This document shows, piece by piece, positions 1 to 64,000 of a DNA stretch of 64,000 bases (its first letter is position 1; each line of letters begins with the position of its first letter). Below the pieces are notes generated by a model. The model saw nothing but the letters and a program-made list of their open reading frames with translations, made no database searches and was not told the origin of the DNA. Made by a program: the position numbers and the translations under genes. This stretch comes from Bacteroidia bacterium (GTDB taxonomy: Bacteria > Bacteroidota > Bacteroidia > Chitinophagales > Chitinophagaceae), in NCBI GenBank assembly GCA_030429205.1, contig JAUICZ010000001.1, positions 610,806 to 674,805 on the forward strand, given 5' to 3'.

Positions 1-999
1 TGCATAGTTCATCGCCTGACGAACCAACACATTTTTAAGTGGAGAGTTTTTTAATAGTTTATTTGTTGTATCTGTTAAAAAGCCTAGATACTCTGTATTC
101 AGGTAGGTCTTTTTGTTCAGATTGATCTTGTCTGTAAACTCTTTTTTCAGTGCTCCTTTTTTAGTCAACACAAGATCTTTAAATGAACCATCTAGTTCAT
201 TCACAAAGTCCAGCTTGCCTTGCAGGAATAAAAAAAACTCTGTGGCTTTACTATTAGCAAAACTAACTTTCACTGCATCCACATAGGGTAGTTGTATCCC
301 TTGCTCATCTTTCTGCCAGTAGTTTTCATTTTTATGTAGCACCAGTACTGTTCCTTCAGACCAGGTATGATATTTAAAAGGTCCTGTACCACAAGGGTGT
401 GTACGAAAGTCTTTCCCCCATTTTTCTGCCACCTCTCTCGGTACAATACTACAATAAGGCATACTAAGTATCTCTGGTAATGGGCGGAAAGGCTTATTTA
501 GTCTGATCTGAAAAGTGGTATCGTCAACCGCAACGAAAGGATACTCTTCAGTTACCCTATCATTAAATATCCATGCACCCGGCGATGCCGTCTTGGGGTT
601 GATTATCCTTTCGAAGCTGTACACCACATCCTGCGCTGTCATCTTACGACCTGCACCATCTGTGAAAAGCGGATTGTCCTGAAAATAAACATTGCTCCTT
701 AAATGAAATGTATGTACCAGACCGTCTTTACTTACCTCCCAACTCTTTGCTAAAGATGGTACTAAATGTAAATGCTCATCAGACTCTACAAGTGTATTAT
801 AGATCATATGCGCTGACCACATGGTATATTGGTCTTTTGCAAAAGCAGGGTCTAATGATTCTAATGCCTTGCCCGACATATTGAAGCGAAACACATCAGC
901 TTCATCTGATTTTGTACTGCCACAAGATGAAAGAATACTAACTACCAATAGTAGCGAGCACATAAGTTTTAAACAGTAAAAACTTTTACGGCAATACAT
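1..999 (-). CDS. Oligopeptide ABC transporter substrate-binding lipoprotein (partial)
   Basis: The gene runs leftward out of the window, so only the first 333 codons are present. The N-terminus has a hydrophobic signal ending in a lipobox (L-S-S-C, Cys26 from the ATG at 999), so it should be a lipid-anchored periplasmic or outer-membrane protein. The following sequence has the SBP_bac_5 (OppA/DppA) pattern: an early FNMSG-LESLDPAFAKD segment, the D-G-L-V-H-T-F-H-L-R block, and TAQDVVYSFERI. The family binds peptides or nickel for an ABC importer. A second in-frame ATG at 963 would leave too little signal sequence. No permease or ATPase gene is visible in the window. It diverges from pdxJ. Confidence 0.85.
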   Translation of the reverse strand, partial: MYCRKSFYCLKLMCSLLLVVSILSSCGSTKSDEADVFRFNMSGKALESLDPAFAKDQYTMWSAHMIYNTLVESDEHLHLVPSLAKSWEVSKDGLVHTFHLRSNVYFQDNPLFTDGAGRKMTAQDVVYSFERIINPKTASPGAWIFNDRVTEEYPFVAVDDTTFQIRLNKPFRPLPEILSMPYCSIVPREVAEKWGKDFRTHPCGTGPFKYHTWSEGTVLVLHKNENYWQKDEQGIQLPYVDAVKVSFANSKATEFFLFLQGKLDFVNELDGSFKDLVLTKKGALKKEFTDKINLNKKTYLNTEYLGFLTDTTNKLLKNSPLKNVLVRQAMNYA

Positions 1000-1026
1000 T
1001 AACTGCAATTTAACTGATATAGTCGC

Positions 1027-1034
1027 TATTTTTG
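1027..1034 (+). promoter_or_regulatory. Candidate -7 element for pdxJ
   Basis: TATTTTTG fits the Bacteroidota -7 consensus TAnnTTTG and lies 20 nt upstream of the pdxJ ATG at 1055. No convincing -33 TTG was found at the usual distance, so the call rests on one element. Confidence 0.4.
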
Positions 1035-1054
1035 AACAAAATAAAAACAATTGT

Positions 1055-1774
1055 ATGCCTGCAAAACTTTCGGTGAACATAAACAAGATAGCTACGTTGA
1101 GAAACAGCAGAGGAGGCAATGTACCTAACGTATTACAGGCTGCAATAGACTGCCAAAAGTTTGGAGCAGATGGTATTACAGTTCATCCACGCCCGGACGA
1201 AAGGCACATCAGATATAACGATGTAAGAGAGATCGCCCCCATCATTACTACCGAATTTAACATTGAGGGTAACCCCAAAGTAGACAAGTTTGTACAATTG
1301 GTGCTTGATGTAAAACCGGCACAAGTAACACTCGTACCGGATGAAGATAGGCAACTCACATCAGACCATGGCTGGAACACCATCAAAGAAGCTGATTACC
1401 TGAAGCAGATAATAGAAGTATTTAAGCGTGCAGGTATCAGGGTGTCAATTTTTGTAGACCCTGATGCAGAACTAGTTGCCGCTGCCGCTGACACCGGTAC
1501 AGACCGCATAGAACTATATACAGAAAGCTATGCCGGTAATTATATCTCCAACAAAGAACAGGCTATAGCCGATTACATCAAGGCTGCAGAAATGGCTAAT
1601 GAAAAGAAGCTGGGCATCAACGCCGGACACGATCTGGATAGGAATAACCTACGCTATTTTGCATCACACATCCCGGGTCTTCAAGAGGTATCAATAGGAC
1701 ATGCACTTATTGCCGATACATTATATTATGGATTAGAAAATACTATCCAATTGTATCAACAGTGCCTCAAATAG
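1055..1774 (+). CDS. pdxJ: Pyridoxine 5'-phosphate synthase PdxJ
   Basis: The 239-aa cytosolic enzyme condenses 1-deoxy-D-xylulose 5-phosphate with 3-amino-2-oxopropyl phosphate to give pyridoxine 5'-phosphate, the last ring-forming step of DXP-dependent vitamin B6 synthesis. Family signatures are the N-terminal SVNINKIATLRNSRGG strand, the GADGITVHPRPDERHI block at about residues 38-53, EFNIEGNP, and the C-terminal GINAGHDL and EVSIGHALIADT phosphate-binding segments. Length is normal for the family. The ATG at 1055 directly precedes the conserved N-terminus. The serC gene at 61.5 kb encodes an aminotransferase that can serve the same pathway, but it is not linked in an operon. Confidence 0.95.
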   Translation: MPAKLSVNINKIATLRNSRGGNVPNVLQAAIDCQKFGADGITVHPRPDERHIRYNDVREIAPIITTEFNIEGNPKVDKFVQLVLDVKPAQVTLVPDEDRQLTSDHGWNTIKEADYLKQIIEVFKRAGIRVSIFVDPDAELVAAAADTGTDRIELYTESYAGNYISNKEQAIADYIKAAEMANEKKLGINAGHDLDRNNLRYFASHIPGLQEVSIGHALIADTLYYGLENTIQLYQQCLK

Positions 1775-1785
1775 TCGTTAACAAG

Positions 1786-1965
1786 CCGTTAACATTTCAT
1801 TAACAATGATGAATTAATTCATTTTCTATCTAAGTGACTAGTAATCAGTATATTTACAAAACAATATTTTGTATATGCTATAAAACTTTACAATAAGTTT
1901 ATCCACAAAAGGGCAGCATTTATCCACCGCCCGTTAACATTTCATATCTTTATCATAGGATAAAG
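1786..1965. other. Intergenic region with two DnaA-box matches and dyads
   Basis: The 250-bp gap between pdxJ and the giant adhesin gene is AT-rich and structured. It has an exact DnaA-box match TTATCCACA at 1899-1907 and a one-mismatch box TTATCCACC at 1920-1928, in the same orientation and 21 bp apart. A 15-bp direct repeat CCGTTAACATTTCAT occurs at 1786-1800 and 1931-1945. There is a 14-bp perfect palindrome ATGAATTAATTCAT at 1809-1822 and a CTTTATC/GATAAAG dyad at 1948-1965. The region must also contain the promoter of the downstream gene. Whether DnaA binds here, as an origin or as a regulator, is inference. Confidence 0.4.
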
Positions 1966-2024
1966 AAGAGCAATTACATACTCCCCATCATCGTATTTAT
2001 ATAGAGGATAAACACTACTGTTTT

Positions 2025-5000
2025 ATGACAAAAGGATTTTATGCTTTTGTAATCGTGTGCATGATTACTATAGCACCTTTCTTTGCCCATGCGCAAGCAC
2101 CTGTAGCAAGTTTTACAGCCAGCAAAACATCAGGATGTTCACCCGTTGTGGTGCAGTTTACAGACCAGAGCACTAACAGCCCTACCAGTTGGTATTGGGA
2201 TTTGGGTAACGGAGGTTCATCTACACTGCAAAACCCTGCTGCCAGTTATATTACTCCGGGCACATATACTGTAATACTCACAGCTACAAACAGCAGCGGC
2301 AGCACAAACGATACGAATTATATTACTGTATATGCAGCACCTACTGTAGCCTTCACTGCAAACGATACCTCTACTGCATGTGGTACCAAAACTGTTACGT
2401 TCACAAACAGCACAACACCCAATGCAGGCGGGCCAACATTATACTTATGGGATTTTGGGGATGGAGACTCTTCTACAGCAGCTAACCCAACGCATACATA
2501 CACCTCTTCAGGCACCTTTAGTGTTTCTCTGGTAGTCACTAATAGTAATGGTTGTACACAAACATTAACCAAGAGCAATTACATTACCGTTGCACCAACA
2601 CCAACTATAGACTTTACTGCCAATAACACTGGTGGGTGTAATGCTCCTTTTTCTGTAACATTCACTAACAACACAACAGGCGGCGTATCATATCAGTGGT
2701 TGTTTGGCGATGGTAACGGCTCAACTGCTACCAGCCCTTCACATACGTACACAGCAACGGGGTCATATAATGTATCGCTAATAGCAACCGGCAGCAATAC
2801 CTGCTCTGACACCCTCACCAAAAATGCCTACATAAATATCGGATCTGTTAGCGCCAACTTTACTTATGCTAACGCCTGTGCCACTTTGAATACCAGCTTC
2901 ACCAATACAACTAACCCCGGACCGGGTACTTATAGTATATGGGACTTTGGTGACGGTACTACCGATACTGCAGCCAGCCCTACGCATGTATATTCAAGCA
3001 CAGGCACATATACCGTTAAACTGGTAGAAGTATATAACAACTGTACTGATACCGTAACAAAATCTGTTACTATCAACTCTGCACCTGTTGCACAGTTCAC
3101 CGCCAGTGATTCTATTGGTTGTTCTTTACCATTTGGGGTAAACTTTACCAATAGCTCTACAAATGCAAATAGCTATGCATGGGATTTAGATGGCAGTACA
3201 TCAACAGCCACCAGCCCTTCTTATTCTTATACGTCACTTGGTAAGTACACAGTAAAACTTGTTGCTACTAATACTACTACAGGGTGTAGCGATACCTTAG
3301 AGAAAAAAGATTACATACAAATTCAGTTAATGTCAGCTACTTTATCAGCTGCACCATACAGAGCATGCCCGGGACAAAATATGTTCTTTTCGGCCAACCC
3401 GGGTAGCCCTTTCACGGGCATTACATATGCATGGGATTTTGGGGATGGTAATACCACCAGCTGTTCTGGTTGTAACACACAAAACAGACCGTATACAACA
3501 GCAGGGGTATATAACGCCAGTGTAATTATTACCGCTAATTCCGGTTGTAAGGATACGGCTTACAATACTGTTTATATCGATGCAAAACCTACAGCCAATT
3601 TTAGCGGCGCTCCGTTAACAATATGTCCGGGTGGTACGGTAAGCTTTACCAACTCATCAACAGGGGCCAGTAGTTATACATGGGACTTTGACGATGGGTC
3701 TACCAGTTCTGCAACAAACCCGTCTCACGGGTATGTAAGCTATGGAACGTATGACGTTACGTTAATTGCTAAAAATCAAGGTTGTTCAGACACCTTGGTC
3801 AGAAGCAGCTATGTAAATGTTCAGCTGCCGGATGCCAGGTTCACATCTTCTTACACGTGTAATAACAGATTGAGCTATATGTTCACTGATAGTTCTATTG
3901 GAGCCAATACATATGCATGGGATTTTGGGGATGGTAATACTTCTACAACATCAGGCACAGTAACACATACCTATGCAAGCAGCGGCACCTATGTTTGTAC
4001 GCTAACGGTTACTAACACCGGTACAGGTTGTACTCATACTAAAACAGACACACTTAATGCAGTTGCATTGAATGCTCCCAATTTCACTGCGTCAGACTCT
4101 CTGTTGTGTTTGAACGACTCTGTTATTTTCACCAGAGGTAATGCAAGTACCAGCGTTACCTACGAATGGTATTTCAGCAATGGTTCAGGCGTGTTTGTCA
4201 ATAACTCTCAAAGCGCTTCTGTATTATATAAGTATACTGATCCGGGCTCGCACGATGTAATGCTCAAGGTAACCGACGGAGAAGGCTGTACAGATAGTCT
4301 TATAAAATCGAATTACATAAAAGTAGGCGGGGGTACTGTTGACTTTACAGTAGCAGATACTAATGTTTGTAGCGAAACAAGTATCTTGTTTACAGACATC
4401 AGTGTGTTAAGCAACTTCCCGGTAGTATTTCGTTTCTGGGATTTTGATGATAACAGAGATGACTCTTCGGCTTACGCCAACATATCTCATAGCTTTAATA
4501 ACCCGGGCATTTACGATGTAACACTTATTGTTACCGACTCTATAGGTTGTAAGTACTCTACTACTAAACCAAGTTACATACAGTCTCACAGACCAACAGC
4601 TCAGTTTAGCACTAACGATACTTTAGTTTGTGCCGGAGATACGGTATCATTCTCTAACTATTCAGGAGGTACAAGCTTTACCAGCTTATGGAACTTTGGT
4701 GATGGTAATACTTCTACAGATCTAACACCGGACCATCAATACAGTGCGACAGGCATTTATGATGTGACACTATTTATCACCGATACTTTTGGTTGTAAAG
4801 ACACTGCTGTAATTGACAGCTTAGTAGAAGTTCAAAAACCAACTGCAGCATTCAGCATGAGCGATACTTTTGGTGCGTGTCCACCGCTTACGGTGTATAT
4901 GACAGACTCTTCTTTAAACACTGTTTCGCGCAACTGGACATTTGGTAATGGTAGTGCTTCGTCAAACACCAACCCTTCTGTAACATATACTTATCCTGGT

Positions 5001-8000
5001 GTATACACTGTAAAGCTGGTAACGACTCATGCGGCCGGATGTAAAGACAGTGCTACAAAAACAGTAACTGTAAACGGACCAACGGGTACACTAAGTTATA
5101 GTCCGGTAACGGGTTGTAATCCAGTAACTGTCAACTTTAGTGCAACGTCCAGCAACACTACGTCCTACATATGGGATATGAACAACGGGTTTTCGCAAAC
5201 CACCAGCATAGGTTCTTACTCTTATACATACACAACACCGGGTCAATACTTGCCAACATTAGTATTAAGTGATGGCGGCTCTTGTCAGGTGCCAATACAA
5301 TTGGGAGATACAGTAACGGTAGATGTACTTGATATTGATTTCAGTTTTACTTCATCGGGTAATTTATGTAGTGCCGATACGGTTCACTTTAACGATACGA
5401 TCATGACTACGTATAGTAATGTTTCAACTCGTTCATGGGATTTCGGCGATGGTAATAGCAGCAGTGCAGAAGATCCATCTCATTACTATAGTGCTGCTGG
5501 TACATACAATGTGCAACTAGTAGTAACTAATATTAATGGCTGCTCTGATACCGTAACAAAAAGTGTAACTATTAACGGCTTGCCAACGGTGAATATTTCT
5601 GCTTCTGCAGATTCTATTTGTCCGGGTCAGCTTACCGGGTCACAACTTACCGCTACAGGTGCAGATACTTTTTTATGGACACCGGCAACAGGATTATCTT
5701 GTACTACTTGTGCCAATCCTAATGCAAACCCTATATCTACAACTACCTATATCGTAACAGGTACAGACACGAATGGTTGTGAAAACAACGATACAGTAAC
5801 AGTATACTTAAAACCTAAACCAACCATATCAGTTAGTAACGATACTTCATTGTGTTCTAACAATGTTGCTCAACTATCTGCTACAGGTGCTACCACTTAT
5901 GCGTGGTCACCCGGCACAGGATTAAGTTGTACCAACTGTGCTAATCCATTTGCAAACCCACCTGCAACAGATACATTCACTGTTATTGGTACAAATAGTT
6001 ATGGCTGTTCTGATACCGATGAGGTAATCATAAATGTAATTCCGGCTCCAACAGTTGGGGTCAGCTCTAATGCTATTGTTTGTTCTGGAGATAGTGCTCT
6101 ACTGGTTGCTACGGGTGCAGTATCATATTCATGGACACCATTCACTACACTATCATGCAACAACTGCGATAGTACTTATGCAACACCAACATCAGGAGTA
6201 ACATACACAGTAGTAGGTACTGCAGCCAACGGTTGTAAAGACACTAACTCTGTTTCCGTTGGTGTAAACGGACTACCGACAGTTGACGCGGGTAACGATA
6301 CCAGCATATGTATCGGATCTTCAATTCAGTTACAAGCTACAGGTGCTAACAGCTACGCATGGACACCTGCAACAGCACTATCATGTACAGGCTGTGCCAG
6401 CCCGACCACATCTACCACTTCAACAATTACATACCATGTTGTTGGTACTGATGGTAATGGTTGTAAAGGAGAAGATACCGTGCTGATCACCGTGAACCCA
6501 TTACCTACCGTGAATGCTGGAAACGATAAAACAATTTGCTACGGCTTTAGCACAACATTAAATGCTACAGGAGCCACCACATATGCCTGGACACCGTCAA
6601 CAGGGTTAAGTTGTACTAACTGTGCAGGCCCAACGGCAAACCCGTTAAGTACGACCAACTATATAGTGACCGGTACTGATGGCAACAGTTGTATGAATAC
6701 AGATACAATAGTTGTATTTGTAAACCCACAGCCAACAGTTTCTGCAGGAAACGATACATCTATTTGTTTTGGAGATACGACACAACTACTGGCAACTGGT
6801 GCCGTGAGTTACTCATGGTCGCCATCTACAGGGTTGAGTTGTACCAACTGTGCTAACCCATTTGCATACCCTGCAACTACTACTACTTATACAGTAATAG
6901 GCACAGATGCAAATGGATGTAAAGACACCAATACCGTGAAAGTAACAGTAAATGCACTACCGAATATTTCTGCCGGCAGTAACAAGCAAATATGTATTGG
7001 TGATAGTGTACAACTAAACGGTACAGGAGGAGTATCATATATATGGACACCTGCAACTGGGTTAAGTTGTACCGGATGTAATAACCCATATGCAAAACCA
7101 ACTACGACAACAGTATATACTATTTCAGGTACTGACATCAACGGATGTAGCGATACCGCACAAGTACAGGTGACGGTGAACCCGCTGCCTACTGTTAGCG
7201 CGGGAGCAGATAAACAAGTTTGTGTAGGATATAGTACTACATTAACTGCTACAGGTGCTACTACATATGCATGGACACCATCAACAGGATTAAGTTGTAC
7301 CAACTGTGCCAGCCCAACGGCCAGCCCAACTACGACAACAACTTATATAGTAACCGGAACCGATGGTAATACGTGTAGCAACAAAGACACTGTTGTTGTA
7401 ACTATATATAGCCAACCTACAGTAAGTGGCGGTCCGGATAAAACAATTTGTATTGGCGATACTGCTCTATTAGTAGGTACAGGTGCTGCCACATATACAT
7501 GGTCGCCAACAGGTACTCTTTCTTGCAGTAATTGCGACAGCACAAATGCAACACCAACTACCACTACCACCTATACAGTAATAGGTACAGACGCTAGTGC
7601 ATGTAAAGACACCGCCACGGTGAAAGTAACGGTGAATGCACTACCGAATATTTCTGCAGGTGCAGATAAAACCATTTGTGTAAATAACAGCACTACATTA
7701 CAAGCTACGGGTGGTACTTCATACACATGGACACCGTCAACAGGGTTAAGCTGTACCAACTGTGCCAGCCCAACGGCCAACCCGACAACTACAACAACTT
7801 ATACAGTGACGGGTGTCGATGGCAACAGCTGTAGTAATACAGATCAGGTTACTGTAACGGTGAACCCGCTACCAACTGTTAGTGCGGGTAATGATGTAAG
7901 CATTTGTTTAAATGATAACACACAGCTACAGGCAACAGGTGCTGCCAACTACTCATGGTCACCATCAACAGGGTTAAGTTGTACCAACTGTGCCAGCCCA

Positions 8001-10001
8001 ACAGCCAGCCCGACAACTACAACAACGTATACGGTAATAGGTACTGATGCGAATGGATGTGTGAATGTAGATTCGGTAATAGTAACAATTAAACCACTAC
8101 CAACAGTTAATGCAGGTAACGATACAGCCATTTGTTTTGGAGACAGTGCACAGCTATTAGCTACAGGTGCAGCAAGCTATAGTTGGAACCCTACTTCCAG
8201 TTTAAGTTGTAGCAACTGCCCTAACCCGATATCGAGCACTTTGTTTACAACAACTTATGTAGTAACCGGTACGGCTGCAAATGCTTGTCAGGATACAGAC
8301 ACAGTAACAGTAAGTGTTAATCCGTTACCAAATATTAGTGCAGGAGCTGATCAGGATATTTGTGATGGTGATACGATTCAATTGAATGCAACAGGTGGGG
8401 TAAGTTACTCATGGTCGCCAACATCAGGTTTAAGCTGTAGTAACTGTCCTAACCCTTTTGCCAGTCCAATTAGTACAAGTACATATATCATAACCGGTAC
8501 TGATACCAACAGCTGTACTGATACAGGTAGTATTACTATCACGGTAAAACCACTACCGATTGTTACTGCAACAGCAGGCAGATATACTTTCTGTGAAGAC
8601 GATACAACGCAACTTACCGCTACAGGTGCAACCACATATTCGTGGACGCCAACAGGTATTCTTAATAATCCATTTATCGCAAACCCAATAGCCAACCCAA
8701 CAAGTGGCAGCAATGTTACGTTTGTTGTTACAGGTACAGACAATGGATGTAGCGATACCGCACAAGTACAAATAATCGCATTCGGGAAACCTAATGTATC
8801 TGCCAGCAACGATGTTGATTATTGTATCGGCGGTTCTGATACCTTAACTGCAAGCGGAGCACAAAATTACTCGTGGACACCGTCAACAGGTTTAAGTTGT
8901 GCTACCTGTGATACATTAGTAGCCAACCCGAGTGTTACAACAACTTATACTGTTACCGGTACAGATGGTAATGGTTGTTCTGATTCGGACAAGGTAATTG
9001 TAACTGTTCATCAGTTACCAACTATAAGTGCCGGTGGCGACACCTCTATATGTGCAGGAGACTCAGTATTCTTAAGAGCTTCGGGTGGTGCAACATATTT
9101 ATGGACACCAGCTACGGGACTAAGCTGTACAGCTTGCCCGAGTCCAAAGGCAACTACACAAAACTCATCTACATTCACAGTTACGGGTACAGATGCAAAC
9201 GGTTGTGTTAATACAGATGTCGTAACTATAAATGCGATACAAAAAGGAAGCTATGACTTTAGTAACGACACCGCTATTTGTATTGGTCAAGAAGCAACAT
9301 TAACAGCTACAGGCGGTACCAGCTACTTCTGGTACTCATTTGGCAGTATCAACAATCCAAACGATCAGACAATTACAGTTTCTCCTGAAACGACTACAAC
9401 TTATCGTGTTGTTATCAAACAGGGTATTTGTTTTGAAGACACGGGCTCTATGACGGTGACCATTTCACAACCACCAACCATTGATGCCGGACCAGACCAA
9501 ACAGTATCCGGCGGAGAAAGTGTACGTCTTGAAACAAAAACAAAAGGTGCAGTTAAATACGAATGGTCTCCTGTGGAAGGGTTGAGTTGTAGCGACTGTT
9601 CTAACCCGGTAATAACTCCTAAACGCAATACTACTTACAGAGTAATAGCAACATCTGCTCTTGGTTGTACGTCTGAGGATGATGTTACTATTTATGTCAC
9701 CTGTGGTGCAGATCAGGTATTTGTTGCTAATACATTTACACCAAATGGAGATGGTTTGAATGACAGGTTCTATCCGCAGGGTAGAGGGTTAGACAGAGCA
9801 GAAAGGTTTAGTGTTTACAATCGCTGGGGAGAGTTAATTTATGATGTACAAAATATACCGCTGAACGATCCGAATTACGGATGGGATGGTACTTATAAAA
9901 ACGAACCGTTGAAACCGGATGTATATGTCTATATCGTTCGTGTGATCTGCGATAATGGTCAGCCGATGGATATGAAAGGAGATATATCATTAATCAGATA
10001 A
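2025..10001 (+). CDS. Giant SprB-like T9SS adhesin with PKD and 4-Cys tandem repeats
   Basis: This 2658-aa secreted surface protein starts with a signal peptide (about residues 1-24, ending AHAQA). About 14 PKD-type domains follow (about residues 25-1185; WDFGDG motifs, each with a C-terminal TYTV-type strand). Then come 18 tandem modules of about 76 aa (about residues 1188-2560) with the pattern AGxDxxIC, ATGAxxYxWxP, LSCxxCxxP, TTTYxVxGTDxNGC. Most modules carry four cysteines. The last roughly 95 residues form a type B sorting (gliding-motility-associated C-terminal) domain: TFTPNGDGLNDRF, YNRWGELIY, WDGTYKNEPLKPDVYVY, ending DISLIR. The protein is therefore expected to cross the outer membrane by the type IX system. 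It is followed after 25 nt by a sprF-like gene, as for SprB/SprF in gliding bacteria. The adhesin role is inferred. Confidence 0.9.
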   Translation: MTKGFYAFVIVCMITIAPFFAHAQAPVASFTASKTSGCSPVVVQFTDQSTNSPTSWYWDLGNGGSSTLQNPAASYITPGTYTVILTATNSSGSTNDTNYITVYAAPTVAFTANDTSTACGTKTVTFTNSTTPNAGGPTLYLWDFGDGDSSTAANPTHTYTSSGTFSVSLVVTNSNGCTQTLTKSNYITVAPTPTIDFTANNTGGCNAPFSVTFTNNTTGGVSYQWLFGDGNGSTATSPSHTYTATGSYNVSLIATGSNTCSDTLTKNAYINIGSVSANFTYANACATLNTSFTNTTNPGPGTYSIWDFGDGTTDTAASPTHVYSSTGTYTVKLVEVYNNCTDTVTKSVTINSAPVAQFTASDSIGCSLPFGVNFTNSSTNANSYAWDLDGSTSTATSPSYSYTSLGKYTVKLVATNTTTGCSDTLEKKDYIQIQLMSATLSAAPYRACPGQNMFFSANPGSPFTGITYAWDFGDGNTTSCSGCNTQNRPYTTAGVYNASVIITANSGCKDTAYNTVYIDAKPTANFSGAPLTICPGGTVSFTNSSTGASSYTWDFDDGSTSSATNPSHGYVSYGTYDVTLIAKNQGCSDTLVRSSYVNVQLPDARFTSSYTCNNRLSYMFTDSSIGANTYAWDFGDGNTSTTSGTVTHTYASSGTYVCTLTVTNTGTGCTHTKTDTLNAVALNAPNFTASDSLLCLNDSVIFTRGNASTSVTYEWYFSNGSGVFVNNSQSASVLYKYTDPGSHDVMLKVTDGEGCTDSLIKSNYIKVGGGTVDFTVADTNVCSETSILFTDISVLSNFPVVFRFWDFDDNRDDSSAYANISHSFNNPGIYDVTLIVTDSIGCKYSTTKPSYIQSHRPTAQFSTNDTLVCAGDTVSFSNYSGGTSFTSLWNFGDGNTSTDLTPDHQYSATGIYDVTLFITDTFGCKDTAVIDSLVEVQKPTAAFSMSDTFGACPPLTVYMTDSSLNTVSRNWTFGNGSASSNTNPSVTYTYPGVYTVKLVTTHAAGCKDSATKTVTVNGPTGTLSYSPVTGCNPVTVNFSATSSNTTSYIWDMNNGFSQTTSIGSYSYTYTTPGQYLPTLVLSDGGSCQVPIQLGDTVTVDVLDIDFSFTSSGNLCSADTVHFNDTIMTTYSNVSTRSWDFGDGNSSSAEDPSHYYSAAGTYNVQLVVTNINGCSDTVTKSVTINGLPTVNISASADSICPGQLTGSQLTATGADTFLWTPATGLSCTTCANPNANPISTTTYIVTGTDTNGCENNDTVTVYLKPKPTISVSNDTSLCSNNVAQLSATGATTYAWSPGTGLSCTNCANPFANPPATDTFTVIGTNSYGCSDTDEVIINVIPAPTVGVSSNAIVCSGDSALLVATGAVSYSWTPFTTLSCNNCDSTYATPTSGVTYTVVGTAANGCKDTNSVSVGVNGLPTVDAGNDTSICIGSSIQLQATGANSYAWTPATALSCTGCASPTTSTTSTITYHVVGTDGNGCKGEDTVLITVNPLPTVNAGNDKTICYGFSTTLNATGATTYAWTPSTGLSCTNCAGPTANPLSTTNYIVTGTDGNSCMNTDTIVVFVNPQPTVSAGNDTSICFGDTTQLLATGAVSYSWSPSTGLSCTNCANPFAYPATTTTYTVIGTDANGCKDTNTVKVTVNALPNISAGSNKQICIGDSVQLNGTGGVSYIWTPATGLSCTGCNNPYAKPTTTTVYTISGTDINGCSDTAQVQVTVNPLPTVSAGADKQVCVGYSTTLTATGATTYAWTPSTGLSCTNCASPTASPTTTTTYIVTGTDGNTCSNKDTVVVTIYSQPTVSGGPDKTICIGDTALLVGTGAATYTWSPTGTLSCSNCDSTNATPTTTTTYTVIGTDASACKDTATVKVTVNALPNISAGADKTICVNNSTTLQATGGTSYTWTPSTGLSCTNCASPTANPTTTTTYTVTGVDGNSCSNTDQVTVTVNPLPTVSAGNDVSICLNDNTQLQATGAANYSWSPSTGLSCTNCASPTASPTTTTTYTVIGTDANGCVNVDSVIVTIKPLPTVNAGNDTAICFGDSAQLLATGAASYSWNPTSSLSCSNCPNPISSTLFTTTYVVTGTAANACQDTDTVTVSVNPLPNISAGADQDICDGDTIQLNATGGVSYSWSPTSGLSCSNCPNPFASPISTSTYIITGTDTNSCTDTGSITITVKPLPIVTATAGRYTFCEDDTTQLTATGATTYSWTPTGILNNPFIANPIANPTSGSNVTFVVTGTDNGCSDTAQVQIIAFGKPNVSASNDVDYCIGGSDTLTASGAQNYSWTPSTGLSCATCDTLVANPSVTTTYTVTGTDGNGCSDSDKVIVTVHQLPTISAGGDTSICAGDSVFLRASGGATYLWTPATGLSCTACPSPKATTQNSSTFTVTGTDANGCVNTDVVTINAIQKGSYDFSNDTAICIGQEATLTATGGTSYFWYSFGSINNPNDQTITVSPETTTTYRVVIKQGICFEDTGSMTVTISQPPTIDAGPDQTVSGGESVRLETKTKGAVKYEWSPVEGLSCSDCSNPVITPKRNTTYRVIATSALGCTSEDDVTIYVTCGADQVFVANTFTPNGDGLNDRFYPQGRGLDRAERFSVYNRWGELIYDVQNIPLNDPNYGWDGTYKNEPLKPDVYVYIVRVICDNGQPMDMKGDISLIR
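5586..9705 (+). repeat. 18 tandem 228-bp coding repeats
   Basis: In-frame tandem repeats of about 228 bp encode the 76-aa four-cysteine modules of the giant adhesin. Conservation is high even at DNA level around the LSCTNC segment, for example near 7290, 7740 and 7970. Outer copies (the 14th and the last two) are more diverged and lack some cysteines. Copy number may vary by recombination or be collapsed by assembly. Confidence 0.85.
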
Positions 10002-10026
10002 TTCAAAACGCAAAAATCATTTTTGT

Positions 10027-11100
10027 ATGAAAAAATATTTATTGCTAATAACCTGCTTTGTTTCGCTATGGGGTAGCTCATATGCACAAGACATTCACTT
10101 CTCTCAGTTTTATGAGAACAACATTATGCGTAACCCGGCACTAACAGGAATCTTTAGTGGCGATTATAAAGTAGGGGCAAACTACCGTACGCAATGGAGT
10201 AATATTTCTGTTCCATTCCAGACTCTTTTATTCTCAGCAGAAACACGCGTATTGGTAAACAAGTCTGTTGGAGATTACTTTAGCTTTGGTGTTACCGGTA
10301 CATACGACAAGGCCGGTACAATCAACTTTAATAGCATGCAAATATACCCTGCTATTAACTACAACAAATCTTTAGAAGACAGACGCAACTCTTATTTATC
10401 TGTAGGTTTTGCAGGTGGGTACATACAGCGTACTATAGATTTTTCTCAAGCTACATTCAGTTCTCAGTATGTAAATGGTGCTTACTCTTCCGAGAATATT
10501 TCAGGCGAAGATCTTAATAATGTATCTATACAAAACTATGATATATCGGCAGGTATTAGTTTGAATAGCTCATTCGGTCCGCAAAATATTGTGAACTACT
10601 ATTTAGGCTTTGCGGCATACCACCTCAACAAGCCACAACATACTTTTCAAGAAGATAACCCACTGGTTGTACTACGCACAAAGTATAATGCCAGTGCAGG
10701 CTTCAGCTGGACATTGACAAAAGAGTTTGGTATTACCAGCCACTGGAATTATACTAAGCAGGGTAACTACACTGAAGTGATCGGTGGTGGTTTTGTTAGT
10801 TGGAAAAACCCTTCGGAAATTGCCAGCAACTTTAAATTATACGCGGGTGCATTTTTCCGTTTTGGTGATGCAATTATCCCGACAGTAAAAATGGACTACC
10901 ATGTATACTCCATTACTTTCTCTTATGATGTAAACAGTTCTGCATTACGTACAGCATCATCGGGAGCAGGTGGTTACGAGTTATCGTTATTTGTAAAAGG
11001 CAGCTATAAAAAATCCAGACAAACCCCTGGCGGTGTTCCGTGTCCAAGGTTCGATCATATGCTGCCTGGTACACTTGGTGGCAATGGCACTAACTATTAA
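10027..11100 (+). CDS. PorP/SprF family type IX secretion membrane protein
   Basis: The 357-aa protein has a signal peptide (about residues 1-20, ending SSYAQ) and then the family start DIHFSQFYENNIMRNPALTGIF, followed by alternating beta-strand segments of an outer-membrane barrel. This matches the PorP/SprF family. SprF-like proteins act with T9SS type B substrates and are usually encoded directly next to the partner adhesin. Here the gene begins 25 nt after the giant type-B-sorted protein, so the two are probably cotranscribed and function as a pair. A hairpin terminator follows at 11127. Confidence 0.9.
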   Translation: MKKYLLLITCFVSLWGSSYAQDIHFSQFYENNIMRNPALTGIFSGDYKVGANYRTQWSNISVPFQTLLFSAETRVLVNKSVGDYFSFGVTGTYDKAGTINFNSMQIYPAINYNKSLEDRRNSYLSVGFAGGYIQRTIDFSQATFSSQYVNGAYSSENISGEDLNNVSIQNYDISAGISLNSSFGPQNIVNYYLGFAAYHLNKPQHTFQEDNPLVVLRTKYNASAGFSWTLTKEFGITSHWNYTKQGNYTEVIGGGFVSWKNPSEIASNFKLYAGAFFRFGDAIIPTVKMDYHVYSITFSYDVNSSALRTASSGAGGYELSLFVKGSYKKSRQTPGGVPCPRFDHMLPGTLGGNGTNY

Positions 11101-11126
11101 TATTTGTTTATCCTGATAAATACAAA

Positions 11127-11152
11127 AAGGGCATTTCTTTCGAAATGCCCTT
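11127..11152. terminator. Bidirectional hairpin terminator
   Basis: AAGGGCATTTC pairs with GAAATGCCCTT around a TTTC loop. It lies between two convergent genes, the sprF-like gene and the response-regulator gene. On the minus strand the stem is followed by TTTTT. Confidence 0.85.
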
Positions 11153-11178
11153 AATTAATTCTGTATAGTAAAATGTAG

Positions 11179-11880
11179 TTATGCTTTTTCTTCCGGCATT
11201 ACAAACTTAAAACCAATGCCATGTATTGTTTGTAGTTCAACACCTTCCTGACCTTTGATGTATTTTCTCACCTTGGTAATGAATACATCCATACTTCTAC
11301 CTAAGAAGTAATCTTCCTTACCCCAAACGTTCAATAATATTTCGTCTCTCTTCAATACTTTGTTAGCATTGGTACAGAAGTATTTGATCAAATCTGCTTC
11401 TCTCTGTGTTAGCTGCTTGTCCTTATCCGAACCTCTTAAAACAAGATTACTGTAATCGAACTCCAGCTCACCCAATTTGATAGAATCAGGAACTTCTTCT
11501 TCATGCTTCATGGTGCGTTTTAAGAATACATCCAAACGCAACAACAGCTCTTGCATGTTAAACGGCTTGGTAATGTAATCATCAGCACCACTTCTAAATC
11601 CTGCTATCTTATCATCATCCATCGACTTAGAAGTAAGCAATAGGATAGGGATGTTAGCATTCTTTTGACGTATTTGATTAGCCAAAGACATTCCATCTTT
11701 TTTAGGAAGCATTACATCCAACAAACAGATATCAAAGTTGTGTTTCATAAATTGCTGCCATGCCGCTTCCGCATCAGAGCAATGCACTACATCGTATCCG
11801 TTTTTGTTCAGGCTATCTTTAACAACGTAACTTAAGGTAGCGTCGTCCTATACCAATAGTATTTTTGCTTTATCCGCCAT
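11179..11880 (-). pseudogene. RprY-like OmpR-family response regulator interrupted by an amber codon
   Basis: Reading from ATG 11880, the frame gives MADKAKILLV, then TAG at 11848-11850, then DDATLSYVVKDSLNKNGYDV and on without further interruption to 11179. The expected protein has 233 codons. In receiver domains this position is normally E/D in the V-E-D-D motif, so GAG to TAG is the simplest explanation. The rest is intact: Asp12/Asp13 pocket, phosphoacceptor Asp55 (CLLDVMLPKKDG), the conserved Lys in LLLTSKS, and a C-terminal winged helix (LTQREADLIKYF, SMDVFITKVRKYI, TIHGIGFKF). Restart at the internal GTG 11787 would lose beta1, alpha1 and the acidic pocket. TAG is used as a normal stop elsewhere in the window (pdxJ, DUF3108), so recoding is unlikely. 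A recent nonsense mutation or a sequencing error is possible. Confidence 0.85.
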
Positions 11881-12066
11881 ACGAATTATTGAATTTTCAT
11901 GTATAGTAACTGTATAAAATAAATCCTCTACCCACAGTTTACAATTTGCAAGATACGCAAACAGATTGTTGTATGCAGATATATTGCGAAAAATTAATTG
12001 TATATTTTTGGGTTTTCCCCTACTTATTAACAATACTTGTATGTAAGTACTGTAGCAGGATACACA

Positions 12067-12074
12067 CAAAAATA
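12067..12074 (-). promoter_or_regulatory. Candidate -7 element upstream of the response-regulator gene
   Basis: On the minus strand this reads TATTTTTG (TAnnTTTG). It lies in the 222-bp gap between ruvC and the response-regulator start and would give a leader of roughly 180 nt. Weak support, as no -33 element was identified. Confidence 0.25.
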
Positions 12075-12102
12075 ATGTTTATCGTTTGTAAATGAAATAC
12101 AA

Positions 12103-12687
12103 TTATTTAAGTCTGTCCGGGTTTGATGCAATAAATGTTTCCCAAGACATTTTCTTCTTCTTTGCAGGCACCTTCACATTACTATCTCCTTTCAGATCAT
12201 CGTATTTCGATTGATAATGATGGCAAAGAGCTACGGCCACAGCATCTGTTGCATCCATAAAACGTACATCCTCCTGAAACTTTAGCGTGTGCTGCAGCAT
12301 TTGCCACACCTGCTCTTTAGTAGCACCTCCTCTTCCGGTTATAGACTGCTTTATTTTTTTGGGTGCATATTCTACTGCGGCCAACCCATGCATCATTGAT
12401 GCAGCTATTGCCACACCCTGTGCACGCCCCAGCTTAAGCATACTTTGTACATTCTTTCCATAGAATGGGGCCTCGATAGCTACAGATGCCGGCTTGTGTG
12501 TTTTGATCAGGCTTTCCATTTTCCTGAATATTAATTCTAATCGCTCTGCATGATCTTTATGCTTTGCCAACTGTAACACACCCATTTCCACCAACGAAAT
12601 GCTATTTTTGTCCACGGCAATCAGTCCGTACCCCATCACAATCGTGCCGGGATCGATACCTAAAATAATTTGAGGGCTGTTCTTCAA
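12103..12687 (-). CDS. ruvC: Crossover junction endodeoxyribonuclease RuvC
   Basis: RuvC is the Holliday-junction resolvase that acts with RuvAB in recombination and repair. The 194-aa protein starts ILGIDPGTIVMGYGLI (first catalytic Asp), has AIEAPFYGKNVQSMLKLGRAQG (catalytic Glu), and ends the nuclease core with FMDATDAVAVALCHH (final acidic pair). A Lys-rich C-terminal tail of about 35 aa follows. No ATG precedes the conserved N-terminus in frame, so TTG at 12687 is the likely start. A -7 element lies at 12708-12715. The gene is transcribed toward the broken response-regulator gene and diverges from a flippase-like gene. Confidence 0.93.
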   Translation of the reverse strand: MKNSPQIILGIDPGTIVMGYGLIAVDKNSISLVEMGVLQLAKHKDHAERLELIFRKMESLIKTHKPASVAIEAPFYGKNVQSMLKLGRAQGVAIAASMMHGLAAVEYAPKKIKQSITGRGGATKEQVWQMLQHTLKFQEDVRFMDATDAVAVALCHHYQSKYDDLKGDSNVKVPAKKKKMSWETFIASNPDRLK

Positions 12688-12702
12688 AATGTGAATACTG
12701 CT

Positions 12703-13644
12703 TTGAACAAAAGTACCAAAATATGGCTCAATTACCTTTTAGGTGGCACTATCTCTGTGCTGCTATTATGGGGTATATATGTACAGGTACTAAAGCAGCT
12801 GGAAAAAGTAGAGATTGAAACATTACTACAAACCGGACCTGATATCTATTTATGGTTATGCTTGCTGCTAATGCCGGTCAACTTATTATTGGAGGCAAAA
12901 AAGTGGCAGATACTGGTAGGTTCTGCACAACCGCTTACATACCGCAGAGCTATGGCCAGCTATCTGGCAGGTATCGCGTTTTCTCTTGTAACACCCAACA
13001 GGCTGGGCGAGTATCCAGGCCGGATGATATATTTAAAAAGGAAGAACACAGTACGTCTTATCAGTGTTTCTATATTAGGTGCGCTGGCACAAATGCTTAC
13101 ACTGTTTATTTTCGGGACATTGGGGCTGGTGTATTTTAATGTAAAATTTTATCACCCTTTTGCAGCGTTCCTCCTTATCGCTTCAAGTATTATCACTGTA
13201 ATACTAGGTATTGCATTCTGGCGTTTCGAAACATGGATGCCTGTTATTGAGAAGATCAAATGGTTGAGGCGTTTTCAGATATATAAAAAATTGTTAAAAC
13301 GGTTTTCGCAGCGTGAACAATTAGCCATCTTGTGCATCTCTTTAATAAGGTACAGCATTTACACGGCACAATATTTGTTTTTGTTGTATTGGATGAATGT
13401 GACAATGCCGTTTATGGATGGTTACTTAATGTCTGCATTATTCTTTTGGGTAATAACGATCATACCATCAATAACACTTGTGGAGTTGGGAGAACGTGGG
13501 CAGGTAGGGTTATACCTTTTCCACCACTTCTCAGAAAACACAGTGGGCATTTTAGGAGCAACAGTAGGGCTGTGGTGCATCAACTTGGTACTACCCGCCA
13601 TTTTAGGAAGTATACTTTTGATACGCATGCGCCTGCTGAAATAG
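12703..13644 (+). CDS. Lysylphosphatidylglycerol synthase TM region/UPF0104 family membrane protein
   Basis: An integral inner-membrane protein of about 313 aa with roughly eight hydrophobic segments. Recognisable blocks are NLLLEAKKWQILV and the LAGIAFSLVTPNRLGEYPGRMIYLKR segment, which is typical of the flippase-like/LPG_synthase_TM (YbhN, AglD) family. Members are linked to lipid or polyprenyl-glycan handling; the substrate here is unknown. There is no early ATG. TTG at 12703 gives the start MNKSTKIWLNY, which fits the family, while GTG 12691 or TTG 12670 would extend it, the latter overlapping ruvC. The gene is followed closely by a DUF3108 gene with its own promoter. Confidence 0.75.
   Translation: MNKSTKIWLNYLLGGTISVLLLWGIYVQVLKQLEKVEIETLLQTGPDIYLWLCLLLMPVNLLLEAKKWQILVGSAQPLTYRRAMASYLAGIAFSLVTPNRLGEYPGRMIYLKRKNTVRLISVSILGALAQMLTLFIFGTLGLVYFNVKFYHPFAAFLLIASSIITVILGIAFWRFETWMPVIEKIKWLRRFQIYKKLLKRFSQREQLAILCISLIRYSIYTAQYLFLLYWMNVTMPFMDGYLMSALFFWVITIIPSITLVELGERGQVGLYLFHHFSENTVGILGATVGLWCINLVLPAILGSILLIRMRLLK
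12708..12715 (-). promoter_or_regulatory. Candidate -7 element for ruvC
   Basis: Minus-strand TACTTTTG (TAnnTTTG), 20 nt upstream of the TTG start of ruvC. It overlaps the first codons of the divergent membrane-protein gene. Confidence 0.45.
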
Positions 13645-13669
13645 TAACATTCAGTTAGTACTTGACGAA

Positions 13670-13677
13670 TAAATTTG
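13670..13677 (+). promoter_or_regulatory. -7 element immediately before the DUF3108 gene
   Basis: TAAATTTG fits TAnnTTTG and lies only 6 nt upstream of the ATG at 13684, which predicts a leaderless or nearly leaderless mRNA. The alternative in-frame TTG at 13675 lies inside this element, which argues against it as the start. Confidence 0.5.
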
Positions 13678-13683
13678 CGAATT

Positions 13684-14487
13684 ATGAACAGGCTATATAA
13701 ATACGGAGCGGCAGTAATATTAATGATGGTAATGAGTGTTGGAACTTTTGCACAGGATAACTTCTGCGGCATACATAACAACAGCTTCAAATCAGGAGAG
13801 GTAGCATTGTTTAAGGTATACTATAATATGGGGTGGCTATGGGCCGGTGCTGGTACAGCAACCTTCACTACCAACCTGGAGCAGTATGGTGGCAAACCGG
13901 TATATCATGTAAAGGGAGTTGGTAAAACTTACAGCTCTTACGAATGGTTTTATAAAGTACACGATGTATATGAGTCTTTTATTGACACCTCTAACATGAT
14001 GCCTGTTAAGTTTAAAAGGGATGTTAGCGAGGGAGATACTAAATTCAAAAACTACATCGACTTCAACCACGACAGTCAAAAAGCCACTACTAAAAATGGT
14101 ACGTATGATATACCTAACTGTGTACAAGATGTTTTATCTACCATATACTATGCACGCAGTATAGATTACAGTAAGTACAAACCCGGCGACAAAATACCGT
14201 TTAGCATGTTTATAGACGATGCGGTATATAACCTCTACATCAGGTATGTAGGTAAAGAAAGGGTCAAAACAAAGTATGGTGTGTTTGATGCTATCAAAAT
14301 CGCTCCTTTACTGGTAGATGGTACCATGTTTAAAGGTGGCGAGAAAATGATGGTATGGGTGAGTGATGACAAGAACCATATACCGGTACGTATAGACAGC
14401 CCTATATTGATAGGTAGTATTAAGGTGGATCTGATCGGTTATAAAAACTTAAAACACCCTTTCACTTCTTTGATCAAAAAAAGATAG
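13684..14487 (+). CDS. DUF3108 domain-containing secreted protein
   Basis: The 267-aa protein has an N-terminal signal peptide (MNRLYKYG..., cleavage near SVGTFAQ) and then the DUF3108 pattern: SGEVALFKVYYNMGWLWAGAGTA, VYHVKGVGKTYSSYEWFYKVHDVYESFID, TMMPVKFKRDV, and a C-terminal MVWVSDDKNHIPVRIDSPILIGSIKVDL. This family is predicted to be periplasmic and lipocalin-like; its function is not known. The ATG at 13684 is preferred because the upstream TTG is inside a promoter element. It converges with a thioredoxin-like gene, with a single base between the two stop codons. Confidence 0.85.
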   Translation: MNRLYKYGAAVILMMVMSVGTFAQDNFCGIHNNSFKSGEVALFKVYYNMGWLWAGAGTATFTTNLEQYGGKPVYHVKGVGKTYSSYEWFYKVHDVYESFIDTSNMMPVKFKRDVSEGDTKFKNYIDFNHDSQKATTKNGTYDIPNCVQDVLSTIYYARSIDYSKYKPGDKIPFSMFIDDAVYNLYIRYVGKERVKTKYGVFDAIKIAPLLVDGTMFKGGEKMMVWVSDDKNHIPVRIDSPILIGSIKVDLIGYKNLKHPFTSLIKKR

Positions 14488-14488
14488 T

Positions 14489-14998
14489 TTACTTCTTAGC
14501 TTCCTGTACAGCTTCGGCCAATAGTTCTGCTGTTAGCTTGTGCGGGAAACCTTTTACGAGTTTTTTATCGCCGTCATACACAGCCGCGAATGGAAAGGCT
14601 TTAAAACCATAGAACTTCAAACCGAAAAACAGGAAGTCCTTATACACTTTAATATTCTTATAGTCTTCCAGATGTAGCTTATCACAAAACTCTTTGGTCT
14701 TAACCAGGTTCATGAGTGTAAGCATATAGATTCTTGTTTTTTTGAATTCATCAATATGCTCCAAGATCTCTTTGGTTAAATCTTCGCAATGGTCGCAGTC
14801 AGGGCTAAAATAAATCACTACAATAGGTCTCCCTTCCGGTATGGTGTAAGTATTAAATATATCGTTGCTATCTAATGTCAGCGCTTCGAAAGTGGGCAAT
14901 ACACCATATTTTTGATAAGGCATAGTATCAGCATCTTGCGCTGTTGCAGTTGTAAAAAGAAAAGCGGAAATCAGTATTGTTAAAACTATATATTTCAT
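14489..14998 (-). CDS. Thioredoxin-like/redoxin-domain exported protein
   Basis: The protein is 169 aa from ATG 14998 (MKYIVLTILISAFLF, signal peptide ending TATAQ). It has a thioredoxin-fold core with IVVIYFSPDCDHCEDLTKEIL; CDHC is the redox-active CxxC. A cis-Pro region is seen in GFKAFPFAAVYDGDKKLVKGF. It is probably a periplasmic thiol oxidoreductase or TlpA-like reductase. An upstream in-frame start at 15016 only adds six residues before the signal. No partner such as a cytochrome biogenesis gene is adjacent. Confidence 0.8.
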   Translation of the reverse strand: MKYIVLTILISAFLFTTATAQDADTMPYQKYGVLPTFEALTLDSNDIFNTYTIPEGRPIVVIYFSPDCDHCEDLTKEILEHIDEFKKTRIYMLTLMNLVKTKEFCDKLHLEDYKNIKVYKDFLFFGLKFYGFKAFPFAAVYDGDKKLVKGFPHKLTAELLAEAVQEAKK

Positions 14999-15082
14999 AT
15001 CTGCTAAGTAATACACAAATGTAGCATATGCTGTAAATTTCTGTTACCTTTCAATCTATAGATAATTTTTTGAGGCTACATC

Positions 15083-18000
15083 ATGTCAATAAACGAAGAC
15101 GCTTTTTTAGAACGCTATAATAAGCTGAACGAACAACAGCAGCATGCTGTAAATACCATATACGGACCGGTTATGGTAATTGCAGGTCCGGGAACCGGTA
15201 AAACAGAGGTACTCTCTATGCGTATCGCTAATTTACTACGTAGCGATGCACAGGTACAACCAAACGAAATACTTTGTTTGACATATACTGATGAAGCCAC
15301 TAACTCTATGCGCCGCAGGCTGCTGCAAATAATAGGCTCTGATGCACACAGAGTCAACATCTGCACTTTCCATGCTTTTTGTAACAATGTTATCCAGAAC
15401 AATAGCGAGTACTTCAGCATTCGTTCGCTGCAGCCCATAACAGATCTGGAACGCAGTACACTCATCCGAGATATCATCAACAACCTACCTAAGGGGCACG
15501 AGCTACGTAAACTAAGCGGTAATATCTATTCTGATACCAGCAGGTTGAACAACCTGTTTGATATGATGAAACGTGAAAACATCAGTAGCGAAGATTTACA
15601 AAATGCAGTAGATACTTATATAGAAAGTTTACCAGAGCGAGATGAATACATTTATAAGCGAAACGGTAAAGGCTTTAAGAAAGGAGAGCTTAAGCAAGCG
15701 AACATAGATGCTGAAGTAAAGAAAGTGAGCAGTACAAAAGCTGCTGCTGCACTGTTTGATGTGTATCAGGAGAAAATGGCAGAGCATGGCTGGTACGACT
15801 TTAACGATATGATACTATGGGTGCTGAAAGCATTCAAAGAAAACGAGGCACTGCTGCAAGATTATCAGGAAAGACACCAGTTTATTTTAGTAGATGAGTT
15901 TCAAGACACCAACGGTGCGCAAAATGAATTGCTAAAACTTCTTTCTGACTTTTGGGACTCACCTAACATTTTTACTGTAGGGGATGACGACCAATCTATA
16001 TACGAATTTCAGGGAGCGCGCATAAAAAATATTACAGAGTTCTACGAACGATATAAGGATAACATAGAGTTGGTTATCCTCGATAAGAACTATCGTTCTT
16101 CTCAAAACATTCTTAATAGTGCTATGGCTACTATTGAGAATAATAAGCAAAGGCTCATTACCCAGCTTGATGATTTGAGGCTGGATAAAAATATTAAAGC
16201 AGATCATGACAGGTTTGCAGAGTCGCATAACAATATAGATCCTGTTATTAAGGAGTATCACAATGTTGTGCACGAAGAAGCAGATGTCATAAGCCAGATA
16301 GAGGCACTACAAAAAGAAGGTGTGGCACTGAATGAGGTGGCCATACTTTATGCGCAACACAAGCAGGCAGATAACATCATTGCTTTACTGGAACGTAAAA
16401 ACATTCCATACGCGGTAAAGAAACCAGTCAACATTCTGGATCTGCCATTGGTAGAACACATCATCAACCTATTACAATATTTAGTTGATGAACAGAAAGC
16501 TCCTTTTAGCGGAGAGGCTGTTTTATTCTCTCTGCTGCATACTTCTTGTTATGGTATTAACCCGATAGATATTGCTTCGCTGTCTTTGTACATGCAGCAA
16601 AACAAATCGAAAGACGATAGCCTGCGTAATTGGCGCATGTTATTATCAAACGGATTATTGCTAAGCGGTTTGAACTTAAGCAGTACAGCCGCTTTACAGC
16701 GTATGGGTAATAACCTGAACAGTTGGTTGACACAACTGAACGAACTGCCTTTACCCATGCTCATTGAAAAGTTATTGTACGAAAGTGGTATGGTGCAGTA
16801 CTTATCTAAAACAAAAAACTATACCTGGGATATACAGGTACTACATACCTTCTTCGATTTTGTAAAAGAGCTGCATGGCAGAAACCAAAGACTAAAAGCT
16901 GCGGACCTATTACAAACCATTGAACAAATGCAAGCCGAAGGCATTTCTCTGCCCATACAAAAAGTGGTACACGCAGAAAAAGGGGTACATCTATTTACGG
17001 CACATGGCGCAAAAGGTAACGAGTTTGAATATGTGTTCCTGGTAGGTTGTACTAAAAATTTCTGGGAAGCAAAAAGAGGCGGTAACTATGAATTTAAACT
17101 GCCTGATACCATTACCAATACCGAAACGGATAATGATAAAACATACAAGATTGAAGTAGCACGCAGATTGTTCTTTGTATCTGTTACTCGTGCCAAAAAA
17201 TTCTTACACGTTTCTTATGCGGCTAAAGATGGTAACGGAAAAGCATTGGAGCATACACAGTTTATAGATGAAATAAGTTCTGATGCTGATAGGCAGGAAG
17301 TTTCTTTAACAGAAGAACAAGTAACAGAACATATTCGCTGGGCCATGACACCTGAGCCGGAGATAAGAATTAAACTGGCTAACCACGAATGGATAGAACA
17401 TCAGTTGAAACAACTGATCATGAGCCCGACCACTCTATCCAAATATCTAAACTGCCCGATCAGTTTTTACTACGAGCGAATTTTAAAAGTACCATTCCAG
17501 AAAAATGATGCACTGGCATTTGGTAGCGCTGTCCACAATAGCCTGGAACGAATGTTCGGAGAAATGAAAAAGAACAACGGTACGTTCCCGAGTTTAGAAG
17601 AAGTGCTGGGTTATTTTGATATGTACCTGAGAAGAGAGATTGCCTGCTTTACTAAAGAACAATATGACCGCAGACAAGAGCAAGGGCATAACATACTTAC
17701 CGATTACTACGAAACAAACATCAACGATTTTGTTACCAACGTAGAAATAGAGTTTAGCATACCAAGATATTTACTGGACGGGGTACCAGTAACAGGTAAA
17801 ATAGACAAGATAGAATTTACAGAAGACGGTTGTACCGTTATAGATTATAAAACAGGCAACCCTGATACCAGTGTTTCTAAATACACCGTAGCACCGAATG
17901 ATGCCAACAAGCTAGGCGGTGATTATTGGCGCCAAATGGTTTTCTACAAAATTCTTATTGACAACTTTAAGGACAGAAACTGGAATGTAACCAAAGGTGT

Positions 18001-18226
18001 ATTCCACTATGTACAACGCAGCGAGAAAAATAACGAGTTCAAAAAAGTAGAAATACCTTTTTTCTCAAAAGATGAAGAAGAAGTAAAGAAACAACTAAAA
18101 GAAAGCTACGCCAAAATAATGAACCATCAGTTTGATACAGGTTGTAGTGAAGAAACTTGCTATTGGTGCAACTTCACTAAAAAATACGGACTAGTACGTC
18201 AGGAAGAACCTGAAATGGACGACTAA
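15083..18226 (+). CDS. UvrD/PcrA-like helicase fused to RecB-type Fe-S nuclease
   Basis: This 1047-aa protein has all superfamily 1A helicase motifs: Walker A GPGTGKT at residues 35-41, [10 protein letters not shown] near 271, [13 protein letters not shown] near 300, [17 protein letters not shown] near 637, and VSVTRAKK near 699. The C-terminal third is a PD-(D/E)XK nuclease of the PDDEXK_1/RecB type, with IDYKTG near 920 and a QMVFYK motif. Four cysteines suggest a 4Fe-4S cluster (YLNCPISF near 790 and C-x4-C-x2-C near 1021), as in AddB and Cas4 proteins. It is likely a single-chain DNA end-processing or repair enzyme. No addB or recC partner is nearby. Its stop overlaps the stop of the convergent metH-like gene by 4 bp. 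Confidence 0.9.
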
Positions 18227-19248
18227 GCTATTGCCTGTTCTGCAGTTTGTATTTTACGAGGCATCATTCCTTTTACTGCATTAGCAATAGCATTGATGTG
18301 GTCTGGTGTTGTACCGCAACATCCGCCAACAAAATTTACCCAGCCTTGCTCAGCAAAATCTTTTATGATCGCCGCTGTCATGTCTGCAGACTCATCATAC
18401 TCACCCATAGCATTTGGTAAACCAGCATTCGGGTAACAACTTATATAGCAGTTCGCCAACTCAGATAGCTCTTCTACATAAGGTCGCATTTCTTTTCCAC
18501 CTAAAGAACAGTTCAAACCAATACTCAAAGGGTTGGCGTGTTCTACAGAAACATAAAATGCTTCCAGTGTTTGTCCGCTTAATGTTCTGCCCGATGCATC
18601 TACAATAGTTCCGGAGATCATTAATGGCAACTTTTCTATTCCCGCTTCCTGGAAGAAAGTATTCATCGCATAGATAGCAGCCTTCACATTCAGTGTATCT
18701 GTAATGGTTTCCATCAACAGCAAATCAACGCCGCCGTCAACAAGTCCTTTTATCTGTTCTGTATATGCTTCAACGGTTTCGTCGAATGTTATATTTCTGA
18801 AACCCGGATCATTTACATCTGGAGAAAGAGATAATGTTTTGTTTAACGGCCCGATTGCTCCCGCTACAAACTTTACGGTACCGGGGTTATCTGCCATGTA
18901 CTCTTCAACTGCTTGTCTGGCAACTTTTGCGGCAGCAACATTCATCTCATAAGCCAGCTCTTGCATATCATAGTCAGCAAGAGACACGGCTTGAGCATTA
19001 AAAGTATCTGTTTCTATTATGTCAGAACCTGCATCCAAATACTCTCTATGAATACCTTTAATAATATCCGGCCGTGTAATAACCAACAAATCGTTATTAC
19101 CCTTCAAGTCACAATGCCAGTCTTTAAAACGATCTCCACGATAATCTTCTTCTTCCAGTTTATGACGCTGTATCATCGTACCCATGGCACCATCTAATAC
19201 CAATATGCGCTCTGTAATCAATGAATGTAGCTGTTCCGTTCTGCTCAT
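18223..19248 (-). CDS. Homocysteine S-methyltransferase (MetH N-terminal half)
   Basis: The 341-aa protein corresponds to the homocysteine-binding TIM-barrel domain of cobalamin-dependent methionine synthase: [50 protein letters not shown]. Zinc-ligand cysteines occur in GLNCSLGG (about residue 245) and [11 protein letters not shown] (about 310). The folate, cobalamin and reactivation domains are missing. In several Bacteroidota metH is split into two genes, so a separate second half would be expected elsewhere; a stand-alone MmuM-type enzyme is the alternative. The promoter lies almost against the ATG. Confidence 0.88.
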
Positions 19249-19252
19249 GGTA

Positions 19253-19260
19253 CAAAATTA
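19253..19260 (-). promoter_or_regulatory. -7 element immediately before the metH-like gene
   Basis: Minus-strand TAATTTTG fits TAnnTTTG and ends only 4 nt before the ATG at 19248, so the transcript would be leaderless or close to it. No -33 TTG was found. Confidence 0.4.
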
Positions 19261-19291
19261 GCTTATTTAATTGTATAATCTCTAATACTAA

Positions 19292-19317
19292 AATAGCCCC
19301 TGATTATAGGGGCTATT
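19292..19317 (-). terminator. Hairpin terminator after the second giant surface gene
   Basis: AATAGCCCC and GGGGCTATT form a 9-bp stem around an 8-nt loop, about 20 nt past the stop of the leftward surface-protein gene. The U-tract on the minus strand is short (TTTTAG). Confidence 0.7.
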
Positions 19318-19337
19318 CAGTTTATGATGGTTTACTT

Positions 19338-22300
19338 TTACCTGATCAATATCACATCACCACGTTTCTCAATCTCATTATTCGCATCATCATCCTGACA
19401 AGCGTACTTGATGTAATAGTAATAAGTACCTACCGGCAAAGGTTGTCCGTTATATGTTCCATCCCATGCATCGTACTGATCATTTGCATTAAATATCACT
19501 TGTCCGTACCTGTTTACAATTCTAAAGGCAATGACTTTGTGGTGTCCGTTTGATATTATGCGGAACACATCATTATTACCATCGTTGTTCGGTGTAAATG
19601 CGTTTGGCATAAACAGCTGACAACAGATCTCTACAGATAAGTACATACTATCTGTACCTGTACAACCATACTCATCAGTTACCTGTAGTTTAACATAGCC
19701 CGAGCTATACATACTTGCAGCAACTTCAGCAGCCTTGTTTGTCAGGAAGTATCCTACAGGAGACCACTCATATTTATGCGGCCCAGTCAGCTTTTTAGCT
19801 TTAATGATAAATTCCGATTTCGTACATACCTTATCAGACATTCCCTGCTTCACTATTTGCGCATCAGGATCGTTTCGTACGTTGATTGTATCATATACAA
19901 TTGGTGATATACAACCTGAATCAGAAGTAGTAAATAATGATACGACTTTCTTACCCGAAGTTGCCCATTGTGCAACAAACTTATTACTGTCTACAGATAT
20001 AATATTCGTGTTGGTAGAGTCGAAGCCCCATGTGAATGTTTTCACATTATCCAGCTTCATGCTCACTTCTGTTGTTACTTCTTTTCCTGTACACACCTCG
20101 TCAATCATATCAAAACTCGCAGTTGGCAATGGCAGTACCTCTATTGTTCCTGTATCAGATGCTTTACAACCCTGGTCGTTTGCCTCTAACCATACTTTCT
20201 TAATTCCGGCAGTGTCCCACTTAATTTTAAACGGACCTGAAGAGTCTCCATCAATCACAGTACCGCCAGCCCAGTTCCATGTAAATATGCTGGTATCAGG
20301 CATGTTTCCACTTTGGCTTACCTCAATAGTGTCGTACAAACAGAAAGAATTATCGCTAAACGCTAAGAACACGGAAACCGTTGTATCTATTACTACAGTA
20401 GCTGTATCTCTGTCACTCTCACATCCGTTTATTGTTTGTGATACATACCATTGAGTTACACCAAGAGATGTAGTTGAAGGTGTTGGTGCGCTTGTTAAAG
20501 GCGTACCACCAGTTGCAACCGCATACCAATTCAAAGTGGCTCCGGTATCCGCTGTAGCTGTAAGCATAGACGAAGGACCATTCAAACAGAACTCAGCACT
20601 ATCTGCCATTGGTGGCGATGGTTTTGGTTTAATATATATCGCTACTGTATCTCGCTCACTTTCACAACCAAGTATTGTTTGTGATACATACCAGTAGAAC
20701 CATCCTGTATCTGCAGTTGATGGTGTTGGTGCACCTGTCAATGCAGTACCACCCACTGCTGTATCATACCACTTAAGATTTGAGCCTGTTGCAGTTAATG
20801 GTGTTGCTGTTGTTAGCTGACATATTGAGTCATCGTTACCTACGGGTTGTGTAGGCTGTGGGTTAACAGTAACCTTTATTGAGTCACGCTCACTTTCACA
20901 ACCATTTACTGTTTGTGATACATAGTAGGTTGTATCTCCCGGTGTCATTGATTGCGGTGTTGGCGCTGCAGTATCTCCCACACCTCCGGTTGCTGTTGGA
21001 TACCATAGTAAATTGGTTCCTCCTGCCGTCAACTGTGTTGCAGTATCATACTGGCAATAAGTAACGTCATTGGTTGTTGGCGGCGATGGTTTTGCAACTA
21101 CCTGCACAATAATTCTTGCACGTGGGCCTTCACAACCATTTACTGTTTGCGATACGTAAAATGTATCTGACATTGGTGTTGCCGTACTTATTGAAGGTGG
21201 TGTTGCGCTACCTGTACCACCGGTAGCTGCATTATACCATAAGATATTCTGGCCTGTTACAAATGTGCTTATTAAAGGTGTAGCCGGTCCTGCCTCACAA
21301 TACTGTACCGGAGATGTAACAGTAGGAGTATCCGGAGTAGCATTTACCACCACACTGATCGGAGTCCTGTCACTTTCACATCCCTCACTATTTGTTTGCG
21401 ATACAAAGAATAATGTTAAGCCCGGAGATGATGTATTTGGTGTTGGCGCACCGGACAAAGGAGAACCACCAACCAATACTGTATACCATTTTAAATTAGT
21501 ACCAGTTGCTGTTAGCGCAGAGGCTGTTGCACCCTGACAATATGTAACCGGAGTTGTTACTGTCGGGTTGGTTGCTTTTGGCTTAATAACCACTTTCACA
21601 GAATCTCTAGGCCCCTCACATCCATTCGCATTTGTTTGCGATACATAATACCAGAAAGTTCCTGCTGTTGTTGTTGACGGTGCAAACGGATTGGTAAACG
21701 CTGTACCACCCGTACTAACATCATACCATTTCAAGTTGGTACCTGTTGCCCCCAATGTTGCTGCCGTTACGTTTTGACAATAAACAACACTATCACTATC
21801 TGCTGCCGGTGCTATTGGCAATTCGTTTACTATCACTTTCATGCTGTCTGTAAACGATTGACAACCGTCGATCACTGCATAACAATAATAGTATCCGGAA
21901 TCTGACAATTGCATATTATTTCTTGACGGGTTCTGTGTTAATGTACTGAACCCGTTAGGGCCACTCCAGTTATATATTACTGTTGTTCCCGAAACAACTA
22001 TTGCTGTAAGGTCTAAAGTATCTCCCTCACAAACAGGGCTGTTGCTTGAAAGCGTTGGTGCATTTGGCGGGCCAACATATGCAGATAATACAAATTGCTG
22101 TGATGTACAGCCATTTTTTGTAATGGTATATCCGTAGAAACCTGTATTTGCACTCGTACCATTCGCTATGAACGTATCAGAAGATGATGATGTAAAACCA
22201 TTAGGGCCCACCCAACTATAAGTAGCATTTGTTTGTTCGCTACCATCTAAAAATAAAGTATCGCCATTACATACAGGAGAGTTGCTGGTAGCACTGGCGA

Positions 22301-23807
22301 TTGGTAGCGGCGTAACAGTAACTGTTACTGTATCTGTAAACGTGTTACAAACTACAGAGCTGTTTGATGTTACAATATATGACGTTGTTACTGAAGGAGT
22401 AGCAACGGGGTTTTTACAATTGGTACAGCTCAAAGAGTTTGTACCCGAACCTCCCGGTACTACTGACCATATATAACTACTACCACCCACAGCATTTAAG
22501 CCTACGCTTTCGCCTGCGCAAATGGTAGTATCTTTTAAAGCAACGGTTGATGGCCATACATATAATGGAACAGTAATGGCATATGTAATAGGTATACCTC
22601 CTGATGAACAACTAGAGTCTTTTACAGATACCACAAATACTCTTGTTCCTGTATCCGTAGCTCCGGGTGTCCATGTCATACAACCGCGGATAGTATCGTT
22701 AAGACCTCCTGAATAGTTTACTGTTGAACCAGGAGCTGCAGAACTATGGTTATCTGAGGCAACCAGCTTAGCAGCAGTATCTGTTGATATAATATCATAA
22801 CAGAAAGAAAACTGTTTGTTGGCACAACCAAAAACAGTACCGCCAGAATAGGTAGCGGCACCCGATACACTAGTAGGATCGTTGGTAATTGTAGGTTTTG
22901 TGCTGCCGGTGCCCGGACAGGTTATTACCTGAACTTGTATATCACGCATAACAGAACCAATAAATGTTCCGTTTCTATATTCGTTTGCACGTACGGTAAT
23001 TGTGTGCGAACCCTGCAAACTGGCAGTAAAGCTCAGCTCACCTGATGTTGGGCTAACAGTAAATGTATTATTAGTTTGGAATGGATTTGATGGTATTGAT
23101 ATAGCCGGTGATGCGGAAACAAATGTACAGTTTGTCGGACTCGCTCCACAATTTGATGTACCTCCCGATCTTGTCAGTGGGTTAATTACTTCGAAAGCCA
23201 CGGAGTCGTTGTTGGGATCAATACCTCCATTATTATATTGGTAGTTTTGGTTGATACAAACATATGGTACCGGTTTTACTGTAAAATCCGGAGATGAGTT
23301 TCCGGGAGCATCAACACTATTTAATATTGTCTCTACATAAAAGTTGGGAGTACCATTAATATTTGCAGAAGAGTTTCGTACAGGCACAACTACAGAGAAA
23401 CGCCAGCTGCTACAAGCAGCGGGTAAGGTAAAATCTGCAGAGTACCACCACTCTCTGTAACCAGGAATATTAGACGCAGCGCTATCACATTTATTTTTCT
23501 GGTTGGCACAACCTGTTGCTACCTGCTGACCGTTTGTTCCACCACCCGGTATAGTGGTCATTTTAAACATGTTTCTAAATGTGCTTGAGCTAAGGCATTG
23601 GTTGTTTGCACACAATACAACATTAAAAGGCTCAGGCGAGCCGGAACAGTCTCTGTAAAATTTAAAGTAAAAACGATAGGTAGAATCACTTATCCATTCG
23701 TAAACCAACTCACCACCTGCAGCGTGGCTGGCTTTTGTGTCAAATGATACAGCAGACAATATCAACGTTAACAGGCAACAAGCAACTAGTGTATACTTTT
23801 TCAGCAC
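19338..23807 (-). CDS. Large T9SS type B surface protein with Ig-like repeats
   Basis: The 1489-aa exported protein has a signal peptide ending near FDTKA, then the SHAAGGELVYEWISDSTYRFYFKFYRDC N-terminal region common in gliding-associated Bacteroidota proteins. One four-Cys module like those of the giant adhesin follows (LSCTNCKNPVATP). About six Ig-like repeats of 78-85 aa come next (about residues 663-1140: xLKWYxxATGG, APTPST, YYVSQTxNGCESxRD), then PKD-like segments. It ends with a type B sorting domain (LFMPNAFTPNNDGNNDVF, FRIVNRYGQVIF, WDGTYNGQPLPVGTYYYYI, ending GDVILIR). It is predicted to be displayed by T9SS. The start is GTG 23807, as no ATG precedes the signal peptide. No SprF-like gene is adjacent. 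Confidence 0.88.
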   Translation of the reverse strand: MLKKYTLVACCLLTLILSAVSFDTKASHAAGGELVYEWISDSTYRFYFKFYRDCSGSPEPFNVVLCANNQCLSSSTFRNMFKMTTIPGGGTNGQQVATGCANQKNKCDSAASNIPGYREWWYSADFTLPAACSSWRFSVVVPVRNSSANINGTPNFYVETILNSVDAPGNSSPDFTVKPVPYVCINQNYQYNNGGIDPNNDSVAFEVINPLTRSGGTSNCGASPTNCTFVSASPAISIPSNPFQTNNTFTVSPTSGELSFTASLQGSHTITVRANEYRNGTFIGSVMRDIQVQVITCPGTGSTKPTITNDPTSVSGAATYSGGTVFGCANKQFSFCYDIISTDTAAKLVASDNHSSAAPGSTVNYSGGLNDTIRGCMTWTPGATDTGTRVFVVSVKDSSCSSGGIPITYAITVPLYVWPSTVALKDTTICAGESVGLNAVGGSSYIWSVVPGGSGTNSLSCTNCKNPVATPSVTTSYIVTSNSSVVCNTFTDTVTVTVTPLPIASATSNSPVCNGDTLFLDGSEQTNATYSWVGPNGFTSSSSDTFIANGTSANTGFYGYTITKNGCTSQQFVLSAYVGPPNAPTLSSNSPVCEGDTLDLTAIVVSGTTVIYNWSGPNGFSTLTQNPSRNNMQLSDSGYYYCYAVIDGCQSFTDSMKVIVNELPIAPAADSDSVVYCQNVTAATLGATGTNLKWYDVSTGGTAFTNPFAPSTTTAGTFWYYVSQTNANGCEGPRDSVKVVIKPKATNPTVTTPVTYCQGATASALTATGTNLKWYTVLVGGSPLSGAPTPNTSSPGLTLFFVSQTNSEGCESDRTPISVVVNATPDTPTVTSPVQYCEAGPATPLISTFVTGQNILWYNAATGGTGSATPPSISTATPMSDTFYVSQTVNGCEGPRARIIVQVVAKPSPPTTNDVTYCQYDTATQLTAGGTNLLWYPTATGGVGDTAAPTPQSMTPGDTTYYVSQTVNGCESERDSIKVTVNPQPTQPVGNDDSICQLTTATPLTATGSNLKWYDTAVGGTALTGAPTPSTADTGWFYWYVSQTILGCESERDTVAIYIKPKPSPPMADSAEFCLNGPSSMLTATADTGATLNWYAVATGGTPLTSAPTPSTTSLGVTQWYVSQTINGCESDRDTATVVIDTTVSVFLAFSDNSFCLYDTIEVSQSGNMPDTSIFTWNWAGGTVIDGDSSGPFKIKWDTAGIKKVWLEANDQGCKASDTGTIEVLPLPTASFDMIDEVCTGKEVTTEVSMKLDNVKTFTWGFDSTNTNIISVDSNKFVAQWATSGKKVVSLFTTSDSGCISPIVYDTINVRNDPDAQIVKQGMSDKVCTKSEFIIKAKKLTGPHKYEWSPVGYFLTNKAAEVAASMYSSGYVKLQVTDEYGCTGTDSMYLSVEICCQLFMPNAFTPNNDGNNDVFRIISNGHHKVIAFRIVNRYGQVIFNANDQYDAWDGTYNGQPLPVGTYYYYIKYACQDDDANNEIEKRGDVILIR
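20390..21820 (-). repeat. Six tandem Ig-like coding repeats
   Basis: In-frame repeats of roughly 240 bp inside the 1489-aa surface protein, each encoding a module with a YCQ start, LKWYxxATGG, a proline/serine-rich APTPST linker and YYVSQTxNGCE. Boundaries are approximate. Confidence 0.75.
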
Positions 23808-23809
23808 GG

Positions 23810-23817
23810 CAAAAATA
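23810..23817 (-). promoter_or_regulatory. Candidate -7 element abutting the GTG start of the surface-protein gene
   Basis: Minus-strand TATTTTTG fits TAnnTTTG and lies 2 nt before the GTG at 23807. If used, transcription would begin at or just after the start codon, so either the message is leaderless or the match is accidental. Confidence 0.25.
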
Positions 23818-23959
23818 TTTTAATACAATATTAACAAGAGTAGTCCATAAAAATAGGAAATATGAGGCAAACAACGAATATCTATATGACTCTACTTCTG
23901 TTTGTTTTCTCTTTACTGAAACGAACCCACCAACAAAAACGTTGGGATACGAGCATAAA

Positions 23960-23984
23960 AAAAGCTCCTTGTTAAGGAGCTTTT
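23960..23984 (-). terminator. Rho-independent terminator of typA
   Basis: AAAAGCTCCTT and AAGGAGCTTTT form an 11-bp stem with a 3-nt loop, with a run of seven T on the minus strand. It lies 10 nt past the typA stop. Confidence 0.92.
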
Positions 23985-23993
23985 AACCGTCGG

Positions 23994-25811
23994 TTAATTT
24001 TCTGTTTCTGCTTTCAGCATTTTCTCGTATTTCTTTCTGTCTTCTTCATTCAGCAGAATTTTACGCAACCTGATGTTTTCCGGAGTAACTTCTATACACT
24101 CATCTTGCTGAATGTATTCCATACACTCTTCCAGGCTCATTTCTATCTTCGGTGCAATTCTATTAGCATCATCACTTCCGCTGGCCCTGTGGTTGGTTAA
24201 CTTTTTAGCTTCTATCACGTTCACATTCAAATCGCCTGGTTTAATATTCTCTGCAACGATCATACCACCGTACACTTCCTCTCCCGGATCGATAAAGAAG
24301 TTTCCTCTGTCCTGAAGCTTGTCTATTGAATATGGTGTAGATGTACCGGTAAACTTAGAGATCAATACACCATTGTTACGCCCTTGTATCGGCCCTTTCC
24401 AAGGTTTGTATTCGTTAAACCTGTGTGCCATTACTGCTTCACCGGCTGTGTTGGTCAACATTTGAGAACGTAAGCCGATCATACCACGAGATGGGATCTC
24501 AAACTCAACATGCTGCATCTCTCCTTTTGTCTCCATCACCAACATCTCACCTTTGCGCTGTGTAACTAAGTCGATTACTTTACCACTATATTCAGCAGGA
24601 ACGTCTACAACCAAAGTTTCATATGGTTCACACTTTACACCATCTATTTCTTTTATTATAACCTGAGGCTGACCTACTGTTAGCTCATAACCCTCACGAC
24701 GCATTGTTTCTACCAATACACTCAAGTGCATAATACCGCGTCCGTAGACTAAGAACTTATCTGCATCTTCAGTATCTACTACTTTAAGTGCCAGGTTTTT
24801 CTCTAACTCTTTAGTTAGCCTGTCTCTGATATGGCGGCTGGTAACAAACTTACCTTCTTTACCAAAAAATGGAGAGTTGTTAATGCTGAACTGCATGTTC
24901 ATCGTCGGCTCATCAATAGCAATAACTTCCAATGCTTCCGGATTTTCTGGATCTGCTATTGTTTCTCCAATCTGGAAATCCTCAATACCAACTACAGCAC
25001 AAAGGTCTCCAGAGTGTACTTCTGTAACACGCTTCTTACCCATCCCTTCAAAAACATAAAGCTCTTTTATTTTATGCTTTGCAATAGAACCATCAATTTT
25101 ACACAGCGACACCTGCTTACCTTCTTGTAAAGTACCTCTGGTTACTTTACCCACTGCAATACGTCCTAAGAAGCTAGAGTAGTCTAACGATGTGATCTGC
25201 ATTTGCAATGTACCTTCTTCTACCTTAGGCTCAGGCACTTTCTCTAATATGACATCAAGCAACGCTGTAATATCTTCTGTCGGTTCTAAACTTGTATTGA
25301 ACCAACCTTGTTTTGAAGACCCGTACAACGTAGGGAAATCCAATTGCTCTTCTGTAGCATCCAGCTGGAAGAATAATTCAAAAACGTCATCGTGTACTTC
25401 TTCAGGACGACAGTTTGGTTTATCTACTTTGTTGATCACAACAATCGGGTGCAGGTTTAGCTGCAATGCTTTTTGTAATACAAACCTTGTTTGTGGCATC
25501 GGCCCTTCAAAAGCATCTACCAACAACAATACACCATCAGCCATTTTCAATACACGCTCTACCTCACCTCCAAAATCGGCGTGACCCGGTGTATCAATAA
25601 CATTGATTTTAATGTCGTTGTAAATAACAGAAGCGTTCTTACTAAAAATGGTAATACCACGCTCGCGCTCCAAGTCATTATTATCCATGATCAGCTCACC
25701 CGTCTCCTCGTTATCACGAAAAGTTTTTGTCGCGTGCAAGATCTTATCTACCAATGTCGTCTTACCATGGTCAACGTGTGCGATGATGGCAATATTGCGA
25801 ATATTTTTCAA
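23994..25811 (-). CDS. typA: Ribosome-associated GTPase TypA/BipA
   Basis: The 605-aa translational GTPase is of normal length. G motifs are AHVDHGKTTLVD (G1), RERGITI (G2), DTPGHADFGGEV (G3) and NKVDKP (G4). The EF-G-like domains and the TypA-specific C-terminal region (KFTGTSTPYSIDKLQDRG, SDDANRIAPK) follow. TypA binds the ribosome and is needed for 50S assembly and growth at low temperature or under stress in several bacteria. The start is TTG 25811; upstream in-frame codons reach a stop without an ATG. The leader holds two overlapping inverted repeats (25821-25860) that may form alternative hairpins. Confidence 0.95.
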   Translation of the reverse strand: MKNIRNIAIIAHVDHGKTTLVDKILHATKTFRDNEETGELIMDNNDLERERGITIFSKNASVIYNDIKINVIDTPGHADFGGEVERVLKMADGVLLLVDAFEGPMPQTRFVLQKALQLNLHPIVVINKVDKPNCRPEEVHDDVFELFFQLDATEEQLDFPTLYGSSKQGWFNTSLEPTEDITALLDVILEKVPEPKVEEGTLQMQITSLDYSSFLGRIAVGKVTRGTLQEGKQVSLCKIDGSIAKHKIKELYVFEGMGKKRVTEVHSGDLCAVVGIEDFQIGETIADPENPEALEVIAIDEPTMNMQFSINNSPFFGKEGKFVTSRHIRDRLTKELEKNLALKVVDTEDADKFLVYGRGIMHLSVLVETMRREGYELTVGQPQVIIKEIDGVKCEPYETLVVDVPAEYSGKVIDLVTQRKGEMLVMETKGEMQHVEFEIPSRGMIGLRSQMLTNTAGEAVMAHRFNEYKPWKGPIQGRNNGVLISKFTGTSTPYSIDKLQDRGNFFIDPGEEVYGGMIVAENIKPGDLNVNVIEAKKLTNHRASGSDDANRIAPKIEMSLEECMEYIQQDECIEVTPENIRLRKILLNEEDRKKYEKMLKAETEN

Positions 25812-25820
25812 ATCAACTAT

Positions 25821-25860
25821 AGTTTTAGTTGTAAAACTAACTTGTTAGTATTAGTTTTAC
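25821..25860 (-). promoter_or_regulatory. Alternative hairpins in the typA 5' leader
   Basis: GTAAAACTAA (25831-25840) and TTAGTTTTAC (25851-25860) are a perfect 10-bp inverted repeat with a 10-nt spacer. AGTTTTA (25821-25827) and TAAAACT (25832-25838) form a second, 7-bp stem with a 4-nt loop. In the mRNA the two stems compete for the same segment. The second ends 9 nt before the TTG start codon, so folding could affect initiation. A regulatory role is inference. Confidence 0.45.
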
Positions 25861-25877
25861 TTTTAATAAAATTCGCG

Positions 25878-25885
25878 CAAAGGTA
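25878..25885 (-). promoter_or_regulatory. Candidate -7 element for typA
   Basis: Minus-strand TACCTTTG fits TAnnTTTG and predicts a leader of about 60 nt containing the competing hairpins. A TTTG lies 15 nt further upstream, slightly closer than usual for a -33 element. Confidence 0.5.
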
Positions 25886-25936
25886 GGCAAATAAAGCTAC
25901 CAAACGAGTATTCACAGTTTTTAATATTATTAATTT

Positions 25937-26374
25937 ATGAGGCAGTACATATTTCTCTTATCTATTTTGTTTGCCACAGCATGCTCTAGTACAGAAAAAA
26001 GCGAAGAACAAAACACTGTAGCTAAACCAGAAAACCAAAAGCATACCATAAAAGAAGGAGAGTATGAGCTGAAACAATACTACTTTGTCATGCTTACCAA
26101 AGGCAACAAAAGAACAGAAGATATGGATACCGCATACCTCAACGATCTGCAAACAAAGCACCTGGCCAATATTGACAGCCTGGCTGCTGAAGGAAAAATC
26201 CTAGTAGCCGGTCCATTTGGGGATGACGGCTTCTGGAGAGGGATATTTATTTTCGATTGCCCTACACAACAAGAAGTAGAGCAACTTTTAGATACAGACC
26301 CTATGATATCTGCCGGCTGGCTGGGCTATGAGGTACACCCCTGGTGGACTGCTAAGAATGACGTATTCAAATAA
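25937..26374 (+). CDS. YciI-like domain lipoprotein
   Basis: The 145-aa protein has a lipoprotein signal (SILFATAC, lipobox Cys16) and a charged linker. A YCII-related domain follows: YYFVMLTKGNKR, LQTKHLANIDSLAAEGKILVAGPFGDDGFWRGIFIFDCPTQQEVEQLLDTDPMISAGWLGYEVHPWW. YciI domains are small ferredoxin-like dimers of uncertain activity. An anchored, exported version is a variation on the usual cytosolic form. The stop codon directly abuts the stop of the convergent glycosyltransferase gene. Function unknown. Confidence 0.8.
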   Translation: MRQYIFLLSILFATACSSTEKSEEQNTVAKPENQKHTIKEGEYELKQYYFVMLTKGNKRTEDMDTAYLNDLQTKHLANIDSLAAEGKILVAGPFGDDGFWRGIFIFDCPTQQEVEQLLDTDPMISAGWLGYEVHPWWTAKNDVFK

Positions 26375-27814
26375 TTACTTTATTCCCTCTTTAAACTTGT
26401 AGATAAAAATTTCTTCGTCAGATCTTATTGGAGGTTCCGGAGATCGATACAATAACTCCAAATATGCAGATGCATCTTCGCTTACAGGGTTATTGAATAA
26501 AAAGACAACCCCGTCTAGCCTATCTTTAAAATTATCATAGGCTCTGTCAATAGAATAGTCTACGGGGTATGACCAGTTATTATTTATAAAACAACTATCG
26601 TAAATGTAATAGGTACCATATCGGTTACATTCTCCATAAAATATTTTCTTACGGTCACTCCAGTATGGTAGCACTGCACTAGATACCCAGGCGTTGTGCC
26701 CAACTATGATGTTATTTTTCAACCCTTGTTGTTCTATAAATTCTGCCGCGCCCTTAGTTCCTGAATATGGTCTTGTCAAATCTTCTTTGTAGCTCATCAA
26801 GGCGGGCTTCAACTGTAGTATAAGAATTGCAGCTATCAGTAAATATGTATAGGGTATATTTTTAAAAGACTTTTGGGGCTTGCCACCTGTTTGGCTGATA
26901 AACACCGATACAAGCAACACAAAAAAGACTGTACCAAAATGTCTGAGCTCCGCAGTGTAATATTTAAATCCTAAAATGTACAAGGTGCTGACCAGTCCGA
27001 CTACAGCAATAAAAAGAGCCTTAGGGCTTTTGTATAATAATACCAGTGCAGCAATCAGCAACACTATACCAAGAATATGAGTTTGAGAGATCGTCAAACC
27101 TCCATCAATGACACCTATTAACCTGCCAAAACTGTCGTCAATTTCTTTTGCAAACTCGTCAGACATTTTTGCAAAGAACAAATAAGGTAATAAGTACAGG
27201 CCGCCTACAGACATCAATACAGATGCACCAAGATGCTTTTTACTATTTAGCATCGACTGTTCCTTCAGCTCATATAAATACAATAATACCAGTGCACCAC
27301 AGAAAGTAAACATCAGCACATGTGTGTTGAATAATGCAACAATGCATAATGCATACAGCCAAGGTTGCTCCAACCTTTTAGGGTATAACACCATTATTGC
27401 CATTGTGAAAAATGCGATAAGGCAATAGCTCCTGGCAAAGAACAAATACTCGTACAAAAAGAAATAACTAAAGGGCAGTAAAAGCTTTAACAGCAATGGA
27501 AGCTTTGTTTTAAATAATAGCAAATATACACTTGAACACATTACTATTGCTGTCAACAAGTTTTGGCTACCATATGCCAAACCCGCTTTCGAAAGTGGCA
27601 TTATTAGTAAATACCATAAAGGCGGGTGGCCTTCTGTTCTTAATATCTTTAATAGATCTATTAAGCTTAAATCACGCACTAGCAGCCAGGCTTGTGCTTC
27701 ATCTCTCCATTGCTCATGAATAAATATGGCGTAAACAGCCAAAAGACAGTAAGCGATAAATGCAATATTTAAATACAGGTTTTGTTTGGTGTCCGCTTGG
27801 GGCTGCTTATTCAT
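26375..27814 (-). CDS. GT-C-fold membrane glycosyltransferase-like protein
   Basis: A 479-aa polytopic membrane protein with about ten hydrophobic segments. The first extracytoplasmic loop carries HEQWRDEAQAWLLVRD and then EGHPPLWYLL, which resembles the acidic (DE) catalytic loop of GT-C polyprenyl-phosphate-sugar glycosyltransferases of the ArnT/PMT_2 type. The C-terminal 130 residues form a soluble domain. It would transfer a sugar from a lipid carrier on the periplasmic side; donor and acceptor are unknown. It lies 38 nt downstream of apaG and is probably the last gene of the mnmG-recX-apaG run. Confidence 0.7.
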   Translation of the reverse strand: MNKQPQADTKQNLYLNIAFIAYCLLAVYAIFIHEQWRDEAQAWLLVRDLSLIDLLKILRTEGHPPLWYLLIMPLSKAGLAYGSQNLLTAIVMCSSVYLLLFKTKLPLLLKLLLPFSYFFLYEYLFFARSYCLIAFFTMAIMVLYPKRLEQPWLYALCIVALFNTHVLMFTFCGALVLLYLYELKEQSMLNSKKHLGASVLMSVGGLYLLPYLFFAKMSDEFAKEIDDSFGRLIGVIDGGLTISQTHILGIVLLIAALVLLYKSPKALFIAVVGLVSTLYILGFKYYTAELRHFGTVFFVLLVSVFISQTGGKPQKSFKNIPYTYLLIAAILILQLKPALMSYKEDLTRPYSGTKGAAEFIEQQGLKNNIIVGHNAWVSSAVLPYWSDRKKIFYGECNRYGTYYIYDSCFINNNWSYPVDYSIDRAYDNFKDRLDGVVFLFNNPVSEDASAYLELLYRSPEPPIRSDEEIFIYKFKEGIK

Positions 27815-27852
27815 CGTGCTTTTAGAATTAGAAAAGGCGATAACTCTTTTGC

Positions 27853-28245
27853 TTAGTTTGCTTTAAATGGAGCAATAAGCTGGAACTCTGGAATGTGAAC
27901 TGTAAACCTAGACTTATTGAATAGGTTTTCCATTTCATATGTTCCGTACATTTTACCAACATCGCCACGCAGGTTTGCAGCAGAAATGTATTGATAAGAT
28001 TCTCCTGGCTCTAGTATTGGTTGTTCTCCAACTACTCCTTCTCCCTCAACTTCTCTTACTTGTGTTCCGTAATAAGCATCAGATATATACCAATGTCTGC
28101 TCATTAACTGCACCGGATTAGCGCTAAGATTCTCTATAGTTATACGGTAAGCGTATAAGTATTCTGAATTAATTGGATTGGATTGATCTGGCTGGTAAAA
28201 GGTTTCTACCGTTATACTGACGCCTTCTGTAACTTGTTGTACCAT
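27853..28245 (-). CDS. apaG: ApaG domain protein
   Basis: The 130-aa protein is of family-typical length and is nearly all ApaG fold: VSITVETFYQPDQSNPINSEYLYAYRITIENLS, VQLMSRHWYISDAYYG, EGVVGEQPILEPGESYQYISAANL, GKMYGTYEM. The family has an immunoglobulin-like fold and is annotated as Co2+/Mg2+ efflux-associated (CorD) in enterobacteria; the molecular role is not settled. The ATG at 28245 directly precedes the conserved region. It lies between recX and a GT-C gene, all leftward. Confidence 0.92.
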   Translation of the reverse strand: MVQQVTEGVSITVETFYQPDQSNPINSEYLYAYRITIENLSANPVQLMSRHWYISDAYYGTQVREVEGEGVVGEQPILEPGESYQYISAANLRGDVGKMYGTYEMENLFNKSRFTVHIPEFQLIAPFKAN

Positions 28246-28298
28246 TCCTCTAATGGTTTATGTAAATATAGGGTATTCTAATTTGTTTCGGTGTCAGT

Positions 28299-28748
28299 TT
28301 AATTAAATAATTCTTTAATTGTTTCGTATATGAGGTTGCTCTCATATCCTTTTTGGTAGAGGTATCTGTATACCTTTTGTTTTTTGGTATAATGGTTCTT
28401 TTCTGTTCTTAGCTCATTTTTCTTTTTCTCAGCAAGATATCTGGCAGCAGCCCAATAGTCATCCTCATCTATTTCGGTCAGCGCTTTTTTTATGCAATAA
28501 TCTGATACTTGCTGAAACTTTAGCTGTTGTACAATTTTATTCCTGCCCCACTGTTTCATCCTAAACTTACCGCCTGCATAAGCACTAGCATACCTTTCCT
28601 CATTCAATAGATCTGCCTGAATGAGTTCCATTATATTTTCTTCAACCTCATCAGTATTACAGCCCAGCTCATACAGTTTATTGCGCACCTCTTTGTGAGA
28701 GCGCTCTTGATAACGGCAATAATATTCTATAGCTGACTTAATTTCCAA
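28299..28748 (-). CDS. recX: Regulatory protein RecX
   Basis: The 149-aa protein has the helical RecX repeat pattern: YCRYQERSHKEVRNKLYELG, a central LIQADLLNEERYASAYAGGKFRMKQWGRNKIVQQL block, and a C-terminal repeat ending KVYRYLYQKGYESNLIYETIKELF. RecX modulates RecA filament activity. It follows mnmG with a single base between stop and start, so it is almost certainly cotranscribed. RecA is not in the window. Confidence 0.9.
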   Translation of the reverse strand: MEIKSAIEYYCRYQERSHKEVRNKLYELGCNTDEVEENIMELIQADLLNEERYASAYAGGKFRMKQWGRNKIVQQLKFQQVSDYCIKKALTEIDEDDYWAAARYLAEKKKNELRTEKNHYTKKQKVYRYLYQKGYESNLIYETIKELFN

Positions 28749-28749
28749 A

Positions 28750-30618
28750 CTACCTACCCATATACACCATCAGAATTTGGACATCGCTGGGATTAACCCC
28801 ACTGATGCGACTAGCCTGACCTAATGTGCCTGGTTTTATTTTTGTGAGTTTTTGACGAGCCTCTGCTGAAAGCGCAGTGAGCTTTGCATAATCGAAATTG
28901 GCAGGGATGATAGCATCTTCCAAAGAGGCCATTTTTTTCACCAACTCTTTTTCTTTTTCTATATAGGTTTCGTACTTGGCTTGTATTTCTGCCTGCTCCA
29001 GAGTCAACACATCTGCCTCTCCAATAGCTTCTTTTAACCCTGCAATCTCTTCAGACATCTGCTTCAGCCCCACACCCGGACGCAGTAGAATCTTCGCCGC
29101 CCGTGTTTTTTCTGTGAGTGGAGAAGAACCCAGCTTTTCCAGATATGGGTTACCTGCATCCGGCTCTACTGGAAACTCTGCCAATATTTCCCTGATACGG
29201 CTTACGCTCTTTTGTTTCTCTTCCACCATTTTTAAGCGCTCGTCACTGGCTAAACCCAGCTCATGACCCAATGGGGTTAGCCTTAAATCTGCATTATCCT
29301 GACGCAATAATGTGCGGAACTCTGCCCTGCTGGTAAACATGCGGTATGGCTCATCTGTACCCTTGTTGATCAAGTCGTCTATCAGCACCCCAATATATGC
29401 GTCACTACGCTTGAGTATTACCGGCTCTTGTTCCTGCACTTTTCTGTGTGCATTAATTCCAGCCATCAAACCCTGGCAAGCCGCCTCCTCATACCCGGTA
29501 GTGCCATTGATCTGCCCTGCGAAATACAAGTTGTTCACCAGCTTTGTTTCTAGTGTAAACTGTAGTTGTGTAGGCGGAAAATAATCGTATTCTATAGCAT
29601 AGCCCGGGCGGAAAAACTTGCAATTCTCAAAACCAGGAACCATTCTCAATGCATTGTACTGCACCTCTTCCGGCAAAGAAGTGCTAAACCCGTTCACATA
29701 TATTTCTACAGTATCCCAACCTTCGGGCTCTACAAAAAGCTGGTGTCTTTCCCTTTCTGCAAAGCGGCTGATCTTATCTTCAATACTTGGGCAATAGCGT
29801 GGTCCGCTACCTTTTATCCTCCCTTGATACATAGGCGACTGGTCGAAACCTGTCTTTAATATCTCGTGTACTTCAGGGCTTGTGTAGGTTATCCAGCAAT
29901 TTCTTTGGTTTTCCGGCTTAAGTTTCTCAAAAGGTAAGTAAGAAAAACCTGTTATTTCTTCATCTCCTTCCTGAACTTCCATTTTACTATAGTCCAGACT
30001 ACGTCCATCTACTCTGGGAGGAGTGCCGGTTTTCAATCTATCACTCTCAAAACCCAGTTCTACCAGCTGTTCGGTAATACCAACAGCGCCTTTTTCACCC
30101 ATTCTACCACCACCAAACTGCTTGTCTCCAACGTGGATTGTCCCATTCAAGAAAGTTCCGTTAGTAAGAATTACCGCTTTACCCTTTATTTCCTGCCCCA
30201 TTCCGGTGCGTACACCAACCACTGTTCCACGTGAAACAAGCAAACTGGTAACCATATCCTGCCAAAAGTCAAGGTTTGGGGTATGCTCAAGCATATCCCT
30301 CCATAGTTTAGCAAATAAAAGCCTGTCATTCTGGGTGCGTGGGCTCCACATACCAGGTCCTTTAGACCTGTTCAGCATACGGAATTGAATCATGCTTTTA
30401 TCACTGACAATTCCACTATAGCCTCCCAATGCATCAATTTCTCTAACTATTTGCCCTTTGGCAATACCCCCCATTGCAGGATTGCAGCTCATATTGGCTA
30501 TAGTCTGCATATTCATTGTTACCAATAAGGTTTTAGAACCCATATTAGCAGCAGCAGCAGCAGCTTCACAACCTGCATGCCCACCTCCAACTACTATTAC
30601 ATCATACTCAGGAAACAT
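28750..30618 (-). CDS. mnmG: tRNA uridine-5-carboxymethylaminomethyl modification enzyme MnmG
   Basis: The 622-aa FAD protein acts with MnmE to install the (carboxymethyl)aminomethyl group at U34 of certain tRNAs. It shows the dinucleotide-binding start DVIVVGGGHAGCEAAAAAANMGSKTLL, then CNPAMGGIAKGQIVREIDALGG, RMLNRSKGPGMWSPRTQ, LKTGTPPRVDGRSLD, GQINGTTGYEEAACQGLMAGINA and the C-terminal GEADVL/SRISGVNPSDVQIL helical domain. Length is normal. In many bacteria mnmG (gidA) lies close to the replication origin. A consensus parS site lies inside this gene (30223-30238). The -7 element is 5 nt upstream of the ATG. Confidence 0.96.
   Translation of the reverse strand: MFPEYDVIVVGGGHAGCEAAAAAANMGSKTLLVTMNMQTIANMSCNPAMGGIAKGQIVREIDALGGYSGIVSDKSMIQFRMLNRSKGPGMWSPRTQNDRLLFAKLWRDMLEHTPNLDFWQDMVTSLLVSRGTVVGVRTGMGQEIKGKAVILTNGTFLNGTIHVGDKQFGGGRMGEKGAVGITEQLVELGFESDRLKTGTPPRVDGRSLDYSKMEVQEGDEEITGFSYLPFEKLKPENQRNCWITYTSPEVHEILKTGFDQSPMYQGRIKGSGPRYCPSIEDKISRFAERERHQLFVEPEGWDTVEIYVNGFSTSLPEEVQYNALRMVPGFENCKFFRPGYAIEYDYFPPTQLQFTLETKLVNNLYFAGQINGTTGYEEAACQGLMAGINAHRKVQEQEPVILKRSDAYIGVLIDDLINKGTDEPYRMFTSRAEFRTLLRQDNADLRLTPLGHELGLASDERLKMVEEKQKSVSRIREILAEFPVEPDAGNPYLEKLGSSPLTEKTRAAKILLRPGVGLKQMSEEIAGLKEAIGEADVLTLEQAEIQAKYETYIEKEKELVKKMASLEDAIIPANFDYAKLTALSAEARQKLTKIKPGTLGQASRISGVNPSDVQILMVYMGR
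30223..30238. promoter_or_regulatory. parS-like ParB-binding site 1, inside mnmG
   Basis: TGTTCCACGTGAAACA matches the widely conserved chromosomal parS consensus TGTTNCACGTGAAACA at every specified position. It is embedded in mnmG coding sequence. Confidence 0.75.
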
Positions 30619-30623
30619 AGTTG

Positions 30624-30631
30624 CAAAGGTA
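30624..30631 (-). promoter_or_regulatory. -7 element for mnmG, next to the start codon
   Basis: Minus-strand TACCTTTG fits TAnnTTTG, with a TTG 23 nt further upstream (30655-30657). It ends 5 nt before the ATG at 30618, predicting a nearly leaderless transcript. Confidence 0.5.
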
Positions 30632-30840
30632 CTACAACCAAACTATTTGAAGGTCAATAATGTCTATAAGTACATTATACATAATAGATACAAAAACCCA
30701 GATGCTATATAATAGCATATAGAGGAACAAAGGCTTAAAAGATAGAAACAAAAGAGCACAACACTATAGAACAGCGAATAAAAGGAGCCGTTTTAAACAA
30801 ACAAATTGATTATCAATATGTTAGACAAACTAAAGGGCTA

Positions 30841-30856
30841 TGTTTCACGTGGAACT
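30841..30856. promoter_or_regulatory. parS-like site 2, at the start of the barrel gene
   Basis: TGTTTCACGTGGAACT has the central CACGTG and matches the parS consensus except for two positions in the right arm. It ends directly before the ATG at 30857. Confidence 0.65.
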
Positions 30857-31546
30857 ATGAACTACAAAAGTATTCTAATAATAATTATGGCGGCTGTAGT
30901 TTCTACAAGCTCTAGCTATGCTCAATATTTAAACATAGGGTTAAGAGGTGGCGTTGGTACATCATATACTTTGGGTGGCATCTTATATCCGGAAAACTAC
31001 AGAACAACCCTTGAAAAACAGGTTTATATATCATATAGCCTCAAAAAAGTATTATTTGAGTTAAATACTAGTAAATATTATGAGTATGAATCTTATCCGG
31101 CATTGGTATTCTCTACACATACATTGAGTAACCAGCCAGAAATAACAACATATGGCGGGTACAGCATAGTAAGTAAGATAAATACAGGGATATCTACAAG
31201 GTATAGTATTGTATCAAACAAAAGTCTAAATATAGCCTTAGGTACAGGTCTTATATGGCATAGATCTATTGAAAACTACTATACACAACGGCCGATAAGT
31301 CATAATAGTGGTGAAATATCGAATAGCCAATACATATACAAAGCTAACCATCTACTACTAGAGGGCTCTATTTATGCAGAATATAGGATTCTGTACAGAT
31401 TAAACATCAATATACTAATAAGATCCTTGTATAATCTAGGCTATTTTGGAAACACAATACACTACAGAAGTGACCTAAGGGCAAACAGGAGTTCAGTAAT
31501 ATTAGGCATAGGGTATAATATTATAGTTCCACGTGGAACAAAATAA
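30857..31546 (+). CDS. Small outer-membrane beta-barrel-like protein, flanked by parS-like sites
   Basis: A 229-aa protein with a signal peptide (MNYKSILIIIMAAVVSTSSSYAQ), followed by alternating hydrophobic and polar strands: LNIGLRGGVGTSYTLGGIL, ISYSLKKVLFELNTSKYYEY, NIALGTGLIWHRSIENYY, SSVILGIGYNIIV. This looks like an outer-membrane or surface barrel; I do not recognise the family. ATG 30857 is preferred because it begins the signal peptide, while an upstream in-frame ATG at 30818 would add 13 unlikely residues. One parS-like palindrome ends just before the start and another encodes the C-terminal VPRGT. Base composition is AT-rich. Confidence 0.65.
   Translation: MNYKSILIIIMAAVVSTSSSYAQYLNIGLRGGVGTSYTLGGILYPENYRTTLEKQVYISYSLKKVLFELNTSKYYEYESYPALVFSTHTLSNQPEITTYGGYSIVSKINTGISTRYSIVSNKSLNIALGTGLIWHRSIENYYTQRPISHNSGEISNSQYIYKANHLLLEGSIYAEYRILYRLNINILIRSLYNLGYFGNTIHYRSDLRANRSSVILGIGYNIIVPRGTK
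31525..31540. promoter_or_regulatory. parS-like site 3, in the 3' end of the barrel gene
   Basis: AGTTCCACGTGGAACA contains the 14-bp perfect palindrome GTTCCACGTGGAAC. It encodes the last residues (VPRGT) before the stop codon. Confidence 0.65.
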
Positions 31547-31575
31547 TCTAATATCAGTACTATAAGGGTCGTATA

Positions 31576-31605
31576 TTTATATAGTTCCACGTGGAACTAT
31601 ATAAA
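31576..31605. promoter_or_regulatory. parS-like site 4 within a 30-bp perfect palindrome
   Basis: The core GTTCCACGTGGAAC (31584-31597) is identical to site 3. Here the symmetry extends to 15 bp on each side. It lies between the barrel gene and the amidohydrolase gene. Confidence 0.65.
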
Positions 31606-31613
31606 AACTAAAT

Positions 31614-33260
31614 ATGAACAACAGTATACTAATAGCTTTAGTACTTTATCTAGCACTAATATCGTGTAATGAGAAGCGTGAAGTAGATACAATTATATAC
31701 GGTGCAAAGGTATATACCTGCGATAGTGCATTTAAAACAGTAGAAGCCGTAGCTATAAAAGATGGTTTAATAGTATTAGCAGAAGAAAAGCAAACGGTAA
31801 ACTCACTATACAATGCTAAGAAGATAATAAATGCATCAGGTAAATACATTTATCCTGGCTTTATAGATGCACATTGCCACTTTAGTGGTTATGCACACAA
31901 CAAATACATGTGCGAATTAAGGGGAACATCCTCCTTTCAGGATGTAATAAACAAAGTAATAGCTTATGAGAAACAGAATAATCTAGCATGGATATATGGT
32001 AGAGGTTGGGATCAAAATGATTGGAGCGATAAAGAATATCCTACAAAAGAAATACTGGATAGCCTTTTCCCTAACAAACCAGTTATCCTACGTAGAGTAG
32101 ACGGACATGCTTTACTGTGCAACCAGGTAGCATTAAATAAAGCAGGAATAACCACAACAACAATTATTGAAGGAGGTATAATTGAAAAGAAAAATGGTCA
32201 ACTAACAGGTATACTTGTAGATAATGCAGCAAACCCTGTACTGAATAATATACCGGGGTTGAACAAAGACCAGGCCGAAACATACTACCTACAAGCAGAA
32301 CAAGATTGTTTTAAAGAAGGCTTGACGATGGTTGTGGATTGTGGGGTGAAAGCAAATAAAATAAAACAACTACAATCTCTGTACGAAGAAAATAAACTTC
32401 ACATTGCAAACGCTATTCTGTTAGATCAGGAAGATGAAACAATAAACCAATACGTGTCAAACGGCTTTTATAAAAAAGGACAGTTCCAAATAAATGGAAT
32501 TAAGCTATACGCAGATGGAGCACTCGGTTCAAGAGGTGCAAGATTAATTAAAGAATATTCTGACAAACATGGTCATTATGGTATGATGTTAACTGATACA
32601 GCTAAAATGAACCTATTAGCAAAGCTTTCTATAAAGCATGAGCTTCAACTGTGCACACATGCCATAGGGGATAGTGCAAACCATGCGATTCTCAGGCTTT
32701 ATAGCAATTTTCTAGAAAAAGGTAATGATAAAAGATGGCGGATAGAACACGCACAAGTAGTTGATAATCAATATATTAAACTGTATTCTGAGTACAAAAT
32801 AATACCCTCTGTACAACCTACTCATGCTATATCTGATATGTCTTGGGCGCTTTATAGATTAGGAAAAGATAGATTACCTACAGCTTACGCTTATAAAGAG
32901 CTATTAAATCAAAATGGGTGGATTGCATTGGGTACAGATTTTCCAGTAGAAGAAATTAGCCCTCTGGCAACATTTTATACTGCAGTAGCAAGAAAGGATA
33001 AAAACGGTTTTCCTGAAAAAGGGTTCTTAATAGAAAATGCACTCAGCAGAAAAGAAGCATTATATGGTATGACAACCTGGGCTGCAAAAAGTGTTTTTTG
33101 GGAAAAAGAAAAAGGAAGTATTGAAGTAGGAAAACATGCAGACCTTATTATACTGGATAGAGATATAATGACAATACCCGAAGAAGATATTTTAGAAACT
33201 AAAGTTGAGTATACAATTGTAAAAGGAGAAATAGTTTATATAAAAAAAGAGGCCGAATAA
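31614..33260 (+). CDS. YtcJ-like metal-dependent amidohydrolase lipoprotein
   Basis: The 548-aa protein has a lipoprotein signal (LALISC, Cys18), so it is exported and anchored. The amidohydrolase_3 (YtcJ/LAF3) pattern follows: DTIIYGAKVYTCDSAFKTVEAVAIKDGLI, YIYPGFIDAHCHFSGYA (metal-binding HxH), WIYGRGWDQNDW, RRVDGHALLCNQVAL, KLYADGALGSRGA, LCTHAIGDSANHAIL, RIEHAQVV and LGTDFPVEEISP with a catalytic Asp. The family hydrolyses C-N bonds of unknown natural substrates. Its C-terminal codons overlap a terminator hairpin that serves the convergent gene. Confidence 0.88.
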   Translation: MNNSILIALVLYLALISCNEKREVDTIIYGAKVYTCDSAFKTVEAVAIKDGLIVLAEEKQTVNSLYNAKKIINASGKYIYPGFIDAHCHFSGYAHNKYMCELRGTSSFQDVINKVIAYEKQNNLAWIYGRGWDQNDWSDKEYPTKEILDSLFPNKPVILRRVDGHALLCNQVALNKAGITTTTIIEGGIIEKKNGQLTGILVDNAANPVLNNIPGLNKDQAETYYLQAEQDCFKEGLTMVVDCGVKANKIKQLQSLYEENKLHIANAILLDQEDETINQYVSNGFYKKGQFQINGIKLYADGALGSRGARLIKEYSDKHGHYGMMLTDTAKMNLLAKLSIKHELQLCTHAIGDSANHAILRLYSNFLEKGNDKRWRIEHAQVVDNQYIKLYSEYKIIPSVQPTHAISDMSWALYRLGKDRLPTAYAYKELLNQNGWIALGTDFPVEEISPLATFYTAVARKDKNGFPEKGFLIENALSRKEALYGMTTWAAKSVFWEKEKGSIEVGKHADLIILDRDIMTIPEEDILETKVEYTIVKGEIVYIKKEAE

Positions 33261-33270
33261 ATCAGCCTCT
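33242..33270 (-). terminator. Terminator of the PA-domain gene, overlapping the amidohydrolase 3' end
   Basis: AGAGGC (33248-33253) and GCCTCT (33265-33270) form the stem. On the minus strand it is followed by TTTTTTT. The T-run and left arm are the last codons of the amidohydrolase gene, and its stop codon is in the loop. Confidence 0.75.
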
Positions 33271-33292
33271 CTATTATTGAAAAAATTACAAA

Positions 33293-35230
33293 CTACTTTA
33301 CTACTGTAAACTTCCTCACCTTTATCTTATCATCTACATCAATCATCATGTAATAATTACCGGCAGCAAGTTTATCAGTAGATACTGAATAAGTATCACT
33401 ACCTGAAACTTGTTCGTGAGTTGTTTCCGTAACTCTTGCACCAATACCATCCATTACTACATAGTGAATTTTGTCTGCATCTTCATCAAGCTCTACAGAT
33501 ACATTAATTACATCTGTTGCAGGGTTAGGATATAAACCTACATTGAAGCTTGATTTTTCTTTCTGTACATCATCTACATCAACAGTCCATAAAGACATCT
33601 CTAAAGGAATAGATGGAACCATACCTGATTTTTGTTGAGAGTATCTTGTAGAGTCTACATTGAAATAGAATCTTGCAAAAGGGAAGTGTTGCATTAGCTG
33701 AGAAGGATCTTCGTTTAACAACGCCTGATAGTTAGCACTGTACATTGGAGCATAAGCATCATACGCTTTAGAGCTGGCATGGAACCTAGCCCATGACCTT
33801 ACAAAGTAATTGCTTTGCCCATCACAGTTAATATATGTATTTGTAGGTACTGTACAGGTTACCCAATACCATGTGTTAGCTTTGTTAGAAAGCTTCTTCG
33901 TTTCATCGTAAGCGTCTTTAATTTCTACAGTAAACCTTTGACCCGAAGTATCTCCGGTACCATAAACTTTTTTACCTACACCTACTATGTTTATTTCACC
34001 TGCTTGTACTACACTATCACCAGACTGATCATTCCATTCCCATATCCAAATTAATACTTCACCTGTACTACTCATGTCGCCACCACCACTAATGGTTAAA
34101 CCAAAAGTTGCTCTTTCAAAATAGTAATCTGGTTTTTCAAGATAATAGAATGGTCCCCATGTAAAGTCACCTTGTGTATTGTTCTGAGAGTTTACAACAG
34201 TGTAACTAATATTTGATAATGCATGATTGTTAGTAAAGTCGTATCTACCCTTAGAGTATAATTGTCTCTTAACATAAAACGAAGCTTCCTGAACATTATC
34301 ACCAGGAAAATCATCCGGCCAGTTACCAGCTTTTACTTCATATTTAATATCGTATCTACCGGTAGTAGTAGCTGTTAAACCATAAGTCTGGTCTATAATT
34401 GGAGAAATAATAGAATCACCTGGGGCAAAACTTGCTACAGTTGTAGAATCTTCTCTAACTACTGACGTACTACCACCATCAGGTGTCCATGATAATGTAG
34501 ATTTCAAAACTACATTAGTAGCTGTTGTAGTACCAAAGTTACCAATAACTGCTGCACCTAAGTTTTTAAATGCTTCACTGGAAGTGTTTTTTATCTGTGC
34601 AAGCGGAATTGAATATGCATGAGATAAAGCCACACCATTTGTTAAAATACCAAGGTCATTATTAAAACCATTACCCCAAGATGTCATTGAAACTTTTACA
34701 CCCGGAGCATCTACCATAGCTTCAATAGCTGCGCCATCTACATCAGATACCATGATTACAGGAATAGTAACCTGACCGCCAACAGCACCTTTACCCATAC
34801 CAACAGGACCACCTGATACATTATTAACGATAATACATGCTACAGCGCCTGCATCTTGTGCAGCTTTTGCTTTCGCCCCAAATTCGCAATTACCTCTTTT
34901 TACTAATGCAATTTTACCAGATAATGATGCACCGTTAGTAAGTGTAACACATGCTTCATAAGGATCTGCCTTTACAACATCAACATTTAAAATAGGGCTA
35001 CCTAAAGCTCTTATAGATTGTCCCCACTCATTGGCTCCACCTCCACCATCATTAGCAATAGTGTATGTAACCGGCCCTGCTAAACTAGCCGGCGATGTTA
35101 CTGATACTCTTTCACCAACATAATCTATATACCAGTTTTCATCATAATTACCCATATTCTGGGCATTTAGAAATAATGGTGCACATAGCATAAAAATAAG
35201 TGCACTCAATAAAAAGTTGAGTTTCTTCAT
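33293..35230 (-). CDS. PA-domain protein with T9SS type A sorting domain
   Basis: A 645-aa secreted protein with a signal peptide (MKKLNFLLSALIFMLCAPLFLNAQ). A protease-associated (PA) domain is near residues 85-180 (ACVTLTNGASLSGKIALVKRGNCEFGAKAKAAQDAGAVACIIVNN, IPVIMVSDVDGAAIEAM). A central region of unrecognised fold with many aromatic strands follows. The last roughly 75 residues are a type A sorting domain (VGLYPNPATDVINVSVEL, YSVSTDKLAAGNYYMMIDVDDKIKVRKFTVVK). No protease catalytic domain was seen. It is expected to be secreted by T9SS and attached or released at the surface. Confidence 0.85.
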   Translation of the reverse strand: MKKLNFLLSALIFMLCAPLFLNAQNMGNYDENWYIDYVGERVSVTSPASLAGPVTYTIANDGGGGANEWGQSIRALGSPILNVDVVKADPYEACVTLTNGASLSGKIALVKRGNCEFGAKAKAAQDAGAVACIIVNNVSGGPVGMGKGAVGGQVTIPVIMVSDVDGAAIEAMVDAPGVKVSMTSWGNGFNNDLGILTNGVALSHAYSIPLAQIKNTSSEAFKNLGAAVIGNFGTTTATNVVLKSTLSWTPDGGSTSVVREDSTTVASFAPGDSIISPIIDQTYGLTATTTGRYDIKYEVKAGNWPDDFPGDNVQEASFYVKRQLYSKGRYDFTNNHALSNISYTVVNSQNNTQGDFTWGPFYYLEKPDYYFERATFGLTISGGGDMSSTGEVLIWIWEWNDQSGDSVVQAGEINIVGVGKKVYGTGDTSGQRFTVEIKDAYDETKKLSNKANTWYWVTCTVPTNTYINCDGQSNYFVRSWARFHASSKAYDAYAPMYSANYQALLNEDPSQLMQHFPFARFYFNVDSTRYSQQKSGMVPSIPLEMSLWTVDVDDVQKEKSSFNVGLYPNPATDVINVSVELDEDADKIHYVVMDGIGARVTETTHEQVSGSDTYSVSTDKLAAGNYYMMIDVDDKIKVRKFTVVK

Positions 35231-35300
35231 AGTATAACCTTTTAGAAAATGTTAAATTTTTAACAAGTCTTCTAAAATATAACCTTTTAACATTATTTCA

Positions 35301-35324
35301 AAAAAAATCCCCCTAATCGGGGGA
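35301..35324 (-). terminator. Terminator of nadA
   Basis: TCCCCC and GGGGGA form a GC-rich stem with a 5-nt loop, followed on the minus strand by a run of T residues. Confidence 0.88.
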
Positions 35325-35349
35325 GATAATATAATTATATGACTAATAC

Positions 35350-36360
35350 CTAGCCGATACCTAATTCTTTACTGAGTTCAAGCATTTTATCGATAGGTGT
35401 TTTTGCCGCTAATCTTAAATCTTCAGGCATAGTTATCTCTGGTAACTTATGCTTCATACATAAATACAATTTTTCTAATGTATTTAATTTCATATGAGGA
35501 CAATCATTACAAGCACATGAATTATCTGGTGGAGCCGGTATAAATGTTTTATCAGGAGACTGCTTTTCCATTTGGTGAAGAATACCTGTTTCCGTAGCCA
35601 CAATAAAACTATTGCTCTTACTTTCTTTTGTATACGTCAACAATTGGGTTGTAGAACCTATAAAGTCCGCGATGTTTAATAAAGCATCTTCACATTCGGG
35701 ATGTGCTATAAATTCAGCATCCGGGTTTCTTTCTTTCAATCGGGTAATCTTTTCTAAAGAAAATAATTCGTGAACCATGCAAGCACCATTCCACAAAACC
35801 ATCTTCCTATTACTTACCTTGTTAATATATGCACCTAGGTTCTTATCCGGTGCAAATATTATTTTTTGATCTTCGGGTAAATGCTCTACAATTTTTCTTG
35901 CATTGGATGAAGTACAAATGATATCGCTAAGTGCCTTTATACCTGCAGAACAATTTATATATGATATTACTATATGATCTGGATGCTTTTCTTTGAACCT
36001 TTGAAAGACAGCAGGTGGACAGCTATCGCTTAAAGAGCAACCAGCCTTTAAATCAGGTAAGAGAACCTTTTTTGTTGGGTTAAGAATCTTTGCTGTCTCT
36101 GCCATGAAGTGTACACCGGCAAACACAATGATATCTGCATCTGTACTTGCGGCTTTCTGCGCCAACCCAAGACTATCTCCAATGTAATCAGCAACATCCT
36201 GTATATCAGGCTCCTGGTAGTAATGTGCAAGCAGTATGGCATTTTTCTCTTTTTTAAGTCTTTCAATTTCGGCGAACAAATCTAAGGTAGGATCAATTTC
36301 CAAATCGAGAAAACCTTTTCGTTCCAAATTTTCGACCGCCGCAGTAGTGTTATTAACCAT
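35350..36360 (-). CDS. nadA: Quinolinate synthase NadA
   Basis: The 336-aa 4Fe-4S enzyme condenses iminoaspartate with dihydroxyacetone phosphate to make quinolinate for de novo NAD synthesis. Recognised blocks are [65 protein letters not shown] (cluster ligand Cys108), [36 protein letters not shown] (second ligand) and [12 protein letters not shown] (third ligand). Length is normal. Neither nadB nor nadC is adjacent. A TTG-N18-TACATTTG promoter lies about 90 nt upstream, and a strong terminator follows. Confidence 0.96.
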
Positions 36361-36447
36361 CTTAATACTTAATAGAATATTTATTTAAAAAAAGGCTATT
36401 ATCATTAGGAGTGTGAATCTGGGGGAATTAAGTAATAATTCTACTTG

Positions 36448-36476
36448 CAAATGTAAAATAGATATTCCATACCCAA
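36448..36476 (-). promoter_or_regulatory. Promoter of nadA (-33 and -7)
   Basis: On the minus strand, TTG (36474-36476), 18 nt and TACATTTG (36448-36455) match both halves of the Bacteroidota sigma-A promoter (TTG, 17-23 nt, TAnnTTTG). It predicts a leader of about 80 nt. This is the best two-part match found in the window. Confidence 0.6.
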
Positions 36477-36827
36477 GATATTAAATCGATATCCACATTT
36501 ATAATGCCCGTAAAATAAGGAAACCCACATAATTCACAGATTATATGAGTAGAATATCATGTGTGCAAATTGAGAGAGGTGAATTTCGTAGATCGATGTT
36601 AATATCTGGTAACTTTTATCTAATAAAATCGTAACCTTAAATTAATATTTTATTGATGTGGGGGTAACAGCATACAAATGCAATTAAATACTTAGTTTAT
36701 ACACTATGCTGTCTGAATAACTATTTTTCTAGTATATAATTTCTTTTTATTGCGATAAAATTAGGCCTGTATATACCTTATTATATATTAAATGCCCCTG
36801 ATATAGCCAAAATCACATTTTTTCATA
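36477..36827. other. AT-rich intergenic stretch between nadA and the foldase gene
   Basis: Part of the 510-bp divergent gap. No ORF with coding character, tRNA, repeat or terminator was recognised. One near-match to a DnaA box (ATATCCACA, 36489-36497) is present but isolated. The two flanking promoters are listed separately. Confidence 0.5.
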
Positions 36828-36835
36828 TAAATTTG
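36828..36835 (+). promoter_or_regulatory. Candidate -7 element for the PPIase gene
   Basis: TAAATTTG fits TAnnTTTG, 35 nt upstream of the ATG at 36871. No -33 TTG at the usual distance. Confidence 0.45.
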
Positions 36836-36870
36836 CCGTCCTTACAATAATTAGATAAACGATACTAAGT

Positions 36871-39018
36871 ATGTCTGTAATTCAGAAAATCAGAACTAAA
36901 TACGCTAAGCTGGCAGGTGGTGTTATAGCATTTGCACTAGTAGCATTTATTTTAACAGACTTCTTAACCGGTAACAATGGTGGTTTATTCGGTAGAGACG
37001 ATAGCGCAGTAAAAGTAAACGGCGATAAAATCGACTTTATAGAATATAACACCAGAGTACAAGCCTATGAAACTTTATATGGCGCCAGCCAGGAGTTAGA
37101 TGAAAACATGCGTGCTCAATTAAGAGAGCAGGCACTTCAAGATTTGATCAAAGAAAAACTGATCAGAGAAGAAGCAGAAAAAATAGGCTTGACTGTTACG
37201 AAGAAAGAAGAAAATGAAATGATCTACGGTCAGGATCCTGATCAGGCAGTAAAAACATATCAAGCGTTTACAAACCCTGAAACAAATAGATTCGATCCGC
37301 AAAGAGTAAAACTTTTTGAACAACAAATAGATCAGATAGATCCTAGTGGAAGAGCAAAAGCACACTGGGAAGAAATGAAAAAATATGTTGTGTACAATGC
37401 ACTACCTAAAAAGTATAACATGCTTTTTAATAACTCTGTATACGTACCTAAATATTTAATAGAGGCGCGTTTGGAAAGAGAAGAGCAAATGGCAAACATA
37501 GACTTTGTAAGTATACCTTATGATGGAAATGATAAAGTAGAACTGACTGATGAAGATTATAAAGATTATGTAAACAAGCATAAGAAAGAGTACACTATAC
37601 AAGTAGCAAGCAGAAGCATTGAATATGTACCATTTAATCTATTACCATCAAAAGAAGATACTGCCAGAGCATTGGATGCATTAGTAGCTGTGAAAGATGA
37701 TTTTACAGATACTAAAGACAATGAAAGCTTTGTAAATAGAAACTCTGATGTATCGTACAGAGAGAACTATGTGAAAAAGGCAACATTCCTTTCTCCATAT
37801 TCAGATTCTTTGTTCGGATTGAAAGAAGGTGAAGTTTACGGTCCATACTTCGAAAGAGACAATTACAAGTTAACCAAACTGGTAGATGTAAAACAATATC
37901 CTGATTCTGTAAAGTGTCGCCACATCTTGGTTAAGACAGCAGACAGAGGAAGAGAAATATTATCTGATAGCTTGGCTAAACTAAAAATAGACAGTGCCAT
38001 TGCTGCACTTAAAGCAGGTGCAACATTTGCAGAAGTAGTACAAAAGTATTCAGAGGATGATGGTAGTAAAAATACTGCCGGAGAATACACATTTGCTTTT
38101 CAACAAAGACCAAACCTTTCTAAAGAGTTTGGCGACTTTATCTTCGAAAATCGCAAAGGTGATAAAGAAACAGTAAAAGTTGAAAACAGTAACTACAGTG
38201 GTTACCATTATATAGAAATATTAAACCAGCCGGGGCTAAGCAACGCTTATAGCTTTGCAACAATAGAAAAAGCTCTTTATCCTGGAGAGAATACAGAAAA
38301 CAATGTTTTTGCACAGGCATCAGAGTTTGCTGCATCACACAGTACTGCTGCCGCTTTCGATTCTGCTGGTAAAAGTGGATTGGTACAAAGAAGGTTTGCT
38401 GAGAATATTAAAGTGAATGATTTCTCGATTCAAGGTCTTGGTTCTTCAAATGAAATTCGTCAAATCATTCAGTGGTTATACAACTCTGAAGTTGGAGCAA
38501 TATCACAAGTATTCTCACTATCTGATAAATATGTTGTGATAAAAAATGCGGGTAAAAAAGAGAAAGGTTTGATGCCTTTAGATGATAACCTTAAAGCGAA
38601 TATTGAGTCTGATGTGAGAAACAAAAAACTTGCAGACCAAACAATACAGAAGTATAACGGTAAAAGCACATTGGCTGCTGTATCAGAAGCTTCCGGTCAA
38701 GAGATCAAAAAAGCAGACTCGTTTAGAGCAAACAGTTCATTTACAGGAGATCTTGGTTTTGCGCCAAAAGTTGTAGGTTATACATTCTCTAAAAGTACTC
38801 AGTTAAATACTATGTCACCTGCTATACAAGGTCAGGGTAGTATTTATTATGTAGTACCAACAGCAGTATTCCAAGATCCATACAGAAATACAGACTCTGC
38901 ATTAATAAACAGGGAGCAGATTATGATGCAATCTCAAATAAAAAATGCAATGAGCGGAACTATTACCGAGCAGCTGATAAAAAATGCTGATGTTGACTAC
39001 AATGTAGACAACCTTTAA
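36871..39018 (+). CDS. PpiD/SurA-like peptidylprolyl isomerase
   Basis: The 715-aa protein has one membrane anchor near the N-terminus (LAGGVIAFALVAFILTDFL, about residues 14-32), then a SurA_N-type chaperone region (VNGDKIDFIEYNTRVQAYE, LREQALQDLIKEKLIREEAEKIGL). A PPIC-type parvulin domain lies at about residues 349-455 (CRHILVKTA, FAEVVQKYSEDDGSKNTAGEYTFAF, NYSGYHYIEIL). A long C-terminal region follows. It resembles PpiD: an inner-membrane-anchored periplasmic foldase for exported proteins, which would be in demand given the large secretome encoded here. A strong terminator follows. Confidence 0.92.
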   Translation: MSVIQKIRTKYAKLAGGVIAFALVAFILTDFLTGNNGGLFGRDDSAVKVNGDKIDFIEYNTRVQAYETLYGASQELDENMRAQLREQALQDLIKEKLIREEAEKIGLTVTKKEENEMIYGQDPDQAVKTYQAFTNPETNRFDPQRVKLFEQQIDQIDPSGRAKAHWEEMKKYVVYNALPKKYNMLFNNSVYVPKYLIEARLEREEQMANIDFVSIPYDGNDKVELTDEDYKDYVNKHKKEYTIQVASRSIEYVPFNLLPSKEDTARALDALVAVKDDFTDTKDNESFVNRNSDVSYRENYVKKATFLSPYSDSLFGLKEGEVYGPYFERDNYKLTKLVDVKQYPDSVKCRHILVKTADRGREILSDSLAKLKIDSAIAALKAGATFAEVVQKYSEDDGSKNTAGEYTFAFQQRPNLSKEFGDFIFENRKGDKETVKVENSNYSGYHYIEILNQPGLSNAYSFATIEKALYPGENTENNVFAQASEFAASHSTAAAFDSAGKSGLVQRRFAENIKVNDFSIQGLGSSNEIRQIIQWLYNSEVGAISQVFSLSDKYVVIKNAGKKEKGLMPLDDNLKANIESDVRNKKLADQTIQKYNGKSTLAAVSEASGQEIKKADSFRANSSFTGDLGFAPKVVGYTFSKSTQLNTMSPAIQGQGSIYYVVPTAVFQDPYRNTDSALINREQIMMQSQIKNAMSGTITEQLIKNADVDYNVDNL

Positions 39019-39044
39019 TATCAAAATAAGTTAATACCAAATAG

Positions 39045-39079
39045 AAAAAAACAGGGGCTCAACCAGCCCCTGTTTTTTT
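39045..39079. terminator. Strong rho-independent terminator
   Basis: A 15-bp stem (39045-39059 with 39065-39079, core CAGGGGCT/AGCCCCTG) with a 5-nt loop and seven T on the plus strand. It ends the PPIase transcript; an A-run on the left makes it potentially bidirectional. Confidence 0.95.
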
Positions 39080-39099
39080 ATTCTAGCGTATTGTATTCG

Positions 39100-39107
39100 T
39101 ACTTTTG
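39100..39107 (+). promoter_or_regulatory. Candidate -7 element for the DUF2480 gene
   Basis: TACTTTTG fits TAnnTTTG. It lies between the upstream terminator and an AGGAGG ribosome-binding site at 39118-39123, 19 nt before the ATG at 39127. It overlaps the artefactual upstream TTG reading frame. Confidence 0.5.
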
Positions 39108-39126
39108 TATAAAGAATAGGAGGTAT

Positions 39127-39642
39127 ATGGATATTATTGTAAATAAGGTGGCACAAAGCGGCATTATTACTCTTGATTTGGCTACATATATACCAAGCGA
39201 GGATAGCATTGCTGTGTTTGATTTCAAACCATTTCTTTTCAAAGAAATGATATTGAAAGAGAAAGACTTTCGTGCGTTTATGAAAGAGCAGGATTGGAGT
39301 CAATATTCAGGTAAATCTGTTGCGATAACATGTTCGGTAGATACAGTGATACAGATGTGGGCATACATGTTAGTTGCGGCAAACCTGGAAGGTTTAGCAA
39401 AGCAGATACATGTTGGTAGTAAAGAGGAGCTATCAAATAAAATTCTGGAAGACAACATTAAGAATATCAACGTAAGCGACTATACAGATAAAAGGGTGGT
39501 ACTAAAAGGTTGTGGAGATGTTGAAGTACCGGAAGTGGCTTATGTGGCTGCTACAGAAGTATTGAAACCTGTGGTGAAATCTTTAATGTATGGTGAACCA
39601 TGCTCTACAGTGCCTGTGTATAAACAGCCCCTCAAAAAGTAA
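39127..39642 (+). CDS. DUF2480 family protein
   Basis: The 171-aa cytosolic protein spans DUF2480: MDIIVNKVAQSGIITLDLATYIP, FDFKPFLFKEMILKEKDFRAFMKEQDWSQYSGKSVAITCSVDTVIQMWAYMLV, and a C-terminal VVLKGCGDVEVPEVAYVAATEVLKPVVKSLMYGEPCSTVPVY. The family is restricted to Bacteroidota and has no assigned function; conserved cysteines near the C-terminus are notable. The ATG at 39127 follows an AGGAGG site by 3 nt, a clear Shine-Dalgarno in a genome where these are rare. It converges with a DtxR-type regulator with one base between stops. Confidence 0.9.
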   Translation: MDIIVNKVAQSGIITLDLATYIPSEDSIAVFDFKPFLFKEMILKEKDFRAFMKEQDWSQYSGKSVAITCSVDTVIQMWAYMLVAANLEGLAKQIHVGSKEELSNKILEDNIKNINVSDYTDKRVVLKGCGDVEVPEVAYVAATEVLKPVVKSLMYGEPCSTVPVYKQPLKK

Positions 39643-39643
39643 C

Positions 39644-40306
39644 TTATATAGCTAAAACATTCAGGGCGATTTTTTCTGACAATTGGAAACTATCGCCCTT
39701 TTTATTTTTTACCCAAATAGACTGGTCGTAAGGCATACGCTCTGTTATAGTAAGTTCAGATCCGATATTTATATCATAACGTTCCAACTGCTGTAAAAAA
39801 GCTTTCGAAGTATCGTTTACTGATACTACTGTGCACAGGGTTTGTATTGGCATTTCGCTCAGCGCAATGGCTTTCGAAGCGGGGAGTACTCCTTTTGCAT
39901 TTGGTATGGGGTCTCCGTGCGGATCGTACTCCGGGTGTCCCAAAAAGGCATCTAACCGGTCAATAAGTTTTTGAGATCTAATATGCTCCAACTGTTCTGC
40001 AACTTCATGTACCTCATCCCACGAAAAGTTAAGTGTATCGCACAAAAAAGTTTCCCAAAGCCTGTGTTTACGTAGTATGGATAAAGCTATTATAGAGCCG
40101 CTGTCTGTAAGTTTAAGCTTTTTATATTTTTCGTAGTGTACCAACTCTTTTTCAGATAGCTTTTTAAGCATATCCGTAACTGTAGCTGGTCTGGTGTTCA
40201 TTCTTTCTGCAATCTCATTCACAGAAACCTTACCACTTTTGTTCTTGTGTTGAATAAAGTAGATGGCTTTAACATAATTCTCCTCTGTAAATGTCAGCAG
40301 TTGCAT
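39644..40306 (-). CDS. DtxR/MntR-family metal-dependent transcriptional regulator
   Basis: The 220-aa protein has an N-terminal winged helix (TFTEENYVKAIYFIQHKNKSGKVSVNEIAERMNTRPATVTDMLKKLSEKELVHYEKYKKLKLTDSG), a dimerisation/metal-binding domain (HRLWETFLCDTLNFSWDEVHEVAEQLEHIRS, LIDRLDAFLGHPEYDPHGDPIPNAKG) and a C-terminal FeoA/SH3-like domain. Metal-ligand candidates (Cys, Glu, His) are in place. It should sense Fe(II) or Mn(II) and repress uptake genes. No metal transporter is adjacent; the nearest divergent gene encodes an exported protein of unknown function. Confidence 0.92.
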   Translation of the reverse strand: MQLLTFTEENYVKAIYFIQHKNKSGKVSVNEIAERMNTRPATVTDMLKKLSEKELVHYEKYKKLKLTDSGSIIALSILRKHRLWETFLCDTLNFSWDEVHEVAEQLEHIRSQKLIDRLDAFLGHPEYDPHGDPIPNAKGVLPASKAIALSEMPIQTLCTVVSVNDTSKAFLQQLERYDINIGSELTITERMPYDQSIWVKNKKGDSFQLSEKIALNVLAI

Positions 40307-40379
40307 GGGCGTAAATTAAGAAACAATAAGGATTTTTTAAGTGCATCATTGTAGCAGATTACTTAACTTTCACAACGTT

Positions 40380-41030
40380 ATGAGATATCTATACTTATTA
40401 TTTTTTGTGTTACTAAGTGCTCAGGCCTCTGCCGTTGGTGTGAAGATATATGTTGGTTCTTCTTACAACTCAACCCATATGAATAACCATTATTTTATGG
40501 AGTTGATTTTATGTAACAATACTGTTGATACGCTTTTCATCAGGAGAGATGATGTAGACAACCTGTATCCTGCAGTAACTAACGATGCATCAGAGGTATC
40601 TGACGAAGGCAGTAAAGTATTACTAACCAATATTGATAAACTGGAAGACCCTGACCAGGCAGGAGTGTTTGATATATCGCCTGATGGTACAGAGAAAGAC
40701 CAACTGGATATGGTAACCAAACAAGCGGCTGGCAAAGAGAAAAATCAAGCGCTTAAGCAAAGAAAGATAAACAACCAGATGTACTACGTTATATTACCGC
40801 AAAAGTGTATCACTGTAAATAGTTTTGCGCAAATAGGCAGACACGAGTTGTCTAAGTTGAGGTCTTTGAGTGCGGCGGAAAAAGAAAAATCTAAAGCTTA
40901 CTTTGTAGTACCTGTTTTTCTTATGTACAGTAGCGACTACATACAACACAGAAAGAATTTGGTATCCAGAAAATCTGAAGCACTTAAAAAATGTTTGTTT
41001 TACGAAAGCAATAAAAAAGAAGAGAAATAA
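40380..41030 (+). CDS. Exported protein of unknown function
   Basis: The 216-aa protein from ATG 40380 has a signal peptide (MRYLYLLFFVLLSAQASAVG). The mature part starts VKIYVGSSYNSTHMNNHYFMELILCNNTVDTLFI and then has mixed charged segments. I recognise no domain. GTG 40341 would add 13 residues before the signal and is less likely. It diverges from the DtxR-type regulator with a short gap, so metal control is possible but unproven. A strong hairpin terminator follows immediately after the stop codon. Confidence 0.65.
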   Translation: MRYLYLLFFVLLSAQASAVGVKIYVGSSYNSTHMNNHYFMELILCNNTVDTLFIRRDDVDNLYPAVTNDASEVSDEGSKVLLTNIDKLEDPDQAGVFDISPDGTEKDQLDMVTKQAAGKEKNQALKQRKINNQMYYVILPQKCITVNSFAQIGRHELSKLRSLSAAEKEKSKAYFVVPVFLMYSSDYIQHRKNLVSRKSEALKKCLFYESNKKEEK

Positions 41031-41055
41031 AAAAGCCCCGCTATGCGGGGCTTTT
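41031..41055. terminator. Bidirectional rho-independent terminator
   Basis: AAAAGCCCCGC and GCGGGGCTTTT form an 11-bp stem with a 3-nt loop between two convergent genes. It can serve both the exported-protein gene and the choice-of-anchor V gene. Confidence 0.93.
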
Positions 41056-41073
41056 CTTTGATACTCGATTTTT

Positions 41074-42660
41074 CTATCTAAGAATATTAATTTTTTGACT
41101 ACCCTTAAGCCCATCAGATGTTTCTGAGTATAGATAGTAAACACCATTACTTAGTTTACTAACATCTACAGTTTGCTTTTTATTGTTAGGGTTAATATTT
41201 AATACTGTTTTGCCAGTCATATCTTTTATTACGATACTGCTAAGTACCACATTGCTTTTGTTTTCTACATACAATGTATTGTTAGCAGGGTTTGGATAAA
41301 TTGACAACAAGTTTTGGAGCGACAAACCACCGATACCCAGAGGGTTTACCATTACTTGCCTTGTTACGGTATCCGATCCGCAATCGTTTTTAACGATCAA
41401 CATAACAGTATAATTACCGCTGGATGCGTATGTATGGCTTGGCGATGGATTATTGGTATTGTCTGTATTACCATCTCCAAATATCCAGATCGTACTATCA
41501 GCATTTGTAACATTAACAGCTGTAAACGATATTTTATTACTATCGGCACCGGTACCTTGTGTATAGTTAAACGTATCTACACTTGCTGCAGGGCTTACAA
41601 CAACACCAACAGTAGACTGGTCGCTACAGTTATTTGCATCGGTAGCAGTTACAGTGTAATTACCGGCCATTGCAAGAGTAGCATTGGTGATGTTCGGGTT
41701 TTGAGAACCTGAAGAGAAACTGCTTGGTCCTGTCCATGCAAAGCTTATTAAGCCTGTACCACCCGTTGAGGTTGCGGATAACTTAATCGTATCACCAACA
41801 CAAGTAGGACTATTCGATGTAGCATTTACACTAATGCCGGTAGCAGGTTCTGTAATAGTAACAGTAGTAGAATCTTTACAAGTACCGCTTGTTGAAACAA
41901 CAACCTTATATGTACCTGCTTTTAAATTCTGAATATCTTCTGAACCTGAAGAGAAGCTGTTTGGCCCTGTCCAAGAATATGTGAATGGCCCCGTACCTCC
42001 TGTTAAAGTAAGATCGATAGAACCGGTACTTGCTCCTTTACATAATACGTCTGTTTTTGAGGTACTTAATGAAGGAGCTGAGCATGGCGGTGTGATCATG
42101 AAGGTGTCAGTCGTCGGGCTGTCTCCGGAAGTATTAAAGTTTCTGTTTACAACATTGGCAGCTACGTAAAATGTAATAGCACCTGTTGTTACGTTAGGCG
42201 ACGTCCACGGAATGTTAAACACATTACCCGATGAAGGTGTGCTTTGCTCTACGTGTACTCTACCACCGACGGTTGCACTGGTTACACCTGTTGGTAATGT
42301 ACCCCAGTTGTTAATAGCTGAGTTTGTACCGGTTTGAACAGAAACGGCCTGAAACCCGTAACGCGTACCCGATGTGGTGTTACTGGCATTTATTGTAACA
42401 CGTAATGTGTAGTTGGTGTTAGATGCATATGTGGTTACCGGTGTAGTACCACTTAATACTTGTATAGTAATAGACGGGCTGAAGTTACCACCTGAGTGAC
42501 AGTTACCACATGTTCCGGTACTGAACCCGGCACCTACTTTACTACCATTACTGTTGTTAGCGGGGCCACTTGCGTTGTTTAGCATTAACCCCGACATAAC
42601 GAGCAAAGCTGATAATGCTGCTACTCGTTTTAGCTTAAAGATTTCGTAAAACTTTTTCAT
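41074..42660 (-). CDS. Choice-of-anchor V/PKD protein with T9SS type A sorting domain and CxxCH
   Basis: A 528-aa secreted protein. After the signal peptide comes GFSTGTCGNCHSGGNFSPSITIQVL; CGNCH is a CxxCH motif at the start of a choice-of-anchor V (reeler-like) domain spanning to about residue 190. Two SprB-type repeat modules follow (LCKGASTGSIDLTLTGGTGPFTYSWTGPNSFSSGSEDIQNLKAGTYKVVV and a similar one), then a PKD-like segment (WIFGDGNTDNTNNPSPSHTYASSGNYTV). The C-terminal type A sorting domain reads LLSIYPNPANNTLYV ending GSQKINILR. It is predicted to be exported by T9SS. Haem attachment at CxxCH is possible but untested. Confidence 0.85.
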   Translation of the reverse strand: MKKFYEIFKLKRVAALSALLVMSGLMLNNASGPANNSNGSKVGAGFSTGTCGNCHSGGNFSPSITIQVLSGTTPVTTYASNTNYTLRVTINASNTTSGTRYGFQAVSVQTGTNSAINNWGTLPTGVTSATVGGRVHVEQSTPSSGNVFNIPWTSPNVTTGAITFYVAANVVNRNFNTSGDSPTTDTFMITPPCSAPSLSTSKTDVLCKGASTGSIDLTLTGGTGPFTYSWTGPNSFSSGSEDIQNLKAGTYKVVVSTSGTCKDSTTVTITEPATGISVNATSNSPTCVGDTIKLSATSTGGTGLISFAWTGPSSFSSGSQNPNITNATLAMAGNYTVTATDANNCSDQSTVGVVVSPAASVDTFNYTQGTGADSNKISFTAVNVTNADSTIWIFGDGNTDNTNNPSPSHTYASSGNYTVMLIVKNDCGSDTVTRQVMVNPLGIGGLSLQNLLSIYPNPANNTLYVENKSNVVLSSIVIKDMTGKTVLNINPNNKKQTVDVSKLSNGVYYLYSETSDGLKGSQKINILR

Positions 42661-42766
42661 ACAGAGAGTTATTATTTAGGATTTCAAATTATGTCATTTT
42701 ATAGTCATGCGATATTAAAAACAGATGAGGCTTAGCCGAAACGGTATTAGCAAAGTATGTAAAAGG

Positions 42767-42794
42767 AAAAATCCCCGACAAAGCGGGGATTTTT
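42767..42794 (-). terminator. Terminator of the M2 peptidase gene
   Basis: AAAAATCCCCG and CGGGGATTTTT form an 11-bp stem with a 6-nt loop, with T-rich sequence following on the minus strand. Confidence 0.9.
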
Positions 42795-42816
42795 AAACGG
42801 TTAAATTATATAATGT

Positions 42817-44613
42817 TTATAGCTTTTCGGGCAAAGAACATATCCTGCCAACGTTTTGCTCCTTCAGCCAGCTTTCAAGAGGCTTGAAATATTCCAGCAT
42901 TGCTGTTGCGTTTAACTCGTCTCCGGTAGATTCTTTTAATACTTTTCTCCAATCTTTAGAAGCACCCGGGTATGTGATCTCTTTCAAGAAATCCCCAATA
43001 CCTGTTTGTCCATAGTAGTTTGTAGCACGAGGATCCTGATGCAATATGTTTTTAGCTATATGGTTGTGCAGCTGAAACAGTATGACATAAGATAGTGCGT
43101 AGTCATAATACTGAGCAGCATCATTATTGATGTGTGTCTTTGTTGCAGCATCGCAATACTCTTCACCTCTTTCAGATGGAGGCAATATACCTTGATACTT
43201 TTTTACATACTCCCACCATTTTGCATTAAGCTGGTCTGCAGGTAGATTATCAACATACAAAGACTTTTCAAAATGGCTCATTGTACCGCAAGAGAAGAAC
43301 ATAAATACTACTGCATTCATAGACTCTTTCAATAAGCTTTGAATTTCATTTACCTCTACATTTTCATCAACAAGTCCACGACCGACCAAGTATGGCTTTT
43401 GCATAGCCGCCATACCCATCATGCTACCAATAGCTTCATGATATGCACGGTTGGCGCCGCCTCTTAATAATGGTGGCACATCAGGGTTGGTATAGGTCAT
43501 ATAATAATAAATATGCCCCAGTTCGTGGTTTGCTGTTTCCCACCACTCAGAGTTTGCTTCTACACTCATCAGGCTGCGTACATCGTTTTGTAAGTCCATA
43601 TGCCATGCAGATGCGTGATTGTTCTTTTTGACATTGCTGTCTGCGGGGTAAGGGTATAAGCTTGATTTTGACCAAAATGTTTCCGGTAATGATGGAAACC
43701 CAATACTGGTATAAAGTTTCTCTCCTTCTTTCACAATCCATTCTGGAGTTTTTTGACTCAGTATGCCATTAATATCCAAACCGTCTACCTCTACTGCAGA
43801 GCTCCAGTCTTGTCCCCATCTGTTGGGTAACCAGTGTGCAGGTATATACTCAGGAACCTCAGCATTATATTTTTTAGCTAATTCGTACCTCATCCAAGTG
43901 TGCAACTCTCTATAAAGCGGGTAAAGCTCATTCATCAAACGTTCCATTGTTTGCATCATCTCATCTGTATCCATCTGATAGTCGCTCACCTGATAAGAGA
44001 AGTAGTCGTTGTAACCAAGTGCATTCACTGTTTGGTTACGCAGGTTGCGCAAGTTTACAAGGCCGTCTTTTAAAGTAGGGCCTACCTCTTTACTCGCTTC
44101 CCACGCTGCCAACCTCTTATTAATATTTTTTTCGGTCTTAAGCGTTTCATCAAGGTCGTTTGTACTTACTTTTTCTCCGTTTAATGTGTATTGAAAGCCA
44201 TACAGCTTCTCTGTTTGTTCGTTCTCTGCTGCTATGCGCTCTTTCACCAGCTCTTCAACTGTTGCAGGGTTGTTTGCTGCGGCATATAATATGGCCTCCA
44301 GTTGTTTAGCCTGTATATCTGTTAGCTCTTCTCTAAGCTCCAGGAAATGCTGTGCCTGTTCAATGTTTTCTTTACTACCGGTAAATGCAGCCATAGCTTC
44401 ATCAGCTTTTTGTGCTGCGTTTTTGTTTGTTTCATCATCCGGTATAATTTCGATATTTAGTTTCCATGCAGCTTCGCTAGACGTAGCATATAGTTTTAAA
44501 TACTCTTCTGTATATGAGTCTAAAAATGCTTGCGCGTCTTGTTGAATGTTTGCATTGCTGCATGAGTAAAAGAAAACAGCAGACATACATACTGCTGTGA
44601 TGAGCTTCTTCAT
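42817..44613 (-). CDS. M2-family metallopeptidase (ACE-like) lipoprotein
   Basis: The 598-aa protein has a lipoprotein signal (SAVFFYSC, lipobox Cys) and then the M2 (peptidyl-dipeptidase A) fold, rich in helices. The zinc site is HELGH at about residues 363-367 (WWETANHELGHIYYYM), with the third ligand Glu in YHEAIGSMMGMAAMQKPYL. Other M2 blocks are NALGYNDYFSYQ, HAWMRYELAKKY-like, PAHWLPNRWGQDWS and CDAATKTHINNDAAQYYDYALSYVILFQLHNHIAKNIL. It should remove C-terminal dipeptides from peptides outside the cytoplasm. An M28 peptidase gene follows upstream in the same direction with a separate promoter. Confidence 0.92.
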   Translation of the reverse strand: MKKLITAVCMSAVFFYSCSNANIQQDAQAFLDSYTEEYLKLYATSSEAAWKLNIEIIPDDETNKNAAQKADEAMAAFTGSKENIEQAQHFLELREELTDIQAKQLEAILYAAANNPATVEELVKERIAAENEQTEKLYGFQYTLNGEKVSTNDLDETLKTEKNINKRLAAWEASKEVGPTLKDGLVNLRNLRNQTVNALGYNDYFSYQVSDYQMDTDEMMQTMERLMNELYPLYRELHTWMRYELAKKYNAEVPEYIPAHWLPNRWGQDWSSAVEVDGLDINGILSQKTPEWIVKEGEKLYTSIGFPSLPETFWSKSSLYPYPADSNVKKNNHASAWHMDLQNDVRSLMSVEANSEWWETANHELGHIYYYMTYTNPDVPPLLRGGANRAYHEAIGSMMGMAAMQKPYLVGRGLVDENVEVNEIQSLLKESMNAVVFMFFSCGTMSHFEKSLYVDNLPADQLNAKWWEYVKKYQGILPPSERGEEYCDAATKTHINNDAAQYYDYALSYVILFQLHNHIAKNILHQDPRATNYYGQTGIGDFLKEITYPGASKDWRKVLKESTGDELNATAMLEYFKPLESWLKEQNVGRICSLPEKL

Positions 44614-44694
44614 AGTTATGATATTATTTTACATAAATGTAAGGATTATTAGCGAGGTGCTAATAACACTAAAAGGGTGATATTGATGGATATA

Positions 44695-45993
44695 TTATTG
44701 AGCAGTGTTACTCAACTGACTTTCAAACTTTATTAGTAGCTCAGCAAGGTCATCTACCCTTCTTAAATTGATATCTTTTGGCAGATCGAATACATCATGG
44801 TAGTGCCCGATAGTACCCATACTATATATAAAGAAGGCAGGAACACCCGCTTTGCTGAAATGATAGTGGTCACTATTACTGGTTTGCCCGCGCTTTTTGA
44901 TTTTTGTAGCGTAAGTGCTGTCTTTATTTATTTCCTGTAGCAGATTAAATTCATTTTCGTGCGCATTGCTGTTAACAACAGTAATGCCGTTGGTGGCATC
45001 TCCTGTCATATCCAGATTAACAAGAAATCGGATATTTTCTAAAGGGAACAAAGGGTGCTCTGCATAATGTTTTGAGCCGACTAAACCAGCCTCTTCGCCA
45101 CTAAATAGCATAAAGGCTATTGAATAACGTGATGGGTTTTTGGCAAAATAGTTGGCCATATACATTACCAAAGCGGTACCGCTGGCGTTGTCACTCGCAC
45201 CGGCAAATAAGGCCGCTCTACCCATGCGTCCAAGGTGGTCGTAATGTGCAGTAAATACTATAAAGCTATCCGGTACTTCTGTACCCTCTACATAGCCAAT
45301 CACATTTTTAGCCTTGAAGTCTTCTATGTATATGCTGGATATATCTACTAAAACCTTTTTAGGTTTTTTGGGTAGTACGGTATCTTCTATGTATACAATT
45401 GTAGCTGCTGCCTGATCCTGACTGACTGTCCATGTTAGCTTCCCATGCTTCGGTACTATAAATAAGCCTCTGGGTAGTTCTTTGGCAAACTTTCTGATGC
45501 CTAACTTCAATTTTTTGCCGGGTGTGTCTGCATTTAGCAAATAATATACTTCTCCTGCTACTAACGATGACTTGACACTGTCCCAACTTGTAGAATCTTT
45601 GATATTTGAAAGATCTATTGTCGTGAACTTGTTGGGTTTTTTATCGTGCCATGGTGCACTTGCCGCATTCACTATAAAGTCTGGTCCGGGCTTCAAAACA
45701 TCGTTATTTACCTTTACTACTACCTTGCTGGGGAAGGTATTTACAGAGAATTGATAGTCTTGAAAGTAGGAGCCATTTTGTCTTACAGGTTGTACACCAT
45801 ACTGCTTGAACTCATTGGCAATATATTGTGACGCTTTATCACTGCCCCCCATCACATAGCCCCTGCCATGAAAAGATGGGCTAGCCAAAACATTTATTTT
45901 TTCTTTAATAAATGTTTTGCTCTCTTGTGCATTACAAAGGTTTGTAACAACCAGAGCCGCAAATAAAACCACGACAAATTTAAATGAATTCAT
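44695..45993 (-). CDS. M28-family zinc peptidase
   Basis: The 432-aa protein from ATG 45993 has a signal peptide (MNSFKFVVVLFAALVVTNLCNAQ). Its C-terminal half is an M28 aminopeptidase domain: FIVFTAHYDHLGRMG (first zinc His), GASDNASGTALVMYMANYF (Asp), MLFSGEEAGLVGSKHYA (Glu-Glu), FLVNLDMTGDATNG and SDHYHFSKAGVPAFFIYS. The N-terminal half lacks a clear PA domain. In-frame codons upstream to 46089 are not signal-like and the -7 element at 46026 lies inside them. It is probably a periplasmic aminopeptidase working with the neighbouring M2 dipeptidase in peptide scavenging. Confidence 0.9.
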   Translation of the reverse strand: MNSFKFVVVLFAALVVTNLCNAQESKTFIKEKINVLASPSFHGRGYVMGGSDKASQYIANEFKQYGVQPVRQNGSYFQDYQFSVNTFPSKVVVKVNNDVLKPGPDFIVNAASAPWHDKKPNKFTTIDLSNIKDSTSWDSVKSSLVAGEVYYLLNADTPGKKLKLGIRKFAKELPRGLFIVPKHGKLTWTVSQDQAAATIVYIEDTVLPKKPKKVLVDISSIYIEDFKAKNVIGYVEGTEVPDSFIVFTAHYDHLGRMGRAALFAGASDNASGTALVMYMANYFAKNPSRYSIAFMLFSGEEAGLVGSKHYAEHPLFPLENIRFLVNLDMTGDATNGITVVNSNAHENEFNLLQEINKDSTYATKIKKRGQTSNSDHYHFSKAGVPAFFIYSMGTIGHYHDVFDLPKDINLRRVDDLAELLIKFESQLSNTAQ

Positions 45994-46025
45994 TGTAAAC
46001 CTATAAAATATTACTATACGATGGT

Positions 46026-46033
46026 CAAACATA
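46026..46033 (-). promoter_or_regulatory. Candidate -7 element for the M28 peptidase gene
   Basis: Minus-strand TATGTTTG fits TAnnTTTG, 32 nt upstream of the ATG at 45993. It supports the shorter start. Confidence 0.45.
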
Positions 46034-46208
46034 CGAAAACCAGTTGAGATAAAACGCCTACATATGTTATAATAGTTAAATACCAACAAATGCTAATCAT
46101 GAATTAATACTTATAGTACTTGAGATATATACAAATTAAGTAGTTTTGTTATAAATTCGTATTATTTATTATTTGAACGTACGCGAAACGTGAACACGCT
46201 ACTAATGC

Positions 46209-47222
46209 ATGAACGATCAGAAATTGAAAATCATATATACTACACTGGATAATCTGGAGAGCACTCCTTTTTTGTCTAATATGCTTAGGTGTAGTGTGAT
46301 AGAGTCCAAACCCATTGTAATAAATATAAATATTAAAGGTAAGGTGCTAAACTATCAAGTTTCTGTACGAAGTGAGCTGAGAGCTAATCAACTGCATTTG
46401 CTTGGTGATAATACAGGGGCAGTAGAGCAGATCATTATAGCAGAAAAAATAACAAAAGAGGCTAAAGAGCTTCTTGTTGCGAACGAACAAGCATACATAG
46501 AATCTTCTGGTAATATATATCTTCCGCAAAAAGACATGATGATTTTGCTTGATGTGAGAGGTGCCGGTAAAATCTCATCATCAGGCAACAGCAGAGCGTT
46601 TACGAAAACCGGCTTAAAAGTGTTATTCCATTTTTTAGTCAATCAGGCATTTTTGAGCATGCCATATAGACAGATTGCGAAAGAAACGGGCACAAGCTTG
46701 GGTAATGTAACTAACATCATCAACGCACTTATAAGGCATGGGTACCTGGCAAAAACAGATGATAAAAATTTGTATTTAAAGAATAAGGAGGAGCTTTTCA
46801 AAACGTGGATGGATAGATATGAACACATTTTGAAACCATCTTTGGAGATGGGGAGGTTCAGGTTTAGAACAGATGAGGATTTCCAAAACTGGAGAAGAAC
46901 TCGGCTTGAAGACAAAATTACGGTATGGGGTGGGCAACCAGGTGCACATTTGCTGATGGGCAGACCCAGCCCTAATATTTTGACCATATATACAGAAGAG
47001 CCACGGGCAGACTTAATGACCAACTATCGCCTTGAAAAAGACCCTGATGGCAACGTATACGTATATAGAAAGTTTTGGTCTTACAGTGATTTAAAAATCA
47101 ATGTAGCACCTACCTTATTATTATATACTGATTTGATTAATAGCAACTTAGAGAAAGATAAGCTGGCTGCAGAAAAGCTGTTTGACGATGTCCTAAGAGG
47201 CAAGCTGAACTTAAAAGAGTAA
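46209..47222 (+). CDS. AbiEi-like type IV antitoxin-family transcriptional regulator (orphan)
   Basis: A 337-aa protein with a central winged helix (FLVNQAFLSMPYRQIAKETGTSLGNVTNIINALIRHGYLAK, about residues 145-187). Its C-terminal half reads DKITVWGGQPGAHLLMGRPSPNILTIYTEEPRADLMTNYRLEKDPDGNVYVYRKFW and then APTLLLYTDLINS. This matches the AbiEi_3/type IV antitoxin family found in Bacteroidota. AbiEi antitoxins are HTH proteins that repress a bicistronic operon with the nucleotidyltransferase toxin AbiEii. No AbiEii-like gene is adjacent, so this is an orphan, perhaps a repurposed regulator. The neighbours are not related. Confidence 0.7.
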   Translation: MNDQKLKIIYTTLDNLESTPFLSNMLRCSVIESKPIVININIKGKVLNYQVSVRSELRANQLHLLGDNTGAVEQIIIAEKITKEAKELLVANEQAYIESSGNIYLPQKDMMILLDVRGAGKISSSGNSRAFTKTGLKVLFHFLVNQAFLSMPYRQIAKETGTSLGNVTNIINALIRHGYLAKTDDKNLYLKNKEELFKTWMDRYEHILKPSLEMGRFRFRTDEDFQNWRRTRLEDKITVWGGQPGAHLLMGRPSPNILTIYTEEPRADLMTNYRLEKDPDGNVYVYRKFWSYSDLKINVAPTLLLYTDLINSNLEKDKLAAEKLFDDVLRGKLNLKE

Positions 47223-47296
47223 AAAAACTATGACATTGTCCTAGACGTTCGTGTTATTTCCATAGATCAATATAGGGCTAGTTTGATATGAGGTAG

Positions 47297-48109
47297 TTAC
47301 CATCTATTTATATCTATATTAAGCATATCATACAGCTGTTTAGGAGGGTCTTTGACTTTAATATTTGAAATAACTTCGTCAGTAGTTGTAATTGAAACAA
47401 GCTCTAAAGAGTTTCCGTTTTTAAACTCTACTTTTACTATCCCTCTCTTAATTGAAGGCATAAGGATCTGTGGGTTTACATATCGAGGAATATCAGAAGA
47501 AGCCCAAATAGTAATACTAGGTTTTCCGGTAATTGTATATTCATCGCAAACCCATTGGTTTATTATTTGTGAATTACCCGTTTGATCAAAAGATAAATCG
47601 CCTGTTTTTATCAAAAAATGTTCAATAATAGAATCTTCGTTATCAGTATGCGCCCTAAAGTTTGTAATAACATTTTCATTTATATGTAAGACATAAGTAT
47701 TGTTATATGTTTTGTGGGTAAACGTTTGTAGGGTATATGCATCTATAGCATTTGACAATGCTTGGTCTGTTTCAAAATCATAATAGCTAGTTTTAGATAT
47801 AAAATTTGGAGTACATACAAACCGAAAAAACCGGTGATTTGTGATAAAGTTTCTCATCTGTATAAAATACTTCTGTATAGCAATATCCGCTATTGAACTA
47901 TCAGATTTGCCAACAGATGAGTCTTGAAAATTGTAACTTATTGCAAGCCTATCACTATTATCATAAGCATTATATTTTCTTAATTCTTCTTTAGCTTCGG
48001 CTAAACTGTCAGGTACTATGTTTTTATATATAGCAATGTAGTTTTTTTGTGCATAGGCATCAACATGCAAAAACAAATAAAGCGACAAAAAGTAGAATAA
48101 TGTTTTCAT
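47297..48109 (-). CDS. GLPGLI-like exported protein
   Basis: The 270-aa protein has a signal peptide (MKTLFYFLSLYLFLHVDAYAQ). The C-terminal half contains NQWVCDEYTITGKPSITIWASSDIPRYVNPQILMPSIKRGIVKVEFKNGNSLEL. This resembles the core of GLPGLI-family proteins (C-x-A-x-ItvWys-x-dIP, P-x-G-x-i-l) but the namesake GLPGLI motif is replaced. GLPGLI proteins are exported Bacteroidota proteins of unknown function, often near TonB-dependent receptors or peptidases; none is adjacent here. Membership in the family is a tentative call. Confidence 0.5.
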   Translation of the reverse strand: MKTLFYFLSLYLFLHVDAYAQKNYIAIYKNIVPDSLAEAKEELRKYNAYDNSDRLAISYNFQDSSVGKSDSSIADIAIQKYFIQMRNFITNHRFFRFVCTPNFISKTSYYDFETDQALSNAIDAYTLQTFTHKTYNNTYVLHINENVITNFRAHTDNEDSIIEHFLIKTGDLSFDQTGNSQIINQWVCDEYTITGKPSITIWASSDIPRYVNPQILMPSIKRGIVKVEFKNGNSLELVSITTTDEVISNIKVKDPPKQLYDMLNIDINRW

Positions 48110-48115
48110 AAAAAG

Positions 48116-48138
48116 AACAGGCGCACCTTGCGCCTGTT
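48116..48138 (-). terminator. Terminator of the ketosynthase gene
   Basis: AACAGGCGCA and TGCGCCTGTT form a 10-bp stem with a 3-nt loop. On the minus strand it is followed by CTTTTT. Confidence 0.9.
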
Positions 48139-48163
48139 ATAAGGTTCTTAATCAAGCATTAAG

Positions 48164-49384
48164 TTAGCCTTCCCATCTTTTTACAACCAGAGACGAATTT
48201 GTACCACCAAAACCAAAAGAATTAGAAAGGAAGCAACCAAAATCTTTCTTTTCTGTATTGGCTACTATATTGATCTTGGCTGTGTGTTCATCCGGGTTTT
48301 CAAAATTGATGTTGGGCGCAATAAAACTGTTTTGCATCATCAACATAGAGTAAACAACTTCACTAGCTCCTGCCATCCAGCATTCATGCCCTGTCATAGA
48401 TTTAGTTGAGCTCACCGGTACATTACTGCCAAACACTTGATGAATAGCTTGTGCTTCCACACCATCGCCGGCAGGTGTAGAGGTGGCATGAGCATTTATA
48501 TATTGAATATCTTTTTCAGAAACTCCTGATTCTTTTAATGCCCTGCCGATAGATACTATCTGACCATCTACACTCGGGTTAGAAATATGCTGCCCGTTCG
48601 ACGAGAAACCATAGCCCAAAACTTCTGCTAATATAGTAGCTCCCCGGGCTTGTGCACTTTCAAGGCTTTCTATAATTACTGTTGCAGCTCCTCCTCCCGG
48701 TACCAGACCATCACGGTCTTTATCGAAAGGCCGACTGGCTTTTGTTGGTTCATCTTCTCGAACAGAGAAGGTTCCCAGCCCATCGAAGTTGGGCATAGAG
48801 TAGATGTTTACCTCTTGAGCACCACCACATATAACCCTGTCTTGCAGGCCTTGTTTGATGAACATGTAACCCAAGCCAATAGAGTGCGATCCACTGGCGC
48901 AGGCTGCACTGATGGTGAAGTTCACGCCACGAAGTTTGAATATCGTGGCCAGGTTCATGGTAACAGTAGAATTCAGCACCTGGAACACAGAGCCCGAACC
49001 CAATAACATGGTATCTTTCTTTTCACGAATCAGGTCTATACCTTCTATAACAGGTTGTGCACAGCTGTCGTTACCAAAGATGATACCTGTTTCGTTCTCT
49101 TCAAAATACTCTATGCTCATACCTGCCTGCTCCATAGCCTCTATAGTAGACATGTAAGCAAACTCGGCATGTTCAGGCATCATGATACGAGAGCGACGAT
49201 CCAGCAGACCTTTGAGTTTAGGGCGATCTACATGACCGGTTAGTGCAGAGCGGTAGCCCATTTCTTTACGAGCAGGGTCGAAAATAATGCCCGACTTACC
49301 GTCGAACAACGATTTTGTCACCTCTTCTTTACCAATACCCAAAGAAGAATATATACCCAACCCAGTTATGACTACTCTACTCAT
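48164..49384 (-). CDS. Beta-ketoacyl-ACP synthase (FabF-like, pigment-type)
   Basis: The 406-aa ketosynthase has the Cys-His-His triad: Cys162 in ISAACASGSHSIGLGY, His in NAHATSTPAGDG, and His in KSMTGHECWMAGASE. The end SNSFGFGGTNSSLVVKRW is typical. Length fits FabF-like condensing enzymes. A fabG and an ammonia-lyase gene lie 5 kb away on the same strand, as in flexirubin/aryl-polyene loci, so a role in polyene chain elongation is likely. A housekeeping FabF cannot be excluded from sequence alone. The gene is framed by terminators at both sides, so it is probably transcribed alone. Confidence 0.88.
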   Translation of the reverse strand: MSRVVITGLGIYSSLGIGKEEVTKSLFDGKSGIIFDPARKEMGYRSALTGHVDRPKLKGLLDRRSRIMMPEHAEFAYMSTIEAMEQAGMSIEYFEENETGIIFGNDSCAQPVIEGIDLIREKKDTMLLGSGSVFQVLNSTVTMNLATIFKLRGVNFTISAACASGSHSIGLGYMFIKQGLQDRVICGGAQEVNIYSMPNFDGLGTFSVREDEPTKASRPFDKDRDGLVPGGGAATVIIESLESAQARGATILAEVLGYGFSSNGQHISNPSVDGQIVSIGRALKESGVSEKDIQYINAHATSTPAGDGVEAQAIHQVFGSNVPVSSTKSMTGHECWMAGASEVVYSMLMMQNSFIAPNINFENPDEHTAKINIVANTEKKDFGCFLSNSFGFGGTNSSLVVKRWEG

Positions 49385-49416
49385 ATTGACTGTAAAGTTA
49401 AGAGAATAAAAAAGAA

Positions 49417-49434
49417 CGCCTGTATATACAGGCG
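49417..49434 (-). terminator. Terminator of the YARHG lipoprotein gene
   Basis: A perfect 18-bp palindrome (CGCCTGTATATACAGGCG) followed on the minus strand by TTCTTTTTT. It lies just upstream of the ketosynthase gene. Confidence 0.85.
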
Positions 49435-49462
49435 CCCTGTTTATTACTATAACAGAATAATA

Positions 49463-50002
49463 TTACATGTTTGGTGTGATATGTTCTGCCGGGTGGTTGT
49501 TCAGAAACGCTACGTTTTCCTGTTCAATACTGCTCAACATATCTGTAACATTTGTTTTGTTGCCTTTGTACCAGCTTTGCGTGTTAAAGTGGTCTATCAA
49601 ATCTTGTGTAGTAAACACTTTACCATGGCGGGCATATATTTCGTTCAACATAACTTTATGTCCCCACTCGGTAAGATATTTTACATCATCTTCGGTCAAT
49701 AACCTCGTAGAAGCCTCAGGATAAAAGCCGTGTACTGTTCCATTATTGTTCTTTTGCTGCATGGTGCGGTATTCTTTCACCTGTTCTATTGTGTAATTGT
49801 TCAGGTTATAGAATAAGGCGTAATCTGCATCAGACATTTCTTGTTGTGCAGCATTCGGGGTATTATCATCTGCACTATTGTCTGCAGTTGTTGCAGCAGT
49901 ATTGTTATCATTCATTTCTTCATTGCCTCCGTTACCCTCGTTGCAGGTACAAGACGAGATTAGTAAAAGTCCAAAGAAGGCGGTGATCAATAGTTGTTTC
50001 AT
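49463..50002 (-). CDS. YARHG-domain lipoprotein
   Basis: The 179-aa protein has a lipoprotein signal (LLLISSC, Cys18) and a low-complexity N/T/D/E-rich linker of about 35 residues. The C-terminal half contains a YARHG domain: EWGHKVMLNEIYARHGKVFTTQDLIDHFNTQSWYKGN. This domain is found in exported bacterial proteins and is thought to bind at the cell surface; its ligand is unknown. The gene has its own terminator and a 321-bp upstream gap. It marks one side of the accessory block inserted in the pigment locus. Confidence 0.85.
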   Translation of the reverse strand: MKQLLITAFFGLLLISSCTCNEGNGGNEEMNDNNTAATTADNSADDNTPNAAQQEMSDADYALFYNLNNYTIEQVKEYRTMQQKNNNGTVHGFYPEASTRLLTEDDVKYLTEWGHKVMLNEIYARHGKVFTTQDLIDHFNTQSWYKGNKTNVTDMLSSIEQENVAFLNNHPAEHITPNM

Positions 50003-50323
50003 AACTTGTATGTTTTAGTGTCTGTGAGTATAACAACAGAGCAGCTGTTTTGTTGAGCAGAAGCCATAAAATTATTGTTAAGACTTAAACAAACCAATGT
50101 TGAGTTACGTATAAATAATATGCTAATTGTTCTATTTTGTTTCGGAAAACAAAGTTTTTGACCAAAGTAAGTTTTAGCTAACTATTTGTATATCAATAGC
50201 TGTTTTGAACAAAAAATGTTCGGGACTAGATGTGTGGAAATTAGTTGTAATGTATAAGTTGTTTTCATGAAATTAGATTTTCAGTATAATTATATTACAC
50301 CACAAATATACGTAAAATTGTTG
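50003..50323. other. Intergenic stretch without a recognised gene
   Basis: 321 bp, AT-rich. The only structure noticed is a 7-bp inverted repeat TTTGTTT/AAACAAA with a CGGA loop at 50136-50153. No TAnnTTTG element, ORF with coding character or tRNA was recognised. Confidence 0.5.
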
Positions 50324-50824
50324 TTATAAATCTTTCTTATATCTGTACCCAACATCAAACAACTCAATACCTTTTGCGGCTAAAGCTTGTTTGAGTTTTT
50401 TACGCTCAAACCATGCCATACCATGTATAGGTACCTCCATTTCTGAACCATCTTTAAGTACTACGTGCATGATGTACCAACTGTTCGTACTGTTTCTGGT
50501 GCCGAAGGGATTACGTCGTGGCCTTGCCTTACCCGACTTTACTTTTAAATATACTCCTACTTCTTTTATGTCTTTCAGCCAGAACTGACAATCGTATTGG
50601 GTTAATGGAATGTAGCGGGTAACATGCAGCAGCTCATCATCCAGTGTGATCTTCATCATGTCTATAGCATCATGGTTCATATAAATGCCTATGACCAAAA
50701 CAATAATGAGCCCGCCAAAACCTGCAAACAATAAAGCGGTTATTGAGAACAATAAAATAATACCAATTATATATTGATAAGAACGGTAACCGAAGGTTTG
50801 GGTGTGTTGGTTTTTATCAGACAC
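50324..50824 (-). CDS. Small membrane protein of unknown function
   Basis: The 166-aa protein starts at GTG 50824. It has two adjacent hydrophobic helices (about residues 17-48, YIIGIILLFSITALLFAGFG and GLIIVLVIGIYM) and a C-terminal soluble domain of about 115 residues with alternating strands (KITLDDELLHVTRYIPLTQYDCQFWLKDIKEVGVYLKV, WYIMHVVLKDGSEMEVPIHG). The layout is reminiscent of membrane proteins with a PH-like domain, but I cannot assign a family. A decayed copy of its first 83 bp occurs 2.3 kb away at 53024-53108. Confidence 0.65.
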   Translation of the reverse strand: MSDKNQHTQTFGYRSYQYIIGIILLFSITALLFAGFGGLIIVLVIGIYMNHDAIDMMKITLDDELLHVTRYIPLTQYDCQFWLKDIKEVGVYLKVKSGKARPRRNPFGTRNSTNSWYIMHVVLKDGSEMEVPIHGMAWFERKKLKQALAAKGIELFDVGYRYKKDL

Positions 50825-50869
50825 GATCTTGAGTATAAAAATTATCTTTAAAAAGATAATAAAACAATT

Positions 50870-51463
50870 ATGAAAAAGTACAGAACCCTATTTACGCTAG
50901 TATTAGCAAGCTTGACGCTTACAGCATTTTCACCACAAAAAGAAGTGAAAGATTTTTTGTCAATTGGAGATAATCTGGAGTTTAATAATGAAACATATCA
51001 CCTAAAATGGAGTGCAAATCCATCAGAAAATTATTACAAGCAAGAATACTTAAGGGATGAAGACGATTTGGAGAGCTTCAATAAAATGATCACCATTGAT
51101 GCTATAAAGGGAGATATATCAGTAACACAGGCAGCGAGTATTAAAGTGAATGAACTGAAAAAGCTAAAGGAGACAAACCCGGTAGTAAATTATGAAGTCT
51201 ATGCGAACGAAAAGGCTCAGGAAACAATGATAGATTTCGTGATTAGTGACGGTGCGCATATTTATGAATGGAATATTTACAGGTATAAACAACAAAAGAT
51301 TAAAAAGGAAACATACCTGGTATTATATGCCTACTCGTATCGTAGAAATATAAACACAAGAGAAGAGCTAATGAGCTTTTTTAACCAACTCAAAGAAACA
51401 AGAATGGATATGATCAATGAGCTGGGAAGTGTAGCAATACCAAATGTAAATGTAGTTGAATAA
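50870..51463 (+). CDS. Exported protein of unknown function
   Basis: The 197-aa protein has a signal peptide (MKKYRTLFTLVLASLTLTAFS). The mature part is hydrophilic with blocks FLSIGDNLEFNNETYHLKWSANPSENYYKQEYLRDEDDLESFNKMITIDAI, then VINYEVYANEKAQETMIDFVISDG-like strands and YLVLYAYSYRRN. No known domain recognised. A hairpin repeat (51473-51494) that recurs after the ABM gene follows its stop codon. The gene is AT-rich like the rest of the block. Confidence 0.65.
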   Translation: MKKYRTLFTLVLASLTLTAFSPQKEVKDFLSIGDNLEFNNETYHLKWSANPSENYYKQEYLRDEDDLESFNKMITIDAIKGDISVTQAASIKVNELKKLKETNPVVNYEVYANEKAQETMIDFVISDGAHIYEWNIYRYKQQKIKKETYLVLYAYSYRRNINTREELMSFFNQLKETRMDMINELGSVAIPNVNVVE

Positions 51464-51472
51464 TGCTCACTT

Positions 51473-51494
51473 TTGTTGGTGACGAACACCAACA
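51473..51494. repeat. Hairpin repeat, copy 1
   Basis: A 22-bp palindromic element with arms TGTTGGTG/CACCAACA and a 5-nt loop. It differs at one loop base from the copy at 52980-53001. It lies 10 bp after a stop codon and may act as a terminator. Confidence 0.7.
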
Positions 51495-51517
51495 GTGGTT
51501 AAAATTGATTTATACTA

Positions 51518-51823
51518 ATGACAGACATAATCACAGAGTTTAAAAAAAAGGCAATTATACATGGTAATGCAATATTGCAAGGTGATTATAAGCTAGCAAA
51601 TACAACCCATACTTACTTGATGAACTTGAGCGATAAAATTATTCAGACTAATAAATGGGATGAGCTAAAAGAATTAACTAATGATGAGAACGAAAGTGTG
51701 ATTTTGTGGGCTGCAACCTTCATTTTGAAACATGATTCTACTTTTGCGCTAAACGTATTAACAAGATTAGCTGCATCACAACAGATTTTTGGATTAACTG
51801 CGTCTACTACTATTGACCAGTAG
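51518..51823 (+). CDS. DUF2019-like small protein
   Basis: A 101-aa, probably cytosolic, helical protein: EFKKKAIIHGNAILQGDYKLANTTHTYLMNLSDKIIQ, then ENESVILWAATFILKHDSTFALNVLTRLAASQQIFGLTASTTI. The layout (an early helix pair, then a HEAT-like pair with VxLWAA and an L-x-x-L-A segment) resembles DUF2019 proteins, which often occur near polymorphic-toxin or immunity genes. The assignment is tentative. It follows the first hairpin repeat by 23 nt. No toxin gene is adjacent. Confidence 0.5.
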   Translation: MTDIITEFKKKAIIHGNAILQGDYKLANTTHTYLMNLSDKIIQTNKWDELKELTNDENESVILWAATFILKHDSTFALNVLTRLAASQQIFGLTASTTIDQ

Positions 51824-51963
51824 AATAAGGGTTTGTTTTAACTTTAGTACGATGAAAAAGGGCAAGATTTAAAATACACGACTACGAAGAGTTTAAAAAA
51901 GCACTCCAGTACGAGATGAAACATCGAGAACAAAAGGCGAAAATAAATTGCACCATGTAGAAC

Positions 51964-52527
51964 TTATTCTTTCTTGCCTTCAATTAGCATATTCAACAAG
52001 CCTGAGAGTTTAACTTTATCGTTTACTGCCATAGTCTCTGTAAACGCAGAAAAAACGCTGTTGATCTGAGGTGCTATATCTTGAATAACACTAGCACCTT
52101 TACCGGTTATTTTTATACGTTTTGCTCTGCGATCTTCATTGTCGGCATATTCAGATATCAACCCGTTTCTCAGCAACCGTTTAATGATTTCTATGCCTGT
52201 GGGTGCTTCCATGTTATGTAACTCTACCAGCTCCATCTTCCTGAAACTGTTAGCATAATTAAGGTGTAATAAAAAGCTGTATTCGTCTATAGAAGATAAC
52301 TCTGTGCCCGAAAGTATGTGCTTAGTGTCTCGCTTGAGGCCCTTGTTCAAGTACATGACTTTAAATGCAATGGCTAGCTCATCATGATCAGACTGCTCAG
52401 CTGTTTTGTTTTCAGTAAACAGCTTGCTGTTTATCCATAAGATAAAATCTGATAGGTTTCCTTCTCTTTTATCTTCTTCAAACTGCTCCAAGTATTCAAT
52501 TAGCTCGGCGAGTATCTTATAGCTCAT
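51964..52527 (-). CDS. MarR-family transcriptional regulator
   Basis: The 187-aa protein has a MarR-type winged helix: LSSIDEYSFLLHLNYANSFRKMELVELHNMEAPTGIEIIKRLLRNGLISEYADNEDRRAKRIKITGKGASVIQDI. The DRRAKRIKIT wing and flanking dimerisation helices are typical. It diverges from a small ABM-domain monooxygenase gene across a 103-bp gap containing AACTATG/CATAGTT half-sites, so it probably controls that gene and itself. The ligand is unknown. Confidence 0.88.
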   Translation of the reverse strand: MSYKILAELIEYLEQFEEDKREGNLSDFILWINSKLFTENKTAEQSDHDELAIAFKVMYLNKGLKRDTKHILSGTELSSIDEYSFLLHLNYANSFRKMELVELHNMEAPTGIEIIKRLLRNGLISEYADNEDRRAKRIKITGKGASVIQDIAPQINSVFSAFTETMAVNDKVKLSGLLNMLIEGKKE

Positions 52528-52559
52528 TTTGTTATTTTATTGAATAAAAATACAAATAA

Positions 52560-52608
52560 AACTATGAAAACATAATAATATGGTTATATTTGCATCAGAA
52601 ACATAGTT
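52560..52608. promoter_or_regulatory. Possible MarR operator and ABM promoter
   Basis: AACTATG (52560-52566) and CATAGTT (52602-52608) are perfect inverted half-sites bracketing TATATTTG at 52585-52592, a -7 element for the rightward ABM gene (ATG 52631). Binding by the divergent MarR protein at these half-sites would block the promoter. Regulation is inferred from position. Confidence 0.4.
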
Positions 52609-52630
52609 ATTTACATTTTAAACTTCATTT

Positions 52631-52957
52631 ATGAACAATCCGAATTACACTTTTGTATCAATATCTACTGCAAAACCAGGGATGTTAGATGAGCTTGTAC
52701 GCATTGCAAAAGCGCCAAGTGAAAAAATGGACAAAAAGATAGATGGTCTGTTAGCAAGACAAGTTGCTGTGGACAGAGAAAGAAATACGGTAGTAGTATG
52801 GGCAACGTTTGACAAGAAAGAGACGTTGTACAATTATCTTGAAACAGAACAAGGAAAAGATGATCATGGAGAAAATGAAAAAATGGACCACATCATAGAG
52901 AGTTTTACAATGTATGATATGGAACCGGTTTCTGGCAGGCTAACCTCTAAACTATAA
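52631..52957 (+). CDS. Antibiotic biosynthesis monooxygenase (ABM) domain protein
   Basis: The 108-aa protein is a single ABM/dimeric alpha-beta barrel domain: NYTFVSISTAKPGMLDELVRIAKAPSEKMDKKIDGLLARQVAVDRERNTVVVWATFDKKETLYNYLETEQG, ending with an IIESFTMYDMEPV strand. Such proteins are small cofactor-free monooxygenases or haem-binding proteins, frequently controlled by MarR or TetR regulators in quinone or oxidative stress responses. It pairs divergently with the MarR gene. The second copy of the hairpin repeat follows its stop codon. Confidence 0.82.
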   Translation: MNNPNYTFVSISTAKPGMLDELVRIAKAPSEKMDKKIDGLLARQVAVDRERNTVVVWATFDKKETLYNYLETEQGKDDHGENEKMDHIIESFTMYDMEPVSGRLTSKL

Positions 52958-52975
52958 TTAGGGGTTAGTTTATAC

Positions 52976-53006
52976 GCCCTTGTTGGTGAGGAACACCAAC
53001 AAGGGC
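52976..53006. repeat. Hairpin repeat, copy 2, likely terminator
   Basis: A perfect 13-bp stem (GCCCTTGTTGGTG with CACCAACAAGGGC) with a 5-nt loop. The inner 22 bp (52980-53001) match copy 1 at 51473-51494 at 21 positions. It lies 18 bp after the ABM stop and directly borders the decayed gene fragment at 53024. Confidence 0.75.
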
Positions 53007-53023
53007 AAAAGAACAATACTTCC

Positions 53024-53108
53024 ATTGAGAACAATAAGATAATACCAGTTATGTATTGATAGGAATGGTAAGTAAAGGTTTGAGGGTGTAGGGTTTATTA
53101 GTTTGCAC
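53024..53108 (-). pseudogene. Decayed fragment of a paralogue of the 166-aa membrane protein
   Basis: This segment aligns with 50742-50824, the first 83 bp of the membrane-protein gene, in the same orientation. The inner 59 positions match at 51 sites by eye. The minus-strand reading QTFTYHSYQYITGIILLFS corresponds to QTFGYRSYQYIIGIILLFS of the intact gene. The presumed start region has an indel, and coding ends at the hairpin repeat. It is a relic of a former second copy, truncated at or near the hairpin element. Confidence 0.7.
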
Positions 53109-53131
53109 AGCTTAAGTGAAAATGGAACGAG

Positions 53132-54040
53132 TTATTTATTGTGAAAATAAAATTTACCGTCTAAAAAGTAGGGTCCGATTAGTTCTAAACCATATTGGTC
53201 TTTCATTTGTAAGAAAACAGATTCAGGCGGCAAGTCTTTAACGACAACTCCTCTACCCTCATTTTTTAATACTTCATCTGGCATATACAATATACCAAAG
53301 TTTCCATGATTGAAATAATGCAGTAATGCAGGGTTTTTACAGTGCTTTGATACCAATGTAGAGATAGTGTAACTTCCTATTTCTGCACTTCCATCATCTA
53401 GTGTTAAGACTTCGTTTGCTTTGATAGATATTGAGGTTAACCCACGATGTGATATTAACGAGTCGCTATAGAAAAAACAAGCTCCGTTTTTAGGGTTAAA
53501 TACCGTTTCAACCATAAAATCACCTATTTCAGGGATAGATTGTTCTTCCAATAACTTCTGAAAGCCATTTTTGAATGCTCTTTGTAGCTCTGTACTTTTT
53601 TCTTGCTCGCTTTTATAAATGTATTGAAATCGATTAAATGCGCTATAGCTACCAATCCAAACACTATCAGATGATATAGAAACTTCTTGTTTCGTAATTT
53701 TAAATAGAAACTGATCTTGTTTATTCGCACATGCTAAAATAAACTCTACATCATCGCCATAATCAACTATTTTCTTTTGTAAATACATTGACATTTCCTC
53801 AATACTTGAAAAGCGTATTTTTTGGAATTCTAATATTATTGAACATGCTGCACTTACATCTCCCGCATAACTTATGCATATCCCATTAAATATTATAATA
53901 GATTTCAATGCTCCTTTTTCAGGAGCAATACGAAGCTTATGACCTCCTGTAGTTGATTTGTCTGGAGAATCTATAGATAGTTTTGTATCTGATAGAATGA
54001 TTGTAACACCATCCATCTTCTTGGCGATAATAATAGACAT
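53132..54040 (-). CDS. Putative Ntn-hydrolase (proteasome/HslV-fold) protein with N-terminal Ser
   Basis: The 302-aa protein begins M-SIIIAKKMDGVTIILSDTKLS. After Met removal Ser would be residue 1, with Asp17 in LSDTK and Lys34 in GGHKLRIA. HslV/proteasome beta subunits have Thr1, Asp17 and Lys33 in the same arrangement. IIIFNGICISYAGDVSAACSIILEFQ then resembles the family's central G-x-A-G strand-turn-helix. No signal peptide is seen. No ATPase partner (HslU or Mpa type) is adjacent. The fold assignment is inferred from spacing and pattern; activity, partners and processing are unknown. The gene is AT-rich and ends the leftward TAL-fabG-orf103 run. Confidence 0.5.
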   Translation of the reverse strand: MSIIIAKKMDGVTIILSDTKLSIDSPDKSTTGGHKLRIAPEKGALKSIIIFNGICISYAGDVSAACSIILEFQKIRFSSIEEMSMYLQKKIVDYGDDVEFILACANKQDQFLFKITKQEVSISSDSVWIGSYSAFNRFQYIYKSEQEKSTELQRAFKNGFQKLLEEQSIPEIGDFMVETVFNPKNGACFFYSDSLISHRGLTSISIKANEVLTLDDGSAEIGSYTISTLVSKHCKNPALLHYFNHGNFGILYMPDEVLKNEGRGVVVKDLPPESVFLQMKDQYGLELIGPYFLDGKFYFHNK

Positions 54041-54081
54041 GCTAAAGAACTATAATTTACAATATAGTTCTTTATGTATAA

Positions 54082-54393
54082 CTACGTATACAGCCCACCG
54101 TTATTACTTTGAGCCAAAATATCTTCTTTCAACTCATTGGGTATATTAGTCCATTTTGTATTAGAAGATAAGATTAGCTTACAGCCATATTGGTATGCTA
54201 AGTCATAGATATGGCGATACCAATCTAAATACGTCCAATCTAAAGGAGGAGTAGAGTATAAATAACGACCCTCTTGATTCCAGTTAACTCCAGCCGCCTC
54301 TCTGTAAATGTATGGGAACCCTTCTTTTTCAACTCTAAGACAGAGCCTTGTTTCTTTATCAATAAATACTTCTAATATGTGGTCTGTTTTCAT
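54082..54393 (-). CDS. 103-aa orphan protein sharing its C-terminal codons with fabG
   Basis: A small cytosolic protein: MKTDHILEVFIDKETRLCLRVEKEGFPYIYREAAGVNWNQEGRYLYSTPPLDWTYLDWYRHIYDLAYQYGCKLILSSNTKWTNIPNELKEDILAQSNNGGLYT. I do not know a named family. Its ATG overlaps the fabG stop codon (TAATG), so translation is probably coupled. Its last six residues, NGGLYT, equal those of FabG and are encoded by a 21-bp segment that matches the fabG 3' end at 19 positions. The gene appears to have been inserted at the end of fabG, with duplication of that end. Confidence 0.6.
   Translation of the reverse strand: MKTDHILEVFIDKETRLCLRVEKEGFPYIYREAAGVNWNQEGRYLYSTPPLDWTYLDWYRHIYDLAYQYGCKLILSSNTKWTNIPNELKEDILAQSNNGGLYT
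54083..54103. repeat. Direct repeat of the fabG 3' end, left copy
   Basis: This matches 54394-54414 at 19 of 21 positions. Both differences are transitions at third codon positions that keep NGGLYT. It encodes the end of the 103-aa gene. Confidence 0.85.
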
Positions 54394-55127
54394 TACGTAT
54401 ACAGTCCACCATTAATAGACACTACTTGCCCGGTAATGTAGCCCGCCTTTTTAGAGGCTAAGAAACCCACCAAGTCGGCAATCTCCTGTACCTCGCCAAA
54501 GCGTTGCATCGGTATCATTTTCTTCAGGTCGGCTTCGTTCAGCTCTTCGGTCATATCGGTTTTAATAAAGCCCGGTGCAATTGCGTTCACGGTAATGTTA
54601 CGTTTAGCAATTTCTTGGCCCAATGCTTTGGTAGCACCTATCATACCTGCTTTGGCGGCAGAGTAGTTCACTTGTCCTGCCTGCCCTTTTAAACCACTTA
54701 GCGATACCATATTGATGATACGTCCGTAGCGGTTCATCAGCATCGGCTTCAGCACTTGTTTGGTTACATTGTACATACCATTCAGGCTGGTATCCAGTAC
54801 GCCGTCCCACTGGTCGTCGGTCATGCTCATCATCAAAATATCCTGACGGATACCTGCATTGTTGATCAGCACTTCTATGATAGATTCTTTATTGGCTTCC
54901 TGCCAATCGGTAATAGCTTTTTCTACAGCAGCTTTATCAGCCACGTCAAATTGCATGCCTTCCGCTTTCACTCCCTGCTCTTCAATCAGCTTGATGGTTT
55001 CGTCTGCCGCTGCTTTGTTGCCGCGATAGTTCACCAAAATGTTATAACCCATTTTAGCCAACTCTATACAACAAGCCCTGCCAATACCACGAGAGCCACC
55101 GGTTACTAATGCGTACTTATTTTCCAT
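54393..55127 (-). CDS. fabG: 3-oxoacyl-ACP reductase FabG-like (SDR)
   Basis: The 244-aa short-chain dehydrogenase has TGGSRGIG (NADPH-binding loop, residues 9-16), NNAG (89-92), catalytic Ser142, Tyr155 and Lys159, and PGFIKTDM. It ends YITGQVVSINGGLYT. It reduces 3-oxoacyl-ACP. It sits one base after the ammonia-lyase stop, so the two are cotranscribed, which fits reduction steps of flexirubin/aryl-polyene chain building rather than, or besides, housekeeping fatty-acid synthesis. GC content here is visibly higher than in the block to its left. Its terminal codons are duplicated at 54083-54103. Confidence 0.92.
   Translation of the reverse strand: MENKYALVTGGSRGIGRACCIELAKMGYNILVNYRGNKAAADETIKLIEEQGVKAEGMQFDVADKAAVEKAITDWQEANKESIIEVLINNAGIRQDILMMSMTDDQWDGVLDTSLNGMYNVTKQVLKPMLMNRYGRIINMVSLSGLKGQAGQVNYSAAKAGMIGATKALGQEIAKRNITVNAIAPGFIKTDMTEELNEADLKKMIPMQRFGEVQEIADLVGFLASKKAGYITGQVVSINGGLYT
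54394..54414. repeat. Direct repeat of the fabG 3' end, right copy (in fabG)
   Basis: The last codons of fabG (NGGLYT plus the first two bases of the stop). The related copy is 311 bp to the left. Together they bracket the 103-aa gene like target duplications of an inserted segment. Confidence 0.85.
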
Positions 55128-55128
55128 G

Positions 55129-56682
55129 CTAAATTTTCTTTTTGAATTGTGCTACTATGTCTGTGTCTTTCATCCACTCCTTCACCTGTTGCAGGTTGGG
55201 CGATGCGGCAAAATCTTCTTTAAAGAATGGGAACAGTTTACGTACCCCGTTGTACAACCATTTGGTAGACGGTGCCAGACGGTCAGATATTTCTCTAATG
55301 TCAATAGCCTGTACCAGTGCTACCGCTTCTACCGCCAATACCTCGTAAGTATTGTCGATGACACGGTTACACATCATAGCGGCGTTAGTACCCATGCTCA
55401 CAATATCCTGATTGTCGTTATTGTTTGGGATGCTGTGGATATACATCGGGTTGCTGAGTGTTTGGTTCTCTGCTACTGTTGATGTTGCAGGGTATTGCAT
55501 ACCTTGTATACCAAAGTTCAAACCCAGTTTACCCGCATTGGCAAAGGCAGGTAGTTTTTGGTTCAGTGCAGGGTTCAGCAAAAAGTTCAACTGACGCTCT
55601 GCCAGCATAGACAGTTTGGTCACTGCCACTTTCAGCTTATCCATTTCCAAAGCAATATAATCGCCGTGGAAGTTACCACCGTGAAAAACGTTTTTGTTCT
55701 TGTAATCTACTACAGGGTTGTCGTTCACGCTGTTCAGCTCGTTCATCACTACCTCTTCTGCATTGATCACCGTATCGAACACAGGGCCCAGTATCTGCGG
55801 TACACAACGTAGCGAATAGTACTCCTGTACCTTATCTTCAATTACGTCTTGCGTTACCTTTTTGTCGTACAAGTGTTCGTGACGCTTACGCATCAACCCA
55901 CTGTCTGCACCCAATATGCGCATCCACTCTGCTACCAACTGCTGCCCTCTGTGTTTTTTCACATTGTTCAGCTCTGCAGAAAAGTGGTCGTCATAGGCTT
56001 CCATCATCTCATTCACCATCAGCGACAAGAGCATGCTCCATACCACCAACCTGTGCGCACGTATCACGTTGATGCCACCGATACCAGTCATAGACGATGT
56101 ACCGTTCATCAACGCCAGCCCTTCGCGGGCATATATTTTAAGGGGCTTCAGCTTCAGCTCCTTATAAACTTTTTTAGCGGGCAATATCTCTCCGTTGTAC
56201 CAAAACTCACCTTCACCTATCAGGCCAAGCGCCAAATGCGCCAGTTGCACCAAGTCTCCACTGGCACCCACACCACCGTGTGCGTATACTACAGGGTATG
56301 CCTCGTTATTGATGAGATTGGTCATGAGTTGTACCAGATCCGGATGAATCCCCGAATAACCTAATACCATAGTATGCAGACGAGCCAGCATCATGGCACG
56401 AGTTTGTATAGTATTCAACCTTTGCCCCATACCACTGCTGTGGCTGCGGATGAGGTTGTACTGTAACTCTCTGCGGTCATCATCATTAATACGGTATTGA
56501 GCCATAGGACCAAAACCGGTATTGATGCCGTATATCAGTTTATCTTTCGAGAATGATTTAAGGAATTCGTAGCAGCGTGTTGCCTCCTTTACGGCAGAGG
56601 GCGTTAAGTTCACCTCTTTCTGGTAAAGTACAATCTGCTCAAACGAGTCTAAATCTAAAGGTTTTCCACCCAGCGCAATCAT
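55129..56682 (-). CDS. Aromatic amino acid ammonia-lyase (tyrosine ammonia-lyase-like)
   Basis: The 517-aa protein forms the MIO cofactor from Ala140-Ser141-Gly142 (HGGVGASGDLVQLAHLALGLIGEGE). It also has YGINTGFGPM (catalytic Tyr), EGLALMNGTSSMTG, VQEYYSLRCVPQILGP, SVNDNPVVD, HGGNFHGDYIALEMDKL and PNNNDNQDIVSMGTNAA. The pattern, including LIRSHSSGMG, closely resembles the flavobacterial tyrosine ammonia-lyases that supply 4-coumarate as the flexirubin starter. Histidine ammonia-lyase is the alternative, but no hutU, hutI or hutG gene is nearby. It is the first gene of the fabG operon. Confidence 0.9.
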   Translation of the reverse strand: MIALGGKPLDLDSFEQIVLYQKEVNLTPSAVKEATRCYEFLKSFSKDKLIYGINTGFGPMAQYRINDDDRRELQYNLIRSHSSGMGQRLNTIQTRAMMLARLHTMVLGYSGIHPDLVQLMTNLINNEAYPVVYAHGGVGASGDLVQLAHLALGLIGEGEFWYNGEILPAKKVYKELKLKPLKIYAREGLALMNGTSSMTGIGGINVIRAHRLVVWSMLLSLMVNEMMEAYDDHFSAELNNVKKHRGQQLVAEWMRILGADSGLMRKRHEHLYDKKVTQDVIEDKVQEYYSLRCVPQILGPVFDTVINAEEVVMNELNSVNDNPVVDYKNKNVFHGGNFHGDYIALEMDKLKVAVTKLSMLAERQLNFLLNPALNQKLPAFANAGKLGLNFGIQGMQYPATSTVAENQTLSNPMYIHSIPNNNDNQDIVSMGTNAAMMCNRVIDNTYEVLAVEAVALVQAIDIREISDRLAPSTKWLYNGVRKLFPFFKEDFAASPNLQQVKEWMKDTDIVAQFKKKI

Positions 56683-56749
56683 ACACTAAATATAAGTGGG
56701 CAAAAATATAAAAATCAGGGCGTATTGTAATGGCGATGCCTATTTATGA

Positions 56750-57673
56750 TCAATAATCTTCATACCACTTAAATACATTGGTTAAGATGTCTTTTTTGTG
56801 CTCCTTTATATACTCTAAAAATGCAGATGCCACATTCGAGTGCTTTTTGCCTTTCAGCCAGGTCAAACTCCATTGTGTTTGCACGGGTAGGCCTTTGTAG
56901 GGTATGATCTTCAGGTCTTTGTTCTGTAGCTCGTTCTTTATACCTATCAATGGCATGATGGAGTAGCCGAGGTTTGCCAATAGTGCCTGCTTTACCGCTT
57001 CGTTAGAGGTAAGCTCCAGCTTTCTTAATACAGACAAGTCGTTATCAGTCAGGAATTTTTCCATTACCTGCCTGGTACCTGAGCCTTTTTCCCTAAAGAT
57101 GAAAGGGAGGTTCTGGAGCGACTTTTTACTGGTTTTCTTGATCACATGTTTTGCAGCACTATTACCTACCAGATATAGTTTGTTTTTAAGTAGAGGTACA
57201 TGTTCTACCCTTAGTTTCTCAGGTAAAATAGATACCAACGCAAAATCAACTTCATTGTTATCCAGTGTTTCAACCACTTTTGTTTTGTTCGTTACATCCA
57301 TTTCCAGCTCTACGCCCGGGTTTTGGTTGATAAAGCCTGATATAAAGTAGGGCATTACATATTTACCTGTAGAAACTACAGATATCTTCAGCTTCCCGAT
57401 CAGCTCGCCCTGGTAAGCAAGTGTTTTATAGTTAATGCTGTATACCTGCTCTAATATCTTCTCGGCAGCTAGTGCAATTTCCTTCCCAAAATCTGTGATG
57501 TAAATGTTCCTGCCAATTACCTCTGTCAGTGGAATATCGAACTGTGCCTGAAAGTTTTTTAGCTGAATAGAAACCGCAGGTTGTGTAAGGTGCAGCTCAT
57601 CGGCAGCTTTCGTTACACTTCTTGTCTCTGCTATTTTCTGGAAGATCTGCAACTGGTGTAAAGTATAATTCAT
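56750..57673 (-). CDS. LysR-family transcriptional regulator
   Basis: The 307-aa protein has an N-terminal HTH (LHQLQIFQKIAETRSVTKAADELHLTQPAVSIQLKNFQAQF) and a C-terminal effector domain (GKLKISVVSTGKYVMPYFISGFINQNPGVELEMDVTN, SLQNLPFIFREKGSGTRQVMEKFL). It diverges from the icd-orf93-sbtA operon across 86 bp. That gap has the dyad TCATTT/AAATGA (57693-57698, 57716-57721), a plausible LysR-type site. The arrangement recalls CbbR/CmpR-type regulators that control inorganic carbon genes; the effector is unknown. Confidence 0.9.
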   Translation of the reverse strand: MNYTLHQLQIFQKIAETRSVTKAADELHLTQPAVSIQLKNFQAQFDIPLTEVIGRNIYITDFGKEIALAAEKILEQVYSINYKTLAYQGELIGKLKISVVSTGKYVMPYFISGFINQNPGVELEMDVTNKTKVVETLDNNEVDFALVSILPEKLRVEHVPLLKNKLYLVGNSAAKHVIKKTSKKSLQNLPFIFREKGSGTRQVMEKFLTDNDLSVLRKLELTSNEAVKQALLANLGYSIMPLIGIKNELQNKDLKIIPYKGLPVQTQWSLTWLKGKKHSNVASAFLEYIKEHKKDILTNVFKWYEDY

Positions 57674-57692
57674 AAAAAATGTTTATGATTTT

Positions 57693-57721
57693 CATTTTAA
57701 GTATAAATATAATTAAATGAA
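57693..57721. promoter_or_regulatory. Possible LysR operator
   Basis: Inverted half-sites TCATTT and AAATGA separated by 17 nt, centred in the 86-bp LysR-icd divergent gap. Position and symmetry fit an autoregulatory LysR site; the sequence is AT-rich and the call is tentative. Confidence 0.3.
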
Positions 57722-57759
57722 TATATCCCCACATATTTGCATCGAAAAAAATAACAACT

Positions 57760-59196
57760 ATGACAAAAGTAACAATCGCAAAAGGTGACGGGATCGGTCC
57801 GGAAATAATGGACGCCACCCTTAAAATTCTAAAAGCAGCAAATGCTAAAGTAGAGTTTGATGAAATTGAAGTAGGTGAAAAAGTATACCTGTCGGGTAAC
57901 ACTTCCGGTATTTCTGATGAGGCTTGGAACAGCATCAGGACAAACAAGGTTTTTCTAAAGGCACCCATTACAACACCACAAGGCGGTGGCTACAAAAGCC
58001 TGAATGTAACCATGAGAAAAACACTGGGACTTTTTGCCAACGTTAGACCATGCCGCAGCATGCACCCCTTTGTAACAACCAAGCATCATGCAATGGACAC
58101 TGTAATTATAAGGGAGAATGAAGAGGACTTGTATGCAGGTATAGAACACCAACAAACAGATGAGGTAATTCAGTGCCTGAAACTGATCAGCAGACCGGGT
58201 TGTGAAAAGATCATCCGCTATGCATTTGAATATGCAAAACAATACGGACGCAAAAAAGTAACCTGCTTTACGAAGGACAACATAATGAAGCAAACAGATG
58301 GCTTGTTTCACAAAGTTTTTAATGAGGTGGCAGCAGAGTATCCCGAAATAGAAAATGAACACTGGATCATAGACATAGGTGCAGCACGAATAGCAGATAC
58401 ACCTGAAAAATTTGATGTGGTAGTGATGCCTAATTTGTATGGAGATGTTGTGTCAGATATTGCAGCACAGATAACAGGCTCTGTAGGGCTGGCAGGTAGT
58501 GCCAACATAGGGGCGAGTTGCGCGATGTTTGAAGCTATACACGGTTCAGCACCAGATATAGCGGGCAAAAACATAGCCAACCCGTCAGGCTTGATAAATG
58601 CAGCCATCATGATGTTGAACCACATAGGAGATGGAGACACAGCAGAATTGATACAAAACGCATGGCTAAAAACTATTGAAGATGGTATACACACAGTAGA
58701 TATATATAACCAGAGCAGCAGCAAAACAAAAGTAGGTACAGCAGAGTTTGCTGATGCCGTTATCAACAACCTGGGGCAAAAACCTGCGCAACTACAACCT
58801 GTAGCTTATAAAGGAAATGGCTCATTCAAAATGCCGGTATATAAAAGAAAGCAACAGGCTAACAAAGAGCTGGACGGGGTAGACGTTTTTGCACACTGGG
58901 TAGGTACTAACCCTGAAGAACTGGCAAACCAATTACTAAAACTAGAGAACGAAAACATTAAACTACAGATGATCACCAACAGAGGGGTTAAAGTGTGGCC
59001 TAATGGTTTTGAAGAAACATTTTGTACAGACCACTGGCGCTGCCGCTTTGCAAAAGTAAACGAATCAAAAGTAGATAAAGGTGATATAGTAGAGCTGCTT
59101 AGTAAAGGGGTAGTACATGGTGTAGACATTGTAAAAACAGAGAACCTCTACAGTTTTGATGGTGAACGTGGTTACTCATTAGGACAAGGTCAGTAA
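57760..59196 (+). CDS. icd: NADP-dependent isocitrate dehydrogenase, Thermus-like long form
   Basis: The 478-aa protein converts isocitrate to 2-oxoglutarate and CO2. It has the beta-decarboxylating dehydrogenase core: VTIAKGDGIGPEIMDATLKIL, KAPITTPQGGGYKSLNVTMRKTLGLFANVRPCRS, VIIRENEEDLYAGIEH, MPNLYGDVVSDIAAQITGSVGLAGSANIG and EAIHGSAPDIAGKNIANPSG. A C-terminal extension of about 140 residues (from about 340) is rich in charged helices and ends with a small domain around WPNGFEETFCTDHWRCRF, as in Thermus-type enzymes. It leads an operon with a 93-aa protein and a bicarbonate transporter. Confidence 0.93.
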   Translation: MTKVTIAKGDGIGPEIMDATLKILKAANAKVEFDEIEVGEKVYLSGNTSGISDEAWNSIRTNKVFLKAPITTPQGGGYKSLNVTMRKTLGLFANVRPCRSMHPFVTTKHHAMDTVIIRENEEDLYAGIEHQQTDEVIQCLKLISRPGCEKIIRYAFEYAKQYGRKKVTCFTKDNIMKQTDGLFHKVFNEVAAEYPEIENEHWIIDIGAARIADTPEKFDVVVMPNLYGDVVSDIAAQITGSVGLAGSANIGASCAMFEAIHGSAPDIAGKNIANPSGLINAAIMMLNHIGDGDTAELIQNAWLKTIEDGIHTVDIYNQSSSKTKVGTAEFADAVINNLGQKPAQLQPVAYKGNGSFKMPVYKRKQQANKELDGVDVFAHWVGTNPEELANQLLKLENENIKLQMITNRGVKVWPNGFEETFCTDHWRCRFAKVNESKVDKGDIVELLSKGVVHGVDIVKTENLYSFDGERGYSLGQGQ

Positions 59197-59215
59197 TAAC
59201 AAAAAACAAATAATT

Positions 59216-59497
59216 ATGAATACAACAGTTACAAAAAAGTACAGCTTAATAGACGGAACATTTAATGTAGCAGATGCTAAAGAAGTGTTGCTTGCATTGA
59301 TAGATAATAAGATCCGCTACCATCAACAACGCATCTTTAGTCATGAAGAAAGGTTTGGTAAGCCGTGTCAATTTTCTGAGGAAAGGATAATACAGTTACG
59401 CCAAACACGATCTGAAATTGTAGAACTGCTTAAACAATATGAAGAACAGGGGAAAGACTTGCAAATACATTCTGACATACAAATTGACATAAAATAA
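59216..59497 (+). CDS. 93-aa helical protein between icd and sbtA
   Basis: A small cytosolic protein (MNTTVTKKYSLIDGTFNVADAKEVLLALIDNKIRYHQQRIFSHEERFGKPC, then a charged helix RIIQLRQTRSEIVELLKQYEEQGK likely to be coiled coil). I recognise no family. It lies 19 nt after icd and 5 nt before the transporter, so it is part of the operon. It is not PII-like, so it is not an SbtB homologue. A regulatory or accessory role for the transporter is a guess from position. Confidence 0.7.
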   Translation: MNTTVTKKYSLIDGTFNVADAKEVLLALIDNKIRYHQQRIFSHEERFGKPCQFSEERIIQLRQTRSEIVELLKQYEEQGKDLQIHSDIQIDIK

Positions 59498-59502
59498 TAC
59501 AG

Positions 59503-60468
59503 ATGAATTTAGACTTACTGATCAATAATCTAACTAACCCGGCACTGCTATTTTTTATACTGGGTATAATAGCGGTGTTGTTAAAAAGCGATCTGGAAAT
59601 ACCACCTACTTCATCGAAGTTTATATCGCTCTACTTGCTTTTTGCTATTGGCTTTAAAGGCGGACAAGAGCTTTCTCATGAGCCGATATCAGGAGAGATA
59701 GTGTGGTCAATGGTGTTTGGTATGTTGATAGCGGTAGCTATTCCAATTTACACATTCTTTGTATTGAAGAAGCGATTGAATACTTATGATGCCGGAGCCG
59801 TAGCAGCTGCATATGGCTCCGTTAGTGCGGTAACGTTTGTTACAGCAGTTTCTTATCTGGAAGCAAACAACTTATCGCTGCACGGGCACATGGTGGCTAT
59901 TATGGCTTTAATGGAATCACCCGCAATCATTGCAGGGTTGATTCTCATCTCATTCTTTAACAAGAAAGACAATGAGATAAAACGTCATGTTGCCATAAAA
60001 CATTCTTTAACTAATGGTAGTGTGTTGTTGATACTGGGTAGTTTGATCATTGGTTATATGGCAAGTGCCGAGCAGGCAGAAGGTATCAAACCTTTTACCA
60101 ATGATATCTTCAAAGGTTTTCTGGCCATCTTTTTGTTGGATATGGGTATCATCAGCGGGCGCAAACTAAAATCTTTAATAGCGGAAGGATGGTTCCCATT
60201 AGCATTTGCTGTAGCTATACCGATAATCAACGGGTGTTTAATTGCGATACTCAGTTCTTTGGTAACAGACGATGTGAGTAATCGTTTCATCTTTTCGATA
60301 CTGGCTGCCAGTGCCTCTTACATTGCAGTGCCTGCTGCTATGAAGATAGCTGTGCCAAAAGCAAATCCGGGACTGTTCTTACCAATGGCTTTGGCAGTAA
60401 CATTCCCGGTTAATATTACAATTGGTATGCCGATATATTATATGGTGGTCAATGCTATAAGCTTATAG
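59503..60468 (+). CDS. SbtA-like sodium-dependent bicarbonate transporter
   Basis: The 321-aa inner-membrane protein has about ten helices and the SbtA pattern: LTNPALLFFILGIIAVLLKSDLEIP, FISLYLLFAIGFKGGQELS, DAGAVAAAYGSVSAVTFVTAVSYLE, MVAIMALMESPAIIAGLIL, FLAIFLLDMGIISGRKL, and a second repeat ending AAMKIAVPKANPGLFLPMALAVTFPVNITIGMPIYY. SbtA imports HCO3- with Na+. It is coexpressed with icd and a 93-aa protein and divergent from a LysR gene. The stop codon lies within a 26-bp perfect palindrome shared with the convergent aldo/keto reductase gene. Confidence 0.88.
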   Translation: MNLDLLINNLTNPALLFFILGIIAVLLKSDLEIPPTSSKFISLYLLFAIGFKGGQELSHEPISGEIVWSMVFGMLIAVAIPIYTFFVLKKRLNTYDAGAVAAAYGSVSAVTFVTAVSYLEANNLSLHGHMVAIMALMESPAIIAGLILISFFNKKDNEIKRHVAIKHSLTNGSVLLILGSLIIGYMASAEQAEGIKPFTNDIFKGFLAIFLLDMGIISGRKLKSLIAEGWFPLAFAVAIPIINGCLIAILSSLVTDDVSNRFIFSILAASASYIAVPAAMKIAVPKANPGLFLPMALAVTFPVNITIGMPIYYMVVNAISL

Positions 60469-60474
60469 CATTGA
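60449..60474. terminator. 26-bp perfect palindrome across convergent stop codons
   Basis: A perfect palindrome with no spacer, centred on AAGCTT. It contains the sbtA stop codon and ends 1 bp before the aldo/keto reductase stop. It could form a hairpin or cruciform, but no T-run follows on either strand, so a terminator role is uncertain and a protein-binding site is possible. Confidence 0.4.
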
Positions 60475-60475
60475 T

Positions 60476-61468
60476 CTACCATATTGGCATAGTAGGTTTA
60501 GTACCCATTATCTCGTCTATGCGCTCCATCACCTCATCAGTCAGTTGTGGCATTACATCCAATGCTTTCAAGTTTTCTTTTAACTGTTCTTCTTTAGTAG
60601 CACCTAGTATTGCAGTAGTTACATTTGGGTTGCGGATGCACCATGCTATAGATAGAGTAGCCAGTGAAGTTCCTAAATCACTAGCTACATTACCTAGTTC
60701 TTTAACACGGTTCAAACGGTCGTCACTTAGCGTGCGGTCTTTCAACCAGTCGAAACCTTCTAAACCCAAACGAGAACCTTCAGGAATACCATCGTTGTAC
60801 TTACCCGTCAATAAACCGGAAGCCAGCGGACTCCAGATGGTAGTACCCATACCAATGTTCTTGAAGATGGTATAATAGTCTACCTCTACTTTTTGTCGCT
60901 CGAATAAATTGTATTGAGGTTGCTCCATTGCAGGGCCAATCAATCGTAAGTCGCGAGCCACCATATGTGCTTCCATTATTTCAGCTGCACTCCATTCGCT
61001 GGTACCCCAGTATAATATTTTACCACGTTGTATCAGGTGGTTCATCGTCCATACTACTTCTTCAATAGGTGTATTCTTATCAGGACGATGGCAGAAGAAA
61101 AGGTCAAGATAATCTACCTGCAAACGTTGCAAAGCTTCATCGCAGGCTTCTACAATATGTTTACGACTCAACCCTTTTTGGTTGGGTAAGTTATCATCAC
61201 CACCATGCCAGCCGAAGAATACTTTTGAAGACACTACATAAGAAGAACGCTCCCAGTTCTTACTCTTCAACACACGCCCCATCATCTTTTCGCTTTCTCC
61301 TTTTGAGTATACCTCTGCATTGTCAAAAAAGTTGACACCGTTTTCGTAAGCTAGGCTCATTAAACGGTCAGATGTATTGTCTTCTATTTGTTTGGCAAAG
61401 GTTACCCACGACCCGTAAGAAAGTACGCTGAGTTGTAAACCTGTATTGCCCATTCTTCTATATTCCAT
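60476..61468 (-). CDS. Aldo/keto reductase (Kv-beta/YghZ-like)
   Basis: The 330-aa TIM-barrel oxidoreductase has the Asp-Tyr-Lys-His catalytic set: NFFDNAEVYSKGESE (Asp and Tyr), VVSSKVFFG (Lys), DLFFCHRPD (His). It also has YWGTSEWSAAEIMEA, QPQYNLFERQKVE and a C-terminal NADPH-binding RNPNVTTAILGATKEEQLKENL. The overall layout matches the voltage-gated K+ channel beta-subunit/YghZ subgroup, which reduces aldehydes such as methylglyoxal. The substrate here is unknown. It is transcribed leftward and separated from serC by 78 bp. Confidence 0.92.
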   Translation of the reverse strand: MEYRRMGNTGLQLSVLSYGSWVTFAKQIEDNTSDRLMSLAYENGVNFFDNAEVYSKGESEKMMGRVLKSKNWERSSYVVSSKVFFGWHGGDDNLPNQKGLSRKHIVEACDEALQRLQVDYLDLFFCHRPDKNTPIEEVVWTMNHLIQRGKILYWGTSEWSAAEIMEAHMVARDLRLIGPAMEQPQYNLFERQKVEVDYYTIFKNIGMGTTIWSPLASGLLTGKYNDGIPEGSRLGLEGFDWLKDRTLSDDRLNRVKELGNVASDLGTSLATLSIAWCIRNPNVTTAILGATKEEQLKENLKALDVMPQLTDEVMERIDEIMGTKPTMPIW

Positions 61469-61546
61469 GTTGCTAATTTTAGAATATTAAAGATGGCAGT
61501 TTTTGGGGAGAAAACCAGATAGAGGTTTGTTATGGTATGATAAATA

Positions 61547-62629
61547 TTAATGCCTGCTCAATTCAAACTCCTGCATCACTGCAATAAAATATTTCACATC
61601 TTCAAGGGATATAGCATTGTATAAAGACACACGTAAGCCACCAACATATCTGTGCCCCTTTATGTTTGTACAGCCATTCTCTTGTGCAAAGTTGATGAAG
61701 GCTTCCTCAATGGTTTTATCAATACCATTAAAGCATACATTCATCATGCTGCGATCTTTATCTTCTACCTGACAATTGAAGAGTGTATTGCGTTGTACCT
61801 CTGCATATAACAGATCTGCTTTTTGTCGATTATCTGCTTCTATCTGCTCTATGCCTTTTTCTTTTATCCAGCGTAAGGTGAGCAGGGAAACATAAATAGG
61901 AAAAACAGGAGCAGTATTGAGTACGGAGTTTTTTTCTACCTGCTTTTTAAAATCGAGTATGGGCGCCAGTTGTCTTTTGATGCGCGACAACATGTCTTTA
62001 CGAAGGACTACTAAGGTAGCGCCTGCAGGCCCCATGTTTTTTTGGGCTACCGCATAAAACAATGAGCATTTAGAATAATCTATTCTTTTACTGAAAATAT
62101 CACTGCTCATATCTACCACCAGGGGTACATCTACAGTTGGTAGTTCTTGCAGTTGCGTACCGTAAATCGTGTTGTTCGATGTCAGGTGGAGGTAAGCAGC
62201 ATTGCTCGTAATAGTACTTGGTATTTCCGGTAGTTGCTGATAGTTATGATCTTTTGAAGAGCTCAATACCTGAACGTTACCATATAGCTGTGCATGTGCT
62301 ATAGCATCGCTTGCCCAGGAACCACTGTCGATATAGTAAGCCGTTTGCCCTTCGTTTAAAAAGTTCATGGGTATCATGGCAAACTGCATTCGCCCGCCAC
62401 CTTGCAGCCACAATACTTCATAGTCATCATTCAGTCCGCATAGTTCTTTTACCAGCTGCTTGCTTTCTTCCAGTATATCTAAAAAGTATTTTCCGCGATG
62501 ATGTATGCTCAATATAGAGGTGCCGCTATCTGCATATTGCAGAACGGCTTCGGCTGCTTGTTGCACAACCTCTTGAGGTAGTGCTGCAGGCCCTGCATTG
62601 AAATTGATTATTTTATTAGAAGCTATCAT
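61547..62629 (-). CDS. serC: Phosphoserine aminotransferase SerC
   Basis: The 360-aa PLP enzyme converts 3-phosphohydroxypyruvate to phosphoserine, and can also serve the PLP pathway that ends in pdxJ. Recognised blocks are INFNAGPAALPQEVVQQA, SILSIHHRGKYF, VLWLQGGGRMQFAMIPMNFL, VVDMSSDIFSKRIDYSK, the PLP-binding Lys in FYAVAQKNMGPAGATLVVL, and the C-terminal NIKGHRYVGGLRVSLYNAISLEDV. Length is normal. Its start overlaps the end of the DUF502 gene by 14 bp, so the two are translated from one transcript. serA and serB are not adjacent. Confidence 0.95.
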   Translation of the reverse strand: MIASNKIINFNAGPAALPQEVVQQAAEAVLQYADSGTSILSIHHRGKYFLDILEESKQLVKELCGLNDDYEVLWLQGGGRMQFAMIPMNFLNEGQTAYYIDSGSWASDAIAHAQLYGNVQVLSSSKDHNYQQLPEIPSTITSNAAYLHLTSNNTIYGTQLQELPTVDVPLVVDMSSDIFSKRIDYSKCSLFYAVAQKNMGPAGATLVVLRKDMLSRIKRQLAPILDFKKQVEKNSVLNTAPVFPIYVSLLTLRWIKEKGIEQIEADNRQKADLLYAEVQRNTLFNCQVEDKDRSMMNVCFNGIDKTIEEAFINFAQENGCTNIKGHRYVGGLRVSLYNAISLEDVKYFIAVMQEFELSRH

Positions 62630-63203
62630 CTATACTATCTTCTGTGCTACTGGTTACGCCACCGCTTACAGCAAACTTCATGGCTTCTGCAGCATTCATT
62701 TTTGTTACCTGCTTAATATTGCTACCATCTACAACAATCACCCAGCCGGATACCGCATAAGAGTGCGGCAGATATACAGCTACTTTGCCTGACATGCCCA
62801 GAAAAGCCATTTCTTTCTGTGTCATAAACCCAATACGCCATATCTCGGGATCTTTAGATGTCATTACCCAAACAGGTACGTTAAATCTTTTTTTATCACC
62901 TACAAAAGAGTCCATGATGTCTTTGATGGATGTGTAGATGTATTTAACACCCGGCGCACGCTGCATTACATAGTCGAATGCATCGAACAGCATACGACCG
63001 ATAAATAGTTTTGTGCCAGCATAACCAATGGCAGTAATAGCAGCTACAACTAATACAAAACCTACGCCTGTTGGCAGCTCCGGAATAATTGTGTCTACAC
63101 TGCTGAACACCATATATATGATATAGCCTGTTACCGCCAACGGGCTAAGTATCAATAAACCTTGCAGGAAGGACCTGAAAAATATTGCAGTAATCTTTCG
63201 CAT
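62616..63203 (-). CDS. DUF502 family membrane protein
   Basis: A 195-aa protein from ATG 63203 (MRKITAIFFRSFLQGLLILSPLAVTGYIIYMVFSSVD). Two transmembrane segments are present (about residues 10-32 and 43-62, GVGFVLVVAAITAIGYAGTKLFIG). The DUF502 soluble domain follows (PGVKYIYTSIKDIMDSFVG, FNVPVWVMTSKDPEIWRIGFMTQKEM, VAVYLPHSYAVSGWVIVVDGSNIKQVTKMNAAEAMKFAVSGG). Function is unknown; the family is widespread. Upstream in-frame codons to 63353 are not protein-like and contain the -7 element at 63224. It shares a transcript with serC. Confidence 0.9.
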   Translation of the reverse strand: MRKITAIFFRSFLQGLLILSPLAVTGYIIYMVFSSVDTIIPELPTGVGFVLVVAAITAIGYAGTKLFIGRMLFDAFDYVMQRAPGVKYIYTSIKDIMDSFVGDKKRFNVPVWVMTSKDPEIWRIGFMTQKEMAFLGMSGKVAVYLPHSYAVSGWVIVVDGSNIKQVTKMNAAEAMKFAVSGGVTSSTEDSIDDSF

Positions 63204-63223
63204 ATTGTAGGTGTTAATATCAA

Positions 63224-63231
63224 CAAAGTTA
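63224..63231 (-). promoter_or_regulatory. Candidate -7 element for DUF502-serC
   Basis: Minus-strand TAACTTTG fits TAnnTTTG, 20 nt upstream of the ATG at 63203, which supports the shorter start. Confidence 0.5.
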
Positions 63232-63250
63232 CAAGTTTGCAGTATGAAAG

Positions 63251-63258
63251 TATATTTG
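63251..63258 (+). promoter_or_regulatory. Candidate -7 element for the PagL-like gene
   Basis: TATATTTG fits TAnnTTTG, 48 nt upstream of the ATG at 63307. It forms a divergent pair with the DUF502-serC promoter. Confidence 0.45.
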
Positions 63259-63306
63259 TTTACTGTTAAAGCACATATCGTAATAAAACCATAAAATATA
63301 CCTGTA

Positions 63307-64000
63307 ATGAAAAAGCAGTTATACCTGCTGCTGGCAATGCTGATCTTCAACACGCTTACCTATGCACAAAGCAAGTGGGATGGTATGGGGCTGGAGGCCA
63401 ATTTCTCTGTGGGTAAAATATTCAGGCACAGTAAGAAGTTTCCGACACAACTACCCGATGTGGTTACCAGTTACGAATTGAATGCGCTTTTTCAAACCTA
63501 TGGAAAGCAAGACTGGCACCAGCGCAGAAGGTACCCGTTAGTTGGCTTTGGCATGACTGTTACAAACTATGGTGTAGACAGTATATTCGGCAAGTGCATT
63601 AGTATCTATCCAAACTTGCAACTACCGTTAGTACACTACAAAAACTTCGAGTGGACTTTAAGAGCAGGCTTCGGTTTAGGCTTTGTAACAAAAAGGTATG
63701 AGCGTACCCCAAGTTTCGATACGATCAACACAGCTATTGGATCTCGGATGAACAACTACTCTATTTTTGCTACTGATATCCGCTACCGCATCAATAACCA
63801 TTGGGATGTACAAATAGGTGCTAACTTCTCTCATGTATCCAATGCCGCTTTACGAACACCCAACTTAGGCATCAATGTATATGGCGCACATGCAGGGGTC
63901 AGGTATTTTCCTACCAACTCGCAGCCGGAAAAAATAAAAAGAGATGTGCAACCATTAAAGAACCGTTGGTTGGTGCAGGCGCGTTTAGGTTTTGCCGCAA
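63307..64000 (+). CDS. Acyloxyacyl hydrolase/PagL-like lipid A deacylase (partial)
   Basis: The gene runs out of the window after 231 codons. A signal peptide (MKKQLYLLLAMLIFNTLTYAQ) is followed by outer-membrane barrel strands: GMGLEANFSVGKIFRHSKKF, YPLVGFGMTVTNYGVDSIFG, FEWTLRAGFGLGFVTKRYER, WDVQIGANFSHVSNAALRTPNLGINVYGAHAGVRYF. The F-S-H-x-S-N-A and PNxGxN features match the PagL (lipid A 3-O-deacylase) family, where a His-Ser pair is catalytic. It would remodel lipid A in the outer membrane. The C-terminal part lies outside the window. Confidence 0.8.
   Translation, partial: MKKQLYLLLAMLIFNTLTYAQSKWDGMGLEANFSVGKIFRHSKKFPTQLPDVVTSYELNALFQTYGKQDWHQRRRYPLVGFGMTVTNYGVDSIFGKCISIYPNLQLPLVHYKNFEWTLRAGFGLGFVTKRYERTPSFDTINTAIGSRMNNYSIFATDIRYRINNHWDVQIGANFSHVSNAALRTPNLGINVYGAHAGVRYFPTNSQPEKIKRDVQPLKNRWLVQARLGFAA

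What the first reader, a model, noticed from the sequence alone, without database searches (positions are those of the whole stretch)
53132..54040. Possible stand-alone proteasome-fold (Ntn) protein with serine nucleophile
After Met removal the protein would start with Ser1, with Asp17 and Lys34 placed like the Thr1/Asp17/Lys33 triad of HslV and proteasome beta subunits, followed by a matching G-x-C-x-S-Y-A-G strand. It has no adjacent unfoldase and lies in an accessory block. Bacterial proteasome-like proteins outside the HslV, Anbu and BPH groups are little studied, and a Ser nucleophile would be unusual.
Basis: inference. Interest (0 to 1): 0.68.

Follow-up and report, generated by a model that had tools for sequence, protein, structure and literature searches.

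The report
Mobile proteasome-like protein, serine nucleophile
A lone bacterial gene that no curated protein-family model recognises encodes a proteasome-fold protein with an intact predicted catalytic triad (Ser, Asp, Lys) and an extra C-terminal domain; it belongs to a rare, jumping gene family, one relative of which sits in an integron-type gene cassette.

Summary
The 302-aa ORF at 53132-54040 (-) matches no Pfam, NCBIfam, PHROG, PADLOC or PDB-sequence entry. Its AlphaFold model is a complete proteasome beta-type fold (VIA Z 17.6 to Anbu and 20S subunits; residue 2 falls on chain residue 1), and a six-sequence profile aligns with HslV over 156 columns, better than all 60 controls. Six homologues (19-44% identical) all keep Ser/Thr at position 2, Asp18 and Lys46. 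A serine nucleophile is precedented (BPH, CodW, one Anbu). The family adds a C-terminal domain without a PDB match and is very patchy (4 of 395 phylum genomes, none of three congeners). The window copy lies just downstream of fabG, where homology with congeners ends; a Thr-type homologue is a single-gene integron-type cassette. Most likely a mobile accessory Ntn peptidase/amidase, activated by Met removal, working without a dedicated unfoldase. Activity, oligomer and substrate are unknown; membership of one of the 22 subfamilies of Fuchs et al. 2021 could not be tested.

The parts
53132..54040 (-). Gene of the proteasome-like (Ntn-fold) protein P0001, 302 aa, ATG start
   Evidence: full-length homologues
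53447..54037 (-). Residues 2-198: predicted proteasome beta-type Ntn domain
   Evidence: AlphaFold model; Foldseek; VIA Z 17.6 over 169 residues to Anbu 5nyw
54035..54037 (-). Ser2 codon (Ser1 after Met removal), predicted nucleophile; Ser or Thr in 6/6 homologues
   Evidence: model residue 2 aligned with residue 1 of proteasome/Anbu chains
53987..53989 (-). Asp18 codon (mature Asp17), 6/6
53903..53905 (-).
   Evidence: spacing to the A-G pair as in HslV K33
53861..53863 (-). Gly60 codon, counterpart of the oxyanion-hole Gly47, 5/6
   Evidence: PMC8665760
53918..53977 (-). Residues 22-41: low-confidence loop, about 12 residues longer than in HslV, at the S3/S4 insertion site
53135..53446 (-). 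Residues 199-302: C-terminal extension; residues about 223-302 form a small beta-rich domain without a PDB match
54082..54393 (-). Upstream ORF, Pfam Hfx_Cass5 (integron cassette protein family, E 9e-17); its ATG overlaps the fabG stop (TAATG)
   Evidence: PMC3548836
54083..54106 (.). 24-nt copy (88%) of the fabG 3' end, closing the Hfx_Cass5 ORF
   Evidence: family D9
54394..54417 (.). Native fabG 3' end; homology to three congeners stops here
53024..53096 (-). 73-nt truncated duplicate (84%) of the start of the gene at 50324-50824, just downstream of P0001: rearrangement scar
   Evidence: family D1; homologue of the intact gene in L068

Best explanation
P0001 is a divergent, stand-alone member of the proteasome-like N-terminal-nucleophile (Ntn) proteins, carried as a mobile accessory gene. 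Methionine aminopeptidase would remove Met1 and expose Ser1. Ser1 (Thr in some relatives), with Asp17 and Lys45 (mature numbering) in the central beta sandwich, would attack amide or peptide bonds through an acyl-enzyme intermediate, with Gly59 (Gly60 with Met) at the oxyanion hole. The long loop between strands S2 and S5 and the extra C-terminal domain would restrict access or bind a specific substrate or partner, so that it acts without a dedicated unfoldase as a specific peptidase or amidase rather than a bulk protein degrader. Shown: ORF, conservation, homologues, accessory location. Predicted by computation: fold and triad placement. Inferred: Met removal, catalysis, specificity, roles of loop and C-terminal domain.
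For: AlphaFold model pLDDT 77.6, pTM 0.80, with the strand/helix order of a proteasome beta subunit. Foldseek: 1056 PDB matches at E<=0.001, the listed top 50 all proteasome chains. VIA: all 1000 chains Z>=8, best 17.6 to Anbu 5nyw and 20S subunits, model residue 2 aligned with chain residue 1. Family profile vs HslV profile: score 23.3 over 156 columns in full-length register against 13.2 +/- 1.8 (max 17.1) for 60 reversed/shuffled controls; the known HslV-Anbu pair scores 21.4. Ser/Thr2, Asp18, Lys46 in 6/6. No unfoldase among neighbouring ORFs and no shared neighbour gene among the six loci. Ser1 is used by other proteasome-like proteins.
Against: No activity data. The counterpart of the proteasome's auxiliary Ser129 is not conserved (S,N,E,N,D,E), and Asp174, which I take as the Asp166 counterpart, and the oxyanion Gly are lost in the most distant member L007. 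Single-sequence and PF00227 searches find no link to the proteasome family. In one homologue (L003) the Ser at position 2 requires a TTG start. Ser is less efficient than Thr in the proteasome (PMC5777263).
Confidence: 0.6

Rival explanations
1. Same fold and nucleophile, but the protein is a specific transpeptidase/protein ligase like archaeal connectase, whose long insertion at S3/S4 covers the active site.
For: Insertion at the same S3/S4 site (residues 22-41) and no unfoldase; connectase is a ligase with an insertion there (PMC8665760).
Against: Helices H1/H2, absent in connectase, are present here; the loop is short (about 12 extra residues) and of low confidence; three homologues lack most of it.
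Confidence: 0.12
2. A catalytically inactive scaffold or binding protein with the proteasome fold, as in proteasome alpha subunits.
For: Auxiliary active-site positions vary; the oxyanion Gly is Ser in L007.
Against: Nucleophile, Asp and Lys are invariant (Ser/Thr exchange only) at 19-44% pairwise identity, as expected under selection for catalysis.
Confidence: 0.15
3. It is a member of one of the 22 published proteasome-like subfamilies found in Bacteroidetes (AAH, CPH, PMI-1, -2, -4, -6), so not a new subfamily (compatible with the best explanation of how it works).
For: Those groups are very divergent, have orphan contexts, and several carry insertions or C-terminal domains (PMC8665760).
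Against: No tblastn match in phage records, where AAH, CPH, PMI-4 and PPH occur; no H3/H4 insertion, which PMI-2 to PMI-6 have. Their sequences could not be compared here.
Confidence: 0.3
4. A mobile anti-phage defence effector: a proteasome-like enzyme acting on a phage or host protein on infection.
For: Patchy mobile gene, single-gene cassette in one genome, hypervariable site in another.
Against: No PADLOC match and no recognised defence genes next to it; location alone is weak evidence.
Confidence: 0.15

Closest known systems
HslV (ClpQ)
   Same: Ntn fold; Thr/Ser1-Asp17-Lys triad in register; profile similarity above all 60 controls
   Different: No PF00227 match, no HslU nearby, longer S2-S5 loop, extra C-terminal domain; host genome has no HslV
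Anbu
   Same: Fold, top VIA match (5nyw Z 17.6, tied with 20S subunits); no propeptide; no unfoldase
   Different: No sequence link above controls (3 of 60 shuffles as good); no Anbu-type long C-terminal helix in the model; Bacteroidota Anbu-like proteins (L055-L065) start MT[YF]CL
BPH
   Same: Ser1 in all BPH outside Betaproteobacteria, shifted Lys (Lys-37 in Td-BPH), no known unfoldase (PMC5777263; PMC8665760)
   Different: No BPH sequence was compared here; BPH is classified in the Pfam proteasome family, P0001 is not matched by it
Connectase
   Same: Stand-alone proteasome-like protein; insertion at S3/S4
   Different: Connectase lacks H1/H2, present here; archaeal; protein ligase
The 22 subfamilies of Fuchs et al. 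2021 (PMC8665760)
   Same: Divergent, orphan, patchy proteasome-like proteins with Thr1/Ser1, often with insertions or C-terminal domains
   Different: Sequence membership could not be tested; integron-type cassette carriage is not mentioned in the parts read

Membership tests
Proteasome-like (Ntn) proteins in the sense of Fuchs et al. 2021 | Proteasome beta-type fold with S1-S11 core and helices H1-H4 | tested here: met
   (predicted model)
Proteasome-like (Ntn) proteins in the sense of Fuchs et al. 2021 | Thr1/Ser1, Asp17, Lys33 counterparts conserved | tested here: met
   6/6 at positions 2, 18, 46; geometry not measured
Proteasome-like (Ntn) proteins in the sense of Fuchs et al. 2021 | Oxyanion-hole Gly47 counterpart | tested here: met
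   Gly60, 5/6 homologues; Ser in L007
Proteasome-like (Ntn) proteins in the sense of Fuchs et al. 2021 | Sequence relatedness to a known member | tested here: met
   profile vs HslV, 0 of 60 controls as good; weak in absolute terms, P 0.015
Pfam PF00227 (Proteasome) | Score above the curated cut-off of 22.4 bits | tested here: not met
   no match at E<=10 for any of six members; none in the host genome at E<=1
HslV | Member of PF00227 next to the unfoldase gene hslU | tested here: not met
   no PF00227 match; no AAA+ ORF among neighbours (read from translations)
Anbu | Sequence similarity to Anbu profile | tested here: inconclusive
   21 columns aligned, 3 of 60 shuffles as good
BPH | Sequence similarity and double heptameric ring | not tested
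   no BPH sequences at hand
Connectase | Lacks helices H1/H2, two-helix insertion at S3/S4 | tested here: not met
   H1 62-73 and H2 80-94 present in the model
PMI-2 to PMI-6 | Insertion between H3 and H4 | tested here: not met
   H3 ends 148, H4 starts 152 in the P0001 model; L003 and L007 have a longer stretch near there
AAH, CPH, PMI-1 | Clustering with the published sequences | not testable with these tools
   sequences not held; only tblastn against phage records, negative
Integron gene cassette (homologue in L071) | One gene between two attC-like sites whose boundary bases pair head to tail | tested here: met
   cassette 7402-8325, 8 leading bases pair; three following cassettes 8, 9, 9; two of three sites fold clearly better than shuffles (z -4.2, -3.7), the cassette's own site less so (z -1.9)
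Integron (L071 array) | IntI integrase above the curated cut-off | tested here: not met
   recombinase L071:884-1990 scores 204.7 against cut-off 265 for TIGR02249
Integron gene cassette (window copy) | attC-like flanks | tested here: inconclusive
   none seen by eye in the flanks

The most novel reading that the evidence does not exclude
An undescribed subfamily of proteasome-like enzymes in which Ser and Thr nucleophiles interchange, with its own C-terminal domain of unseen fold, spread between Bacteroidota as a mobile gene (integron-type cassette in one genome) and acting without unfoldase or ring, as a specific peptidase, ligase or defence enzyme.
Probability: 0.3. Interest if true: 0.65.

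Novelty: new variant of a known kind. Interest (0 to 1): 0.45.

Why it matters
It adds a divergent, apparently mobile branch to the proteasome-like proteins that no Pfam or NCBIfam model used here detects, and it comes with natural Ser and Thr versions of the same protein, which could test directly why proteasomes keep threonine. Finding a proteasome-fold gene as a one-gene integron-type cassette suggests that such proteins can be useful to a new host alone, without partner genes.

Tried and rejected
Single-sequence searches in viral contigs, phages and plasmids with family members found nothing (the Vibrio hits are E 0.5-1 chance). Alignment A2 was too divergent to seed the contig scans; A3 in viral contigs found none. 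Matches at E 0.004-0.05 are short and taken as chance. A conserved membrane-protein neighbour was suspected from L002 and L007 and dropped: absent from the other loci. The idea that the window copy is itself an integron cassette was dropped for lack of attC-like flanks. Foldseek/VIA of the C-terminal domain alone: best E 0.69 and Z 4.4, no family named.

Full report
OBSERVATION. The ORF 53132-54040 (-) encodes 302 aa from ATG. Residue numbers below count Met as 1; subtract one for the mature protein. It has no Pfam, NCBIfam, PHROG, PADLOC or PDB-sequence match of note. The host genome (3.64 Mb, completeness 100) holds one copy and no PF00227 protein at all.

HOMOLOGUES. Genome searches gave relatives in other Bacteroidota (same GTDB phylum): L002 (G312) and L003 (G356), L005 (G828), L007 (G231), and L009 (a Flavobacterium MAG). 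L008 is the same contig as L005 and is titled uncultured Tenacibaculum; G312 is in the same genus as G828. Pairwise identities are 19-44%. All six are intact frames of 293-302 aa. The starts read MSIIIAK (three), MTLVICR, MTLIVAR and, for L003, a TTG codon immediately before SLVVAQ; that start is my inference. With the six-sequence profile, 4 of 395 genomes sampled across the phylum, the host included, have a full-length match. None of three congeners or of the other relatives searched with the single sequence has one.

CATALYTIC RESIDUES. Position 2 is Ser in four and Thr in two; Asp18 and Lys46 are invariant; Gly60 is kept in five. Lys46 stands 14 residues before the Gly of the A-G pair, as HslV Lys33 stands about 15 before its own (HslV numbering from general knowledge). 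A displaced lysine is precedented: Lys-37 in BPH (PMC5777263). The position matching the proteasome's auxiliary Ser129 (131) is not conserved; Asp174 is kept in five.

FOLD. AlphaFold2 with the six-sequence alignment gave pLDDT 77.6 and pTM 0.80. Residues 2-198 show two N-terminal strands, a strand pair 47-60, helices 62-73 and 80-94, four strands, helices 132-148 and 152-165, and closing strands: the proteasome beta order. The listed top 50 Foldseek PDB hits are all proteasome chains (best E 9e-8). VIA-align gave Z 17.6 (rmsd 3.0, 169 residues) to Anbu 5nyw and the same Z to 20S subunits, which are therefore tied; residue 2 aligns with chain residue 1. Geometry of the active site was not measured, as coordinates are not exported.

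SEQUENCE LINK. A profile of the six against Bacteroidota HslV (loci) scores 23.3 over 156 columns, positions 4-178 on 3-163. One reversed and 59 column-shuffled HslV profiles scored 13.2 +/- 1.8, at most 17.1. The known homologues HslV and Anbu score 21.4 by the same method. Against Anbu the family is not above controls (3 of 60 as good). So homology to the proteasome-like proteins is supported by sequence as well as by fold, though PF00227 itself does not detect any of the six.

EXTRA PARTS. Residues 22-41 are a low-confidence loop at the S3/S4 site where connectase, PMI-5 and PMI-6 carry insertions (PMC8665760). Residues 199-302 lie outside the proteasome fold. Predicted alone they give a small beta-rich domain (pLDDT 75.5) with no PDB match (Foldseek best E 0.69, VIA best Z 4.4). 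With such a modest model, a missing match is weak evidence of a new fold.

LOCATION AND MOBILITY. In three congeners the HAL-fabG block is 76-79% identical to the window and the match ends at the fabG stop (54394); what follows differs in each. In the window fabG overlaps (TAATG) an ORF of the Hfx_Cass5 family, first known from an integron cassette recovered from environmental DNA (PMC3548836), then P0001 follows 41 nt later. The last 24 nt of that ORF copy the fabG 3' end (88%), and a 73-nt truncated copy of a neighbouring gene lies just downstream of P0001. These look like insertion or rearrangement scars; the mechanism was not resolved. GC is 0.33 in the gene and 0.46 in fabG.

INTEGRON-TYPE CASSETTE. 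In G312 (L071) the Thr-type homologue is a 924-bp single-gene cassette (7402-8325) in an array. Its head TTAGGGCA pairs with its tail over 8 bases, and the three following cassettes pair over 8, 9 and 9. The attC-like sites fold with z -1.9 (the cassette's own site), -4.2 and -3.7. A tyrosine recombinase lies upstream (884-1990), matching XerA and integron-integrase models below their cut-offs, so the array is integron-type but its integrase is not a curated IntI. L005 lies among repeated mobile-element debris, L009 alone between housekeeping genes, L007 next to a PhoH-like gene and L003 next to an ABC ATPase (read from translations). No neighbour is shared.

MECHANISM. Met removal before Ser/Thr is standard for bacterial methionine aminopeptidase (general knowledge), and Fuchs et al. 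note that propeptides are absent outside proteasome beta and HslV. The likeliest mode is Ntn catalysis by Ser1 with Lys45 and Asp17, giving an acyl-enzyme that is hydrolysed. The orphan context argues for a substrate that needs no unfolding. This is inference; ligase, inactive and defence readings are listed as rivals.

NOVELTY. Ser1 is not new: all BPH outside Betaproteobacteria, CodW and one Anbu have it. Orphan proteasome-like proteins are not new: 22 subfamilies are published, several in Bacteroidetes. New here, as far as tested, are the family itself (no curated model), its C-terminal domain, Ser/Thr exchange within one family, and carriage as an integron-type cassette. Whether it falls into a published subfamily could not be tested offline, which is the main limit on the novelty claim.

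Noticed in passing
L071:884-1990 and 4977-13674 (G312, same genus as a Tenacibaculum MAG): Array of attC-like sites (about 125 nt, head/tail pairing 8-9 bases) beside a XerA/integron-integrase-like recombinase with an N-terminal extension of about 95 aa that scores below the IntI cut-off: possibly a non-canonical Bacteroidota integron.
   Followed up: partly
L066:1426-2202 (G120): ORF of 258 aa with an apparent signal peptide followed by G-T-T-V-F..GADSKF, weak PF00227 match (E 0.0036): looks like a secreted proteasome-like protein.
   Followed up: no
window 54082-54417: Hfx_Cass5-family ORF overlapping the fabG stop (TAATG), ending in a 24-nt copy of the fabG 3' end (311-bp unit): possible site-specific insertion at the fabG 3' end.
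   Followed up: partly
window 50742-50814 and 53024-53096: 73-nt duplicate (84%) of the start of the gene 50324-50824, truncated copy beside P0001.
   Followed up: partly
window 51473-51503 and 52980-53010: Two similar hairpins (TTGTTGGTG..GAACACCAACA), probably terminators, 84% identical.
   Followed up: no
window 48164-49384 and 54393-56682: Ketosynthase, fabG and HAL-type ammonia-lyase genes on one strand, resembling a flexirubin/aryl-polyene pigment cluster interrupted by the accessory block (names from reading translations).
   Followed up: no
L002:2935-3576 and L007:2462-2947: Multi-TM ORFs downstream of two of the six homologues; not found at the others.
   Followed up: partly
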